This document shows, piece after piece, positions 1 through 64,000 of a stretch of 64,000 nt of DNA (the stretch's first letter is position 1; each line of letters begins with the position of its first letter). The position numbers and the translations under genes were made by a program. The stretch lies in NCBI RefSeq assembly GCF_031877795.1, contig NC_133955.1, positions 1,426,001 through 1,490,000 of the forward strand, in the 5' to 3' direction. The notes under the pieces are model-generated. The model did not search any database and was not told the origin of the DNA. It was given only the letters and a program-made list of their open reading frames with translations. Origin of the DNA: Strix aluco. Taxonomy: Eukaryota > Chordata > Aves > Strigiformes > Strigidae.

Positions 1-899
1 GGCAGGCAGAGAATTCCCTGCTAGCACCTCCTCTGTGCCTGGGAAGCAGAAGTGTTCACATTGCTTCGTAGAATCGCTTTTGTGCAGAAAACACTAACAC
101 TTGTTCAGAACGAAAGAAAGCACAGAGCCCCAGATTTTATGTTGTCCTGGACAGCTTGCAGAGCACTGGGGAAAGGCAGGCAGAGAATTCCCTGCTCGCA
201 CCTTCTCTATGCCTGGGAAGCAGAAGTGTTCACATTGCTTCGCAGAATCGCTTTTGTGCAGAAAATAGTAACACTTGTTCAGAACGAAAGAAAGCACAGA
301 GCCCCAGATTTTATGTTGTCCTGGACAGCTTGCAGAGCACTGGGGAAAGGCAGGCAGAGAATTCCCTGCTAGCACCTTCTCTGTGCCTGTTCACATTGCT
401 TCGCAGAATCGCTTTTGTGCAGAAAACAGTAACACTTGTTCAGAACGAAAGAAAGCACAGAGCCCCAGATTTGCTGTTGTCCTGGAGAGCTTGCAGAGCA
501 CTGGGGAAAGGCAGGCAGAGAATTCCCTGCTCGCAGCTTCTCTGTGCCTGGGAAGCAGAAGTGTTCACATTGCTTCGCAGAATCGCTTTTGTGCAGAAAA
601 CACTAACACTTGTTCAGAACGAAAGAAAGCACAGAGCCCCAGATTTTATGTTGTCCTGGACAGCTTGCAGAGCACTGGGGAAAGGCAGGCAGAGAATTCC
701 CTGCTAGCACCTTCTCTGTGCCTGTTCACATTGCTTCGCAGAATCGCTTTTGTGCAGAAAACACTAACACTTGTTCAGAACGAAAGAAAGCACAGAGCCC
801 CAGATTTTATGTTGTCCTGGAGAGCTTGCAGAGCACTGGGGAAAGGCAGGCAGAGAATTCCCTGCTCGCAGCTTCTCTGTGCCTGGGAAGCAGAAGTGT

Positions 900-3800
900 T
901 CACATCGCTTCGCAGAATCGCTTTTGTGCAGAAAACACTAACACTTGTTCAGAACGAAAGAAAGCACAGAGCCCCAGATTTTATGTTGTCCTGGACAGCT
1001 TGCAGAGCACTGGGGAAAGGCAGGCAGAGAATTCCCTGCTCGCACCTTCTCTGTGCCTGGGAAGCAGAAGTGTTCACATTGCTTCGCAGAATCGCTTTTG
1101 TGCAGAAAATAGTAACACTTGTTCAGAACGAAAGAAAGCACAGAGCCCCAGATTTTATGTTGTCCTGGAGAGCTTGCAGAGCACTGGGGAAAGGCAGGCA
1201 GAGAATTCCCTGCTAGCACCTTCTCTGTGCCTGTTCACATTGCTTCGCAGAATCGCTTTTGTGCAGAAAACAGTAACACTTGTTCAGAACGAAAGAAAGC
1301 ACAGAGCCCCAGATTTGCTGTTGTCCTGGAGAGCTTGCAGAGCACTGGGGAAAGGCAGGCAGAGAATTCCCTGCTCGCACCTTCTCTGTGCCTGGGAAGC
1401 AGAAGTGTTCACATTGCTTCGCAGAATCGCTTTTGTGCAGAAAACAGTAACACTTGTTCAGAACGAAAGAAAGCACAGAGCCCCAGATTTTATGTTGTCC
1501 TGGACAGCTTGCAGAGCACTGGGGAAAGGCAGGCAGAGAATTCCCTGCTCGCACCTTCTCTGTGCCTGGGAAGCAGAGGTGTTCACATTGCTTCGCAGAA
1601 TCGCTTTTGTGCAGAAAACAGTAACACTTGTTCAGAACGAAAGAAAGCACAGAGCCCCAGATTTTATGTTGTCCTGGAGAGCTTGCAGAGCACTGGGGAA
1701 AGGCAGGCAGAGAATTCCCTGCTAGCACCTTCTCTGTGCCTGTTCACATTGCTTCGCAGAATTGCTTTTGTGCAGAAAACACTAACACTTGTTCAGAACG
1801 AAAGAAAGCACAGAGCCCCAGATTTGCTGTTGTCCTGGAGAGCTTGCAGAGCACTGGGGAAAGGCAGGCAGAGAATTCCCTGCTCGCACCTTCTCTGTGC
1901 CTGGGAAGCAGAAGTGTTCACATTGCTTCGTAGAATCGCTTTTGTGCAGAAAACACTAACACTTGTTCAGAACGAAAGAAAGCACAGAGCCCCAGATTTT
2001 ATGTTGTCCTGGACAGCTTGCAGAGCACTGGGGAAAGGCAGGCAGAGAATTCCCTGCTAGCAGCTTCTCTGTGCCTGTTCACATTGCTTCGCAGAATCGC
2101 TTTTGTGCAGAAAACAGTAACACTTGTTCAGAACGAAAGAAAGCACAGAGCCCCAGATTTTATGTTGTCCTGGAGAGCTTGCAGAGCACTGGGGAAAGGC
2201 AGGCAGAGAATTCCCTGCTCGCACCTTCTCTGTGCCTGGGAAGCAGAAGTGTTCACATTGCTTCGTAGAATCGCTTTTGTGCAGAAAACACTAACATCTG
2301 TTCAGAACGAAAGAAAGCACAGAGCCCCAGATTTGCTGTTGTCCTGGAGAGCTTACAGAGCACTGGGGAAAGGCAGGCAGAGAATTCCCTGCTAGCACCT
2401 CCTCTGCGCCTGGGAAGCAGAAGTGTTCACATTGCTTCGCAGAATCGCTTTTGTGCAGAAAACACTAACACTTGTTCAGAACAAAAGAAAGCACAGAGCC
2501 CCAGATTTTATGTTGTCCTGGACAGCTTGCAGAGCACTGGGGAAAGGCAGGCAGAGAATTCCCTGCTCGCACCTTCTCTGTGCCTGGGAAGCAGAAGTGT
2601 TCACATTGCTTCGCAGAATCGCTTTTGTGCAGAAAACAGTAACACTTGTTCAGAACGAAAGAAAGCACAGAGCCCCAGATTTTATGTTGTCCTGGACAGC
2701 TTGCAGAGCACTGGGGAAAGGCAGGCAGAGAATTCCCTGCTCGCACCTTCTCTGTGCCTGGGAAGCAGAGGTGTTCACATTGCTTCGCAGAATCGCTTTT
2801 GTGCAGAAAACAGTAACACTTGTTCAGAACGAAAGAAAGCACAGAGCCCCAGATTTTATGTTGTCCTGGAGAGCTTGCAGAGCACTGGGGAAAGGCAGGC
2901 AGAGAATTCCCTGCTAGCACCTTCTCTGTGCCTGTTCACATTGCTTCGCAGAATCGCTTTTGTGCAGAAAACAGTAACACTTGTTCAGAACGAAAGAAAG
3001 CACAGAGCCCCAGATTTTATGTTGTCCTGGACAGCTTGCAGAGCACTGGGGAAAGGCAGGCAGAGAATTCCCTGCTCGCAGCTTCTCTGTGCCTGGGAAG
3101 CAGAAGTGTTCACATCGCTTCGCAGAATCGCTTTTGTGCAGAAAACACTAACACTTGTTCAGAACGAAAGAAAGCACAGAGCCCCAGATTTTATGTTGTC
3201 CTGGACAGCTTGCAGAGCACTGGGGAAAGGCAGGCAGAGAATTCCCTGCTCGCACCTTCTCTGTGCCTGGGAAGCAGAAGTGTTCACATTGCTTCGTAGA
3301 ATCGCTTTTGTGCAGAAAACACTAACACTTGTTCAGAACGAAAGAAAGCACAGAGCCCCAGATTTTATGTTGTCCTGGACAGCTTGCAGAGCACTGGGGA
3401 AAGGCAGGCAGAGAATTCCCTGCTAGCACCTCCTCTGTGCCTGGGAAGCAGAAGTGTTCACATTGCTTCGCAGAATCGCTTTTGTGCAGAAAATAGTAAC
3501 ACTTGTTCAGAACGAAAGAAAGCACAGAGCCCCAGATTTTATGTTGTCCTGGAGAGCTTGCAGAGCACTGGGGAAAGGCAGGCAGAGAATTCCCTGCTAG
3601 CACCTTCTCTGTGCCTGTTCACATTGCTTCGCAGAATCGCTTTTGTGCAGAAAACAGTAACACTTGTTCAGAACGAAAGAAAGCACAGAGCCCCAGATTT
3701 GCTGTTGTCCTGGAGAGCTTGCAGAGCACTGGGGAAAGGCAGGCAGAGAATTCCCTGCTCGCACCTTCTCTGTGCCTGGGAAGCAGAAGTGTTCACATTG

Positions 3801-4790
3801 CTTCGCAGAATCGCTTTTGTGCAGAAAACAGTAACACTTGTTCAGAACGAAAGAAAGCACAGAGCCCCAGATTTTATGTTGTCCTGGACAGCTTGCAGAG
3901 CACTGGGGAAAGGCAGGCAGAGAATTCCCTGCTCGCACCTTCTCTGTGCCTGGGAAGCAGAGGTGTTCACATTGCTTCGCAGAATCGCTTTTGTGCAGAA
4001 AACAGTAACACTTGTTCAGAACGAAAGAAAGCACAGAGCCCCAGATTTTATGTTGTCCTGGAGAGCTTGCAGAGCACTGGGGAAAGGCAGGCAGAGAATT
4101 CCCTGCTAGCACCTTCTCTGTGCCTGTTCACATTGCTTCGCAGAATTGCTTTTGTGCAGAAAACACTAACACTTGTTCAGAACGAAAGAAAGCACAGAGC
4201 CCCAGATTTGCTGTTGTCCTGGAGAGCTTGCAGAGCACTGGGGAAAGGCAGGCAGAGAATTCCCTGCTCGCACCTTCTCTGTGCCTGGGAAGCAGAAGTG
4301 TTCACATTGCTTCGTAGAATCGCTTTTGTGCAGAAAACACTAACACTTGTTCAGAACGAAAGAAAGCACAGAGCCCCAGATTTTATGTTGTCCTGGACAG
4401 CTTGCAGAGCACTGGGGAAAGGCAGGCAGAGAATTCCCTGCTCGCACCTTCTCTGTGCCTGTTCACATTGCTTCGCAGAATCGCTTTTGTGCAGAAAACA
4501 GTAACACTTGTTCAGAACGAAAGAAAGCACAGAGCCCCAGATTTTATGTTGTCCTGGAGAGCTTGCAGAGCACTGGGGAAAGGCAGGCAGAGAATTCCCT
4601 GCTCGCACCTTCTCTGTGCCTGGGAAGCAGAAGTGTTCACATTGCTTCGCAGAATCGCTTTTGTGCCGAAAACACTAACACTTGTTCAGAACGAAAGAAA
4701 GCACAGAGCCCCAGATTTTATGTTGTCCTGGACAGCTTGCAGAGCACTGGGGAAAGGCAGGCAGAGAATTCCCTGCTCGCACCTTCTCTG
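900..4790. repeat. Older 2384-bp higher-order repeat pair
   Basis: Variant patterns near 900-2400 recur near 3284-4790 at an offset of 2384 bp, which equals 14 monomers (10 long and 4 short). Beyond that the offset shifts to 2558 bp, one extra 174-bp monomer, so the second copy gained or the first lost one unit. Boundaries are approximate. Confidence 0.7.
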
Positions 4791-7149
4791 TGCCTGGGAA
4801 GCAGAAGTGTTCACATTGCTTCGTAGAATCGCTTTTGTGCAGAAAACACTAACATCTGTTCAGAACGAAAGAAAGCACAGAGCCCCAGATTTGCTGTTGT
4901 CCTGGAGAGCTTACAGAGCACTGGGGAAAGGCAGGCAGAGAATTCCCTGCTAGCACCTCCTCTGCGCCTGGGAAGCAGAAGTGTTCACATTGCTTCGCAG
5001 AATCGCTTTTGTGCAGAAAACACTAACACTTGTTCAGAACGAAAGAAAGCACAGAGCCCCAGATTTTATGTTGTCCTGGACAGCTTGCAGAGCACTGGGG
5101 AAAGGCAGGCAGAGAATTCCCTGCTCGCACCTTCTCTGTGCCTGGGAAGCAGAAGTGTTCACATTGCTTCGCAGAATCGCTTTTGTGCAGAAAACACTAA
5201 CACTTGTTCAGAACGAAAGAAAGCACAGAGCCCCAGATTTTATGTTGTCCTGGACAGCTTGCAGAGCACTGGGGAAAGGCAGGCAGAGAATTCCCTGCTC
5301 GCACCTTCTCTGTGCCTGGGAAGCAGAAGTGTTCCCATTGCTTCGCAGAATCGCTTTTGTGCAGAAAACACTAACACTTGTTCAGAACAAAAGAAAGCAC
5401 AGAGCCCCAGATTTTATGTTGTCCTGGAGAGCTTGCAGAGCACTGGGGAAAGGCAGGCAGAGAGTTCCCTGCTAGCACCTTCTCTGTGCCTGTTCACATT
5501 GCTTCGCAGAATCGCTTTTGTGCAGAAAACAGTAACACTTGTTCAGAACGAAAGAAAGCACAGAGCCCCAGATTTTATGTTGTCCTGGAGAGCTTGCAGA
5601 GCACTGCGGAAAGGCAGGCAGAGAATTCCCTGCTAGCACCTTCTCTGTGCCTGGGAAGCAGAAGTGTTCACATTGCTTCGCAGAATCGCTTTTGTGCAGA
5701 AAACAGTAACACTTGTTCAGAACGAAAGAAAGCACAGAGCCCCAGATTTTATGTTGTCCTGGACAGCTTGCAGAGCACTGGGGAAAGGCAGGCAGAGAAT
5801 TCCCTGCTCGCACCTTCTCTGTGCCTGTTCACATTGCTTCGCAGAATCGCTTTTGTCCAGAAAACACTAACACTTGTTCAGAACGAAAGAAAGCACAGAG
5901 CCCCAGATTTTATGTTGTCCTGGAGAGCTTGCAGAGCACTGGGGAAAGGCAGGCAGAGAATTCCCTGCTCGCACCTTCTCTGTGCCTGTTCACATTGCTT
6001 CGCAGAATCGCTTTTGTGCAGAAAACAGTAACACTTTTTCAGAACGAAAGAAAGCACAGAGCCCCAGATTTGCTGTTGTCCTGGAGAGCTTGCAGAGCAC
6101 TGGGGAAAGGCAGGCAGAGAATTCCCTGCTCGCACCTTCTCTGTGCCTGGGAAGCAGAAGTGTTCACATTGCTTCGTAGAATCGCTTTTGTGCAGAAAAC
6201 ACTAACACTTGTTCAGAACGAAAGAAAGCACAGAGCCCCAGATTTGCTGTTGTCCTGGACAGCTTGCAGAGCACTGGGGAAAGGCAGGCAGAGAATTCCC
6301 TGCTCGCAGCTTCTCTGTGCCTGGGAAGCAGAAGTGTTCACATTGCTTCGCAGAATCGCTTTTGTGCAGAAAACACTAACACTTGTTCAGAACAAAAGAA
6401 AGCACAGAGCCCCAGATTTTATGTTGTCCTGGACAGCTTGCAGAGCACTGGGGAAAGGCAGGCAGAGAATTCCCTGCTCGCACCTTCTCTGTGCCTGGGA
6501 AGCAGAAGTGTTCACATTGCTTCGCAGAATCGCTTTTGTGCAGAAAACAGTAACACTTGTTCAGAACGAAAGAAAGCACAGAGCCCCAGATTTTATGTTG
6601 TCCTGGACAGCTTGCAGAGCACTGGGGAAAGGCAGGCAGAGAATTCCCTGCTCGCACCTTCTCTGTGCCTGGGAAGCAGAAGTGTTCACATTGCTTCGTA
6701 GAATCGCTTTTGTGCAGAAAACACTAACACTTGTTCAGAACGAAAGAAAGCACAGAGCCCCAGATTTTATGTTGTCCTGGACAGCTTGCAGAGCACTGGG
6801 GAAAGGCAGGCAGAGAATTCCCTGCTCGCACCTTCTCTATGCCTGGGAAGCAGAAGTGTTCACATTGCTTCGCAGAATCGCTTTTGTGCAGAAAATAGTA
6901 ACACTTGTTCAGAACGAAAGAAAGCACAGAGCCCCAGATTTTATGTTGTCCTGGACAGCTTGCAGAGCACTGGGGAAAGGCAGGCAGAGAATTCCCTGCT
7001 AGCACCTTCTCTGTGCCTGTTCACATTGCTTCGCAGAATTGCTTTTGTGCAGAAAACACTAACACTTGTTCAGAACGAAAGAAAGCACAGAGCCCCAGAT
7101 TTGCTGTTGTCCTGGAGAGCTTGCAGAGCACTGGGGAAAGGCAGGCAGA

Positions 7150-9870
7150 GAATTCCCTGCTCGCAGCTTCTCTGTGCCTGGGAAGCAGAAGTGTTCACAT
7201 TGCTTCGCAGAATCGCTTTTCTGCAGAAAACACTAACACTTGTTCAGAACGAAAGAAAGCACAGAGCCCCAGATTTTATGTTGTCCTGGACAGCTTGCAG
7301 AGCACTGGGGAAAGGCAGGCAGAGAATTCCCTGCTCGCACCTTCTCTGTGCCTGTTCACATTGCTTCGCAGAATCGCTTTTGTGCAGAAAACAGTAACAC
7401 TTGTTGAGAACGAAAGAAAGCACAGAGCCCCAGATTTTATGTTGTCCTGGAGAGCTTGCAGAGCACTGGGGAAAGGCAGGCAGAGAATTCCCTGCTCGCA
7501 CCTTCTCTGTGCCTGGGAAGCAGAAGTGTTCACATTGCTTCGCAGAATCGCTTTTGTGCAGAAAACAGTAACACTTGTTCAGAACAAAAGAAAGCACAGA
7601 GCCCCAGATTTTATGTTGTCCTGGAGAGCTTGCAGAGCACTGGGGAAAGGCAGGCAGAGAATTCCCTGCTAGCACCTTCTCTGTGCCTGTTCACATTGCT
7701 TCGCAGAATCGATTTTGTGCAGAAAACACTAACACTTGTTCAGAACGAAAGAAAGCACAGAGTCCCAGATTTGCTGTTGTCCTGGAGAGCTTGCAGAGCA
7801 CTGGGGAAAGGCAGGCAGAGAATTCCCTGCTCGCACCTTCTCTGTGCCTGGGAAGCAGAAGTGTTCACATTGCTTCGCAGAATCGCTTTTCTGCAGAAAA
7901 CACTAACACTTGTTCAGAACGAAAGAAAGCACAGAGCCCCAGATTTTATGTTGTCCTGGACAGCTTGCAGAGCACTGGGGAAAGGCAGGCAGAGAATTCC
8001 CTGCTCGCAGCTTCTCTGTGCCTGGGAAGCAGAAGTGTTCACATTGCTTCGCAGAATCGCTTTTCTGCAGAAAACACTAACACTTGTTCAGAACGAAAGA
8101 AAGCACAGAGCCCCAGATTTTATGTTGTCCTGGACAGCTTGCAGAGCACTGGGGAAAGGCAGGCAGAGAATTCCCTGCTAGCACCTTCTCTGTGCCTGTT
8201 CACATTGCTTCGCAGAATCGCTTTTGTGCAGAAAACATTAACACTTGTTCAGAATGAAAGAAAGCACAGAGCCCCAGATTTTATGTTGTCCTGGACAGCT
8301 TGCAGAGCACTGGGGAAAGGCAGGCAGAGAATTCCCTGCTCGCACCTTCTCTGTGCCTGGGAAGCAGCAGTGTTCACATTGCTTCGCAGAATCGCTTTTG
8401 TGCAGAAAACAGTAACACTTGTTCAGAACGAAAGAAAGCACAGAGCCCCAGATTTTATGTTGTCCTGGAGAGCTTGCAGAGCACTGGGGAAAGGCAGGCA
8501 GAGAATTCCCTGCTAGCACCTTCTCTGTGCCTGTTCACATTGCTTCGCAGAATCGCTTTTGTGCAGAAAACACTAACACTTGTTCAGAACGAAAGAAAGC
8601 ACAGAGCCCCAGATTTTATGTTGTCCTGGACAGCTTGCAGAGCACTGGGGAAAGGCAGGCAGAGAATTCCCTGCTAGCACCTTCTCTGTGCCTGGGAAGC
8701 AGAAGTGTTCACATTGCTTCGCAGAATCGCTTTTGTGCAGAAAATAGTAACACTTGTTCAGAACGAAAGAAAGCACAGAGCCCCAGATTTTATGTTGTCC
8801 TGGAGAGCTTGCAGAGCACTGGGGAAAGGCAGGCAGAGAATTCCGTGCTAGCACCTTCTCTGTGCCTGTTCACATTGCTTCGCAGAATCGCTTTTGTGCA
8901 GAAAACAGTAACACTTGTTCAGAACGAAAGAAAGCACAGAGCCCCAGATTTTATGTTGTCCTGGAGAGCTTGCAGAGCACTGGGGAAAGGCAGGCAGAGA
9001 ATTCCCTGCTAGCACCTTCTCTGTGCCTGTTCACATTGCTTCGCAGAATCGCTTTTGTCCAGAAAACACTAACACTTGTTCAGAACAAAAGAAAGCACAG
9101 AGCCCCAGATTTTATGTTGTCCTGGAGAGCTTGCAGAGCACTGGGGAAAGGCAGGCAGAGAATTCCCTGCTCGCACCTTCTCTGTGCCTGTTCACATTGC
9201 TTCGCAGAATCGCTTTTGTGCAGAAAACACTAACACTTGTTCAGAACGAAAGAAAGCACAGAGCCCCAGATTTGCTGTTGTCCTGGAGAGGTTGCAGAGC
9301 ACTGCGGAAAGGCAGGCAGAGAATTCCCTGCTCGCAGCTTCTCTGTGCCTGGGAAGCAGAAGTGTTCACATTGCTTCGCAGAATCGCTTTTCTGCAGAAA
9401 ACACTAACACTTGTTCAGAACGAAAGAAAGCACAGAGCCCCAGATTTTATGTTGTCCTGGACAGCTTGCAGAGCACTGGGGAAAGGCAGGCAGAGAATTC
9501 CCTGCTCGCACCTTCTCTGTGCCTGTTCACATTGCTTCGCAGAATCGCTTTTGTGCAGAAAACAGTAACACTTGTTGAGAACGAAAGAAAGCACAGAGCC
9601 CCAGATTTTATGTTGTCCTGGAGAGCTTGCAGAGCACTGGGGAAAGGCAGGCAGAGAATTCCCTGCTCGCACCTTCTCTGTGCCTGGGAAGCAGAAGTGT
9701 TCACATTGCTTCGCAGAATCGCTTTTGTGCAGAAAACACTAACACTTGTTCAGAACAAAAGAAAGCACAGAGCCCCAGATTTGCTGTTGTCCTGCAGAGC
9801 TTGCAGAGCACTGGGGAAAGGCAGGCAGAGAATTCCCTGCTAGCACCTTCTCTGTGCCTGTTCACATTGC
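7150..9870. repeat. 2171-bp higher-order repeat pair, partial
   Basis: Monomers at about 7150-7700 recur at about 9320-9870 with a 2171-bp offset (13 monomers: 6 long and 7 short). Both copies share the rarer CTTTTCTGCAG and CTTGTTGAGAACG variants. Separately, the start of the window (about 50-375) reappears at about 6680-7005 with an offset of 6630 bp, or 39 monomers. Confidence 0.65.
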
Positions 9871-11009
9871 TTCGCAGAATCGATTTTGTGCAGAAAACAG
9901 TAACACTTGTTCAGAACGAAAGAAAGCACAGAGCCCCAGATTTGCTGTTGTCCTGGAGAGCTTGCAGAGCACTGGGGAAAGGCAGGCAGAGAATTCCCTG
10001 CTCGCACCTTCTCTGTGCCTGTTCACATTGCTTCGCAGAATCGATTTTGTGCAGAAAACACTAACACTTGTTCAGAACGAAAGAAAGCACAGAGCCCCAG
10101 ATTTTATGTTGTCCTGGACAGCTTGCAGAGCACTGGGGAAAGGCAGGCAGAGAATTCCCTGCTAGCACCTTCTCTGTGCCTGTTCACATTGCTTTGCAGA
10201 ATCGATTTTGTGCAGAAAACAGTAACACTTGTTCAGAACGAAAGAAAGCACAGAGCCCCAGATTTTATGTTGTCCTGGAGAGCTTGCAGAGCACTGGGGA
10301 AAGGCAGGCAGAGAATTCCCTGCTAGCACCTTCTCTGTGCCTGGGAAGCAGAAGTGTTCACATTGCTTCGTAGAATCGCTTTTGTGCAGAAAACACTAAC
10401 ATCTGTTCAGAACGAAAGAAAGCACAGAGCCCCAGGTTTTATGTTGTCCTGGAGAGCTTACAGAGCACTGGGGAAAGGCAGGCAGAGAATTCCCTGCTCG
10501 CACCTCCTCTGTGCCTGGGAAGCAGAGGTGTTCACATTGCTTCGCAGAATCGCTTTTGTGCAGAAAACAGTAACACTTGTTCAGAACGAAAGAAAGCACA
10601 GAGCCCCAGATTTTATGTTGTCCTGGACAGCTTGCAGAGCACTGGGGAAAGGCAGGCAGAGAATTCCCTGCTCGCAGCTTCTCTGTGCCTGGGAAGCAGA
10701 AGTGTTCACATTGCTTCGCAGAATCGCTTTTGTGCAGAAAACAGTAACACTTGTTCAGAACGAAAGAAAGCACAGACCCCCAGATTTTATGTTGTCCTGG
10801 ACAGCTTGCAGAGCACTGGGGAAAGGCAGGCAGAGAATTCCCTGCTCGCACCTTCTCTGTGCCTGTTCACATTGCTTCGCAGAATCGCTTTTGTGCAGAA
10901 AACAGTAACACTTGTTCAGAACAAAAGAAAGCACAGAGCCCCAGATTTTATGTTGTCCTGGAGAGCTTGCAGAGCACTGGGGAAAGGCAGGCAGAGAATT
11001 CCCTGCTCG

Positions 11010-14000
11010 CACCTTCTCTGTGCCTGGGAAGCAGAAGTGTTCACATTGCTTCGCAGAATCGCTTTTGTGCAGAAAACAGTAACACTTGTTCAGAACGAAA
11101 GAAAGCACAGAGCCCCAGATTTTATGTTGTCCTGGACAGCTTGCAGAGCACTGGGGAAAGGCAGGCAGAGAATTCCCTGCTCGCAGCTTCTCTGTGCCTG
11201 GGAAGCAGAAGTGTTCACATTGCTTCGCAGAATCGCTTTTGTGCAGAAAACAGTAACACTTGTTCAGAACGAAAGAAAGCACAGAGCCCCAGATTTTATG
11301 TTGTCCTGGACAGCTTGCAGAGCACTGGGGAAAGGCAGGCAGAGAATTCCCTGCTCGCACCTTCTCTGTGCCTGTTCACATTGCTTCGCAGAATCGATTT
11401 TGTGCAGAAAACACTAACACTTGTTGAGAACGAAAGAAAGCACAGAGCCCCAGATTTTATGTTGTCCTGGAGAGCTTGCAGAGCACTGGGGAAAGGCAGG
11501 CAGAGAATTCCCTGCTAGCACCTTCTCTGTGCCTGGGAAGCAGAAGTGTTCACATTGCTTCGCAGAATCGCTTTTGTGCAGAAAACAGTAACACTTGTTC
11601 AGAACAAAAGAAAGCACAGAGCCCCAGATTTTATGTTGTCCTGGAGAGCTTGCAGAGCACTGGGGAAAGGCAGGCAGAGAATTCCCTGCTAGCACCTTCT
11701 CTGTGCCTGTTCACATTGCTTCGCAGAATCGATTTTGTGCAGAAAACACTAACACTTGTTCAGAACGAAAGAAAGCACAGAGTCCCAGATTTGCTGTTGT
11801 CCTGGAGAGCTTGCAGAGCACTGGGGAAAGGCAGGCAGAGAATTCCCTGCTCGCACCTTCTCTGTGCCTGGGAAGCAGAAGTGTTCACATTGCTTCGCAG
11901 AATCGCTTTTCTGCAGAAAACACTAACACTTGTTCAGAAGGAAAGAAAGCACAGAGCCCCAGATTTTATGTTGTCCTGGACAGCTTGCAGAGCACTGGGG
12001 AAAGGCAGGCAGAGAATTCCCTGCTAGCACCTTCTCTGTGCCTGTTCACATTGCTTCGCAGAATCGCTTTTGTGCAGAAAACAGTAACACTTGTTCAGAA
12101 GGAAAGAAAGCACAGAGCCCCAGATTTTATGTTGTCCTGGACAGCTTGCAGAGCACTGGGGAAAGGCAGGCAGAGAATTCCCTGCTAGCACCTTCTCTGT
12201 GCCTGTTCACATTGCTTCGCAGAATCGCTTTTGTGCAGAAAACAGTAACACTTGTTCAGAACGAAAGAAAGCACAGAGCCCCAGATTTTATGTTGTCCTG
12301 GACAGCTTGCAGAGCACTGGGGAAAGGCAGGCAGAGAATTCCCTGCTAGCACCTTCTCTGTGCCTGTTCACATTGCTTCGCAGAATCGCTTTTGTGCAGA
12401 AAACACTAACACTTGTTCAGAATGAAAGAAAGCACAGAGCCCCAGATTTTATGTTGTCCTGGACAGCTTGCAGAGCACTGGGGAAAGGCAGGCAGAGAAT
12501 TCCCTGCTCGCACCTTCTCTGTGCCTGTTCACATTGCTTCGCAGAATCGCTTTTGTGCAGAAAACAGTAACACTTGTTCAGAACGAAAGAAAGCACAGAG
12601 CCCCAGATTTTATGTTGTCCTGGAGAGCTTGCAGAGCACTGGGGAAAGGCAGGCAGAGAATTCCCTGCTCGCACCTTCTCTGTGCCTGGGAAGCAGAAGT
12701 GTTCACATTGCTTCGCAGAATCGCTTTTGTGCAGAAAACACTAACACTTGTTCAGAACAAAAGAAAGCACAGAGCCCCAGATTTGCTGTTGTCCTGCAGA
12801 GCTTGCAGAGCACTGGGGAAAGGCAGGCAGAGAATTCCCTGCTAGCACCTTCTCTGTGCCTGTTCACATTGCTTCGCAGAATCGCTTTTGTGCAGAAAAC
12901 AGTAACACTTGTTCAGAACGAAAGAAAGCACAGAGCCCCAGATTTGCTGTTGTCCTGGAGAGCTTGCAGAGCACTGGGGAAAGGCAGGCAGAGAATTCCC
13001 TGCTCGCACCTTCTCTGTGCCTGTTCACATTGCTTCGCAGAATCGATTTTGTGCAGAAAACACTAACACTTGTTCAGAACGAAAGAAAGCACAGAGCCCC
13101 AGATTTTATGTTGTCCTGGACAGCTTGCAGAGCACTGGGGAAAGGCAGGCAGAGAATTCCCTGCTCGCACCTTCTCTGTGCCTGTTCACATTGCTTCGCA
13201 GAATCGCTTTTGTGCAGAAAACAGTAACACTTGTTCAGAACGAAAGAAAGCACAGAGCCCCAGATTTTATGTTGTCCTGGAGAGCTTGCAGAGCACTGGG
13301 GAAAGGCAGGCAGAGAATTCCCTGCTCGCACCTTCTCTGTGCCTGGGAAGCAGAAGTGTTCACATTGCTTCGCAGAATCGCTTTTGTGCAGAAAACAGTA
13401 ACACTTGTTCAGAACAAAAGAAAGCACAGAGCCCCAGATTTGCTGTTGTCCTGCAGAGCTTGCAGAGCACTGGGGAAAGGCAGGCAGAGAATTCCCTGCT
13501 AGCACCTTCTCTGTGCCTGTTCACATTGCTTCGCAGAATCGATTTTGTGCAGAAAACAGTAACACTTGTTCAGAACGAAAGAAAGCACAGAGCCCCAGAT
13601 TTGCTGTTGTCCTGGAGAGCTTGCAGAGCACTGGGGAAAGGCAGGCAGAGAATTCCCTGCTCGCACCTTCTCTGTGCCTGTTCACATTGCTTCGCAGAAT
13701 CGATTTTGTGCAGAAAACACTAACACTTGTTCAGAACGAAAGAAAGCACAGAGCCCCAGATTTTATGTTGTCCTGGACAGCTTGCAGAGCACTGGGGAAA
13801 GGCAGGCAGAGAATTCCCTGCTCGCACCTTCTCTGTGCCTGTTCACATTGCTTCGCAGAATCGATTTTGTGCAGAAAACACTCACACTTGTTCAGAACGA
13901 AAGAAAGCACAGAGTCCCAGATTTGCTGTTGTCCTGGAGAGCTTGCAGAGCACTGGGGAAAGGCAGGCAGAGAATTCCCTGCTCGCACCTTCTCTGTGCC

Positions 14001-16961
14001 TGGGAAGCAGAAGTGTTCACATTGCTTCGCAGAATCGCTTTTGTGCAGAAAACAGTAACACTTGTTCAGAACGAAAGAAAGCACAGAGCCCCAGATTTTA
14101 TGTTGTCCTGGACAGCTTGCAGAGCACTGGGGAAAGGCAGGCAGAGAATTCCCTGCTCGCAGCTTCTCTGTGCCTGGGAAGCAGAAGTGTTCACATTGCT
14201 TCGCAGAATCGCTTTTGTGCAGAAAACAGTAACACTTGTTCAGAACGAAAGAAAGCACAGAGCCCCAGATTTTATGTTGTCCTGGACAGCTTGCAGAGCA
14301 CTGGGGAAAGGCAGGCAGAGAATTCCCTGCTCGCACCTTCTCTGTGCCTGTTCACATTGCTTCGCAGAATCGATTTTGTGCAGAAAACACTAACACTTGT
14401 TGAGAACGAAAGAAAGCACAGAGCCCCAGATTTTATGTTGTCCTGGAGAGCTTGCAGAGCACTGGGGAAAGGCAGGCAGAGAATTCCCTGCTAGCACCTT
14501 CTCTGTGCCTGGGAAGCAGAAGTGTTCACATTGCTTCGCAGAATCGCTTTTGTGCAGAAAACAGTAACACTTGTTCAGAACAAAAGAAAGCACAGAGCCC
14601 CAGATTTTATGTTGTCCTGGAGAGCTTGCAGAGCACTGGGGAAAGGCAGGCAGAGAATTCCCTGCTAGCACCTTCTCTGTGCCTGTTCACATTGCTTCGC
14701 AGAATCGATTTTGTGCAGAAAACACTAACACTTGTTCAGAACGAAAGAAAGCACAGAGTCCCAGATTTGCTGTTGTCCTGGAGAGCTTGCAGAGCACTGG
14801 GGAAAGGCAGGCAGAGAATTCCCTGCTCGCACCTTCTCTGTGCCTGGGAAGCAGAAGTGTTCACATTGCTTCGCAGAATCGCTTTTCTGCAGAAAACACT
14901 AACACTTGTTCAGAACGAAAGAAAGCACAGAGCCCCAGATTTTATGTTGTCCTGGACAGCTTGCAGAGCACTGGGGAAAGGCAGGCAGAGAATTCCCTGC
15001 TAGCACCTTCTCTGTGCCTGTTCACATTGCTTCGCAGAATCGCTTTTGTGCAGAAAACAGTAACACTTGTTCAGAAGGAAAGAAAGCACAGAGCCCCAGA
15101 TTTTATGTTGTCCTGGACAGCTTGCAGAGCACTGGGGAAAGGCAGGCAGAGAATTCCCTGCTAGCACCTTCTCTGTGCCTGTTCACATTGCTTCGCAGAA
15201 TCGCTTTTGTGCAGAAAACAGTAACACTTGTTCAGAACGAAAGAAAGCACAGAGCCCCAGATTTTATGTTGTCCTGGACAGCTTGCAGAGCACTGGGGAA
15301 AGGCAGGCAGAGAATTCCCTGCTAGCACCTTCTCTGTGCCTGTTCACATTGCTTCGCAGAATCGCTTTTGTGCAGAAAACACTAACACTTGTTCAGAATG
15401 AAAGAAAGCACAGAGCCCCAGATTTTATGTTGTCCTGGACAGCTTGCAGAGCACTGGGGAAAGGCAGGCAGAGAATTCCCTGCTCGCACCTTCTCTGTGC
15501 CTGTTCACATTGCTTCGCAGAATCGCTTTTGTGCAGAAAACAGTAACACTTGTTCAGAACGAAAGAAAGCACAGAGCCCCAGATTTTATGTTGTCCTGGA
15601 GAGCTTGCAGAGCACTGGGGAAAGGCAGGCAGAGAATTCCCTGCTCGCACCTTCTCTGTGCCTGGGAAGCAGAAGTGTTCACATTGCTTCGCAGAATCGC
15701 TTTTGTGCAGAAAACACTAACACTTGTTCAGAACAAAAGAAAGCACAGAGCCCCAGATTTGCTGTTGTCCTGCAGAGCTTGCAGAGCACTGGGGAAAGGC
15801 AGGCAGAGAATTCCCTGCTAGCACCTTCTCTGTGCCTGTTCACATTGCTTCGCAGAATCGCTTTTGTGCAGAAAACAGTAACACTTGTTCAGAACGAAAG
15901 AAAGCACAGAGCCCCAGATTTGCTGTTGTCCTGGAGAGCTTGCAGAGCACTGGGGAAAGGCAGGCAGAGAATTCCCTGCTCGCACCTTCTCTGTGCCTGT
16001 TCACATTGCTTCGCAGAATCGATTTTGTGCAGAAAACACTAACACTTGTTCAGAACGAAAGAAAGCACAGAGCCCCAGATTTTATGTTGTCCTGGACAGC
16101 TTGCAGAGCACTGGGGAAAGGCAGGCAGAGAATTCCCTGCTCGCACCTTCTCTGTGCCTGTTCACATTGCTTCGCAGAATCGCTTTTGTGCAGAAAACAG
16201 TAACACTTGTTCAGAACGAAAGAAAGCACAGAGCCCCAGATTTTATGTTGTCCTGGAGAGCTTGCAGAGCACTGGGGAAAGGCAGGCAGAGAATTCCCTG
16301 CTCGCACCTTCTCTGTGCCTGGGAAGCAGAAGTGTTCACATTGCTTCGCAGAATCGCTTTTGTGCAGAAAACAGTAACACTTGTTCAGAACAAAAGAAAG
16401 CACAGAGCCCCAGATTTGCTGTTGTCCTGCAGAGCTTGCAGAGCACTGGGGAAAGGCAGGCAGAGAATTCCCTGCTAGCACCTTCTCTGTGCCTGTTCAC
16501 ATTGCTTCGCAGAATCGATTTTGTGCAGAAAACAGTAACACTTGTTCAGAACGAAAGAAAGCACAGAGCCCCAGATTTGCTGTTGTCCTGGAGAGCTTGC
16601 AGAGCACTGGGGAAAGGCAGGCAGAGAATTCCCTGCTCGCACCTTCTCTGTGCCTGTTCACATTGCTTCGCAGAATCGATTTTGTGCAGAAAACACTAAC
16701 ACTTGTTCAGAACGAAAGAAAGCACAGAGCCCCAGATTTTATGTTGTCCTGGACAGCTTGCAGAGCACTGGGGAAAGGCAGGCAGAGAATTCCCTGCTCG
16801 CACCTTCTCTGTGCCTGTTCACATTGCTTCGCAGAATCGATTTTGTGCAGAAAACACTCACACTTGTTCAGAACGAAAGAAAGCACAGAGTCCCAGATTT
16901 GCTGTTGTCCTGGAGAGCTTGCAGAGCACTGGGGAAAGGCAGGCAGAGAATTCCCTGCTCG
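11010..16961. repeat. Two tandem copies of a 2976-bp higher-order repeat
   Basis: The pattern of monomer variants between about 11010 and 13985 recurs at a constant offset of 2976 bp in about 13986-16961. The offset equals 18 monomers (6 long and 12 short). Private variants shared by both copies include a CTCACACTT change near 13861 and 16857, GTCCCAG for GCCCCAG near 11783 and 14759, and GAAGGAAAG near 12100 and 15076. Copy boundaries are approximate because they were inferred from where shared variants stop. Confidence 0.85.
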
Positions 16962-18767
16962 CACCTTCTCTGTGCCTGGGAAGCAGAAGTGTTCACATTT
17001 CTTCGCAGAATCGCTTTTCTGCAGAAAACACTAACACTTGTTCAGAACGAAAGAAAGCACAGAGCCCCAGATTTTATGTTGTCCTGGACAGCTTGCAGAG
17101 CACTGGGGAAAGGCAGGCAGAGAATTCCCTGCTCGCACCTTCTCTGTGCCTGTTCACATTGCTTCGCAGAATCGCTTTTGTGCAGAAAACAGTAACACTT
17201 ATTCAGAACGAAAGAAAGCACAGAGCCCCAGATTTTATGTTGTCCTGGAGAGCTTGCAGAGCACTGGGGAAAGGCAGGCAGAGAATTCCCTGCTCGCACC
17301 TTCTCTGTGCCTGGGAAGCAGAAGTGTTCACATTGCTTCGCAGAATCGCTTTTGTGCAGAAAACAGTAACACTTGTTCAGAACGGAAGAAAGCACAGAGC
17401 CCCAGATTTTATGTTGTCCTGGAGAGCTTGCAGAGCACTGGGGAAAGGCAGGCAGAGAATTCCCTGCTAGCACCTTCTCTGTGCCTGGGAAGCAGAAGTG
17501 TTCACATTGCTTCGCAGAATCGCTTTTGTGCAGAAAACAGTAACACTTGTTCAGAACGAAAGAAAGCACAGAGCCCCAGATTTTATGTTGTCCTGGAGAG
17601 CTTGCAGAGCACTGGGGAAAGGCAGGCAGAGAATTCCCTGCTCGCACCTTCTCTGTGCCTGTTCACATTGCTTCGCAGAATCGCTTTTGTGCAGAAAACA
17701 CTAACACTTGTTCAGAAGGAAAGAAAGCACAGAGCCCCAGATTTTATGTTGTCCTGGAGAGCTTGCAGAGCACTGGGGAAAGGCAGGCAGAGAATTCCCT
17801 GCTCGCACCTTCTCTGTGCCTGTTCACATTGCTTCGCAGAATCGATTTTGTGCAGAAAACAATAACACTTGTTCAGAACGAAAGAAAGCACAGAGCCCCA
17901 GATTTGCTGTTGTCCTGGACAGCTTGCAGAGCACTGGGGAAAGGCAGGCAGAGAATTCCCTGCTAGCACCTTCTCTGTGCCTGGGAATCAGAAGTGTTCA
18001 CATTGCTTCGCAGAATCGCTTTTGTGCAGAAAACACTAACACTTGTTCAGAACAAAAGAAAGCACAGAGCCCCAGATTTTATGTTGTCCTGGACAGCTTG
18101 CAGAGCACTGGGGAAAGGCAGGCAGAGAATTCCCTGCTCGCACCTTCTCTGTGCCTGTTCACATTGCTTCGCAGAATCGCTTTTGTGCAGAAAACAGTAA
18201 CACTTGTTCAGAACGAAAGAAAGCACAGAGCCCCAGATTTTATGTTGTCCTGGAGAGCTTGCAGAGCACTGGGGAAAGGCAGGCAGAGAATTCCCTGCTC
18301 GCACCTTCTCTGTGCGTGGGAAGCAGAAGTGTTCACATTGCTTCGTAGAATCGCTTTTGTGCAGAAAACACTAACACTTGTTCAGAACGAAAGAAAGCAC
18401 AGAGCCCCAGATTTTATGTTGTCCTGGACAGCTTGCAGAGCACTGGGGAAAGGCAGGCAGAGAATTCCCTGCTCGCACCTTCTCTGTGCCTGGGAAGCAG
18501 AAGTGTTCACATTGCTTCGCAGAATTGCTTTTGTGCAGAAAACACTAACACTTGTTCAGAACAAAAGAAAGCACAGAGCCCCAGATTTTATGTTGTCCTG
18601 GAGAGCTTGCAGAGCACTGGGGAAAGGCAGGCAGAGAATTCCCTGCTAGCACCTTCTCTGTGCCTGTTCACATTGCTTCGCAGAATCGCTTTTGTGCAGA
18701 AAACAGTAACACTTGTTCAGAACGAAAGAAAGCACAGAGCCCGAGATTTTATGTTGTCCTGGAGAGC

Positions 18768-19140
18768 GGTGCAGCAGGACGGGCAGGGACTGGCAGCTGG
18801 AACCACGGCTCCAGCTGAACAGCTCCGGCTCGGGGGCTTCTGAGAGTCTGAGACAGCCTTGCCCAGCCCTGGCCCTGTCCTCCTCCAGGCTGTGGGCAGC
18901 AGCAGAGGGTGCTTTTCCCCTCAGAACCATGTCCATCGGCCGCTGCCCAGCACTGTCCTTCCTCTTCCGGCTGACGTCCTCCCTCGGGCTGCCCAACCTG
19001 CACCGGGACAGTCAAGGGACAAGTGAGCACAGCCCAGCCGCTTGCAGGAGGGGCCTTTCTTTCCCAAACTCACCTGGTGAGCGGCAAAGTCCCCCTTCAC
19101 TGCTGGACGCGACCGTCAGAGGCCCTTGCCTGAGGTCAGC
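18768..19140 (-). other. Possible further exons of the ARHGAP20-like gene at the satellite edge
   Basis: A candidate exon at 19140-19074 has a good acceptor (TTCTTGCAG) and donor (GTGAGT). An open segment from about 18996 to 18768 includes a basic stretch (SRKRKDSAGQRP), then ELFSWSRGSSCQSLPVLLHR directly before the satellite. The last stretch resembles the LFG...LP start of a RhoGAP domain, but only weakly, and the phases do not join cleanly to the upstream exons. This is tentative. Confidence 0.3.
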
Positions 19141-20682
19141 CTGCAAGAACCCGGCACCAGCAGCCTGAGCGTGGCGAAGTGGGGACCCTCTGCCCTCCCG
19201 GGCCCTCTGCCCCGTGTGGCAGGTTTCCTCCCAGTGCCACCAGCGAGGATATTCCGGCATTCCTGGTGGCTCCTCAACCCTCCCCACTCCCCAAATTGCA
19301 CCAAGGGACCCTCCCTCGCAAGCTCACCCCACTGCACGCCCATCCCTGCACCCCAGCACAGCCAGAGGGGAAAGGCAGCCGTTCTCACCTCTGCCTGGCC
19401 CTCCACCAGCTTCTCCAGGCTCCTGGTGCTGAATGGCCTCCACTGGCAAGAGAGAAGCAGTGGCAGAAGGTGAGCAGTGATGCCTGTGCTGCTCGGCTGG
19501 AGGAGCAGTGCTGAGGACAGTGCCCAGGGCAGAGAGGCACCCACGGCATGGCGGCGGCTCAGCTCCTTCTCCAGGAGCTTGAGTGACGGGACGAGGGTCA
19601 CTCGGGGCTTCTTGGCTCCGTCGGGTGTCCTGTGCACTGGGAAGGGACAGGGAGAGAGCTGGGTGAGCCCCAAGACACCTCTTCTCTCTTGTCAGGCAGC
19701 TCTCCCCGAGAGCTGCCCACAGCCGCAGGGGCACCTCTCCCCAGCTGGGGAGCTGTGTTCCCCCATCTGGCTGTGCCTGCAGCACCCCCCAGCTTACCCC
19801 AGCAACGTGCACACCCACAGCTCCTTCAGCGCCCGGGAGCTGCAGCAAGAGGAGAAACAGCGTCAGGCCCCGCTGCCCCCCAGCCCATGGGCAGAGGCAG
19901 ACGCCTGCACAGCCCTGCTCCGTGGGGAAGGACACAGGGGCAGGACAGAGCCCTGTGGGGCGGGACAGAGCCGCTGCCCAAGCCCTGGCTCCCTCTGTCC
20001 TGCCAGAGCAGCTGCTTTGGCCCTTCCCTTCTGGGGACCAAAAGGTGACCAGGGGATGCAGGACGCAGAAATGCCCCCCATCCCTCCCTGCCGCCGTGCT
20101 GCCCGCTCCCTGCCCAGGCTCTGCACAGAGGGCAGAGGCCCTTCACAGGAACCTCTCCTGCCCGGCTGTGGGCCGTGGCACCATGACTCACCCGGAAGTG
20201 GCAGTGCAGGAGCCCCTGGGCCAGAGGAAGATGAGGGAGCTCCTCTCCTCATGGCTGCCGACACCCTCCACCTCTTCCTCCCATGCCGCCTCCTTCCCGT
20301 CACTCAGCACCCACAGCTGGTCCAGGGCCAGGCAGAGCTGTGGGCGCAGGGTGGTGCCACCTCTGCAGAGAGCAGAGGCAGGCAGTGAGCTGGAGGTGGC
20401 CTCCTTGGGGTGACCCCCCCGGGCAGAGCCCTGCTCCCCCCTGCCCTTGGGACGGGCATTGGTGTATCCAGCACCCAGGTCCCGGGGCCTGGGGGCAGGG
20501 TGTCCCAGCCCTTGTGCCTGGGCCAGGGATGGGGCAAGGGCAGCTGGGTCGGAGGGTCTTACCGCAGCTCGGTGACCACCAGTTCCTCCTGGAGGAGGAG
20601 AAGGCGCCTCTCGTTCCTCCTGCAGCCCCGAGTCAGCTGCACGTCTGCGCTCAGCACCGGCTCTGCGTCGGCGAGAGCGTCC
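18768..20682 (-). pseudogene. Rho GTPase-activating protein 20-like gene, C-terminally truncated
   Basis: Five minus-strand exons join with consistent phase and GT/AG sites: 20682-20563, 20362-20192, 19839-19798, 19629-19545 and 19442-19389. The first three encode a PH domain in the ARHGAP20 style, with CRRNERRLLLLQEELVV, then RSSLIFLWPRGSCTAT, then a terminal helix ALKELWVCTLL. In ARHGAP20 proteins the equivalent segments are an ERHLFLF-type strand, a GWP-type strand and a KDKW helix. The fourth and fifth exons match the position of the linker and the start of the Ras-associating region. The RhoGAP catalytic domain should follow at lower coordinates, but the satellite starts at 18767. Known for the family: GAPs that switch off Rho GTPases. 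Inferred: this copy is a broken paralogue. It could be intact only if the missing exons lie beyond the satellite. Confidence 0.65.
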
Positions 20683-21236
20683 CTGTGGAGCAGAGCGTGG
20701 CGGGCATCAGAAAGGCCGCTGCTGCGGGGCCCGGCCGTGCCCCCCTGTCCCTGAGCCGTGGGGGGAGCCCACCTGGAGCTGCAGCAGCCGTTGGCCCGGC
20801 CCATCCTGTCCGGGACAGGAGGACCCTCGCTGTGCACCAAGGATGCGGCCCAGCCGGTGACAGCGAGGATTAGAAGCGGGTTGCCAGAGCCTGGTCAGCG
20901 CTGCTCGGCCAGACCCTGCCTCCTTCCAGTGCCGTTCCGTGCCAGCACAGCTCTGTCCTGCCGGCGCTGGGGGCTCTTGGCTCCAACTGACCGACAGCCC
21001 GACCCCAACGGACAGTGGGAGGGGCCCCGGGCTGGGGGTTCTCTCCAGCATGGCCCCGCCTCTCTTGCCCTGGGGAGCCCAGTGCAGGACGGAGCAGAGG
21101 GAAGGACCCCCCCTCCCTCCACCTGCTGGCAATGCCTCTTGCCTTGGGCTTCCCCGCTGGCTCCCGGGCTCCAGCTGCACTTGGTGCCGCTGCTCACCAC
21201 CCTCTGGCCTTGGCTGGTCAGCCACTTTCTACCCAC

Positions 21237-21321
21237 CTGCCCCTCTCCTCAGCCAGCCCACGCTGCTTCAGCGTCTCCACGGGGCTATTCTGGCAGACGC
21301 TGCGGAAAGCCTTCCTCATGT
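21237..21321 (-). CDS. Candidate upstream exon of the ARHGAP20-like gene
   Basis: The 85-bp segment is bounded on the minus strand by a pyrimidine-rich acceptor (CCCCCCAG) and a donor (CAG|GTGGGT). It is open in a frame that reads MRKAFRSVCQNSPVETLKQR and continues to the donor. It lies 550 bp upstream of the first PH exon and on the same strand. I do not recognise the peptide, and the intervening sequence may hold another exon. Assignment to the same gene rests on orientation and splice sites only. Confidence 0.35.
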
Positions 21322-22059
21322 CTGGGGGGACAGTGGCCACCGCACTCCTCTCGTCTCCCCAGCCAGTCATTTCCCCACAGAAGGTTATTAGGTGGGGCCA
21401 GCAGGGTTTCTCCTGCTGACTCCATGCTGACGCCTGGTTCCAATGACCTTCGTTCCTTCCTGTTTCTAGGACATGCTGTGGCATTCCCAGCACCTCCATG
21501 AGCACAGGAGCCCCTTTTCTTATCCAATATAATAATACGTTCAGGGAACCTGGTCCTATCTGAAACTGCTATGGAAATGCTTGCGTGCTTGGCCTTAATT
21601 CAGGCGTGGTTTTTCCAAGCCTCTCCAAGAACGTGGCTGTGAACACTATAGTAACTATTGAACAAGACGTGTGGGCTTTGTCCTCATGAGTCTACACAAG
21701 AGGGGAGAAGCAGCTGTGGTGGGGCAATTCCCCCCCTGCTTGCGGGGCCGCCTAGTGCTTGGTGTGATTCCAACCCCTCTCCTGGGCCACACACCAGCCG
21801 AGGGTGGTGTGGATTGTACATGGCAGGGGACTAAAGCCTGCAGCTCGTCGAGGCTGAACTGGAGTTCAACTGCCCGTTGGCCAGGATCCCGCAGCCCTCG
21901 TCATGATGGTGCCTGGGACACACACACACACAGAGTGACAGAGGGGGGTGTCTTGGGAGGAACCAGGCACCTGGGGAGTCCCCAGCCCCACTCTGAGGGG
22001 ACCCAGGTGTCCGGGGGGTACCCTGGTATGTGTGGGAGGGTCACTGGAGTGGAGGTTGG
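21322..22059. other. Unassigned sequence between ARHGAP20-like gene and G-rich repeat
   Basis: This is mostly single-copy-looking sequence with no gene that I can support. It contains a short CA dinucleotide run at about 21919-21934 and becomes G-rich toward 22060. A diverged mobile-element remnant is possible but cannot be named. Confidence 0.5.
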
Positions 22060-25000
22060 TCATGGGGGTGTTTGGGGAAGTTTTGGGGTGATTTGGTCTA
22101 CATAGGCTGATTTGGGATGATATGGGGGGCTTGGGGGGCATATGGGGAGGTTTTGGGGGTGATTTATGGTATATGGGGGGTTTTGGGGTGGTTTGGGGGG
22201 ATATGGTGGTTTGAGGGGATATGAGGGTGTGGTGGTTTAGCCTCTGCCGGGGTCTGAGACCACGCGGCCGCTACCCCTCCCCCACAAAGGGAGTGAAATA
22301 CAAAGCCCCAAGACTGAAATAAGGAAAGGTTTAATACAACAGTGCAATAGCAACACAACCAACAACAACAATAACAATAACAGTAATAGTGATAGCAATG
22401 AACAGAGCAAAATAGCTACCAAATACAGCAGTTTGAAGCACGATGTACAAAACCACGAGTGCACCGCGCTCCGCGCCAGGAAAATGTGACCTGCCAGGAT
22501 GTGACGTCCGCATGGTATCTGAATAACCCGGCTAGAGCTTCCCCCCCCAACTGCTGGGGAAACTTAACCCTATCCTGGTTAAACCAGGACAGAGGGTTTT
22601 GGGGGTGATTTGGGGGGCACGGTGGTTTGAGGGGATGGGGGTGATATGTGGGGGTTTGGGGGGATATGGGCAGGTTTTGAGGTGATTTGGGGGTATTTGG
22701 GGAGATATGGGGGATTTAGGGGGGATTTGGGGGATACGGGGAGGTTTTGGGGGTGATTTAGTGGATATGGGGATTTTGGGGGTGATTTGTAGGGATATGG
22801 GTGGGTTTGGGGTCATATGGGGGATATGGGGTTATATGGGGGTGTTTTAGGTTCATTTGGGGGGTTATGGGGCTTTTGGGAGATGTGGGGGGTGATTTGG
22901 GGGGATATGGGGTTTTTTGGGTGTGATTTGCTGGGATATGTGGGGGTTTGGGAAGATATGGAGGATATAAGGGGGACTTTAGAAGGATATGGGGGTTTTG
23001 GGGTGTAATGGGCAGGTTTTGAGATTATTTATGGAGATATGGGGAGATATGGAGGGTTTGGGGGGTTGGGTGGATATGGGGGGATTTGGGGGCATATGGG
23101 GAGGTTTTGGGGGTGATTTAGGGGATATGGGGAGGTTTGGGGTGATTTGGGGGATATAGAGGAGGTTTGGGGGGTATATGGGGGTGTTACGGGCTATGGA
23201 GGGTTTGGGGGCTGATCTGGGGGGTTATGGAGTGCTTTGCAGTGATCTGGGGGTTATGGGGCTATATGGGAAAGTTTTGGAGTGATTTGGGGGGATATGG
23301 GGGGTGTTGGGGTGATTTGGGGGGATATGGGAGCAGTTGAGGGAGTTATGGGGGTGATTTGGGGGATATGGGTGGGTTTTGGGGTGATATGGTGTGATAT
23401 TGGGGGGTTGGGGGGATATGGGGGGTGATTTGCAGGGATATGGGTGGGTTTTGGGGTGATTTGATGGGATATGGGGGGTTTAAGGGTGATATGGGGGGTG
23501 ATTTGGAGGGATATGGGGGATATAAGTGTTATTTTGAAGGATATGGGGGTTTTGGGGGTGATATGGGGAGGTTTTGAGGTGATCAGGGTGGATTTGGGGA
23601 GATATGGGGTTTTGGGGGTATATGGGGAAGATTTAGGGGGTATAGGGTGTTTTGGGGTGATTTTGGGGGATATGGGTGTTTTGGGGACTGCTTTGGGCTG
23701 ATTTGGTCAGATATGGGGGTGTTTGGGTGGATATGGGGTGGTGATTTGGGGGCATATGGGGGGATTTGGGGGGATATGGGGGGTTTTGGGGGCCTATGGG
23801 GAGGTTTTGGGGGTGATTTAGGGGATATGGGGAATTTTGGGGTGATTTGTTGGGATATGGGTAGCTTTGGGGTCATATGGGGGGATACGGGAGTGTTTTA
23901 GGGCTATTTGGGGGTTTGGGGGGTTTTGGGGGATATGGGGGGGTGGTTTGGGGGAATATAGTTTATTTGGGGGGTGATTTGGTGGGATATGTGGGGGTTT
24001 GCGGGGATATGGGGGATATAAGGGGGACTTTGGAAGGATATGGGGGTTTTGGGGTGCAATGGGCAGGTTTTGAGATGATTTGTGGGGATATGGGGAGATA
24101 TGGAGGGTTTTGGGGGGTTTGGGTGGATATGGGGGGTTAGGGGGCATATGGGGAGGTTTTGGGGGTGCTTTAGGGGATATGGGGAGGTTTTGGGGTGATT
24201 TGGGGGGATATGGGTGGGTTTTGGGGTGATTTCATGGGATTTGGGGGGTGTTTGGTGGAGATACGGTGTGATTTGGGGGCATAAGGGGGTTTTGGGGTGA
24301 TTTCGGGGGATATGGGGGTTTGGGGGGGATATTGCGGGGTGATTTGGGGGGATATGGGTAGTTTTGTGTGTGATTTGGGGGGATATGGGTGGGTTTGGGG
24401 ACATATGGTGCGGTTTTGGGGTTGATTTAGGATATATAAGGGGTTTTCGGGGTTATTTGGTGGGATATCAGTGGGTTTGGGGCCATAGGGGGAGGTTTTG
24501 GGGGTGATTTGGGATATATGGGGAGTTTGGGGGGATATGGGGGGATATGGGAGGGGTTGGGGGGATATGGTGGGTGATTTGGGGGGATATGGGGAGGTTT
24601 GGGGGGGATATCGGGTGGTGATTTGGGGGTGATATAGGGGTGTTTGTGGGTATATGGGGGATAGAAGTGGTATTTTGGAAGGATATGGGGGGTTGGGGTG
24701 ATATGGGAAGGTTTTGAGGTGATTTGGGTGTATTTGGGGAGATATGGGGGATGTAGGGGGGATTTGGTGAGATATGGGGGTTTTGGGGGCATATGGGGAG
24801 GTTTGGGGGGTGATTTAGGGGATATGGGGGGTCGGGTTGATTTGGGGCTACAGGGGAGGTTTAGGGGGTATAGTAAGTTTGGGGGTGATATGGGGATGTT
24901 GAGGGGATATGGGGGTGTTTTGGGGCAATTTGGGTTTATGGGGGTTATGGGGGGATATGGGGATATGGGGGTGTATGGGGAATTTTAGGGGTGATTTGGG

Positions 25001-25275
25001 GTCATATGGGGGGTTTGGATGGGATATGTGGGGGAGATTTGGAGGGATATAGGGGTGTTTGGGGGGATATGGGGGATATAAGGGTTATTTTGGAAGGATA
25101 TGGGTGGTTTTGAGGTGCTATGGGAAAGTTTTGAGGTGATCAGGGTGGATTTGGTGAGATATGGGGGTTTGGGGGGATATGGGGGGTTTTCGGGTGATTT
25201 GGTTGGATATGGGGTGGTTTGGGGGGATATGGGGGATATAAGAGGTATTTTGAAATGTTATGGGGGGGGTTATCC
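22060..25275 (+). repeat. G-rich minisatellite based on GGGGATATGGGG
   Basis: About 3.2 kb is made of imperfect blocks of the form GATTTGGGGGGATATGGGGGTTTTGGGG. Only the solo LTR at 22228-22591 interrupts it. Runs of three to seven G occur every few bases on the plus strand, so many potential G-quadruplexes exist. There is a larger-scale structure: a block containing GGATATAAGGGGGACTTT and GCAGGTTTTGAGAT occurs near 22965 and again near 24015. Related blocks with GATATAAG or GATAGAAG lie near 23515, 24655 and 25075. The proline-rich minus-strand open frames over this region are a by-product of the repeat. Confidence 0.93.
22228..22591 (-). mobile_element. Solo LTR of an avian endogenous retrovirus
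   Basis: The 364-bp element starts TGTGGTGGTTTAGCC and ends AAACCAGGACA on the plus strand, so on its own (minus) strand it runs TGTCCTGG...CCACA with TG/CA ends. It is flanked by a 5-bp direct repeat GAGGG (22223-22227 and 22592-22596), a target-site duplication within the G-rich array. On the minus strand GTATTAAACC supplies a likely polyadenylation signal, preceded by a long run of TTG/TTA triplets. The ends and the TTAAACC block match a common avian ERV LTR type that I know from passerine genomes; the subfamily name is not certain. No internal retroviral sequence is present. Confidence 0.85.
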
Positions 25276-25767
25276 CCCACAAGATCCCTCCCAGTACCCC
25301 TGTAGCCCCCACTGGACCCTTCTTGCACCCCATTACTGTCCCCCAGGACCCCAATATCTCCCCCAGAAACTGCCCCCAGGAGCCCATTAGACACACACCC
25401 ACCCCCCCTGGACACTAATAACCCCCTCAACTCCCCCATGACCCCAATAACACCCCTAAGCACCAAGACCCTCACCCAGACCCCAATACCTCCCCCAGAA
25501 CCCCCTCCAGGATGTCCCCAATCCCCCCACCTCAGACACCAATATCTCCCTCAAGACCCCCCCGAGGACCCCAATAACCCTCCCAAACCCCTCCAGGATA
25601 CCACCCCCCCCCCCCCCAAACCCCTCCAGGACACCCCCCCCCCCCCCAAACTCCATTACACTCCCTCTAGGACCCAAATAACCCCCCAGGACCCCAATAA
25701 CCCCCACAACTCCCACAGAACCCCAATAACACCCCCCCAATAATCCCCCCAGGTCCCAAATCCCCCC
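25270..25767 (-). repeat. C-rich minisatellite based on CCCCAGGACCCCAATAACCC
   Basis: Immediately after the G-rich array, the plus strand becomes C-rich with units of the form CCCCAGGACCCCAATAACCC. Read on the minus strand it is G-rich, but its unit (GGGTTATTGGGGTCCTGGGG) is different from GGGGATATGGGG. It is therefore a second repeat family in the opposite orientation and not a simple inversion. It ends near 25767 in ordinary sequence. Confidence 0.9.
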
Positions 25768-28700
25768 TCACGGCACAGGCAGGAGTGTGGGCAGGTGCTA
25801 GGGGGGGACAACGTGCTGGAGCCCCCCCGGGGGTCCCCCTGGACCCCACAGGGCCTACTTCCTGCTGACAGTCTGCCAGGGCTCTATGGTCTGCAGTGAG
25901 GCGGCCTAGGCAGGAGGTCCTCCAGCTCTCTGGGGTCTGCACTGAGGGATGTTCCAGGCAGAGATTTGGTTCACCCAGCAAGTGGGAATTCCTCCTTTTA
26001 AACACTCGCTTTGTTCTGGATGGCTGAAGGAATTTTTCTCCTGCAAAGGTGGCACCAGCCCCAGCCCCAGCCCCAGCGCCAGCACTAGTGGTGGTGTCCC
26101 CGGCCTAGCAGTGGGTGAGCGCAGGGCCTGGGGCCGATTTCCCTGGAGGGGGTGGTGGGATCGCCGGGGAAGGGAAAGCTTTGGTCTAAAAACCCAAACT
26201 GTTTCATGGTTCTGAATTTCTTTTCAAAAAAAGGTTTGTTGTCACAGTTGGGGCTGTTCAGACGTTCTGATGTGTGACTGTGCTTGTCCTTTTACCTTGA
26301 ACTTGGTGGGTTTTGCTGTCTGTAAGGGCCTGTTGTGTCTGTGGGGTTTATCTGTCAGGTTACCCCAGGGAAAGTGAATTTTAGCCCTTTATTTTTACTT
26401 CAAGTGTGACAGAAGTGACACATTTAATATTTTCTGCTCTCTGTGGTGCTTTGGGCTGGGTGGGTTCAGGCTGATGAAACCCCTCAGAGTGGTGCTTCAG
26501 AGGGTGCCAGTCACCAGAGCCAAGAGGTGCTGATCAGAAACCGGCATTAAGCCCGAGGGCGAGAGCTGGCCCAGGCGGGCTCTTGCCTTGGGGCTGTGGG
26601 ACAGTTTTTCCCAGCTCGGAGGTGCTGGGAGAGATGTGGGGGGGTGAGCAGGGGGGTGTGCTGGAGCCCAGCCCCTTTGCAGAGCCCTTCTGCTCCTCTG
26701 GCTTTCTGGACAAAGTTCAGTTTCTGAGCTGAGCTTCTAATTTGCACCTTTGCCAAAAGACAAATCCTGTTTGTTTCAAGTTGGAACGACCTGCTCCGCT
26801 TTCAGAAAAGTATCTCTTGACATCTGCAGGCAGAGCAGAAATCTCACACAATGAAGGTACAAGAAGTAATTGAAAAGCAATTAAAGGACAAGTTTCTGTG
26901 TGCTGGGATCCTGGGAGGGCTTCTGGTTGGGAAATCTGGCAGCACCACTTGCTCTGAGGCTGCAAACAGCCGGCAGAGCTCCTGCCGTGGGTGGCACTGC
27001 TTCAGCCTCCCCCGTCAGCTGCTCCTTCACCTCCACCTCTCTGCTCTGCACCAGCTCTGCAGAAAATAGTCGCTTTTCACTGCCCGTGGCTGTGGATTGC
27101 TGTAAACATGATGTAACCAGTTGCCACTGTGTTTCTTTGCCAGCTTGTCCCGCCCGATGCGCTGTCAGTCTGCAGATCGTCACCTCGTTCCTAGGTGAGT
27201 GTTGGGGCTTCTCCTGAGGTCTCCTGTGCATCTTCTTAAATGTTGACAAAATGCCCATGTGAAAATAGAATTAATCATCAGAATAATTGATAAGGAAGAA
27301 GTAATCAAGATTTAAACAAAGTAAGTCTCCTGTCCAGAACACCTGTGTAGTTCATCTTGCCTGTTTTTTCCTCCTGTCACCTTCACGCTCCTGTTCAGTT
27401 CTGCTGTGCCCTGCATCTCTGCTCGTTCTCATCCCCATTTCATGTAGCCAGGCAGACCGACTTCCTCCTCCTCCTTTTCCCTGGTTTTCTCCCTGTGGAA
27501 TCTCTTTTCTGTACTTGCCTGGTCTTTGTGGAAACACATTTAAAAACTGCTCTCGCAGGTTCCCCCCTTTCAGGAGGTGCCTGTGGCTGCAGGGATGCCG
27601 TGTGAAGCAGGTGGGACAGGGCTGGTGTCTGCTCCGGGTCGGGGTTTGCACCTCTTGGGTGCTGCGGAGAGGCAGGGTGCTGTGGGCTTGCGGCGGTAGC
27701 TCGGGGTCGGAGCAGAACCTGGTCTTTGGAGAAAACGTGAGTTTTCCTGAGGTGACTCCCTGTCCCTAAGGCTGGCTGGCGGCCTGCAGCCGGCGTGTGC
27801 CCTGTGCCGGGGAGCTGGCCGGGGGGCTGTCAGGGGAGTGGAGAGGTCTGACAGCACCTTCCTGGGGCGCTGGCTGGGACAGGCTGGGGAGGGCTTGAGC
27901 TTTGTGTGTGGTGGTCAGGGGAGGCCATGCAGCAGGTGGAGCCGGCTCGTCTCTGATCGACCTTTTGAGGCAATTCCTGTTGGGGATTGAGGTTTTGGGA
28001 CAGTTAACTGAAATCTTGCTTTATAAGTTATTGCTGATCGATATGAAAAATGCAACACCTCAGAATGGCAGCACTCAGAGGGGGGCTGCATCTGGATCCA
28101 GGGGATGCTCCTCTGTCCTTAGAACTTAAGGAAGGAAGCTTGCAGGTGTCAGTAGTGCTGCTGCTGAGGGGATTGGGTTTTCCAGAGCTGGGGAGCAGAT
28201 TCCTACCCTGTCTATACTGCGTCTGCACTGTGAAAGCTTGTGCACAGTAATGCCTTGCTGTCTGTGCCTTCTGTTTCAGAGCTCTGCTGTCAGTTCTTTA
28301 ATACCCTGCTCTGGTTACTGTTGTCATGGTCCTGTTTTCCTTCATCCTTCACTGGCCATGGTGAGCAGCAGGCATCTGAAGGTGGTGATGAAAATGTGAT
28401 GGATCAGGAGAGGCAGCAGGACCACTGGCAGTGAGAGAGTTGTCAGGTGTTCAGTGTCACAGGAGAAGCAGCTGAGAGGTTTCAGAATGGTGATCTGTTT
28501 GAAGAGGGGTCACACAGGGTCACCAGGACATCATGAAGTTTAATTTTGTGTTATAAAGGGATTTTCCACTCTAAACCTCAGGCAAGTAGCAGTTATTTCT
28601 TGGCATATTAAAAGCAGTTAGAATTTCCTCTACTACTTCTGTCATTACCAGGTGTTGAAGTGGCAGCTGACAACCCCAGAGGTCTCGCTTCTGTCTCACC

Positions 28701-31700
28701 ACCTTCCACCTCACACCAGCTGTTCCTGTGTGGTTCGGCCGTGTGCATTGCTGAAGTGCCTGCACACATTCCTCTCTATCCCATTGTTTCCTACGGGAAA
28801 AATGGAATTGGGAACAGTCACACTTTTTGGATTCCATCCTGGGCAGGCAACGGGATGTGCCTGAAACTGTAGTTTGACCGTGTGGGGAATTGTTGCAGAA
28901 CCAGAGTGTAGGGTTGGGGAGTCAAAATGTTTCAGCAGCAATGAAGAGAGAAGTATGCAAAGGTTTCAGCTGCCAGCCTGCACACGCTGGGTGTGCATGT
29001 ACTCGAATGCACGGCTGCATTGCCCCAGGCTGCAGAGGTTATTGTGTAGAAAAGCCCTCGGTTAGTGGAATAATTCTCTGTTGGAATAAATCTGCATCTG
29101 GGCAGCGGAATGGGATCTTTACCTTGTGACACAGAGGTACCTCTCAGGCAAAGCAGAATACTAAGAGATTTTTTTGACGAATGTTCATTTTCATTCTGAT
29201 TTCATGCTGTCTGAACTGTTTTGTTGAATCCTGACTGTTCTCCCCAGCTGTCCATCACCCACTCTCATGTTTTGATGGCTCGTGTCACAGACAGCCTGGT
29301 AAAAAGATCTTGGTTATCTTCTCTTTCCTTTTTTTGCCCTTTGAGAAGTCTCATGAACGTTTTGCAGCTGTCCTGACTCTCCTCCCCTGTCCTCCCTGGC
29401 AGCAGTGTGGCAGTTAGAGCTGCCCCCCCCAGGAGGAGGTGTGCTCTGCTGGCCGTTAAAGAGTTGGCAGCGCTGTGCTCTGTGCTCATCTCCAAAGCTT
29501 CTCTGTTCCCCCTGGGCAGTGGATTTTAGTGTTCTGCCGTTCCGAGTACAGTAACATCTGTACAGATACAAAACCTCTAGTTCATGGATTGGGTTCACAA
29601 AGCCCTGATTCTTTTAATCTCCTTTGGAAGCTCTGTTGCCCCACTTTTTCTCTCTCCCCTCTTCTCTGTCAAACTGTTTCACAGCTGGCCTTCTTCCCCA
29701 GGCTTTGCCTCGTCCCCTGGTCAGACTCGAGCTGTTCAGTTCCTGCAGGCCCAGTGGCTGTTGGGGGATCTGAGCTGCTCAGAGGCAGCAGGGCCTGATC
29801 TCTAAAGGAAGCAGATTTTGTGGTCTGACTCTGATCTTGCTGAAGCTGCTTTTGTCACCCTTTCAGAAACCAACCAAGGGCTGAATCAGAGCTGGCGGTT
29901 TGCTGAAGGTACCAAAGAATGGGGGGTTTAGAAGCCAATGCCTAATCCCGTGGACAAGTTTAATGCTGTTTCTTTGATAACTTGTCAGAGGTATTTTATT
30001 GTGGGTTTTGTGTAAGGTGCTATAAAGCAATCCCATGCAGCTGGAAGCCAGAGGCAAGACTATTTATTTCAGGGCTTTGAAGATCTCTACTCCTGGGACA
30101 GCTGTCTCGCTGCTGCAGTGGTTGGGTTTTATTTTGCTTTGGAAAAACTGAACGTTTTTCATTCCATTTCCTTTTCCCTGAGGTGGGAGAATTCCTGGAA
30201 GTCTCCAAATCGAGTTAAGGGGTGTCTTCATCTTTTTTCCCTGAACTGGGCTGAGTGCAGCTCCCAGAAGGCCGGGGTTTGGAAGGCTGGGAGCGCTGAC
30301 CCGACCAGTCCGAGAGGACTCCTGACAGCAGGGCTGAGCTGCAGATGTGGCTGCAGGTACTGCGGGGAGATGCTGGGTGTCTGGGTGGGCTGACCTGTCT
30401 GGTTTGGTGGTTTTGAGGGCGCTGTACTCTCTGCACCAGCTGCTAATAAGGTGTTTTCTGTCGGCAGGGCTGGTGGCCCATCAGTCTGTGTTCTCAGAGA
30501 TGAGCCCACAGGAGTCCCTCGCTGGGGCTTGGCTGCAGAGAGCTCTGTGGTATCTTGACAGTGTTTGACATTTCCCAGACAATGCTTAAACGTGCCAGTT
30601 GACGCTATTTAACACTCTCCTCTGTAAGAGCCTTCCAGCGGGGATGCCTGTCACCTCTGGCTTTCCCTTCAAAGAATTGTTACCAAAAGCTGCTGTATCT
30701 TTGTCACTTGCCAAATGCCACCAATGAATCTCCACTTTTGTTGTTTTGGGCTTTTACGTGTTGCCCTTACTTAGGATGTGTGCTTTTCTGGCCAGGGGCT
30801 GGTGGGCAGCTCTCTGGTGACCAAATCCAGGAGAAAACAAGAGGGTTTACTGTATTACCTCTTGTACTTGAAGGAACAATCCTTTAGCCCAGGTGTCTCT
30901 GGACGCGTCTTTTGGGAGGGGGCTACCAGGCCTCCAGATCCAGCAGTTTGTCAGTTTATTCTTTGTCCTGTTTCTGTTTTGCTTCTGGCCCTTAATCTGC
31001 GGCAGCAGATTGGGGCTGCGTGATGCACAGAGGTTCAGGGCAGGGTTACCTGTTCCTCCAGGACAGGATCTGCTGATTCAGCTCAGTATTTTAAGCAAGA
31101 TGGAGCTGAATAAATTTTCCTCTAGCAAGAGCTGGTAGCCAGGATGGATGAGGAGTTCATTCACAGTTACGTCAACACTGAAGGAAATTCGATTTGTGTA
31201 TTTAAAATTGCTTTCTTAACCAGTGTTTAGCACCTTGGGGTCTCAGGGGTTAAAATACCTCTGGCAACTTGGATCAGTGTATGGGGATTTAAAAGTGCTC
31301 TAGATTAAGCAGGCAAATGAGTTAAACTGCATTTAGCTGATTCCCTGGCTGTGAATAATCCGGCCAACCCTGTGCTGAAGACATCTGGGGCTCGTCTGCT
31401 GTTCGTAGTGGAGGTTTTGGACCCTTTCTCAAAGCTGTCACCAGTCTGTAAGTTACGGCTTTACCGACCAGAAGGTAGGAGGCACTTTGGGAGTGGCCCC
31501 TTGTGATGGAGACTGGAGACCTCTGCTCTTCTCTCCTGGACGTCAGGCAGTGGCTTTCACAGTGGTCCCATCTCTCAGCTCAGCTCTGCTTTCTGTCCTT
31601 AGGATACAGCTTTGATTTGCCAGGGCTGAGTGAACTGGGACATCCCCTACTGCAGATCTGCACGAGACATACCCCTCTAGCAAGGTACAGGACAACCTTA

Positions 31701-34700
31701 CAAATACAGAAAGCTAAACCTCCTGCTAATTACTCAATGGGAATGCAGCAGGCAGAGCTTTTTGTCTAGATTGCATCCGTGCTGCTGTTAGCTTCAGGAA
31801 CCCAGTGCTTCCAGCCCTGCATCTTCCTCCCCGTTCTCCCCCATGCCCTGGGCAGATCTCTGTTTCAGGGTTGGCCCTGCTGTTTCATGAGCTGTGCCCT
31901 CTAGGCGTGGTTATCGAGTGTTAGGACAGACTTTGGGTGTTGCTCTGTGTTTTTGCAGTGGTTGTGTCAGTCAGATGTGGACAAGTCCCAAGTGCACATG
32001 TGTGGTGACAAGTGCCCGTTATTTGGCCCTGACTGCAGGAAGAACTGAACCCCTTCAGCCTTCTCAGTCTGGGTGGCAATGAGTGATGGAAAGCAGCTGC
32101 ATACTTTCAAGGGATCAGTGAAAGGATGATCCTTTGCTCTGCTCCCTCAACTAAAATGCTCTGCTGGCAAGCAGCAGCTCTGGGTTTGCCTTGATTTTTG
32201 CAGTGACTGCTTGTTGTGTTTAATCTGCTGCGCTGTTATAAGCAGTCTCCCTGCGAGCGAGAAACTTGTGAGTGGCTGAGCTGAGATTTCCAGGTTCCTG
32301 ATCAGAGGAAGGGCTGTCCCAGCCACATTGGAGTTGGGTTCCTGACTGCATTCAGATAGGAAAGATTATTCATCCAGTGGGGAAAAAAACCCAAACCAGA
32401 ACTGCTGTTTTATTGAGTGTTTGACATATCTGAGCTGAGCAGATCTTGGCGCTCAGTACGAGTTACAGCTCTGCTTTTCTGAGCCCATGAGCTGGGCTCA
32501 CTTACAGCTGGCCTGACTCTCAGGAATGCTGCCTGCTTTCTGACTTTTCCTGCCCCGTGGGCCTTGGGGGCTTCGGGAACCCTTTTCCTCCTTTCCTTTC
32601 CATCAGCCCATTTAGCACATGCTCTACTATCAGGTTGTTTGGGACTCTGGCCTCTCTTCAGTATTTTCTGGCTGAAACACTTTGGTTTGTACAAGCAACT
32701 GTCTGTCTGGATGTCCATCTCTGACTTGCTCTGTCTGTACTCAGCTGACAGACCAGCAAGTGGAACAGGCATCGGTGCTTCCCAGTTAACCCCCTCCTAC
32801 CACTGCAGGGAGCTCCGGGTGGCGTTGGGGGACCAGACCTTACCATTCCTATAACGTAGGTGACCCTGACGGAGACTGGGACATGCCCGGTCTGTGTCAC
32901 TGCTCCAACCATCACCTTTAGTTTTTCCGGGAAAGAGAAGCACAAAGAGATGTAGCACAACATACCAAAAAAATCAAATTCTTCCTCCCGACTTTGTGAC
33001 GAAAGCCAGTTCAGCCAGAATCACTGACATGCCGCCCTCTCCTCTTCTGGCTGGCACAAGTCTGGCAGCCTGTGTCTCCAAGGGCTTCTTACTGAAAGGG
33101 CCCCAGGGCAGATGTTAGCACTTTAAAGTACTTGGAGCAGACACAAGTCTGCACCAATTTGTTGCAATCACCCATATTTAAAGGCAAGTGGTACCTTTTA
33201 TTTCCGTGGGATTATTGGCCCATGGCACATCTGGCACTCCTGTGCACAAGGTCGATGACCTCCCTGCCTTTCTGCTGTACCCTGGCTTTGGCTTTTATCT
33301 TTGGTATGAAGCAACTGGCATTTTGGTCTCAGCAGATGGCTGCTTAAAAACAAAAATCCACTCAAACCAGGAGACTTTCTCTTCTTTTCCAGGAGCCAAG
33401 GACTTTGAAGGCACGTGCTGAGGTTCACTTCCAGAACAAAGGCTGCAGGGTCACAACACACAGTATCTCTTGGAGCCTGTGCTGTAGCTGAGGACAAACA
33501 TCTGGTAACTTTAAAGGCAGGTAAAGGCTCATTGTGATCCAGAGAGGTGGGGAATCTCCATCCTGGGAGATATTTCACACTGCTGGACACATCCCTGCAC
33601 AATCTGTTTTAACTTTGAAATTGTCCATTTTGTGCAGAGGGGTTGGACCAGAGACATCCAAAGTCTCTTCCTCCTACATTTTTCCATGTTTCTGTGCCTG
33701 GTCCTGCTGATGACCCATGCAGTCTGCTTTATGAGGAGTGAAAGGAAGAGAAAAAAGCATTAAAAAACATGGAGAAATGTAGCAATATTGCTGTCTGCTG
33801 CAAGCTCTGCCAGGGAGCAGATGCTGGCTGCCTATTTCTCTTCTAGATGAATTTATTTGACTGGAAAGACAGCTGCTGTTGCTGTGAAGTGTCCAGATGA
33901 ACCTGTACATAGACCTGGGGCAAGTGGGAATGTCGAGGGGGGAATTTGGGAAGGCAGGGAGCCCATGCTGGCAGTAGCCCCTGCCCTGCCTGGGGACCAA
34001 GCAGGGCTCTGGGAGTGATGTGCTGGGGAGGAGCTCCTTGTACTGCTTCTTTCCTCAAGAGCAGCTGTTTCAGGCTTACCTGGATTATGACCATAATGAG
34101 AGAGGGTTTCTTGTTGGGCGTACATCCCCAAGAGAGGTTGCACTTGATATCTGACCTTTGTTTTCATTTCATACCAGGTGTTTCTAGGCCTTGAAATTTT
34201 TCTGTGGGCTCAAGGGGACAGTTAAGTCAAGGAGGAGGAGCGTAGGGAGACAGGATGTGTGTAAGGGTTGTGCTTTTGTGTCGTAGCTTTAGTGGGAGAC
34301 AGACAAGAACAGCAGGACTAACGATGGGCATTTCTGGAGGGTTGTGTGCCTTCAGAGCTCTCGGCAAATGTTAGCCAGTTTGTCTGCTGCCCTGCAAATG
34401 ACACTCGCTGGGAAGGAGAAATGCGACTGTCCCAAGTGAATGCTTCTCCCCAGCTGCTTTTCAGCTGACTTTGCCAGAGAGACTAAAAAAAGGGCTGCCC
34501 TTATGTGCAGGGACTGTGGATTGCACAGAGATACAGCCCAGCAAGTTTGAACGCATGGAGGGGCCAGTCCGACCTCCCCAGGGCCCTCTCTCGAGTTCAG
34601 GGCAGGGAGGGACCAGTGAGTCCAACGAGGCAGAAAAGCTCTCTGAGCTGTGGAGAGGAAGGAAGCTAAGCCCAGGGATGGAAGCTGCCATTATAGACTC

Positions 34701-37700
34701 AGATGTCCTGTCTGAAGGGAGGTTGGCTACCTCATCTGCTGCCTCTGCCTGGGGAGGGAGGGCTTGCAAACCAGCGGAGGAGGGAGCTGTGTTCTGCCAG
34801 CAGCTGGAGCCTCCCAGAGTCAGCCTGCAAAGCTGTCACTGCTCTTGCTCATGGAGAAGAAGTGTTACTCACAAGGAGGCTTCCTGAGCAGTCTCCTTGC
34901 TGGGCTAGTTACCCAGATCTGCTCCATGAGGAGGTTCATCAGCTCCCCTGCAGCCCAGCTATTCCTTGGGAAGGTTTGATGTAGCTGGCTTGGTTAATCC
35001 CAGATGTATCTTTAATGAGATATCATTTGTAAAAGGAGTTCCCAGTGCTGGTGAGACCAGACAGGGGAAAAAAAAGTTTCCAAACAGGTTTGGAAACCTC
35101 TGTCTTCTAGTCATAGGAAAATTACACAGAAGCCATCTTTCTGTGCTCAGCCCAGCGAGGTGTTGTGAACCTGTCTGGGAGAAATCAGCATCCAGTTTCT
35201 GATTAAAAAGGTGGGAACAGCAGCCAGGGAGGGTTAAAAGAAGGTATGTGCCTTGAGGCTGTGCTAAAGAGAAACCCTAGATGTTTGTTTCTCAGTCAGA
35301 AGGTCAGCTGATGGATGCCTCTAGAAGGTCTTGGTGCCTGGGCATGATTTCACTTGCCCTGCTCTGTTTTTCTTTAGAGATGGAGGATGCTGAGGGCTGA
35401 AGGCACCAGCTGGATGCTCGGTGCCCTTCCATTCCCCTCTTCAAGGTTTTTAGGTGGGTGGCCAAGGCCGGAGGCAGGCAGCTGTAACCTGGCTGCAGAT
35501 GTGCCGGGCATCGAAGCCCACAGCAAATGGGGAGTGTGACACCTCGTGTCTTTTGTGGGACAGGACCCTGCTTGTAGGCAGCTGATGGAGAAAAACTGAT
35601 GCATAATAGCCTTATACCTTAATTCTCCTGTGCAATATCATCTGCATCCCAGTTCTATCCACCAAGCGGAGATGCTTTTTTCCCTGCCTTTCAGGACTGC
35701 TGCAGGCACATGTTTTCAGGAATGCTGATCTAGCCAACGTGCTGTAAGGGTATGGAGAAGGTAAGGTTTGTCAGTAAAACTTTCTGTTCCCATCCAGTTA
35801 GTCTGGTAAAAGATACCATTTTCTACTAAGAAATTTTATTCTCTATGTTGTGAAAAACACTAGACTGCTCAGAGAGGTTGAATAAGGAGAGGATAGTTAA
35901 GCCTCTCCGTAGCATTCACCGTGTTGAATGTGAGCTGTTTGCTTGCCCTTGTGCTTTGCCTTTTCCCAAATCTGTATTGCTGGACTGGCCTGGCAGGTAG
36001 GAGAGTTGAGTCCCTGTGAGATCAAACACCTTGCCTGGTCCCTGGCAGAGCTGTAATTAGATGACTGCAAATCTGTGACCTTTAATGTCACCCTTGGTCC
36101 ATCTTAGGTGCTGCCTCTGTCATGGGGGGGATTTTATTTTTTCTATCTATAGGAAAGAGGAAAAAGTAGTTTTGGGTTGGTTCAGGAAATGAGGAAGGTT
36201 TCTTCTCTGGCCTGGTTGCCCTGGGAGTCCCCGTGCGGTTTTGTAAGGGAAAGTGTCAGGGCTGTCTCTGTGGTGGAGCCCACGGGGGATGCTCTGGGGA
36301 TAGGAATGAAGCAAACACCTTGGAGGGAAGGGTGGTGGATATATGTACCTTCTCTTATGCTCTTGCTTACAGGACATCACCTGGGTCTGCTGAGGCTTTC
36401 TGGAGTGCTTGAATACCTGAACTAGAGGCTGTGGGATAGGAGTGTGATTCCCGCAGGCCCTGCCGGGGATCCCAGCTCATGTTCCGGGACTTTGCTGCTG
36501 GGTTTGCTGGTGCCTGGAGGCAGAGACGTGCTGGAGAGGCTTGAGACATGGTGGCTGCTCCAGCCAGCACACCGCTCCTCCCTGTTTGCAGGGACAGGAT
36601 GGTCCCGGGCATGGCACAGTCCTCATGTGTTGTCTTTCCTGATTGCAGATGAATTTCTTCCTGACAAAGGATCTCTTATTTACCAAGATTTCATCTGCTC
36701 CTGCTGTTTATTGCCCACCTGAAATCCTCCTTGTCTCCTGCTGGCCTTGTTGTTGTCCTTCCAGGAGCAGCCAGTTGTGCCTCTGCCACAGTGGGGTGAG
36801 CAATGGAGTCGGACGGGGTCAGTGGTTGGCAGCTGGCAGCTGCTTTTGGTTTCCATCTGCTCCCCCTCTTCCCTTTTAATGAGATCAGGTGCCAGGGTGC
36901 ACTAGGAAGACTTTTCAGTGTGAGAAGAAGTCATAACTGGGGTACTCAGGTCCCTGTTTTCATCCTTGGCAGAGAGAGGCTACTCAAATAAAACCTGCAC
37001 CCTCTTGAGCTGCTCCTGTAACAGACCTGGTAATGGGAAACAGAAGCTCTGCCGTGAGGCTGACAGCTCCGGGTTGGGTGGGTCTGTCCTGCAATGCTGA
37101 GCCTTGAGACTCAGAGACGCTTCTGCTGATGGTCACTGAGATGCAAACCTAGCTGTTTCTGGGCCCATTGGGGTGCCTACCTTTTAATTTTTTTATCCTC
37201 ATTTTTGTTTTTTTTTAATGTGGCTACTGTCTTGTCTTCTAAAACCCCAGCTGTTTTAAATGATACCAGTGGCTCGGCAGATTCATTCTTTCAGGCCTTT
37301 GGTGCTCCCTGCACAGACCGATCAGCGTTTCTGATCACCCGGTCTGATTTCACGAGTGGCTCCGCTCCTGCTTTGTGTTTTGAAGGGTTTTCCCCTCTGC
37401 TTTTGGGGCCATATGCTTATTACAAAGCTGTTTTTTCATGAGTGGGAAGATTTCTGTCAAGGAGAATCTGCAGGAGATGTTTGGGGCTGGTTTTGTTGCT
37501 GGCTCTTTGATTCATGGTAGTTCTTGGGATGTGTGAAGGGTGGGAAGAGGTTCAAAGGAAGAACCCGAGGAGCTGGTTTAACAGTTCAACTTGGACGATC
37601 TCTATGTGGAAAATGAAAACCTGACCCTCTGCTCCCACTGCCAAAATGTGATGTGCTGGGAGTCAGCGTGGAGACCTCGATCACATCAAAGCTGTGGCGT

Positions 37701-38552
37701 CTGACAGTACTTCCACGGCAGAGAGCAGGGGCTCTTTGAAGGGGTGCACTAGGTGCCCTGTTTAAAAATCATAAAGCCCTGGCTCAGGTTCGAGCCCAGG
37801 ACGGCCTCTGTGTGTCTGTTCTTTAACAAAATGCCCAGGTTTTTTGACAAAAGACTTTTGGATACAAATGCAGCCTAATATTTGACTAATCCAGCAATTG
37901 CTTTGGGATTTTGCTTAAGTTCAAACTCAGCAGTTGTGGCTGTTGCGTGGTTGTATTAAGCCTGTGAAGGCAACTGCCCAGAGCAGGTAAAGCCACATTC
38001 CACTTTGCCTTTTTTCTTGATGCCTGTTCACCTTGTAACTTCCTCGCCCAGCAGAGCTGGTGCCTTCAGGCTGCCCCAGCACCTCTTGGCACAGCCCGTG
38101 TGCTGCAGGGAGCTGCACCTGCTGGCCTGGCAGTGGCAAGGAGACCAGCTTGTCCCTTCAGTGCTTCACAAGGCATAAAGAAAGCAAGCTGCTCCTTTCC
38201 CAGCACTGCTTCTGAACACGCTGTGGTGCTTTGTAGCTGCCATGACTGTGCCTGGGGCTCCTGTGGGCTGAGGCTGAAATGCATGTCATGGGCTGAGTTT
38301 GTCCCTTCCCTGTGTCCCACTTACAGCTCTTGTTTTTTCTAATCTTCCTCTCCTTTGCTTCAAATCGCAGACCCAGATGTTGGTGTTTGAAAGTGGCCTG
38401 CAGGAGAGGTACTGGACCTGCTGGGGCTTTGGATGACCGATTTGCTGTGAAGCCAGGAGCCAAGGAGACCCGTCCCACTGCAAATGGAGCTGCCAAGTGA
38501 TGCCAGAAGCTGCAAATGCCAACCAAGCTGTGGTGGACCAGGTAAAGCACAT
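25768..38552. other. Single-copy host DNA, no recognised gene
   Basis: About 12.8 kb has moderate GC, many short open frames and scattered splice-like signals. A short CCCCAG hexamer run sits at about 26058-26082. Plausible noncoding or terminal exons include 30469 onward (acceptor TTTTCTGTCGGCAG) and 38371-38541 (acceptor AAATCGCAG, donor CAG|GTAAAG), but neither gives a recognisable protein. The 171-bp segment at 38371-38541 has stops in the frames checked, so it would be untranslated or part of a long noncoding RNA. I see no rRNA, tRNA or LINE coding remnants. Intron or intergenic sequence is the best description. Confidence 0.6.
38548..38552. other. Target-site duplication CACAT, left copy
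   Basis: The five bases adjoining the 3' LTR match the five bases after the 5' LTR at 48122-48126. They lie just after a consensus splice donor (CAG|GTAAAG at 38539-38547). Confidence 0.85.
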
Positions 38553-39147
38553 TGTTATAGACTATCTTGCCAAAATGATGCAAGTTAGGACAAATTAAAT
38601 TTCAATTATTTATTTTAGCAAGCGGCAATAAGCAAAACAGCGCTGGGCGGCCGGGGAGTCCCTGCTCCACCAACGGCGCGCACCCACTTCCCGAGGGTCC
38701 GTCTTTTTTATATCCTCCGCCTTCCGTTATCGGGTCTCTCTGAGAGGTGTATCCTGCGTCTGCGCACTTTGCAGCTAGGGGGTCGCTCCATCCGGGTCTT
38801 CCTCACGTCACCAGCTTCTCGTATTTCCTACTTTCCTGAGAGTGGCTCACAAAGTCTTTGTTTATATCTTACAGAATATAGACACTACCCCCTTTTTTTC
38901 TTCTTCTTCTCCCCTTTGTCTTTCTCCCCTTTGTCCTTCTTCCCTTTCTCCCTCTTTTCAGTCTTTTGCCCAGTAGGAGTCCTTGCTTCAGCATTTCAAC
39001 TTAGATAAGCACTTACAGTCAGTTAGTCGTTACACAGTGTAATAGTTAAGATTAAGCTTAGGCCAACATAGTTTATGGAATAACATGTCACGAGCTCCCA
39101 GTATCTTCAATGGAATTTGATGAACAAACAGTTTACTGTCTATCACA
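38553..39147 (-). repeat. 3' LTR of the provirus
   Basis: This 595-bp copy is collinear with the 5' LTR. AATAAA at 38609-38614 is the expected polyadenylation signal for proviral transcripts. A second TATA box at 38706-38712 could drive transcription into the flanking host DNA below 38553. The env stop codon lies inside this LTR. Confidence 0.95.
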
Positions 39148-41662
39148 ATCCCCCCTTTTTCTTTTTATCATTTTGTTCATCAAATCGTTGCAATTCTTGT
39201 TGACTTAACAGGAGAGTTTTTTTCAATTTAAAGTCATCATCTAATTGATTGTTTTTGGCTTTAATGAGTATTGGACGGGTGACAGACATCAGATATGTTA
39301 CCCGTTGCATCATTCTCCAAGTTATGACATATAATATTATTGACAAAGTCAAACTGATTAAGATTAATATCAAGAGAACCACAATGGGGTGACACAACTT
39401 GTTCAAGATGCCTGTAGCAGTAGGTGACCATCCAAAAAGGGTGTCCCACCAGTTATGTTCTGCATTCTTTTTTGCTCTTTCCAAGACTCGGTGTATTTCT
39501 TCCACATTGTGATGAACAGTTATTAGAGTTTTCTGTCCATTTTCTCTAACTTTCTCTAAAATTCTAACTAAGTCTTTGTGTTGAAGTAACTGCTTAACCA
39601 AAGTGAGGTTCATTCCAATGGGTGTAGGTTGTAGATTATGTATTAATGTATAATTGGATTGCAGGAGTTGGTAAGACGTGACCGGGGCTAAATAGGAAAA
39701 GTCACATCCGATTACCTTTGTGAAGTTGCAAACACAGAGATTTGAATAATTTTTTGTCTCTATTATGATCTTGTCTACGGTTAAGAATTCACAAACCGTC
39801 CTCAAACATACACAACCTTCGCCAATATATATAAGTACTGTTTTAGGATTTTCATTGGGATGGACCTCAAAGTGACAAATATTTTGTTCGGTATCTAAAC
39901 AAATATCTTGTGCCTCAATTGCATTGCCTTCACAAATGAATCCTTGTTGTTCCCGTACAATGCAGGACTCTAGATTGACAGTTTGCCATTTTTCGTTTAC
40001 CTTTCGGGCCCATACTCTATGCTCAGAAGGATAGAGTATGGTTCCGTTGTGATTCAGCCCTAATGCAATGATAGGATAAATTTGGTATATGGTGGCATTG
40101 TAAATAGTGAGTATAAAGGTAGTAGCTGTGTTTGTGATGGGGTCATAGGTAAAGTTTACCAGGTTCCACCAGGATTGGAGTTTCTTTTCAAAATTAGTAG
40201 CACTGTCCCAAATTATTCTTCGAATTTCAGTAGGAAGAATACCTTCTTCACCTTCTCTTATAATTGAGGCAGCTATCGACTGCATCCATATTTGAGCCTG
40301 GATGCAGCTGAGAGCTAAAGAGAGGTTATTTTGGAGCACACTGAGTGCGTCTGTAATCAATTCATGATCCTTTATATTTACCTTTTCCCCTTTTGGTAAT
40401 ATATTCGACAACAGCCACTGGTTAGCCCCCAAAGCCAATAAGGAAGATCGCAAAGGCCTTTGTATATTAGTTAAATCACTAATTGAGGTAGCCAATTTGT
40501 TCATTATTACCTCCGAATCAATACTATTTAAAACTCCCAATCCTGTTCCCAAAGCACCGGTTAAGTCTCTCTGCGTTCTTTTTGTGTGAGGAGTTTGTTT
40601 TTGCAGCCAGGTTGTCCATCCCTCGTAAGAAGTCTTTAGGAAAGGTGAACATGCTGGCTGAATATTTGAAACATTATTTTGCATTAACAATTCAACTTGC
40701 TTGAGAGACCACGCCGGGTTAAACAGCATTTGTTGTTTACCTGTATTTCTAATTGCATATGGTCCAATTTTAAAAATTCTTGGGCTAAGCACGACTGTTG
40801 GTTGTGTTGGAACAGTATGAGTAGTCTGAGTAGTCTCTTTGGGAGCGTGGGTTGTGATTGTTGTAGTTTCCTCCTGTATATTCAATGGAAATCGGAAAGA
40901 TATAGCTTGATCTCCTGACCTGGTCCCTCCCAAACAAACTATGGACACCGGTTGGGTTGCAGTAAATGCATACCAACAGGTTTCCGACTCACAACGGGTT
41001 TGAGCTATTTTAGATTCCGTTTTGTCTCTGATAACGATTTGAGTAAAAGGGGGCTGACGGACGGTTTGAATTAAAGGGTGCCGACTTATTATCACATTTA
41101 CATTGAATACTCTGCAGCCTATCTGTATCTCATCTCCTTTTTTAGCTGTCCAGGTATGGGATGAATTCTCCCATTTATATGTTTGGAGTGTTAGGTTATT
41201 GCTTAGTATGGCAGTTGCTAACTCTGTCCCATACAAATCTGCATCCATACTTCCTGTATGTCCATAATAAGCATCTGTCCAAGGCCATATAATTTGATTA
41301 GTTAGGGTATGTTCAAAAGGTTGGTGGGATTGGTTAGTCGTTCTAGCCCATCCTGGTAGTGTATTCATTGTAGCTAATACACCTAGCCAGACTATCCAAT
41401 AGCTCCAATAGAAGGCTGACGGGATTCTATAGATTTGCATATTTTTTCTTAGTCTCTTTTGTATCGGGGTGTCTGACACTCTCGTCTGGCCCTTCTCCCT
41501 CAGAGGTCCTTTTTTCTTCAGAGTAGGGCAGTAAAGTTTTCCCCACTTTGATACGTCTCTGCCTCCTCTGCCTACTCTGTTGCTTAGAGCAGCAGGGTGT
41601 TCCATCTTCTCGGCAGCAGCCGTATTCTTCAGGGGTACGTTTGCCTCTACTCCGGGACACAT
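39143..41662 (-). CDS. Env glycoprotein, atypical
   Basis: Env is 839 residues from the first ATG (41662). An in-frame ATG at 41440 (residue 75) sits directly before a hydrophobic signal sequence (about 81-103) and may be the real start; the upstream part is basic. A Thr/Pro-rich hinge lies at about 264-291, and a furin-type site KRTQR at about 361-365, followed by a Gly/Leu-rich possible fusion peptide. The transmembrane subunit is about 474 residues, far longer than the roughly 200 of gammaretroviruses. It includes ten cysteines between about 567 and 653, an anchor at about 758-781 and a tail of about 55 residues. I find no CX6CC motif. Many N-glycosylation sequons are present. The stop lies inside the 3' LTR. 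Confidence 0.88.
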   Translation of the reverse strand: MCPGVEANVPLKNTAAAEKMEHPAALSNRVGRGGRDVSKWGKLYCPTLKKKGPLREKGQTRVSDTPIQKRLRKNMQIYRIPSAFYWSYWIVWLGVLATMNTLPGWARTTNQSHQPFEHTLTNQIIWPWTDAYYGHTGSMDADLYGTELATAILSNNLTLQTYKWENSSHTWTAKKGDEIQIGCRVFNVNVIISRHPLIQTVRQPPFTQIVIRDKTESKIAQTRCESETCWYAFTATQPVSIVCLGGTRSGDQAISFRFPLNIQEETTTITTHAPKETTQTTHTVPTQPTVVLSPRIFKIGPYAIRNTGKQQMLFNPAWSLKQVELLMQNNVSNIQPACSPFLKTSYEGWTTWLQKQTPHTKRTQRDLTGALGTGLGVLNSIDSEVIMNKLATSISDLTNIQRPLRSSLLALGANQWLLSNILPKGEKVNIKDHELITDALSVLQNNLSLALSCIQAQIWMQSIAASIIREGEEGILPTEIRRIIWDSATNFEKKLQSWWNLVNFTYDPITNTATTFILTIYNATIYQIYPIIALGLNHNGTILYPSEHRVWARKVNEKWQTVNLESCIVREQQGFICEGNAIEAQDICLDTEQNICHFEVHPNENPKTVLIYIGEGCVCLRTVCEFLTVDKIIIETKNYSNLCVCNFTKVIGCDFSYLAPVTSYQLLQSNYTLIHNLQPTPIGMNLTLVKQLLQHKDLVRILEKVRENGQKTLITVHHNVEEIHRVLERAKKNAEHNWWDTLFGWSPTATGILNKLCHPIVVLLILILISLTLSIILYVITWRMMQRVTYLMSVTRPILIKAKNNQLDDDFKLKKTLLLSQQELQRFDEQNDKKKKGGL
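39148..39167 (-). promoter_or_regulatory. Polypurine tract
   Basis: On the proviral strand an A/G-only run (AAAAAGAAAAAGGGGGGA) ends one base before the 3' LTR. This is the plus-strand primer site. It is also read as the lysine- and glycine-rich end of Env. Confidence 0.9.
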
Positions 41663-42059
41663 AGGTCTCCCAGTTTTTATCTTTGACCTCGGGTTCACGA
41701 CAGGGGACCCAGAGGATGTGCTTTCTACAGATCACCCTTAGGATCTGAGAGTGTTATTGAGTAGGCCAATTAGAGTGAGTGCACTCTCTTTAGTAAATAT
41801 TTTCTACCAAGTTTTAGAATCTCCAGTTTTAGGGCCTGATTAGTTAATCGCTATTCTCGTTAATAACACTGATTACAACTAGACCGAAGATTTATTCCAT
41901 GTGCATTATGAATCCCCCAGCCTTCTTTACATACATTACACTTTACACTTTATGCATATAAAAGGAAAACAAATATAAGTTTCAATTGGACAAAAATATC
42001 AGGGTCTCACTCATCGAGTCCTTCGTAGGTTCTTATCTCACAATGTGTGGAGAGTTCTT
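41663..42059 (-). other. Intergenic segment between pol and env
   Basis: About 400 bp separates the pol stop from the first env ATG. The env frame stays open back to 41698 without an ATG. A splice acceptor for env mRNA should lie here or just inside env, but I could not single one out. Confidence 0.5.
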
Positions 42060-45000
42060 TCAGGTTTTCCGAAGGGTGACTCGTAGATCCCCAGGAGGGC
42101 TGGTCACTTTCCAGGCCGGATCCTGTATAGGTCCCTTTACTCGGCTTGCGTGTGTCCACCCCTTCTCAGCAGTCCGAACAGCAGTTTCTGTAGTGATAAG
42201 AGCAACATAGGGTCCTTCCCAACGGGGGGTCAAAGAAGATTCTTTCCATGATTTGATTAGTACTTTATCTCCTGGTTGGATTTGATGCATGGCCACATCC
42301 AATGGAGGCCTTTGTACTACCATCCCCCGAGCCTGTAGTTGTTTTCTCCTTGCCATTAGCTGTATCAGGTAGGACTTTATCTTTAATTCTTCAAGTTGGG
42401 GGTGATCCGGTGGCATTTCTAAATCATAGGGCATCCCATATAGCATTTCAAAGGGAGAAATGCCTACATCAGTTCGGGGCTGAGTTCTGATATTTAACAA
42501 GGCTAAAGGGAGACACTTTACCCATGACATTTTAGTTTCTAACATTAGTTTGGTAAGTTGTTTTTTTATTTCTCCGTTCATACGTTCAACTTTCCCTGAG
42601 CTCTGCGGGTGCCATGGAGTATGGTATTGCCACTGTGTACCCAGGGCAGCCAAAGTCTCTTTGGCTACTCTGGATACAAAGTGTGGACCTCTATCTGAGT
42701 CTATTGCTTCTATTGCTCCATACCGAGGTATAATTTCTTCAAGTAATATCCTTGTTACTGTGTGAGCTGTGGCTCGGGCTGTGGGAAAGGCTTCTACGAA
42801 TTGAGTTAAATGATCTATAATTACTAATAGGTATTTATACCTCCCCACCTTTGGTAATTCAGTAAAGTCTATTTGTATTCTTGCAAAAGGTCTATGAGCC
42901 AATTCTCGCCCCCCATATACTCGTTTTCTTATTTGATGTTTATTTACTTTTTGACAAACGAGACATTCTCCTATCACTCGTTTGGCTATATCATATATCC
43001 CAATGCACATGTATTTAGTTGCAAATTGATCCACTAATGCCTGAGTTCCCCAATGAGTGTTTTTATGGAATTGCTGCATTATCTTGGTAGCTATGGGTTT
43101 TGGGAGAACTTCTCGGCCGTCCGGGAGTTCCCATTTTCCATTAGCTTTCTGTTTAATCCCCATTTGATTTAATTTTGCTTGTTCTTGAACAGTAAAACTT
43201 AAAAGTTCATAGGATTTTCCATGGAAAAAGCACCACTTAAACCCTGGTCTTTCACATACACATTCTATACCGTCTACTCCGTATTCTTTCCAGCAACCAT
43301 AACAGGGGAGGTAATTATCTCCACAATTAACACACTGCTTTCTGTCCTCTATCGGATCATCCAAGTCCAGTGCTGATAGCGCTGCTCTCTTTGCCTCTTG
43401 ATCAGCAAGGTTATTCCCCCGTACTAAAGGATTTAGCCCCCTCTGGTGTCCTTTTACGTGTACTACCGCAATTTCGCTGGGCCCTCGTATAGCTTGCAAA
43501 ATTTGTGATATTAACTCCTGATGTACTAGGCTCTTCCCCCGAGAATTGATTAAACCTCTTTCTTCCCATATTTTCCCAAAGGTATGTACTATTCCGAAGG
43601 CATATCTAGAATCAGTGTATATAGTTCCCACTTTTCCATTTAGTAATTGTAAAGCCTTTAATACTGCATATAATTCACATGCCTGTGCTGACCAGCTGGG
43701 ACTCAAGGGTCCTGATTCTATCACCTTAAAAGTTTTTCCATCAATTATGGCATACCCTGATTTTCTTTTCCCTTCTACCACTCGAGAGGATCCATCTACA
43801 AAAAATTTTTCTCCTTTCCCTAATTCCTCCTCTTCCAAATCTGGTCTTATCTTAGTCTGCTCCTCGATGTTACGGAGGCAATCATGAAAAAGATCTTGAC
43901 TAGGTTCTCCATACAAAAATTGGGCTGGATTTTGTAACGATGTTGTTTCAAGGGTCAGGTGGGGGGACGTAATGAGGATTGCCTCATATTTTACTAGTCT
44001 AGCATCGGTTATCCATTTTTCTGCTTTTTGCTGTAACACACCTCTAATATTATGGGGTGATAGTACCCTTAATTCACTACCAAAAGTTATTTTATGCGCT
44101 TCCTCAACTAACAAAGCAGCTGCCACCACAACTTGTAGGCACGTAGGCCATCCCCGACTTACGGGGTCCAGTAATTTTGAGATATATGCTACTGGTTTCT
44201 TTTTTCCTGCCCATTCCTGGGCTAATACTCCAAATGCAGTTCCTTCCTCTGTGTTGACAAATAAGAAAAATGGTCTTTTCAGGTCGGGCAAGCTCAGAAC
44301 AGGAGCATTTACTAATTCAGTTTTTAGTTCTTTTAACCGTTGATCATCTTCCTGAGTCCATTTTAATAATCCATTTTTAGTTATTTTGGTGTATAAAAAC
44401 TTTACTTTTCCACTATACCCTTCGATCCACTGCTTACAATATCCAAATAGCCCTAATAGCTGCCGGACTTGTTTTTTAGTTTTTGGACTTGGTAGGGAAA
44501 GTATCCCTTTCACCCTTTCTGGATCCAATTTCTTAGTTCCTTGACTTAATCGATGCCCTAGGTATTTAACTTCCTTTTCAACAAATTGCAATTTGGATTT
44601 TGACACTTTCAGTCCCTTTAAGCTCAGGAAATTTAACAACTTGATGCTTTCTTCCCGAACCCTTTCCTCATCCTCCCCTGCTATTAAAAGATCATCTACA
44701 TACTGGACTAGGGTAAGGGTATCTCCTATCTGGTAATCCTGCAAAATTTGTTCTAAAGCTTGCCCAAACAGGTTTGGGGATTCAGTGAAACCTTGGGGTA
44801 GGACTGTCCACCGGAGTTGAGTTTTCCTGTGGGTGTCTGGGTCCTCCCACTCAAAAGCAAAATAGTTTCTACACTCCTCTTTTAAGGGACATGCCCAGAA
44901 AGCGTCCTTCAAGTCTATTACACTGTACCACCGGTCGTTCGGGCCTAATTGACTTAAGAGAGTGTGTGGGTTAGCTACTACAGGGAATCTAGTTACAGTC

Positions 45001-45668
45001 CTTTTGTTAATTTCCCTTAGGTCATGGACTAATCTGTACCCCCCATCCGCCTTCTTGACAGGTAAAATGGGAGTATTAAAAGGGGACATGCAGGGTTCCA
45101 ATAATCCCTGCTTTATTAATCTCTGAATTTCTGGTTTTAATCCTTGCCTTCCCTCCAGAGGTATGGGATATTGCTTAATCCTCACCGGTACTTCAGGATC
45201 CCGGATGGTTACCATAAAAGGTTCAACATTCAGTTTTCCCACCGTATCCGGAGTGTACCACACTTCAGGGTTGATTTTAGTCTCATCTTCAACCCGTAGG
45301 GGGCATAGTTTGATTTCAAGTTTGTGTTCTGTTACTTCCAAACTAATTCCTAATTCAATCATTAGATCTCTCCCCAGTAGGTTATAATCTGCCTCAGGTA
45401 CTAACAATAAGGATCCCATCCCCACTTTAGAATCTGTTTCAAGGAGTACATCTTTAATTACTGGTACTCCGAATGGTTCTCCTTTCGCCCCAACTACTTG
45501 TACTTTTTCTGATGAAATCTTACATCCTTGGGGCAATGATTGAACAGTAGATCTCTCCGCTCCTGAATCTACTAAAAATTCTACCTCCTGTTGCTGAGGA
45601 CCTACTTTTAACTTTATCAAGGGCTCAGTTCGTTCTCGGGTCCCCAGCAAATAGAGCCCCTGACACCC
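42060..45668 (-). CDS. Pro-Pol polyprotein (protease, reverse transcriptase, RNase H, integrase)
   Basis: This is a 1202-residue open frame, counted from the codon after UAG, and is made by readthrough of gag. Protease has the FLVDSGAE active site at about 34. Reverse transcriptase has IDLKDAF (D about 252), LPQGF and the catalytic YVDD at about 323-326. RNase H acidic residues lie at about 625, 665, 686 and 756. A cysteine-rich insert (about 779-813) precedes integrase. Integrase shows the HHCC zinc motif (H868, H872, C902, C905) and D934, D992, E1028 with 35 residues between the last two. The C-terminus has a GPY-type domain (about 1152). All catalytic residues are present and there is no internal stop. 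Gammaretrovirus-like order and motifs. Confidence 0.95.
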   Translation of the reverse strand, partial: GCQGLYLLGTRERTEPLIKLKVGPQQQEVEFLVDSGAERSTVQSLPQGCKISSEKVQVVGAKGEPFGVPVIKDVLLETDSKVGMGSLLLVPEADYNLLGRDLMIELGISLEVTEHKLEIKLCPLRVEDETKINPEVWYTPDTVGKLNVEPFMVTIRDPEVPVRIKQYPIPLEGRQGLKPEIQRLIKQGLLEPCMSPFNTPILPVKKADGGYRLVHDLREINKRTVTRFPVVANPHTLLSQLGPNDRWYSVIDLKDAFWACPLKEECRNYFAFEWEDPDTHRKTQLRWTVLPQGFTESPNLFGQALEQILQDYQIGDTLTLVQYVDDLLIAGEDEERVREESIKLLNFLSLKGLKVSKSKLQFVEKEVKYLGHRLSQGTKKLDPERVKGILSLPSPKTKKQVRQLLGLFGYCKQWIEGYSGKVKFLYTKITKNGLLKWTQEDDQRLKELKTELVNAPVLSLPDLKRPFFLFVNTEEGTAFGVLAQEWAGKKKPVAYISKLLDPVSRGWPTCLQVVVAAALLVEEAHKITFGSELRVLSPHNIRGVLQQKAEKWITDARLVKYEAILITSPHLTLETTSLQNPAQFLYGEPSQDLFHDCLRNIEEQTKIRPDLEEEELGKGEKFFVDGSSRVVEGKRKSGYAIIDGKTFKVIESGPLSPSWSAQACELYAVLKALQLLNGKVGTIYTDSRYAFGIVHTFGKIWEERGLINSRGKSLVHQELISQILQAIRGPSEIAVVHVKGHQRGLNPLVRGNNLADQEAKRAALSALDLDDPIEDRKQCVNCGDNYLPCYGCWKEYGVDGIECVCERPGFKWCFFHGKSYELLSFTVQEQAKLNQMGIKQKANGKWELPDGREVLPKPIATKIMQQFHKNTHWGTQALVDQFATKYMCIGIYDIAKRVIGECLVCQKVNKHQIRKRVYGGRELAHRPFARIQIDFTELPKVGRYKYLLVIIDHLTQFVEAFPTARATAHTVTRILLEEIIPRYGAIEAIDSDRGPHFVSRVAKETLAALGTQWQYHTPWHPQSSGKVERMNGEIKKQLTKLMLETKMSWVKCLPLALLNIRTQPRTDVGISPFEMLYGMPYDLEMPPDHPQLEELKIKSYLIQLMARRKQLQARGMVVQRPPLDVAMHQIQPGDKVLIKSWKESSLTPRWEGPYVALITTETAVRTAEKGWTHASRVKGPIQDPAWKVTSPPGDLRVTLRKT

Positions 45669-45671
45669 CTA
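45621..45671 (-). promoter_or_regulatory. UAG readthrough signal between gag and pol
   Basis: The gag stop is TAG and the pol frame continues in phase 0. Downstream lie an 8-base spacer (GGGTGTCA) and then GGGGCTC (45660-45654), which pairs with GAGCCC (45626-45621) to form a hairpin. A second pairing of loop GGGGACC with downstream GGTCCTC is possible, giving a pseudoknot. The spacer length and the UAG-G context resemble the murine leukaemia virus readthrough element. Readthrough itself is inferred. Confidence 0.8.
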
Positions 45672-47138
45672 ATCTTCTTTAAACATTCTCTCATCCATCA
45701 TTCTCCTTCTGCAGCTCTTCTTTGTGTGACCTTTTCTTCCGCAATGAAAGCAGACAATACTCCCTTTTTCTCTCTCTCTCTCCGGTTCCTTTGATCTATA
45801 GCCTGTTCTTTGACCTTCTTGTTTTCTCCCAGCACTGTTCACTCTCTGTCCTTCCCTTATCGCAGCTACCATCATTCTGGTATGTTTCTTTTGAGTCTCG
45901 TCCTCCCTTCGGACATAGACTTTCTGTGCTTCTCTCAGTAATTCATCCAACCCCCGATCCTGCCAATCTTCTATTTTTTCTAGCTTCTTTCTAATATCTA
46001 TCCATGCTTTTGCCACAAATTGTGTCTTTAACAATGCCTGTCCCACTGGGGTATTAGGGTCTAGTCCTGAGTAAAGCTGAAGATTTTTCCTCAGTCTCTC
46101 TAACCACTCAGTAGGAGTTTCATCCTTTTTCTGATGTTCACTAAAGGCTTTGTTTATATTTTGTCCTCTAGGGACTGATTCCCTTATACCCTGGATTACA
46201 ATCGTCCTCAGGTCTTGCATATGACCTCTATCGATTTCATTTTGATTATTCCAATTAGGTCGATTTAGAGGCCATTTTACATCTGCTGCCGGACCTTGCT
46301 GATGCTGTTGATCCCAAATTCTCATTCCTGCTCTCCTGATCATATCCCTTTCTTCAACAGTGAATAGTATAGCCATTATGGCTTGTATTTCATCCCAGGT
46401 ATAGATGTTTGGTCCTAAAAACTGATCCACCCGCTCCGCCACACCTAAGGGATCCTCCAATAGATTCCCCATCTCTTTTTTAAATTCTCTGACGTCCCCT
46501 GAATTAAGAGGGACAGTCACATATCCCATGCCAGGCTGGGGTCCCCCCATCGCAACCTCCCTTAGGGGGTACAAGCCACTATCACCCCACCCCATTCTAG
46601 TTTGACTACGGGTTATTCGTCTCGGTTCTTTCGGGGATTCAGGTGGGGAGTCTGAATTCTCTGGGTCCTCCGGCGCAGTCGGAGGAGGTGAAGGCGCCGG
46701 AGGTGGGGGTGGAGGTATGTAAGGAGGAGGAGAGGTGGGAGGTTCGTCCTCATCACGTACCTTCTTTTTCTTAACTTTTTCTTTTAGAGGATATAGATTT
46801 ATTCGGGTATCTGATGCTATCCATACCTGTGCATATTCACTCTCCTCTAAATTAAAGGGTTCCCTTGAGTTGACATAAATGTTTAGGGCTTGGCAGACCC
46901 ATTCTTCAAAGGACCCAAAAACAGGCCAATAGAGATGATCGCCTCTGATTTGTTTCCCTCCCCAAACTTCCATACAATAATAAATCATTTTTGCTTTGTC
47001 CTTACCCCGCCTAGAGGGATAATCTTCCCAATGGTTTAACATCAAGCCTAAAGGGCTATCTGGTGGTATTTGGGGGTACCTCACCTCGGGTCCCAAATCA
47101 CCCATGGGATCAGAAGGCTTGCTTTTCTTCTGTCCCAT
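45669..47138 (-). CDS. Gag polyprotein
   Basis: Gag is a 489-residue structural polyprotein that assembles the particle core. I chose the ATG at 47138 because it gives MGQKKSKP, with a glycine at position 2 suitable for myristoylation, as in gammaretroviruses; the upstream in-frame extension has no ATG. In order there are: a matrix-like N-terminus; a proline-rich stretch with a PPPY late-domain motif at 137-140; a capsid-like region from about 190; a charged linker; and one CCHC zinc knuckle (CFHCGRKGHTKKSC, about 463-476) as the nucleocapsid. One knuckle and PPPY both fit the gamma type. It ends at TAG 45669-45671, in the same frame as pol. No frameshift or internal stop is seen. Confidence 0.93.
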   Translation of the reverse strand: MGQKKSKPSDPMGDLGPEVRYPQIPPDSPLGLMLNHWEDYPSRRGKDKAKMIYYCMEVWGGKQIRGDHLYWPVFGSFEEWVCQALNIYVNSREPFNLEESEYAQVWIASDTRINLYPLKEKVKKKKVRDEDEPPTSPPPYIPPPPPPAPSPPPTAPEDPENSDSPPESPKEPRRITRSQTRMGWGDSGLYPLREVAMGGPQPGMGYVTVPLNSGDVREFKKEMGNLLEDPLGVAERVDQFLGPNIYTWDEIQAIMAILFTVEERDMIRRAGMRIWDQQHQQGPAADVKWPLNRPNWNNQNEIDRGHMQDLRTIVIQGIRESVPRGQNINKAFSEHQKKDETPTEWLERLRKNLQLYSGLDPNTPVGQALLKTQFVAKAWIDIRKKLEKIEDWQDRGLDELLREAQKVYVRREDETQKKHTRMMVAAIREGQRVNSAGRKQEGQRTGYRSKEPEREREKGSIVCFHCGRKGHTKKSCRRRMMDERMFKED

Positions 47139-47312
47139 CTTCCGGAGCGCCTTCACACACTCACACAATTCGCTTCCCCCTTTTCGTGACCCAGTCCCTC
47201 GCGGGATATGGGAACTGCACTACCGAGGGGTCCGCACTCGCTTCGCCCTGCTGGGCGTCTCACACACCACGCTCCGGGAAACCCAACCCCAACCGAACGG
47301 TAACCGGCCTAT

Positions 47313-47318
47313 ACTCAC
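47313..47318 (-). promoter_or_regulatory. Candidate splice donor in the leader
   Basis: On the minus strand the leader between the primer site and gag contains C|GTGAGTATAG, a good donor match. It would be the natural upstream partner for a spliced env message. No acceptor was established. Confidence 0.35.
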
Positions 47319-47504
47319 GCAACCCTGCGTCTTCGTCCGGGGCTTCGTGCACAAAGATTACGGGGTTACCGGTATTTTTTTTTTTGCTTGTTGCCGAGTT
47401 TTGGAGTTCGTCGGTAGAGGGCGTGATGTGATAGCACTCAGCCGGGGCCGCTGAACTCAGCGGGGCGCGCCTCCCCGTATGGGGCTTCCCACCAGATTGC
47501 CTCT

Positions 47505-47522
47505 ATCCGAGTCACGGCACCA
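47505..47522 (-). promoter_or_regulatory. Primer binding site for tRNA-His
   Basis: Eighteen bases read on the plus strand as ATCCGAGTCACGGCACCA, which is the 3' end of animal tRNA-His including CCA. The proviral strand therefore carries TGGTGCCGTGACTCGGAT, four bases inside the 5' LTR. This fixes the primer tRNA for minus-strand DNA synthesis. Confidence 0.93.
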
Positions 47523-47526
47523 ATTT

Positions 47527-48121
47527 TGTTATAGACTATCTTGCCAAAATGATGCAAGTTAGGACAAATTAAATTTCAATTATTTATTTTAGCAAGCGGC
47601 AATAAGCAAAACAGCGCTGGGCGGCCGGGGAGTCCCTGCTCCACCAACGGCGCGCACCCACTTCCCGAGGGTCCGTCTTTTTTATATCCTCCGCCTTCCG
47701 TTATCGGGTCTCTCTGAGAGGTGTATCCTGCGTCTGCGCACTTTGCAGCTAGGGGGTCGCTCCATCCGGGTCTTCCTCACGTCACCAGCTTCTCGTATTT
47801 CCTACTTTCCTGAGAGTGGCTCACAAAGTCTTTGTTTATATCTTACAGAATATAGACACTACCCCCTTTTTTTCTTCTTCTTCTCCCCTTTGTCTTTCTC
47901 CCCTTTGTCCTTCTTCCCTTTCTCCCTCTTTTCAGTCTTTTGCCTAGTAGGAGTCCTTGCTTCAGCATTTCAACTTAGATAAGCACTTACAGTCAGTTAG
48001 TCGTTACACAGTGTAATAGTTAAGATTAAGCTTAGGCCAACATAGTTTATGGAATAACATGTCACGAGCTCCCAGTATCTTCAATGGAATTTGATGAACA
48101 AACAGTTTACTGTCTATCACA
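47527..48121 (-). repeat. 5' LTR of the provirus
   Basis: The 595-bp LTR runs TGTGATAG...CTATAACA on the minus strand. A TATA box (TATAAAA) lies at 47680-47686, and AATAAA at 47583-47588 would lie in R. U5 is therefore short, roughly the last 40 bp before 47527. A pyrimidine-rich tract on the plus strand (about 47868-47940) means U3 is purine-rich on the coding strand. It is identical to the 3' LTR except at one base. Confidence 0.95.
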
Positions 48122-48126
48122 CACAT
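48122..48126. other. Target-site duplication CACAT, right copy
   Basis: This is the partner of 38548-38552. The exact 5-bp match confirms that both LTRs belong to one integration event without later recombination with another site. Confidence 0.85.
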
Positions 48127-51100
48127 GAAGTTCTTTTTTCTTGGCCTGAAGAAGTTGGAGGGAAGGTCCACTTGTGGCATTTAGTGTGGTCCTTGGAGCT
48201 GACCATGAGAGGGTCTTGCTGGGCTGTGGGTGCTCAGGTATTGCCATGGTTTTAAATGCGTGAGATGCCCAGTAGTAGAGAGCTGCCATGTGCTTGGGCT
48301 CTGAAGGAGGCTCTGTGCCCTCCTTGGGTGGAGGAGCGGAGGGCCTGGTGCTCCCCAGCCTGTGGTGCCCCATGGCACTGGGTGGGATGGAGAGTGTCCT
48401 GGCAGGACCCTGCCAGCTGAGGAGAAGAGCTGGGTGTGGAGGAGGAGAGGCTGACCCCTGCTCTGCCTCTGTGACTGTGAAAGGCCACTAAGCCCTGCTC
48501 CTACAGTGTGCTGGTACTGCAGCGTGTTTCTGCCCTCAATATGGTGAAGACTTCGGTGGTTTTTAGCTGCCAGAGGAAACACAAGGCCAGGAGAGTTGGG
48601 ATTAAGGCAGAGTGAGCCCCAGGAACAACTACTGAAGCATCTTGTAACTGTGTAGGTGATCAGTGCCCTTGACAAATGTTCACTTTCTTGTTTAGGCTGA
48701 GATGCCTAAGGGCAGTACCCTGCTGAGTCAGGCCTGAACCTCCATCCAGAATGGACCCATCTTCCTGTGGCATTGTCTCCTGGCAGTCACAGCCTCACAG
48801 TTACTGCCTTGCTAACCTCCAGGTCAGAGATTCCCTTTGAGCTGTGATTAACTTCTTGAGGCTTGTAAATTTTCTTCTGCATTTACACAAAGACAGCTGG
48901 CTGGATTAAATGGTTTCATAGTATTACAGAAAAAGAAAACCTAGGAGGCATTACATTTGTTGGGGCCAAGGACTTTGCTTTGTTTCAAAAAGCAGTGGGG
49001 AAAAACCAATTTACTCTTCTTGGATATCATGGTTGCACCGCTAATGTTGGGGTGTGCAAAATGTAGACATTTGAGATACTGTCTTGATTTAGAAAAGGAG
49101 TAGAGAACCAGCTCAGGGTTTGGAAGTGGGATGTAAAATAAACAGAAAGTGAGGAAAAAAATTGATTCCGAACGTGGGAATAAAAAGGGAGAAAGCAAAC
49201 CCAGGGCTGTGTGTTGAGGTGTGTGCTACCAAAAAAATCAATGTTCTCCCCTGCAATGTGGGATTGCACTGCTCAGAGGAAGGCAGGGGAAACATGGCTG
49301 AAAGGAGCCAACTTTATTTCCCTTCTTTCTCAGAAGAAAACAAGTACAAACCCTGCTTGGATTAGAGAGGATTATGGGCTGCCCATTTGGGAATTCATGC
49401 TTGGGACTTCATGATGATGCAGCTGGGTAAGTGATCTCACTGCAGTTATTTGGGAGGAAATGTTTTGATAGCATCTAAAACGGTTTGAGTGTCGCAGTCA
49501 GTCCCTTCGTTGAGCGCTGGAGTTCTTCCTTCATGGGTTAAAACAGAGGAAGGGAATGCTCCCACGGATGGTGTAAGCTGTCTGTGCCAGCACTGCCCTC
49601 CTCTCCCTGGGGCCTCACTGCAGCCCTTGTCTTTGCTGCAGCTCCGTGTCCTCTGCAAGACACCAGCTGTGCCCAGTTACTCTGTGGGTTCGATCTGGTG
49701 AGTGCAGCACTGATGCCAGGAAAGAGTTTCTGATGTGCCTGTGTCACCCGCCAGGGGCTCTGGTCCTGGTGTCCAGAGCTGGGCAGTGCCTGTGCTGGGG
49801 CTTTGTCTCGGAGCCTGCAGCAGGGCTGCGGGGGGATGCAGGCTGATGGTGCCCTGTGTCCTTCTGGCACTGCAGCAAGAGAGAGGTTAATAATGCCACA
49901 TGCCTGCTGCTGCCCTTGGCTGTACGTTTGTGTGTTTCTGCAGGAGGATGAGAGCTGTCAGCAGCATTTCCCAGGGCGTGGGGGAAGGATTTTCAGCCCT
50001 GTAGAGTGGCTCCCTGCATGAACCAACAGTTCCCTGTGCCTCTGAAGAGAGCAGGGCCAGCAGCCTGCCTCGGTCAGACCCTGCTAGGATGGAGGAGGGT
50101 GGCTTGTCTGAAGTGCTGAGGGGGCTGGCTTGCTTCTGTGCTGGGCTGTGTGCCAGTGTGATCCCCTCTCCATGCCCTGGGCTGCTCCACATGTGTCCTC
50201 TTGGAGTCAGAAACGCAGGCAGCCAGCTGAGAGCCAAATGTGAGTTGGGAATGATGGCTCAAGCTGAGCTTACTGGTGACAGTTGGATATTGTGCAGGAA
50301 AGCAGAGGGGAGCTCATGGAGCAGAGAGAGTGTTGGCAAGGGAAGAGGGGCTTGTTGGTCCCTGAGGGAGCAGAGGTGGGTATGTCCAACCCCCGGAATG
50401 GAGAGGGGGCAGCGATATAAACCCTATACCTCCTCTGACTCCACAGTCCTGAGCATCCATGGTGGTGTGAATTTCAACTTCTGGGCTCTCTTTTTGAAAG
50501 AGGGGGTCTCCCCTGGGGGCAATGGCTGGTGCTTCATTTTGTGGCTCTCTGGTTCGGAAAGGGGAGAGCCAGCCATCAGAGGGATCCCTCTGTCTGCAGC
50601 CAGGACTTTTACATCCCACATAGAAAGCCTTTTCTGGGTGCCCAGGCAGTCCCCCTTGGGTGTCAGGTTGGTCCAGCCCAAAGCCAGCCTCCAGACCCTG
50701 CTGCTGTCTCATGAGGGGTGTCAGAGAATCCCCTCTTTTCCCCAGGGCTGCCCTCAGTGGAGGGATGGGCCTTGCAGCCAGGGAAAGCGCAGCCCTTTTT
50801 GGAGACAGTTACCAGGGGAGCTACCTCTGCTGCTCTTGATGCCGCCTGTTGTTCTCAGAGACGTGCCTGAATATGTTCCTCCATTGGTGATACGGCTCCA
50901 GCCTTCTGAGGACCTGGACCGTTCGTGGGGAAAGGTGGCTGCATCAACAGGGAACACCCCACCTCAGCCTCTGCCAGAGACCCCCTCTGCCTTCCCCTCG
51001 TCCAGCCCCTGCACCCACCCAGTCCCACGTGTGCCCATCCTTTCACCCTGTTGAGAGTTTTGGGCCTTGGCTGGGGGGGTAACCCAGGTCACACCCATGT

Positions 51101-51235
51101 TAAGAGAGTCCTGGGTGCCACATTGTTCCCCCAGCCCGGTGGGACCCTCAGGCAGGGCTCTCGCAGCAGCCCCCAGCCCTGTCCACCCACCCCCACAGAC
51201 CAGCAGCTGCAGCTTTTGACACTGGACAGCCCCAC
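48122..51235. other. Single-copy host DNA after the provirus, no recognised gene
   Basis: This continues the host sequence interrupted at 38552. Several open stretches exist, the longest on the plus strand at 50089-51054, but composition and sequence give no recognisable protein and the splice context does not support an exon. I see nothing else that I can name. Confidence 0.55.
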
Positions 51236-51723
51236 TGGGTCACCAAAATCGGGAATAAACCTCTCAACACCAATGTAGCGTTAAGAAGCAGGCATTTCAT
51301 TATTCGGCGCTGGGTGCGTGGGGGATCATGCACACACTAAAACAAAAGGTCACCCTTTATGTACCTTCAAGCCAAGAATATTCATACGTTTTTTGAGAAG
51401 CCTCCGCCTTTCCACCTATCTACTACATTTCCATAATGCAGGTGTTGCAACACTACACTACGCATGTGCAGGGGTCTCAGGTGGTCGTTTGGGGAGTCAC
51501 CCCCCTACTCCTTTTTTCCTTTTATGGTCACGAGACTTTTGAGGACAATTTCTTCTCCTTGGATGTTCCCCAACTCTGTTGCCCGGCCAAGCTGTTCTTT
51601 CTTTTCTGCCTTGTTCCAGCAGTTCTGCCAGGATGTGTCTCTTATCAAGGTTAGGATATCTCCTCTGTACACTTCAATTACTCAGGCCTTGTTCCACACA
51701 AAGTTCAACATTGTCTGGCAACA
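51236..51723 (-). mobile_element. LTR-like remnant, alpharetrovirus/ERVK-like end
   Basis: On the minus strand the segment begins TGTTGCCAGACAATG and ends with ACATTGGTGTTGAGAGG, then TTTTGGTGACCC. The ACATTGGTGT block and the TTTGGTGACC end recall the R-U5 and primer-site junction of avian alpharetrovirus-related elements. Beyond TTTGGTGACCC the usual primer-site sequence is absent, so this is not a complete provirus. I found no matching target duplication, and both boundaries are approximate. It lies about 380 bp upstream of the signal-peptide exon and points away from it. Confidence 0.5.
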
Positions 51724-52105
51724 CAATTTTTCAAAAACTGCAACCCTTTGTAAAAGAGCTCCTGAAAACCTTACCCGTGCTGGAGAGCTGCAGGAACGTG
51801 GGGAACAAGCTGCACAGCTCACAGCTGACAGCCACGGTGCAGCAGCCCTCCATCACGCTTGCCGCCTGTTGCCGTCAGCTCAGAAAAAAAGATGCTCTTC
51901 ACAGTGTCCCTGGAGCTGGCCCTGTGCCACCTGCCGCGGGGCAGCCCCTCCCCCGGACCGTGGCTGAAGGGGAGAGGCCGCACTGTGAGGTCACAGAGGC
52001 CTGCGGTGCCACGCCGGGGTGTGCAGTGCTGTTGCCAGGCAACACATCAGATGTGCCAGCAGCAGCAGTAGCAGCAACATTGTGCACATGCAGGTGAAGG
52101 GGACC
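51724..52105 (+). promoter_or_regulatory. Putative promoter and 5' region of the cassette gene
   Basis: This short region lies between the LTR-like remnant and the signal-peptide exon. It contains a GC-rich block, a CRE-like TGAGGTCA (about 51986) and a perfect X-box-type inverted repeat GTTGCCAGGCAAC at 52031-52043. A diverged copy of part of the downstream repeat unit lies at about 51899-51955. No TATA box is evident. Confidence 0.4.
52031..52043 (+). promoter_or_regulatory. X-box-like site (RFX-type inverted repeat)
   Basis: GTTGCC-A-GGCAAC fits the RFX consensus GTNRCC N(0-3) RGYAAC. It lies about 60 bp upstream of the signal-peptide exon. RFX sites are typical of ciliary, testis and MHC class II promoters. 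Function here is inferred from sequence and position only. Confidence 0.45.
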
Positions 52106-52193
52106 ATGGCTCCTACACTCATCCTCGTCCTGCTGCTAGTGGCCCTGCAAGCCCAGGGTGCCGGGGCTGCTCCATGGCAAGCGCGGGGATTAG
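52106..52193 (+). CDS. Exon 1 of putative secreted-protein gene: signal peptide
   Basis: I chose the ATG at 52106 because it has a strong context (GACCATGG); an in-frame ATG at 52088 would add six residues. It encodes MAPTLILVLLLVALQAQGAG followed by a short AAPWQARGL tail, a textbook signal peptide with probable cleavage near the Gly-Ala-Ala. The exon ends at the donor G|GTAGGT after one base of a codon (phase 1), which matches the phase of every candidate exon in the downstream 2364-bp units. No other copy of this exon exists in the window. I do not recognise the protein. The product is inferred to enter the secretory pathway. Confidence 0.6.
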
Positions 52194-53129
52194 GTAGGTG
52201 GGCAGATGAGGGCCAGCACCCAGCCCTGGCAGCGTGGGGCAGGACCCATTGCACCTCGGGCTGACAGCGGGGCTGGGGTCGTGGTGGGGCAGGGCCGGCA
52301 GAGCCGCAGAGCCGAGCTGGGCCGAGCGGGCTGTGTCCAGCTCCACGGGCAGCGGGAGGCAGATGTCCTGTACGGAGGCACAGGGGGCTGCCTTTGCTGC
52401 AGGGGCCTTTTCCGGGTGGACGGTGGGACTGGGAGCAGCAGTGAGAAAGTGTCCCTGGAGCCGGCCCTGCGCCGCCTGCCCCAGGGCAGCCTTGCCCCGG
52501 TCTGTGTGTCAGGGCCCGGCAGCACGGCAGCAGCCGGGCAATAGCCCTCGGGAGCACTTCTTCCCCAGGCCGGGCACAGCCACGTCCGGGGGGTTTGTGT
52601 CTCTGCCGTTCCCCGGCTGGACCCCAGCTTTCAGCCTCGGGGACGTCCCTCCTGGGGAGGTGTCCACTGGGGAAAACAGGAGCATTCCTGCTCCAGCCCT
52701 GCAATGCTCTCCCCGCTCTCCCCGGGCCAGCCTGGGTCACCATGGGACACACAGCCCCAGCCCACAGCCCGGGGAACAGACGGGGCAGCGCTGGGGCAGC
52801 CTCTCCCTGGTCACTGGGCTCTTCTCCGTCAGATAGGTGAACAATAACATCTTCCCGTGGGCGCCTTTTCTGCCCAGAAAACGTGTCCCAGGAAGAAATG
52901 CCCAGGGGCCATACATTTATCCATCCGGTCCTTGAGGGCTGTTGCACAGGGCCTGGAAACAGTATTTTGAAAGCCTCCAGGTGCAACTAACAGGTCACCC
53001 CGGCCCCTCTGCACCTCTGGAAATGTCCACCCACGTCTGGGTCCCATGGCATTACCTGACCCCCTCCAGTCACTGCAGGTCACTGGCAAAGGAGCTCCCA
53101 ACCTCTACTGGGAATGTGCTTGATTACAG

Positions 53130-53201
53130 CTGTGCCCGAAGCCAACGGCCACCCGACGGCTCGGCCGGATCTTGTCTCGGGGCCTGGGGGCGATCGCACA
53201 G
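53130..53201 (+). CDS. Cassette exon A (72 bp), unit 1
   Basis: The acceptor is GATTACAG and the donor ACAG|GTATGT. The exon is 72 bp, phase 1-1, 24 codons. After joining to exon 1 it reads AVPEANGHPTARPDLVSGPG and then GDRT. It is open and joins in frame to both exon 1 and the previous unit's last exon. Identical copies lie at 55494-55565, 57858-57929, 60222-60293 and 62586-62657. The polypyrimidine tract before the acceptor is weak, so this is the least certain of the four main exons. Confidence 0.45.
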
Positions 53202-53261
53202 GTATGTCCCCTGAATGAGCGAGCACTTAGGTTTTAATATTCCGTTCTTGTGAAATTTCAG

Positions 53262-53354
53262 TTAACGCTCTCTTGGCCCACGCTCAGCCGAGCAGAAGAG
53301 GGGCAGAGAGGGACCGGCTTGGGCTCAGAGATGTGAGCACTCTGCCTTGCGAAG
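53262..53354 (+). CDS. Optional cassette exon A' (93 bp), unit 1
   Basis: The acceptor AAATTTCAG has a good upstream pyrimidine stretch; the donor GAAG|GTGTCT is weaker. The exon is 93 bp, phase 1-1, and open for 31 codons (begins NALLAHAQPSRRGAERDRLG after the split codon). It could be a constitutive, alternative or chance exon. Copies lie at 55626-55718, 57990-58082, 60354-60446 and 62718-62810. Confidence 0.3.
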
Positions 53355-53661
53355 GTGTCTGTGCCAGCCTCTCCGGCCCTGCGCTGCTTCCAGTGCCTGC
53401 TGCAAGGCCAGCGGTGGGCTTGTTGGGGTTTAGAGCTGGTGCGAGCTCCAGGGAGTCCTTTCTCCCAACACCTCCGTGCATGTCTTGTTTTAGATCCTCC
53501 TGCTCCAGGCGCCCAGTACCTGTCTGCACAGCGCTCCTGATGGAGGGGGGGGATGAGTGCCACGGAGCACTCCCGTGTTGGAAGTGCCTTCGCGGCCGTT
53601 CAGACCTGCAGAGGTGTATTGAAATAGCTCATGGGAGCTTCTCTGTTCTGTCTGTTCACAG

Positions 53662-53733
53662 ACGTGGCTGGAGGCGATCACTATCCTGTTTCCCAGCTGG
53701 GTTCCAGGGGGGACGCTCAGGGAGATCACATGG
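53662..53733 (+). CDS. Cassette exon B (72 bp), unit 1
   Basis: The acceptor is CTGTTCACAG and the donor ATGG|GTACGT. The exon is 72 bp, phase 1-1, 24 codons reading DVAGGDHYPVSQLGSRGDAQ and then GDHM. It is rich in Gly and Asp with an RGD tripeptide. Copies lie at 56026-56097, 58390-58461, 60754-60825 and 63118-63189. Confidence 0.55.
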
Positions 53734-53923
53734 GTACGTCGCGGCTTTTGAATTCCTCTGAGAGCCGCCGGCTCAAAGCCCAGATGTGAGCGAGGCGTCT
53801 CTCGCGGCTGTGAGAACGTGGACCTGCACTGTGTGTGCCGTGCCATTGCGTGATCCGCTCGTATGTTCTGCTGCTCGGTCATGACGGTGTATGATGGAAA
53901 TTCTCGTGGGTGTTTGGTTGCAG

Positions 53924-53995
53924 ATGTGGGTACAGGGAAGGCTTTTCCAGCTCCTCATCCGGGTCCTGCGCTGGCGCTTCCCTGGCGTCGCAGGG
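53924..53995 (+). CDS. Cassette exon C (72 bp), unit 1
   Basis: The acceptor is TTTGGTTGCAG and the donor AGGG|GTAAGT. The exon is 72 bp, phase 1-1, 24 codons beginning DVGTGKAFPAPHPGPALALP and ending in a basic WRRR. It has the same length and phase as exons A and B and the same DV start as B, which suggests old internal duplication. Copies lie at 56288-56359, 58652-58723, 61016-61087 and 63380-63451. Confidence 0.55.
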
Positions 53996-54086
53996 GTAAG
54001 TAGTCAGTCTTGACTGACTCCACAGACGACACACTTGTTTTCAATATTCTATTTGTGAGAAATTTAACTTTGGACTTTCCATTCAG

Positions 54087-54194
54087 GTCCTCAAAGAGCA
54101 AAGTACATCTCTGAAACAGGAAAACCCTCCCAGTGGACCTCAGAAGTCGTCCAGGGAATTCTGAAGGAGCTGGACAGGACCACCCGAGCCCACG
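54087..54194 (+). CDS. Cassette exon D (108 bp), unit 1, major version
   Basis: The acceptor is TTCCATTCAG and the donor CACG|GTGGGT. The exon is 108 bp, phase 1-1, 36 codons. It begins PQRAKYISETGKPSQWTSEV after the split codon and continues with an amphipathic-looking VQGILKELDRTTRAH. It appears identical in units 1 to 4 (54087-54194, 56451-56558, 58815-58922, 61179-61286). No stop in frame. I do not recognise a domain. Confidence 0.6.
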
Positions 54195-55493
54195 GTGGGT
54201 GTCTGTCCCTGTTAAGCAGAAGCCTTGTCAAGCTGAAGTTTTAGATGCGTGGATGGACAAGCCGTAGCCTGCACAGTAGGAAGGGGCCGCTCAGAGCCTC
54301 ACTGCAGCGACACTCAGTTACAGGCCTTGCGGGCGCTGGCAAGCTGCAGACATGGTCGAGTCTCTGGTGGCAGTTGGGGTTCCAGCCGAGCCCCAGGAAC
54401 AGCTGCTGCCCCAGTTACAGCCTTACTGGGACCAGAGCTGTTCTGGGCAGACGGTGGTGTCCAGCTGGCAGGAGCTGGTGGGACTCACCGCCTTGAGTGG
54501 GTGAGGGACTTGCCGAGGATCTGATTGCTGCTCAGTGCTGAGAGGGCAGCACCTTGCCAGTCCCCAGAGGGGAGAGCGCAGGGGATGCACAGGCAGCGTG
54601 GGGCAGCACCCACTGCACCTCGGGCTGACAGCGGGGCTGGGGTCGTGGTGGGGCAGGGCCGGCAGAGCTGCAGGGCTGGGCTGGGCCGAGTGAGCTGTGC
54701 CCAGCTCCGCGGGCAGCGGGAGGCAGATGTCCTGTACGGAGGCACAGGGGGCTGCCTTTGCTGCAGGGGCCTTTTCCGGGTGGACGGTGGGACTGGGAGC
54801 AGCAGTGAGAAAGTGTCCCTGGAGCCGGCCCTGCGCCGCCTGCCCCAGGGCAGCCTTGCCCCGGTCTGTGTGTCAGGGCCCGGCAGCACGGCAGCAGCCG
54901 GGCAATAGCCCTCGGGAGCACTTCTTCCCCAGGCCGGGCACAGCCACGTCCGGGGGGTTTGTGTCTCTGCCGTTCCCCGGCTGGACCCCAGCTTTCAGCC
55001 TCGGGGACGTCCCTCCTGGGGAGGTGTCCACTGGGGAAAACAGGAGCATTCCTGCTCCAGCCCTGCAATGCTCTCCCCGCTCTCCCCGGGCCAGCCTGGG
55101 TCACCATGGGACACACAGCCCCAGCCCACAGCCCGGGGAACAGACGGGGCAGCGCTGGGGCAGCCTCTCCCTGGTCACTGGGCTCTTCTCCGTCAGATAG
55201 GTGAACAATAACATCTTCCCGTGGGCGCCTTTTCTGCCCAGAAAACGTGTCCCAGGAAGAAATGCCCAGGGGCCATACATTTATCCATCCGGTCCTTGAG
55301 GGCTGTTGCACAGGGCCTGGAAACAGTATTTTGAAAACCTCCAGGTGCAACTAACAGGTCACCCCGGCCCCTCTGCACCTCTGGAAATGTCCACCCACGT
55401 CTGGGTCCCATGGCATTACCTGACCCCCTCCAGTCACTGCAGGTCACTGGCAAAGGAGCTCCCAACCTCTACTGGGAATGTGCTTGATTACAG

Positions 55494-58400
55494 CTGTGCC
55501 CGAAGCCAACGGCCACCCGACGGCTCGGCCGGATCTTGTCTCGGGGCCTGGGGGCGATCGCACAGGTATGTCCCCTGAATGAGCGAGCACTTAGGTTTTA
55601 ATATTCCGTTCTTGTGAAATTTCAGTTAACGCTCTCTTGGCCCACGCTCAGCCGAGCAGAAGAGGGGCAGAGAGGGACCGGCTTGGGCTCAGAGATGTGA
55701 GCACTCTGCCTTGCGAAGGTGTCTGTGCCAGCCTCTCCGGCCCTGCGCTGCTTCCAGTGCCTGCTGCAAGGCCAGCGGTGGGCTTGTTGGGGTTTAGAGC
55801 TGGTGCGAGCTCCAGGGAGTCCTTTCTCCCAACACCTCCGTGCATGTCTTGTTTTAGATCCTCCTGCTCCAGGCGCCCAGTACCTGTCTGCACAGCGCTC
55901 CTGATGGAGGGGGGGGATGAGTGCCACGGAGCACTCCCGTGTTGGAAGTGCCTTCGCGGCCGTTCAGACCTGCAGAGGTGTATTGAAATAGCTCATGGGA
56001 GCTTCTCTGTTCTGTCTGTTCACAGACGTGGCTGGAGGCGATCACTATCCTGTTTCCCAGCTGGGTTCCAGGGGGGACGCTCAGGGAGATCACATGGGTA
56101 CGTCGCGGCTTTTGAATTCCTCTGAGAGCCGCCGGCTCAAAGCCCAGATGTGAGCGAGGCGTCTCTCGCGGCTGTGAGAACGTGGACCTGCACTGTGTGT
56201 GCCGTGCCATTGCGTGATCCGCTCGTATGTTCTGCTGCTCGGTCATGACGGTGTATGATGGAAATTCTCGTGGGTGTTTGGTTGCAGATGTGGGTACAGG
56301 GAAGGCTTTTCCAGCTCCTCATCCGGGTCCTGCGCTGGCGCTTCCCTGGCGTCGCAGGGGTAAGTAGTCAGTCTTGACTGACTCCACAGACGACACACTT
56401 GTTTTCAATATTCTATTTGTGAGAAATTTAACTTTGGACTTTCCATTCAGGTCCTCAAAGAGCAAAGTACATCTCTGAAACAGGAAAACCCTCCCAGTGG
56501 ACCTCAGAAGTCGTCCAGGGAATTCTGAAGGAGCTGGACAGGACCACCCGAGCCCACGGTGGGTGTCTGTCCCTGTTAAGCAGAAGCCTTGTCAAGCTGA
56601 GGTTTTAGATGCGTGGATGGACAAGCCGTAGCCTGCACAGTAGGAAGGGGCCGCTCAGAGCCTCACTGCAGCGACACTCAGTTACAGGCCTTGCGGGCGC
56701 TGGCAAGCTGCAGACATGGTCGAGTCTCTGGTGGCAGTTGGGGTTCCAGCCGAGCCCCAGGAACAGCTGCTGCCCCAGTTACAGCCTTACTGGGACCAGA
56801 GCTGTTCTGGGCAGACGGTGGTGTCCAGCTGGCAGGAGCTGGTGGGACTCACCGCCTTGAGTGGGTGAGGGACTTGCCGAGGATCTGATTGCTGCTCAGT
56901 GCTGAGAGGGCAGCACCTTGCCAGTCCCCAGAGGGGAGAGCGCAGGGGATGCACAGGCAGCGTGGGGCAGCACCCACTGCACCTCGGGCTGACAGCGGGG
57001 CTGGGGTCGTGGTGGGGCAGGGCCGGCAGAGCTGCAGGGCTGGGCTGGGCCGAGTGAGCTGTGCCCAGCTCCGCGGGCAGCGGGAGGCAGATGTCCTGTA
57101 CGGAGGCACAGGGGGCTGCCTTTGCTGCAGGGGCCTTTTCCGGGTGGACGGTGGGACTGGGAGCAGCAGTGAGAAAGTGTCCCTGGAGCCGGCCCTGCGC
57201 CGCCTGCCCCAGGGCAGCCTTGCCCCGGTCTGTGTGTCAGGGCCCGGCAGCACGGCAGCAGCCGGGCAATAGCCCTCGGGAGCACTTCTTCCCCAGGCCA
57301 GGCACAGCCACGTCCGGGGGGTTTGTGTCTCTGCCGTTCCCCGGCTGGACCCCAGCTTTCAGCCTCGGGGACGTCCCTCCTGGGGAGGTGTCCACTGGGG
57401 AAAACAGGAGCATTCCTGCTCCAGCCCTGCAATGCTCTCCCCGCTCTCCCCGGGCCAGCCTGGGTCACCATGGGACACACAGCCCCAGCCCACAGCCCGG
57501 GGAACAGACGGGGCAGCGCTGGGGCAGCCTCTCCCTGGTCACTGGGCTCTTCTCCGTCAGATAGGTGAACAATAACATCTTCCCGTGGGCGCCTTTTCTG
57601 CCCAGAAAACGTGTCCCAGGAAGAAATGCCCAGGGGCCATACATTTATCCATCCGGTCCTTGAGGGCTGTTGCACAGGGCCTGGAAACAGTATTTTGAAA
57701 GCCTCCAGGTGCAACTAACAGGTCACCCCGGCCCCTCTGCACCTCTGGAAATGTCCACCCACGTCTGGGTCCCATGGCATTACCTGACCCCCTCCAGTCA
57801 CTGCAGGTCACTGGCAAAGGAGCTCCCAACCTCTACTGGGAATGTGCTTGATTACAGCTGTGCCCGAAGCCAACGGCCACCCGACGGCTCGGCCGGATCT
57901 TGTCTCGGGGCCTGGGGGCGATCGCACAGGTATGTCCCCTGAATGAGCGAGCACTTAGGTTTTAATATTCCGTTCTTGTGAAATTTCAGTTAACGCTCTC
58001 TTGGCCCACGCTCAGCCGAGCAGAAGAGGGGCAGAGAGGGACCGGCTTGGGCTCAGAGATGTGAGCACTCTGCCTTGCGAAGGTGTCTGTGCCAGCCTCT
58101 CCGGCCCTGCGCTGCTTCCAGTGCCTGCTGCAAGGCCAGCGGTGGGCTTGTTGGGGTTTAGAGCTGGTGCGAGCTCCAGGGAGTCCTTTCTCCCAACACC
58201 TCCGTGCATGTCTTGTTTTAGATCCTCCTGCTCCAGGCGCCCAGTACCTGTCTGCACAGCGCTCCTGATGGAGGGGGGGGATGAGTGCCACGGAGCACTC
58301 CCGTGTTGGAAGTGCCTTCACGGCCGTTCAGACCTGCAGAGGTGTATTGAAATAGCTCATGGGAGCTTCTCTGTTCTGTCTGTTCACAGACGTGGCTGGA

Positions 58401-61286
58401 GGCGATCACTATCCTGTTTCCCAGCTGGGTTCCAGGGGGGACGCTCAGGGAGATCACATGGGTACGTCGCGGCTTTTGAATTCCTCTGAGAGCCGCCGGC
58501 TCAAAGCCCAGATGTGAGCGAGGCGTCTCTCGCGGCTGTGAGAACGTGGACCTGCACTGTGTGTGCCGTGCCATTGCGTGATCCGCTCGTATGTTCTGCT
58601 GCTCGGTCATGACGGTGTATGATGGAAATTCTCGTGGGTGTTTGGTTGCAGATGTGGGTACAGGGAAGGCTTTTCCAGCTCCTCATCCGGGTCCTGCGCT
58701 GGCGCTTCCCTGGCGTCGCAGGGGTAAGTAGTCAGTCTTGACTGACTCCACAGACGACACACTTGTTTTCAATATTCTATTTGTGAGAAATTTAACTTTG
58801 GACTTTCCATTCAGGTCCTCAAAGAGCAAAGTACATCTCTGAAACAGGAAAACCCTCCCAGTGGACCTCAGAAGTCGTCCAGGGAATTCTGAAGGAGCTG
58901 GACAGGACCACCCGAGCCCACGGTGGGTGTCTGTCCCTGTTAAGCAGAAGCCTTGTCAAGCTGAGGTTTTAGATGCGTGGATGGACAAGCCGTAGCCTGC
59001 ACAGTAGGAAGGGGCCGCTCAGAGCCTCACTGCAGCGACACTCAGTTACAGGCCTTGCGGGCGCTGGCAAGCTGCAGACATGGTCGAGTCTCTGGTGGCA
59101 GTTGGGGTTCCAGCCGAGCCCCAGGAACAGCTGCTGCCCCAGTTACAGCCTTACTGGGACCAGAGCTGTTCTGGGCAGACGGTGGTGTCCAGCTGGCAGG
59201 AGCTGGTGGGACTCACCGCCTTGAGTGGGTGAGGGACTTGCCGAGGATCTGATTGCTGCTCAGTGCTGAGAGGGCAGCACCTTGCCAGTCCCCAGAGGGG
59301 AGAGCGCAGGGGATGCACAGGCAGCGTGGGGCAGCACCCACTGCACCTCGGGCTGACAGCGGGGCTGGGGTCGTGGTGGGGCAGGGCCGGCAGAGCTGCA
59401 GGGCTGGGCTGGGCCGAGTGAGCTGTGCCCAGCTCCGCGGGCAGCGGGAGGCAGATGTCCTGTACGGAGGCACAGGGGGCTGCCTTTGCTGCAGGGGCCT
59501 TTTCCGGGTGGACGGTGGGACTGGGAGCAGCAGTGAGAAAGTGTCCCTGGAGCCGGCCCTGCGCCGCCTGCCCCAGGGCAGCCTTGCCCCGGTCTGTGTG
59601 TCAGGGCCCGGCAGCACGGCAGCAGCCGGGCAATAGCCCTCGGGAGCACTTCTTCCCCAGGCCGGGCACAGCCACGTCCGGGGGGTTTGTGTCTCTGCCG
59701 TTCCCCGGCTGGACCCCAGCTTTCAGCCTCGGGGACGTCCCTCCTGGGGAGGTGTCCACTGGGGAAAACAGGAGCATTCCTGCTCCAGCCCTGCAATGCT
59801 CTCCCCGCTCTCCCCGGGCCAGCCTGGGTCACCATGGGACACACAGCCCCAGCCCACAGCCCGGGGAACAGACGGGGCAGCGCTGGGGCAGCCTCTCCCT
59901 GGTCACTGGGCTCTTCTCCGTCAGATAGGTGAACAATAACATCTTCCCGTGGGCGCCTTTTCTGCCCAGAAAACGTGTCCCAGGAAGAAATGCCCAGGGG
60001 CCATACATTTATCCATCCGGTCCTTGAGGGCTGTTGCACAGGGCCTGGAAACAGTATTTTGAAAGCCTCCAGGTGCAACTAACAGGTCACCCCGGCCCCT
60101 CTGCACCTCTGGAAATGTCCACCCACGTCTGGGTCCCATGGCATTACCTGACCCCCTCCAGTCACTGCAGGTCACTGGCAAAGGAGCTCCCAACCTCTAC
60201 TGGGAATGTGCTTGATTACAGCTGTGCCCGAAGCCAACGGCCACCCGACGGCTCGGCCGGATCTTGTCTCGGGGCCTGGGGGCGATCGCACAGGTATGTC
60301 CCCTGAATGAGCGAGCACTTAGGTTTTAATATTCCGTTCTTGTGAAATTTCAGTTAACGCTCTCTTGGCCCACGCTCAGCCGAGCAGAAGAGGGGCAGAG
60401 AGGGACCGGCTTGGGCTCAGAGATGTGAGCACTCTGCCTTGCGAAGGTGTCTGTGCCAGCCTCTCCGGCCCTGCGCTGCTTCCAGTGCCTGCTGCAAGGC
60501 CAGCGGTGGGCTTGTTGGGGTTTAGAGCTGGTGCGAGCTCCAGGGAGTCCTTTCTCCCAACACCTCCGTGCATGTCTTGTTTTAGATCCTCCTGCTCCAG
60601 GCGCCCAGTACCTGTCTGCACAGCGCTCCTGATGGAGGGGGGGGATGAGTGCCACGGAGCACTCCCGTGTTGGAAGTGCCTTCGCGGCCGTTCAGACCTG
60701 CAGAGGTGTATTGAAATAGCTCATGGGAGCTTCTCTGTTCTGTCTGTTCACAGACGTGGCTGGAGGCGATCACTATCCTGTTTCCCAGCTGGGTTCCAGG
60801 GGGGACGCTCAGGGAGATCACATGGGTACGTCGCGGCTTTTGAATTCCTCTGAGAGCCGCCGGCTCAAAGCCCAGATGTGAGCGAGGCGTCTCTCGCGGC
60901 TGTGAGAACGTGGACCTGCACTGTGTGTGCCGTGCCATTGCGTGATCCGCTCGTATGTTCTGCTGCTCGGTCATGACGGTGTATGATGGAAATTCTCGTG
61001 GGTGTTTGGTTGCAGATGTGGGTACAGGGAAGGCTTTTCCAGCTCCTCATCCGGGTCCTGCGCTGGCGCTTCCCTGGCGTCGCAGGGGTAAGTAGTCAGT
61101 CTTGACTGACTCCACAGACGACACACTTGTTTTCAATATTCTATTTGTGAGAAATTTAACTTTGGACTTTCCATTCAGGTCCTCAAAGAGCAAAGTACAT
61201 CTCTGAAACAGGAAAACCCTCCCAGTGGACCTCAGAAGTCGTCCAGGGAATTCTGAAGGAGCTGGACAGGACCACCCGAGCCCACG
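55494..61286 (+). CDS. Cassette exons of units 2-4 (three further repeats of A-B-C-D)
   Basis: Each unit repeats exons A, B, C and D at +2364, +4728 and +7092 from unit 1, with the same splice sites, lengths and phases. Because D ends and A begins in phase 1, the cassettes can be joined one after another in a single reading frame, adding 108 residues per unit (139 with A'). None of these units contains a signal-peptide exon, which argues for one long gene and against a row of separate genes. I saw no differences inside the exons among units 1-4. Confidence 0.5.
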
Positions 61287-63542
61287 GTGGGTGTCTGTCC
61301 CTGTTAAGCAGAAGCCTTGTCAAGCTGAGGTTTTAGATGCGTGGATGGACAAGCCGTAGCCTGCACAGTAGGAAGGGGCCGCTCAGAGCCTCACTGCAGC
61401 GACACTCAGTTACAGGCCTTGCGGGCGCTGGCAAGCTGCAGACATGGTCGAGTCTCTGGTGGCAGTTGGGGTTCCAGCCGAGCCCCAGGAACAGCTGCTG
61501 CCCCAGTTACAGCCTTACTGGGACCAGAGCTGTTCTGGGCAGACGGTGGTGTCCAGCTGGCAGGAGCTGGTGGGACTCACCGCCTTGAGTGGGTGAGGGA
61601 CTTGCCGAGGATCTGATTGCTGCTCAGTGCTGAGAGGGCAGCACCTTGCCAGTCCCCAGAGGGGAGAGCGCAGGGGATGCACAGGCAGCGTGGGGCAGCA
61701 CCCACTGCACCTCGGGCTGACAGCGGGGCTGGGGTCGTGGTGGGGCAGGGCCGGCAGAGCTGCAGGGCTGGGCTGGGCCGAGTGAGCTGTGCCCAGCTCC
61801 GCGGGCAGCGGGAGGCAGATGTCCTGTACGGAGGCACAGGGGGCTGCCTTTGCTGCAGGGGCCTTTTCCGGGTGGACGGTGGGACTGGGAGCAGCAGTGA
61901 GAAAGTGTCCCTGGAGCCGGCCCTGCGCCGCCTGCCCCAGGGCAGCCTTGCCCCGGTCTGTGTGTCAGGGCCCGGCAGCACGGCAGCAGCCGGGCAATAG
62001 CCCTCGGGAGCACTTCTTCCCCAGGCCGGGCACAGCCACGTCCGGGGGGTTTGTGTCTCTGCCGTTCCCCGGCTGGACCCCAGCTTTCAGCCTCGGGGAC
62101 GTCCCTCCTGGGGAGGTGTCCACTGGGGAAAACAGGAGCATTCCTGCTCCAGCCCTGCAATGCTCTCCCCGCTCTCCCCGGGCCAGCCTGGGTCACCATG
62201 GGACACACAGCCCCAGCCCACAGCCCGGGGAACAGACGGGGCAGCGCTGGGGCAGCCTCTCCCTGGTCACTGGGCTCTTCTCCGTCAGATAGGTGAACAA
62301 TAACATCTTCCCGTGGGCGCCTTTTCTGCCCAGAAAACGTGTCCCAGGAAGAAATGCCCAGGGGCCATACATTTATCCATCCGGTCCTTGAGGGCTGTTG
62401 CACAGGGCCTGGAAACAGTATTTTGAAAGCCTCCAGGTGCAACTAACAGGTCACCCCGGCCCCTCTGCACCTCTGGAAATGTCCACCCACGTCTGGGTCC
62501 CATGGCATTACCTGACCCCCTCCAGTCACTGCAGGTCACTGGCAAAGGAGCTCCCAACCTCTACTGGGAATGTGCTTGATTACAGCTGTGCCCGAAGCCA
62601 ACGGCCACCCGACGGCTCGGCCGGATCTTGTCTCGGGGCCTGGGGGCGATCGCACAGGTATGTCCCCTGAATGAGCGAGCACTTAGGTTTTAATATTCCG
62701 TTCTTGTGAAATTTCAGTTAACGCTCTCTTGGCCCACGCTCAGCCGAGCAGAAGAGGGGCAGAGAGGGACCGGCTTGGGCTCAGAGATGTGAGCACTCTG
62801 CCTTGCGAAGGTGTCTGTGCCAGCCTCTCCGGCCCTGCGCTGCTTCCAGTGCCTGCTGCAAGGCCAGCGGTGGGCTTGTTGGGGTTTAGAGCTGGTGCGA
62901 GCTCCAGGGAGTCCTTTCTCCCAACACCTCCGTGCATGTCTTGTTTTAGATCCTCCTGCTCCAGGCGCCCAGTACCTGTCTGCACAGCGCTCCTGATGGA
63001 GGGGGGGGATGAGTGCCACGGAGCACTCCCGTGTTGGAAGTGCCTTCGCGGCCGTTCAGACCTGCAGAGGTGTATTGAAATAGCTCATGGGAGCTTCTCT
63101 GTTCTGTCTGTTCACAGACGTGGCTGGAGGCGATCACTATCCTGTTTCCCAGCTGGGTTCCAGGGGGGACGCTCAGGGAGATCACATGGGTACGTCGCGG
63201 CTTTTGAATTCCTCTGAGAGCCGCCGGCTCAAAGCCCAGATGTGAGCGAGGCGTCTCTCGCGGCTGTGAGAACGTGGACCTGCACTGTGTGTGCCGTGCC
63301 ATTGCGTGATCCGCTCGTATGTTCTGCTGCTCGGTCATGACGGTGTATGATGGAAATTCTCGTGGGTGTTTGGTTGCAGATGTGGGTACAGGGAAGGCTT
63401 TTCCAGCTCCTCATCCGGGTCCTGCGCTGGCGCTTCCCTGGCGTCGCAGGGGTAAGTAGTCAGTCTTGACTGACTCCACAGACGACACACTTGTTTTCAA
63501 TATTCTATTTGTGAGAAATTTAACTTTGGACTTTCCATTCAG

Positions 63543-63650
63543 GTCCTCAAGGAGCAAAGTATAACGTTGAATCAGGAAAACCCTTTCAGCAGTCCTCAGA
63601 AGTCCTCGAGGACATCCCGAAGGCAGTGGACAGGGCCGTTACAGCCTACG
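63543..63650 (+). CDS. Cassette exon D (108 bp), divergent version in unit 5
   Basis: It occupies the same position with the same splice sites, the same 108-bp length and the same phase as D in the other units. About 27 bases differ, in 19 of 36 codons, and only two of those changes look silent (TAC/TAT, ATT/ATC). It reads PQGAKYNVESGKPFQQSSEV and then LEDIPKAVDRAVTAY, still open. Conserved positions include PQ, AK-Y, GKP, Q, SEV, K and DR. The introns on both sides match the other units without visible change. This pattern supports the exon being coding and under diversifying pressure or cassette exchange. Confidence 0.65.
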
Positions 63651-64000
63651 GTGGGTGTCTGTCCCTGTTAAGCAGAAGCCTTGTCAAGCTGAGGTTTTAG
63701 ATGCGTGGATGGACAAGCCGTAGCCTGCACAGTAGGAAGGGGCCGCTCAGAGCCTCACTGCAGCGACACTCAGTTACAGGCCTTGCGGGCGCTGGCAAGC
63801 TGCAGACATGGTCGAGTCTCTGGTGGCAGTTGGGGTTCCAGCCGAGCCCCAGGAACAGCTGCTGCCCCAGTTACAGCCTTACTGGGACCAGAGCTGTTCT
63901 GGGCAGACGGTGGTGTCCAGCTGGCAGGAGCTGGTGGGACTCACCGCCTTGAGTGGGTGAGGGACTTGCCGAGGATCTGATTGCTGCTCAGTGCTGAGAG

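Follow-up and report, generated by a model that had tools for sequence, protein, structure and literature searches.

Two divergent types of one short exon in an otherwise homogenised tandem exon array of the tawny owl

Organization of the array gene and its surroundings

We analysed a window of 64,000 bp (the whole stretch of DNA under study, C25:1426001-1490000) from the 1.41-Gb genome of the tawny owl, Strix aluco. Its right part enters a gene that consists, in order, of a signal-peptide-like exon, seven tandem units of four exons each (A-B-C-D), an exon E and a transmembrane-like exon, with a unit size of exactly 2364 bp throughout the array in the window (Table 1). Exons A-D are all of phase 1 and, therefore, whole-exon changes leave the reading frame intact. 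The signal-peptide-like exon was also matched at the C182, C28, C19, C41, C30 and inverted C25 loci, and exon E has matches at 29 sites of the owl genome. One of the family genes (L010), a single-unit copy in inverted orientation, occupies the minus strand of C25 from 1502668 to about 1505970, ~5 kb past the transmembrane exon of the array gene. X-boxes are bound by RFX factors in ciliated and sperm-forming cells; from this role and the X-box-like palindrome preceding the start codon, one might guess that the array gene is expressed in testis.

Table 1 Features of the array gene (window positions, unless the contig C25 is named).
Feature	Position	Strand	Remarks
RFX X-box-like palindrome GTTGCCAGGCAAC	52031..52043	.	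pattern scan; 44 bp upstream of ATG
First coding exon, signal-peptide-like (by eye)	52088..52193	+	106 bp, ends phase 1
Array of 2364-bp units	52228..64000	+	units 1-5 in window; units 6-7 run on to C25:1494378
Exon A, unit 1	53130..53201	+	72 bp; identical copies start 55494, 57858, 60222, 62586
Exon B, unit 1	53662..53733	+	72 bp; identical copies start 56026, 58390, 60754, 63118
Exon C, unit 1	53924..53995	+	72 bp; identical copies start 56288, 58652, 61016, 63380
Exon D, type D, unit 1	54087..54194	+	108 bp
Exon D, type D, unit 2	56451..56558	+	
Exon D, type D, unit 3	58815..58922	+	
Exon D, type D, unit 4	61179..61286	+	
Exon D, type D5, unit 5	63543..63650	+	divergent exon under study
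Identical D5 exons past window	C25:1491907 and C25:1494271		
Exon E	C25:1494967-1495074		downstream of array; transmembrane-like exon then follows

The array gene lies within a larger, recently multiplied high-copy segment. A 601-bp piece of its flank (window 36000-36600) had 40 scored matches in the genome, including six on C28 (782373-1107382), ~62-69 kb apart and shown as 100%, and six on C19 (3361428-3640923) at 99%. A retrovirus-like element lies on the minus strand at 38552-48121, bounded by a pair of LTRs with 99.8% identity (38552-39147 and 47526-48121); its open frames correspond to Gag p30, to protease/RT/RNase H/integrase and to a third product without Pfam match. The shorter spacing at C28 suggests that the element is probably absent there. 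The window also contains a satellite array (1-18767) with periods of 174 and 335 bp, and a strongly G-rich degenerate repeat (22065-25237) of ~10-bp units (TTTGGGGGGA), with a GC skew of 0.71 in 22001-24000.

The gene probably encodes a single-pass membrane protein of an uncharacterised family found so far only in birds. We retrieved at least 66 related proteins at E <= 0.01 from the best 7988 candidates by shared words; nearly all those named are labelled uncharacterized or hypothetical, and the part of the literature that was searched contained no description of this bird protein family. The gene models of eagle, crane and gannet have a single copy of the unit exons (some without A or C), and several continue into exon E and a membrane helix. 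Pfam searches with the array protein and 11 relatives gave no sensible match for the repeated part. Those of P0012 and P0013 that passed the cut-off pointed to bacterial-type families with no relation to the repeat, and the Ig and ELYS matches in P0051 and P0026 fell outside the family exons and were, therefore, taken for fused gene models. PDB sequences, Rfam and viral contigs provided nothing useful for the array. The AlphaFold model of one relative (P0016) was poor (mean pLDDT 47), with helices at residues 100-125 (end of exon D and start of exon E) and 187-233 (the membrane helix).

Divergence of exon D between the units of the array

The exon D of unit 5, which we call type D5, differs at 27 of 108 bases from that of units 1-4 (type D), whose exon D copies are identical. 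The differences begin at base 9 of the exon (codon 4) and end at base 105, and the length, frame and splice sites of the exon are preserved. The flanks of this exon match the array, with 0 differences in 2858 bp on the left (compared with the sequence one unit upstream, spanning exons A, B and C) and 350 bp on the right (compared as far as the window edge), so that 27/108 in the exon stands against 0/3208 in the flanks (Fisher p = 2e-42). The same homogeneity characterises units 1-4, where the four D-to-D stretches (2256 bp each, exon D excluded) show 0-4 pairwise differences. The basic observation of the first-pass annotation is confirmed. D and D5 share 75% identity across the 108 bp with no indel, and no unrelated segment has been swapped in. 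A possible second D-like pseudo-exon in the A-B intron was rejected (alignment score of 22 for a shuffle 95% point of 21).

Other claims of that annotation needed correction. The differences had been called almost all amino-acid changing, which is too strong: 21 are nonsynonymous and 6 synonymous (Nei-Gojobori), and 17 of 36 residues are changed. Since 27 random stop-free changes alter a mean of 16.1 residues (95% range 12-20), this number agrees with neutral expectation. Unit 5 had also been singled out as hypervariable and, beyond the right edge of the window, D5 turned out to be present in units 5, 6 and 7. The resulting order of D exons along C25 (D D D D D5 D5 D5) indicates that D5 is the last, membrane-proximal type and not a single-unit oddity. 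As for the proposed mechanism, the idea of a pool of variable cassettes with conversion among them gained support, given that several D types exist and that a recombinant exon shows exchange between them (see below), and the accelerated amino-acid change in unit 5 did not, so that the earlier interpretation of this exon is partly supported.

Accelerated evolution of the unit 5 exon by point mutation under positive selection is indeed already contradicted for D versus D5. Ks is 0.276, in contrast with 0 in the flanks, and Ka is 0.313; the Ka/Ks ratio of 1.14 has a bootstrap interval of 0.44-3.6, with nonsynonymous divergence about equal to synonymous. In addition, D5 retains ancestral residues, is identical in six units (C25 units 5-7 and three units on C182) and groups with an exon from C28. 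The nonsynonymous divergence of exons A-D does exceed intron divergence in four listed comparisons involving C25 (e.g., 0.141 versus 0.062, p = 7e-5), which would fit such acceleration; however, of the four listed pairs that do not involve the C25 array, three lack a significant nonsynonymous excess over intron. We regard this explanation as extremely unlikely.

Exon types and locus grouping at C28

The divergence peak recurs at a second locus. The gene on C28 has two normal units, followed by a unit reduced to one D5-like exon and then by exon E. The D5-like exon differs at 12/108 bases from D5 and at 24-25/108 from D. Its difference from the neighbouring D exon (25/108, versus 8 in 346 bp of flank; p = 7e-11) is concentrated in the exon, and this also holds for D5 against the D5-like exon (12/108 in the exon versus 8/346 in the flanks, p = 0.0004). 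We then compared the quartet formed by the D and D5 exons of C25 and the D and D5-like exons of C28. Within the exon, 15 sites grouped the sequences by type, none by locus and one crosswise, whereas in the right flank two sites grouped them by locus and none by type (54 bp of left flank were uninformative). The contrast was significant (15:0 versus 0:2, Fisher p = 0.007), with just two sites on the flank side. A DNA tree of exon D joined the C28 D5-like exon to the C25 and C182 D5 exons with support of 100/99, and the alternative in which the D exons of the C25 and C182 arrays form one clade was rejected by an AU test (p = 0.0012). The flank tree was mostly unresolved, but the flanks of D and D5 are identical within C25 and likewise within C182. 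Exon sites sorting by type and flank sites by locus imply that the D and D5 types predate the split of the loci and that the unit has otherwise been homogenised within each locus since then. Given the D5-like exon of C28 and this discordance, we rejected the idea that a single recent import into C25 explains everything.

The edges of the peak are sharp. Even between the two C28 exons, the flank differences closest to exon D lie 29 bp to its left and 34 bp to its right, and we saw no gradual decay of divergence into the introns near the exon; the raised divergence of the C-D intron (see below) adjoins exon C. The D5-type exons share their near flanks with D units (~54 bp on the left and 290 bp on the right at C28, the whole unit at C25 and C182), and the genome search revealed, among the matches listed, no D5 donor with different introns.

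A second array and a recombinant exon

C182 carries a near-identical copy of the array, cut by the end of the contig. Along the gene, its D exons follow each other as chimaera, D, D5, D, D5, D and D5. The D-type exon of unit 6 (C182:2467-2574, L011) is frameshifted and contains a stop, in an array that is otherwise near-identical. C182 unit 1 contains the single recombinant exon (at C182:14284). Up to base 51, 10 of its 11 D/D5 sites match D5; base 25 is as in D, and so are all 16 sites from base 63 onwards. Conversion or recombination between D types is observed in this exon. Across the 18 exon-D haplotypes there are 89 incompatible site pairs, which require a minimum of six recombination or recurrent-mutation events within 108 bp (Rm 6). 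Over 3610 bp upstream of the gene, C182 has three mismatches with the window. The flank segment begins 16088 bp upstream of the signal exon on both C25 and C182, and this identical distance suggests that C182 also spans the intervening retrovirus-like element. C182 may be either the other haplotype of the C25 locus or a very recent duplicate of it.

Such exchange could be invoked to explain the whole pattern, with short conversion tracts limited to the exon moving D exons among units and loci (possibly from spliced or cDNA templates), selection being unnecessary. The coincidence of the divergence edges with the exon would agree with this, as would the recombinant exon, the minimum number of events in the haplotypes and the nearby retrovirus-like element with its open pol frame. 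However, a 108-bp match at 75% identity is a poor conversion substrate, there is no sign of a spliced template, and the shared near flanks of the D5 exons, together with the lack of a donor with different introns among the matches listed, also speak against it. We consider exon-limited exchange rather unlikely. Another concern is an assembly or polishing artefact, since long arrays of identical repeats are difficult to assemble and the C182 contig breaks off within its own array. Nevertheless, six units on two contigs carry the same in-frame D5 exon, a third contig has a related exon with differences of its own, and errors would not yield ancestral residues; an artefact is, in our opinion, exceedingly improbable.

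Variation across the owl gene family

We aligned 44 units (36 distinct) from 28 fetched stretches plus the window, dropping those without 150 bp of left flank or 320 bp of right flank inside the stretch. Among eight locus representatives, exons differed by 9.6-16.1% and introns by 4.9-6.7%, except for the C-D intron (10.4%). In eight listed pairs, divergence was higher in exons than in introns at p < 0.001 in five, including all four that involve the C25 array, and the other three were not significant. The claim that divergence is confined to the exon held beyond unit 5. In nine D-type units from the C25, C28 and C19 arrays, no segment varied more than exon D: 20 of its 108 sites are variable, compared with 51/1211 for the introns (p = 2e-7) and 15/216 for exons A-C (p = 0.002). 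Both pS (0.065) and pN (0.068) in exon D exceed the intron value (0.014), which fits an older ancestry of the exon better than amino-acid selection alone, since the latter leaves pS at intron level. Pooled pN/pS for exon D was 0.82 (eight loci) and 1.04, and most pairs of D exons had nearly the same Ka and Ks; exons A-C gave a nominal pooled pN/pS of 1.36. Two protein-level contrasts were not significant: in P0012, 5 of 36 residues vary in D versus 2 of 48 in A+B (p = 0.13), and a peptide-level test of exons against translated intron in P0010 gave p = 0.07.

The genome holds more than two D types, with 14 distinct in-frame D proteins among the 44 units in addition to the C28 D5-like exon. In the C19, C30, C41 and inverted-C25 stretches that were read (which exclude the ends of two C19 genes), we found no D5-type exon, suggesting that two types are not required everywhere. 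On C41, nine dispersed single-unit genes (L014, L026-L031, L035 and L036) keep the exon order and have a frameshifted exon D with a stop; one of them, L031, has no TM match. A tenth C41 gene (L032, at 8.8 Mb) has its exon D in frame.

These data bear on a neutral alternative, a heterology barrier, according to which D and D5 had already diverged so far that conversion halts at their edges and the introns homogenise without any selection. Under this scenario one would expect the sharp edges seen at two loci, the near equality of Ka and Ks with the pooled pN/pS values given above, and the frameshifted copies of exon D in C182 unit 6 and the nine C41 genes. Yet, it has to explain why the introns, which normally diverge faster, were not the first barrier, and recombination within exon D does happen. 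It seems to us very unlikely.

Age and ancestry of the two types

D5 has S18, L22 and A32, residues found in 12, 12 and 11, respectively, of 12 non-strigid rows, and D is derived at these positions. The reverse applies to S15, L26 and L29, where D keeps the residues common in the outgroup and D5 is derived. As each type retains some outgroup-common residues, neither is simply the ancestor of the other. Introducing 27 random changes into D restored S18, L22 and A32 in 6 of 20,000 stop-free trials; the test was weaker (0.036) when only the targets were random and the mutated positions were kept as observed. A two-residue insertion is common to D5 and the other strigid rows and absent from the 12 outgroup rows. 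Segments (69) had been found in 58 of the 66 proteins, and we built a peptide tree from 19 hand-picked rows and 36 columns, in which D5, on a long branch, was placed among the strigids (98/96) but not in the D clade of Strix (95/96). An AU test rejected uniting D5 with only the three D rows of the tawny owl (p = 0.012), but not a grouping that also takes in the row of Strix uralensis (p = 0.535). Among the listed family proteins (66, annotated ones only), D5 occurred only in P0001 of Strix aluco.

Proposed concerted evolution of the unit with one exon exempt

We propose that the unit probably undergoes concerted evolution from which exon D is exempt, D and D5 being discrete old classes that are kept apart. 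D5 would characterise the last, membrane-proximal unit and D the internal ones. The 2.4-kb unit would continue to be homogenised by unequal crossing-over and gene conversion, but D and D5 exons would not overwrite each other, and the result would be a divergence peak with sharp borders at a single exon. D5 may then have spread to adjacent units by unit duplication, as the run of three D5 exons on C25 and the alternation of D and D5 on C182 would suggest. What protects exon D, we infer, is selection against the mixing of D and D5. The edges of the peak are sharper than simple tract decay would suggest, which could mean exon-limited exchange instead, and they are compatible with a heterology barrier too; likewise, Ka close to Ks in D could mean that the exon is drifting. 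A more speculative variant would make exon D a freely recombining cassette of a multi-copy surface-protein family of birds, with haplotype-specific D strings that serve as an individual barcode under balancing selection, for instance in gamete or cell recognition, and with C25 and C182 as two haplotypes of one locus; we find this quite unlikely.

The array offers an unusually clean natural case of one short exon evading concerted evolution in a homogenised array. Within a single genome, two types of the exon occur at three loci or haplotypes, along with a recombinant exon and two arrangements of the array, such that selection and a heterology barrier, as competing explanations for divergent exons, become countable in long reads from few owls. 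The array also points to a fast-evolving, highly multiplied family of bird membrane proteins.

Comparable patterns are known elsewhere. In the L and M opsin genes, introns are homogenised and exons are divergent at synonymous and nonsynonymous sites, with contrasting exon and intron trees, which has been read as selection against conversion in exons (PMC3213168, PMC3924837). The owl array resembles these primate genes in its near-identical introns, in an exon divergent at both Ks and Ka, and in grouping by type in the exon and by locus in the introns. However, the opsins are two genes and the owl types are exons within the tandem units of one gene; exon divergence in the owl is 25%, versus 0 in the flank, and the owl types are known from one genome. 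Accelerated exon evolution (ASSET) in the three-finger toxin genes of snakes likewise combines similar introns with different exon segments (PMC2474615). Unlike in ASSET, D5 is homologous to D over its full length, synonymous and nonsynonymous divergence are about equal, and there has been no switch to an unrelated segment. Clustered variable exons, such as those of protocadherins and UGT1, share with the owl array tandem copies, conversion and exon diversity; they join alternative variable exons to shared downstream exons, whereas the owl gene repeats a four-exon unit within one ectodomain.

The closest likeness within the family itself concerns P0013 of the Humboldt penguin (Spheniscus humboldti), which also has tandem exon units, four of 142 residues each. 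In contrast with the owl array, its unit is A-B-C-D-E, there is no second D type, and the units differ at one residue only, an R/G variation at residue 4 of exon D. The tandem expansion of P0013 is independent of that of the owl. This R/G variation involves the same residue pair as the first amino-acid difference between D and D5.
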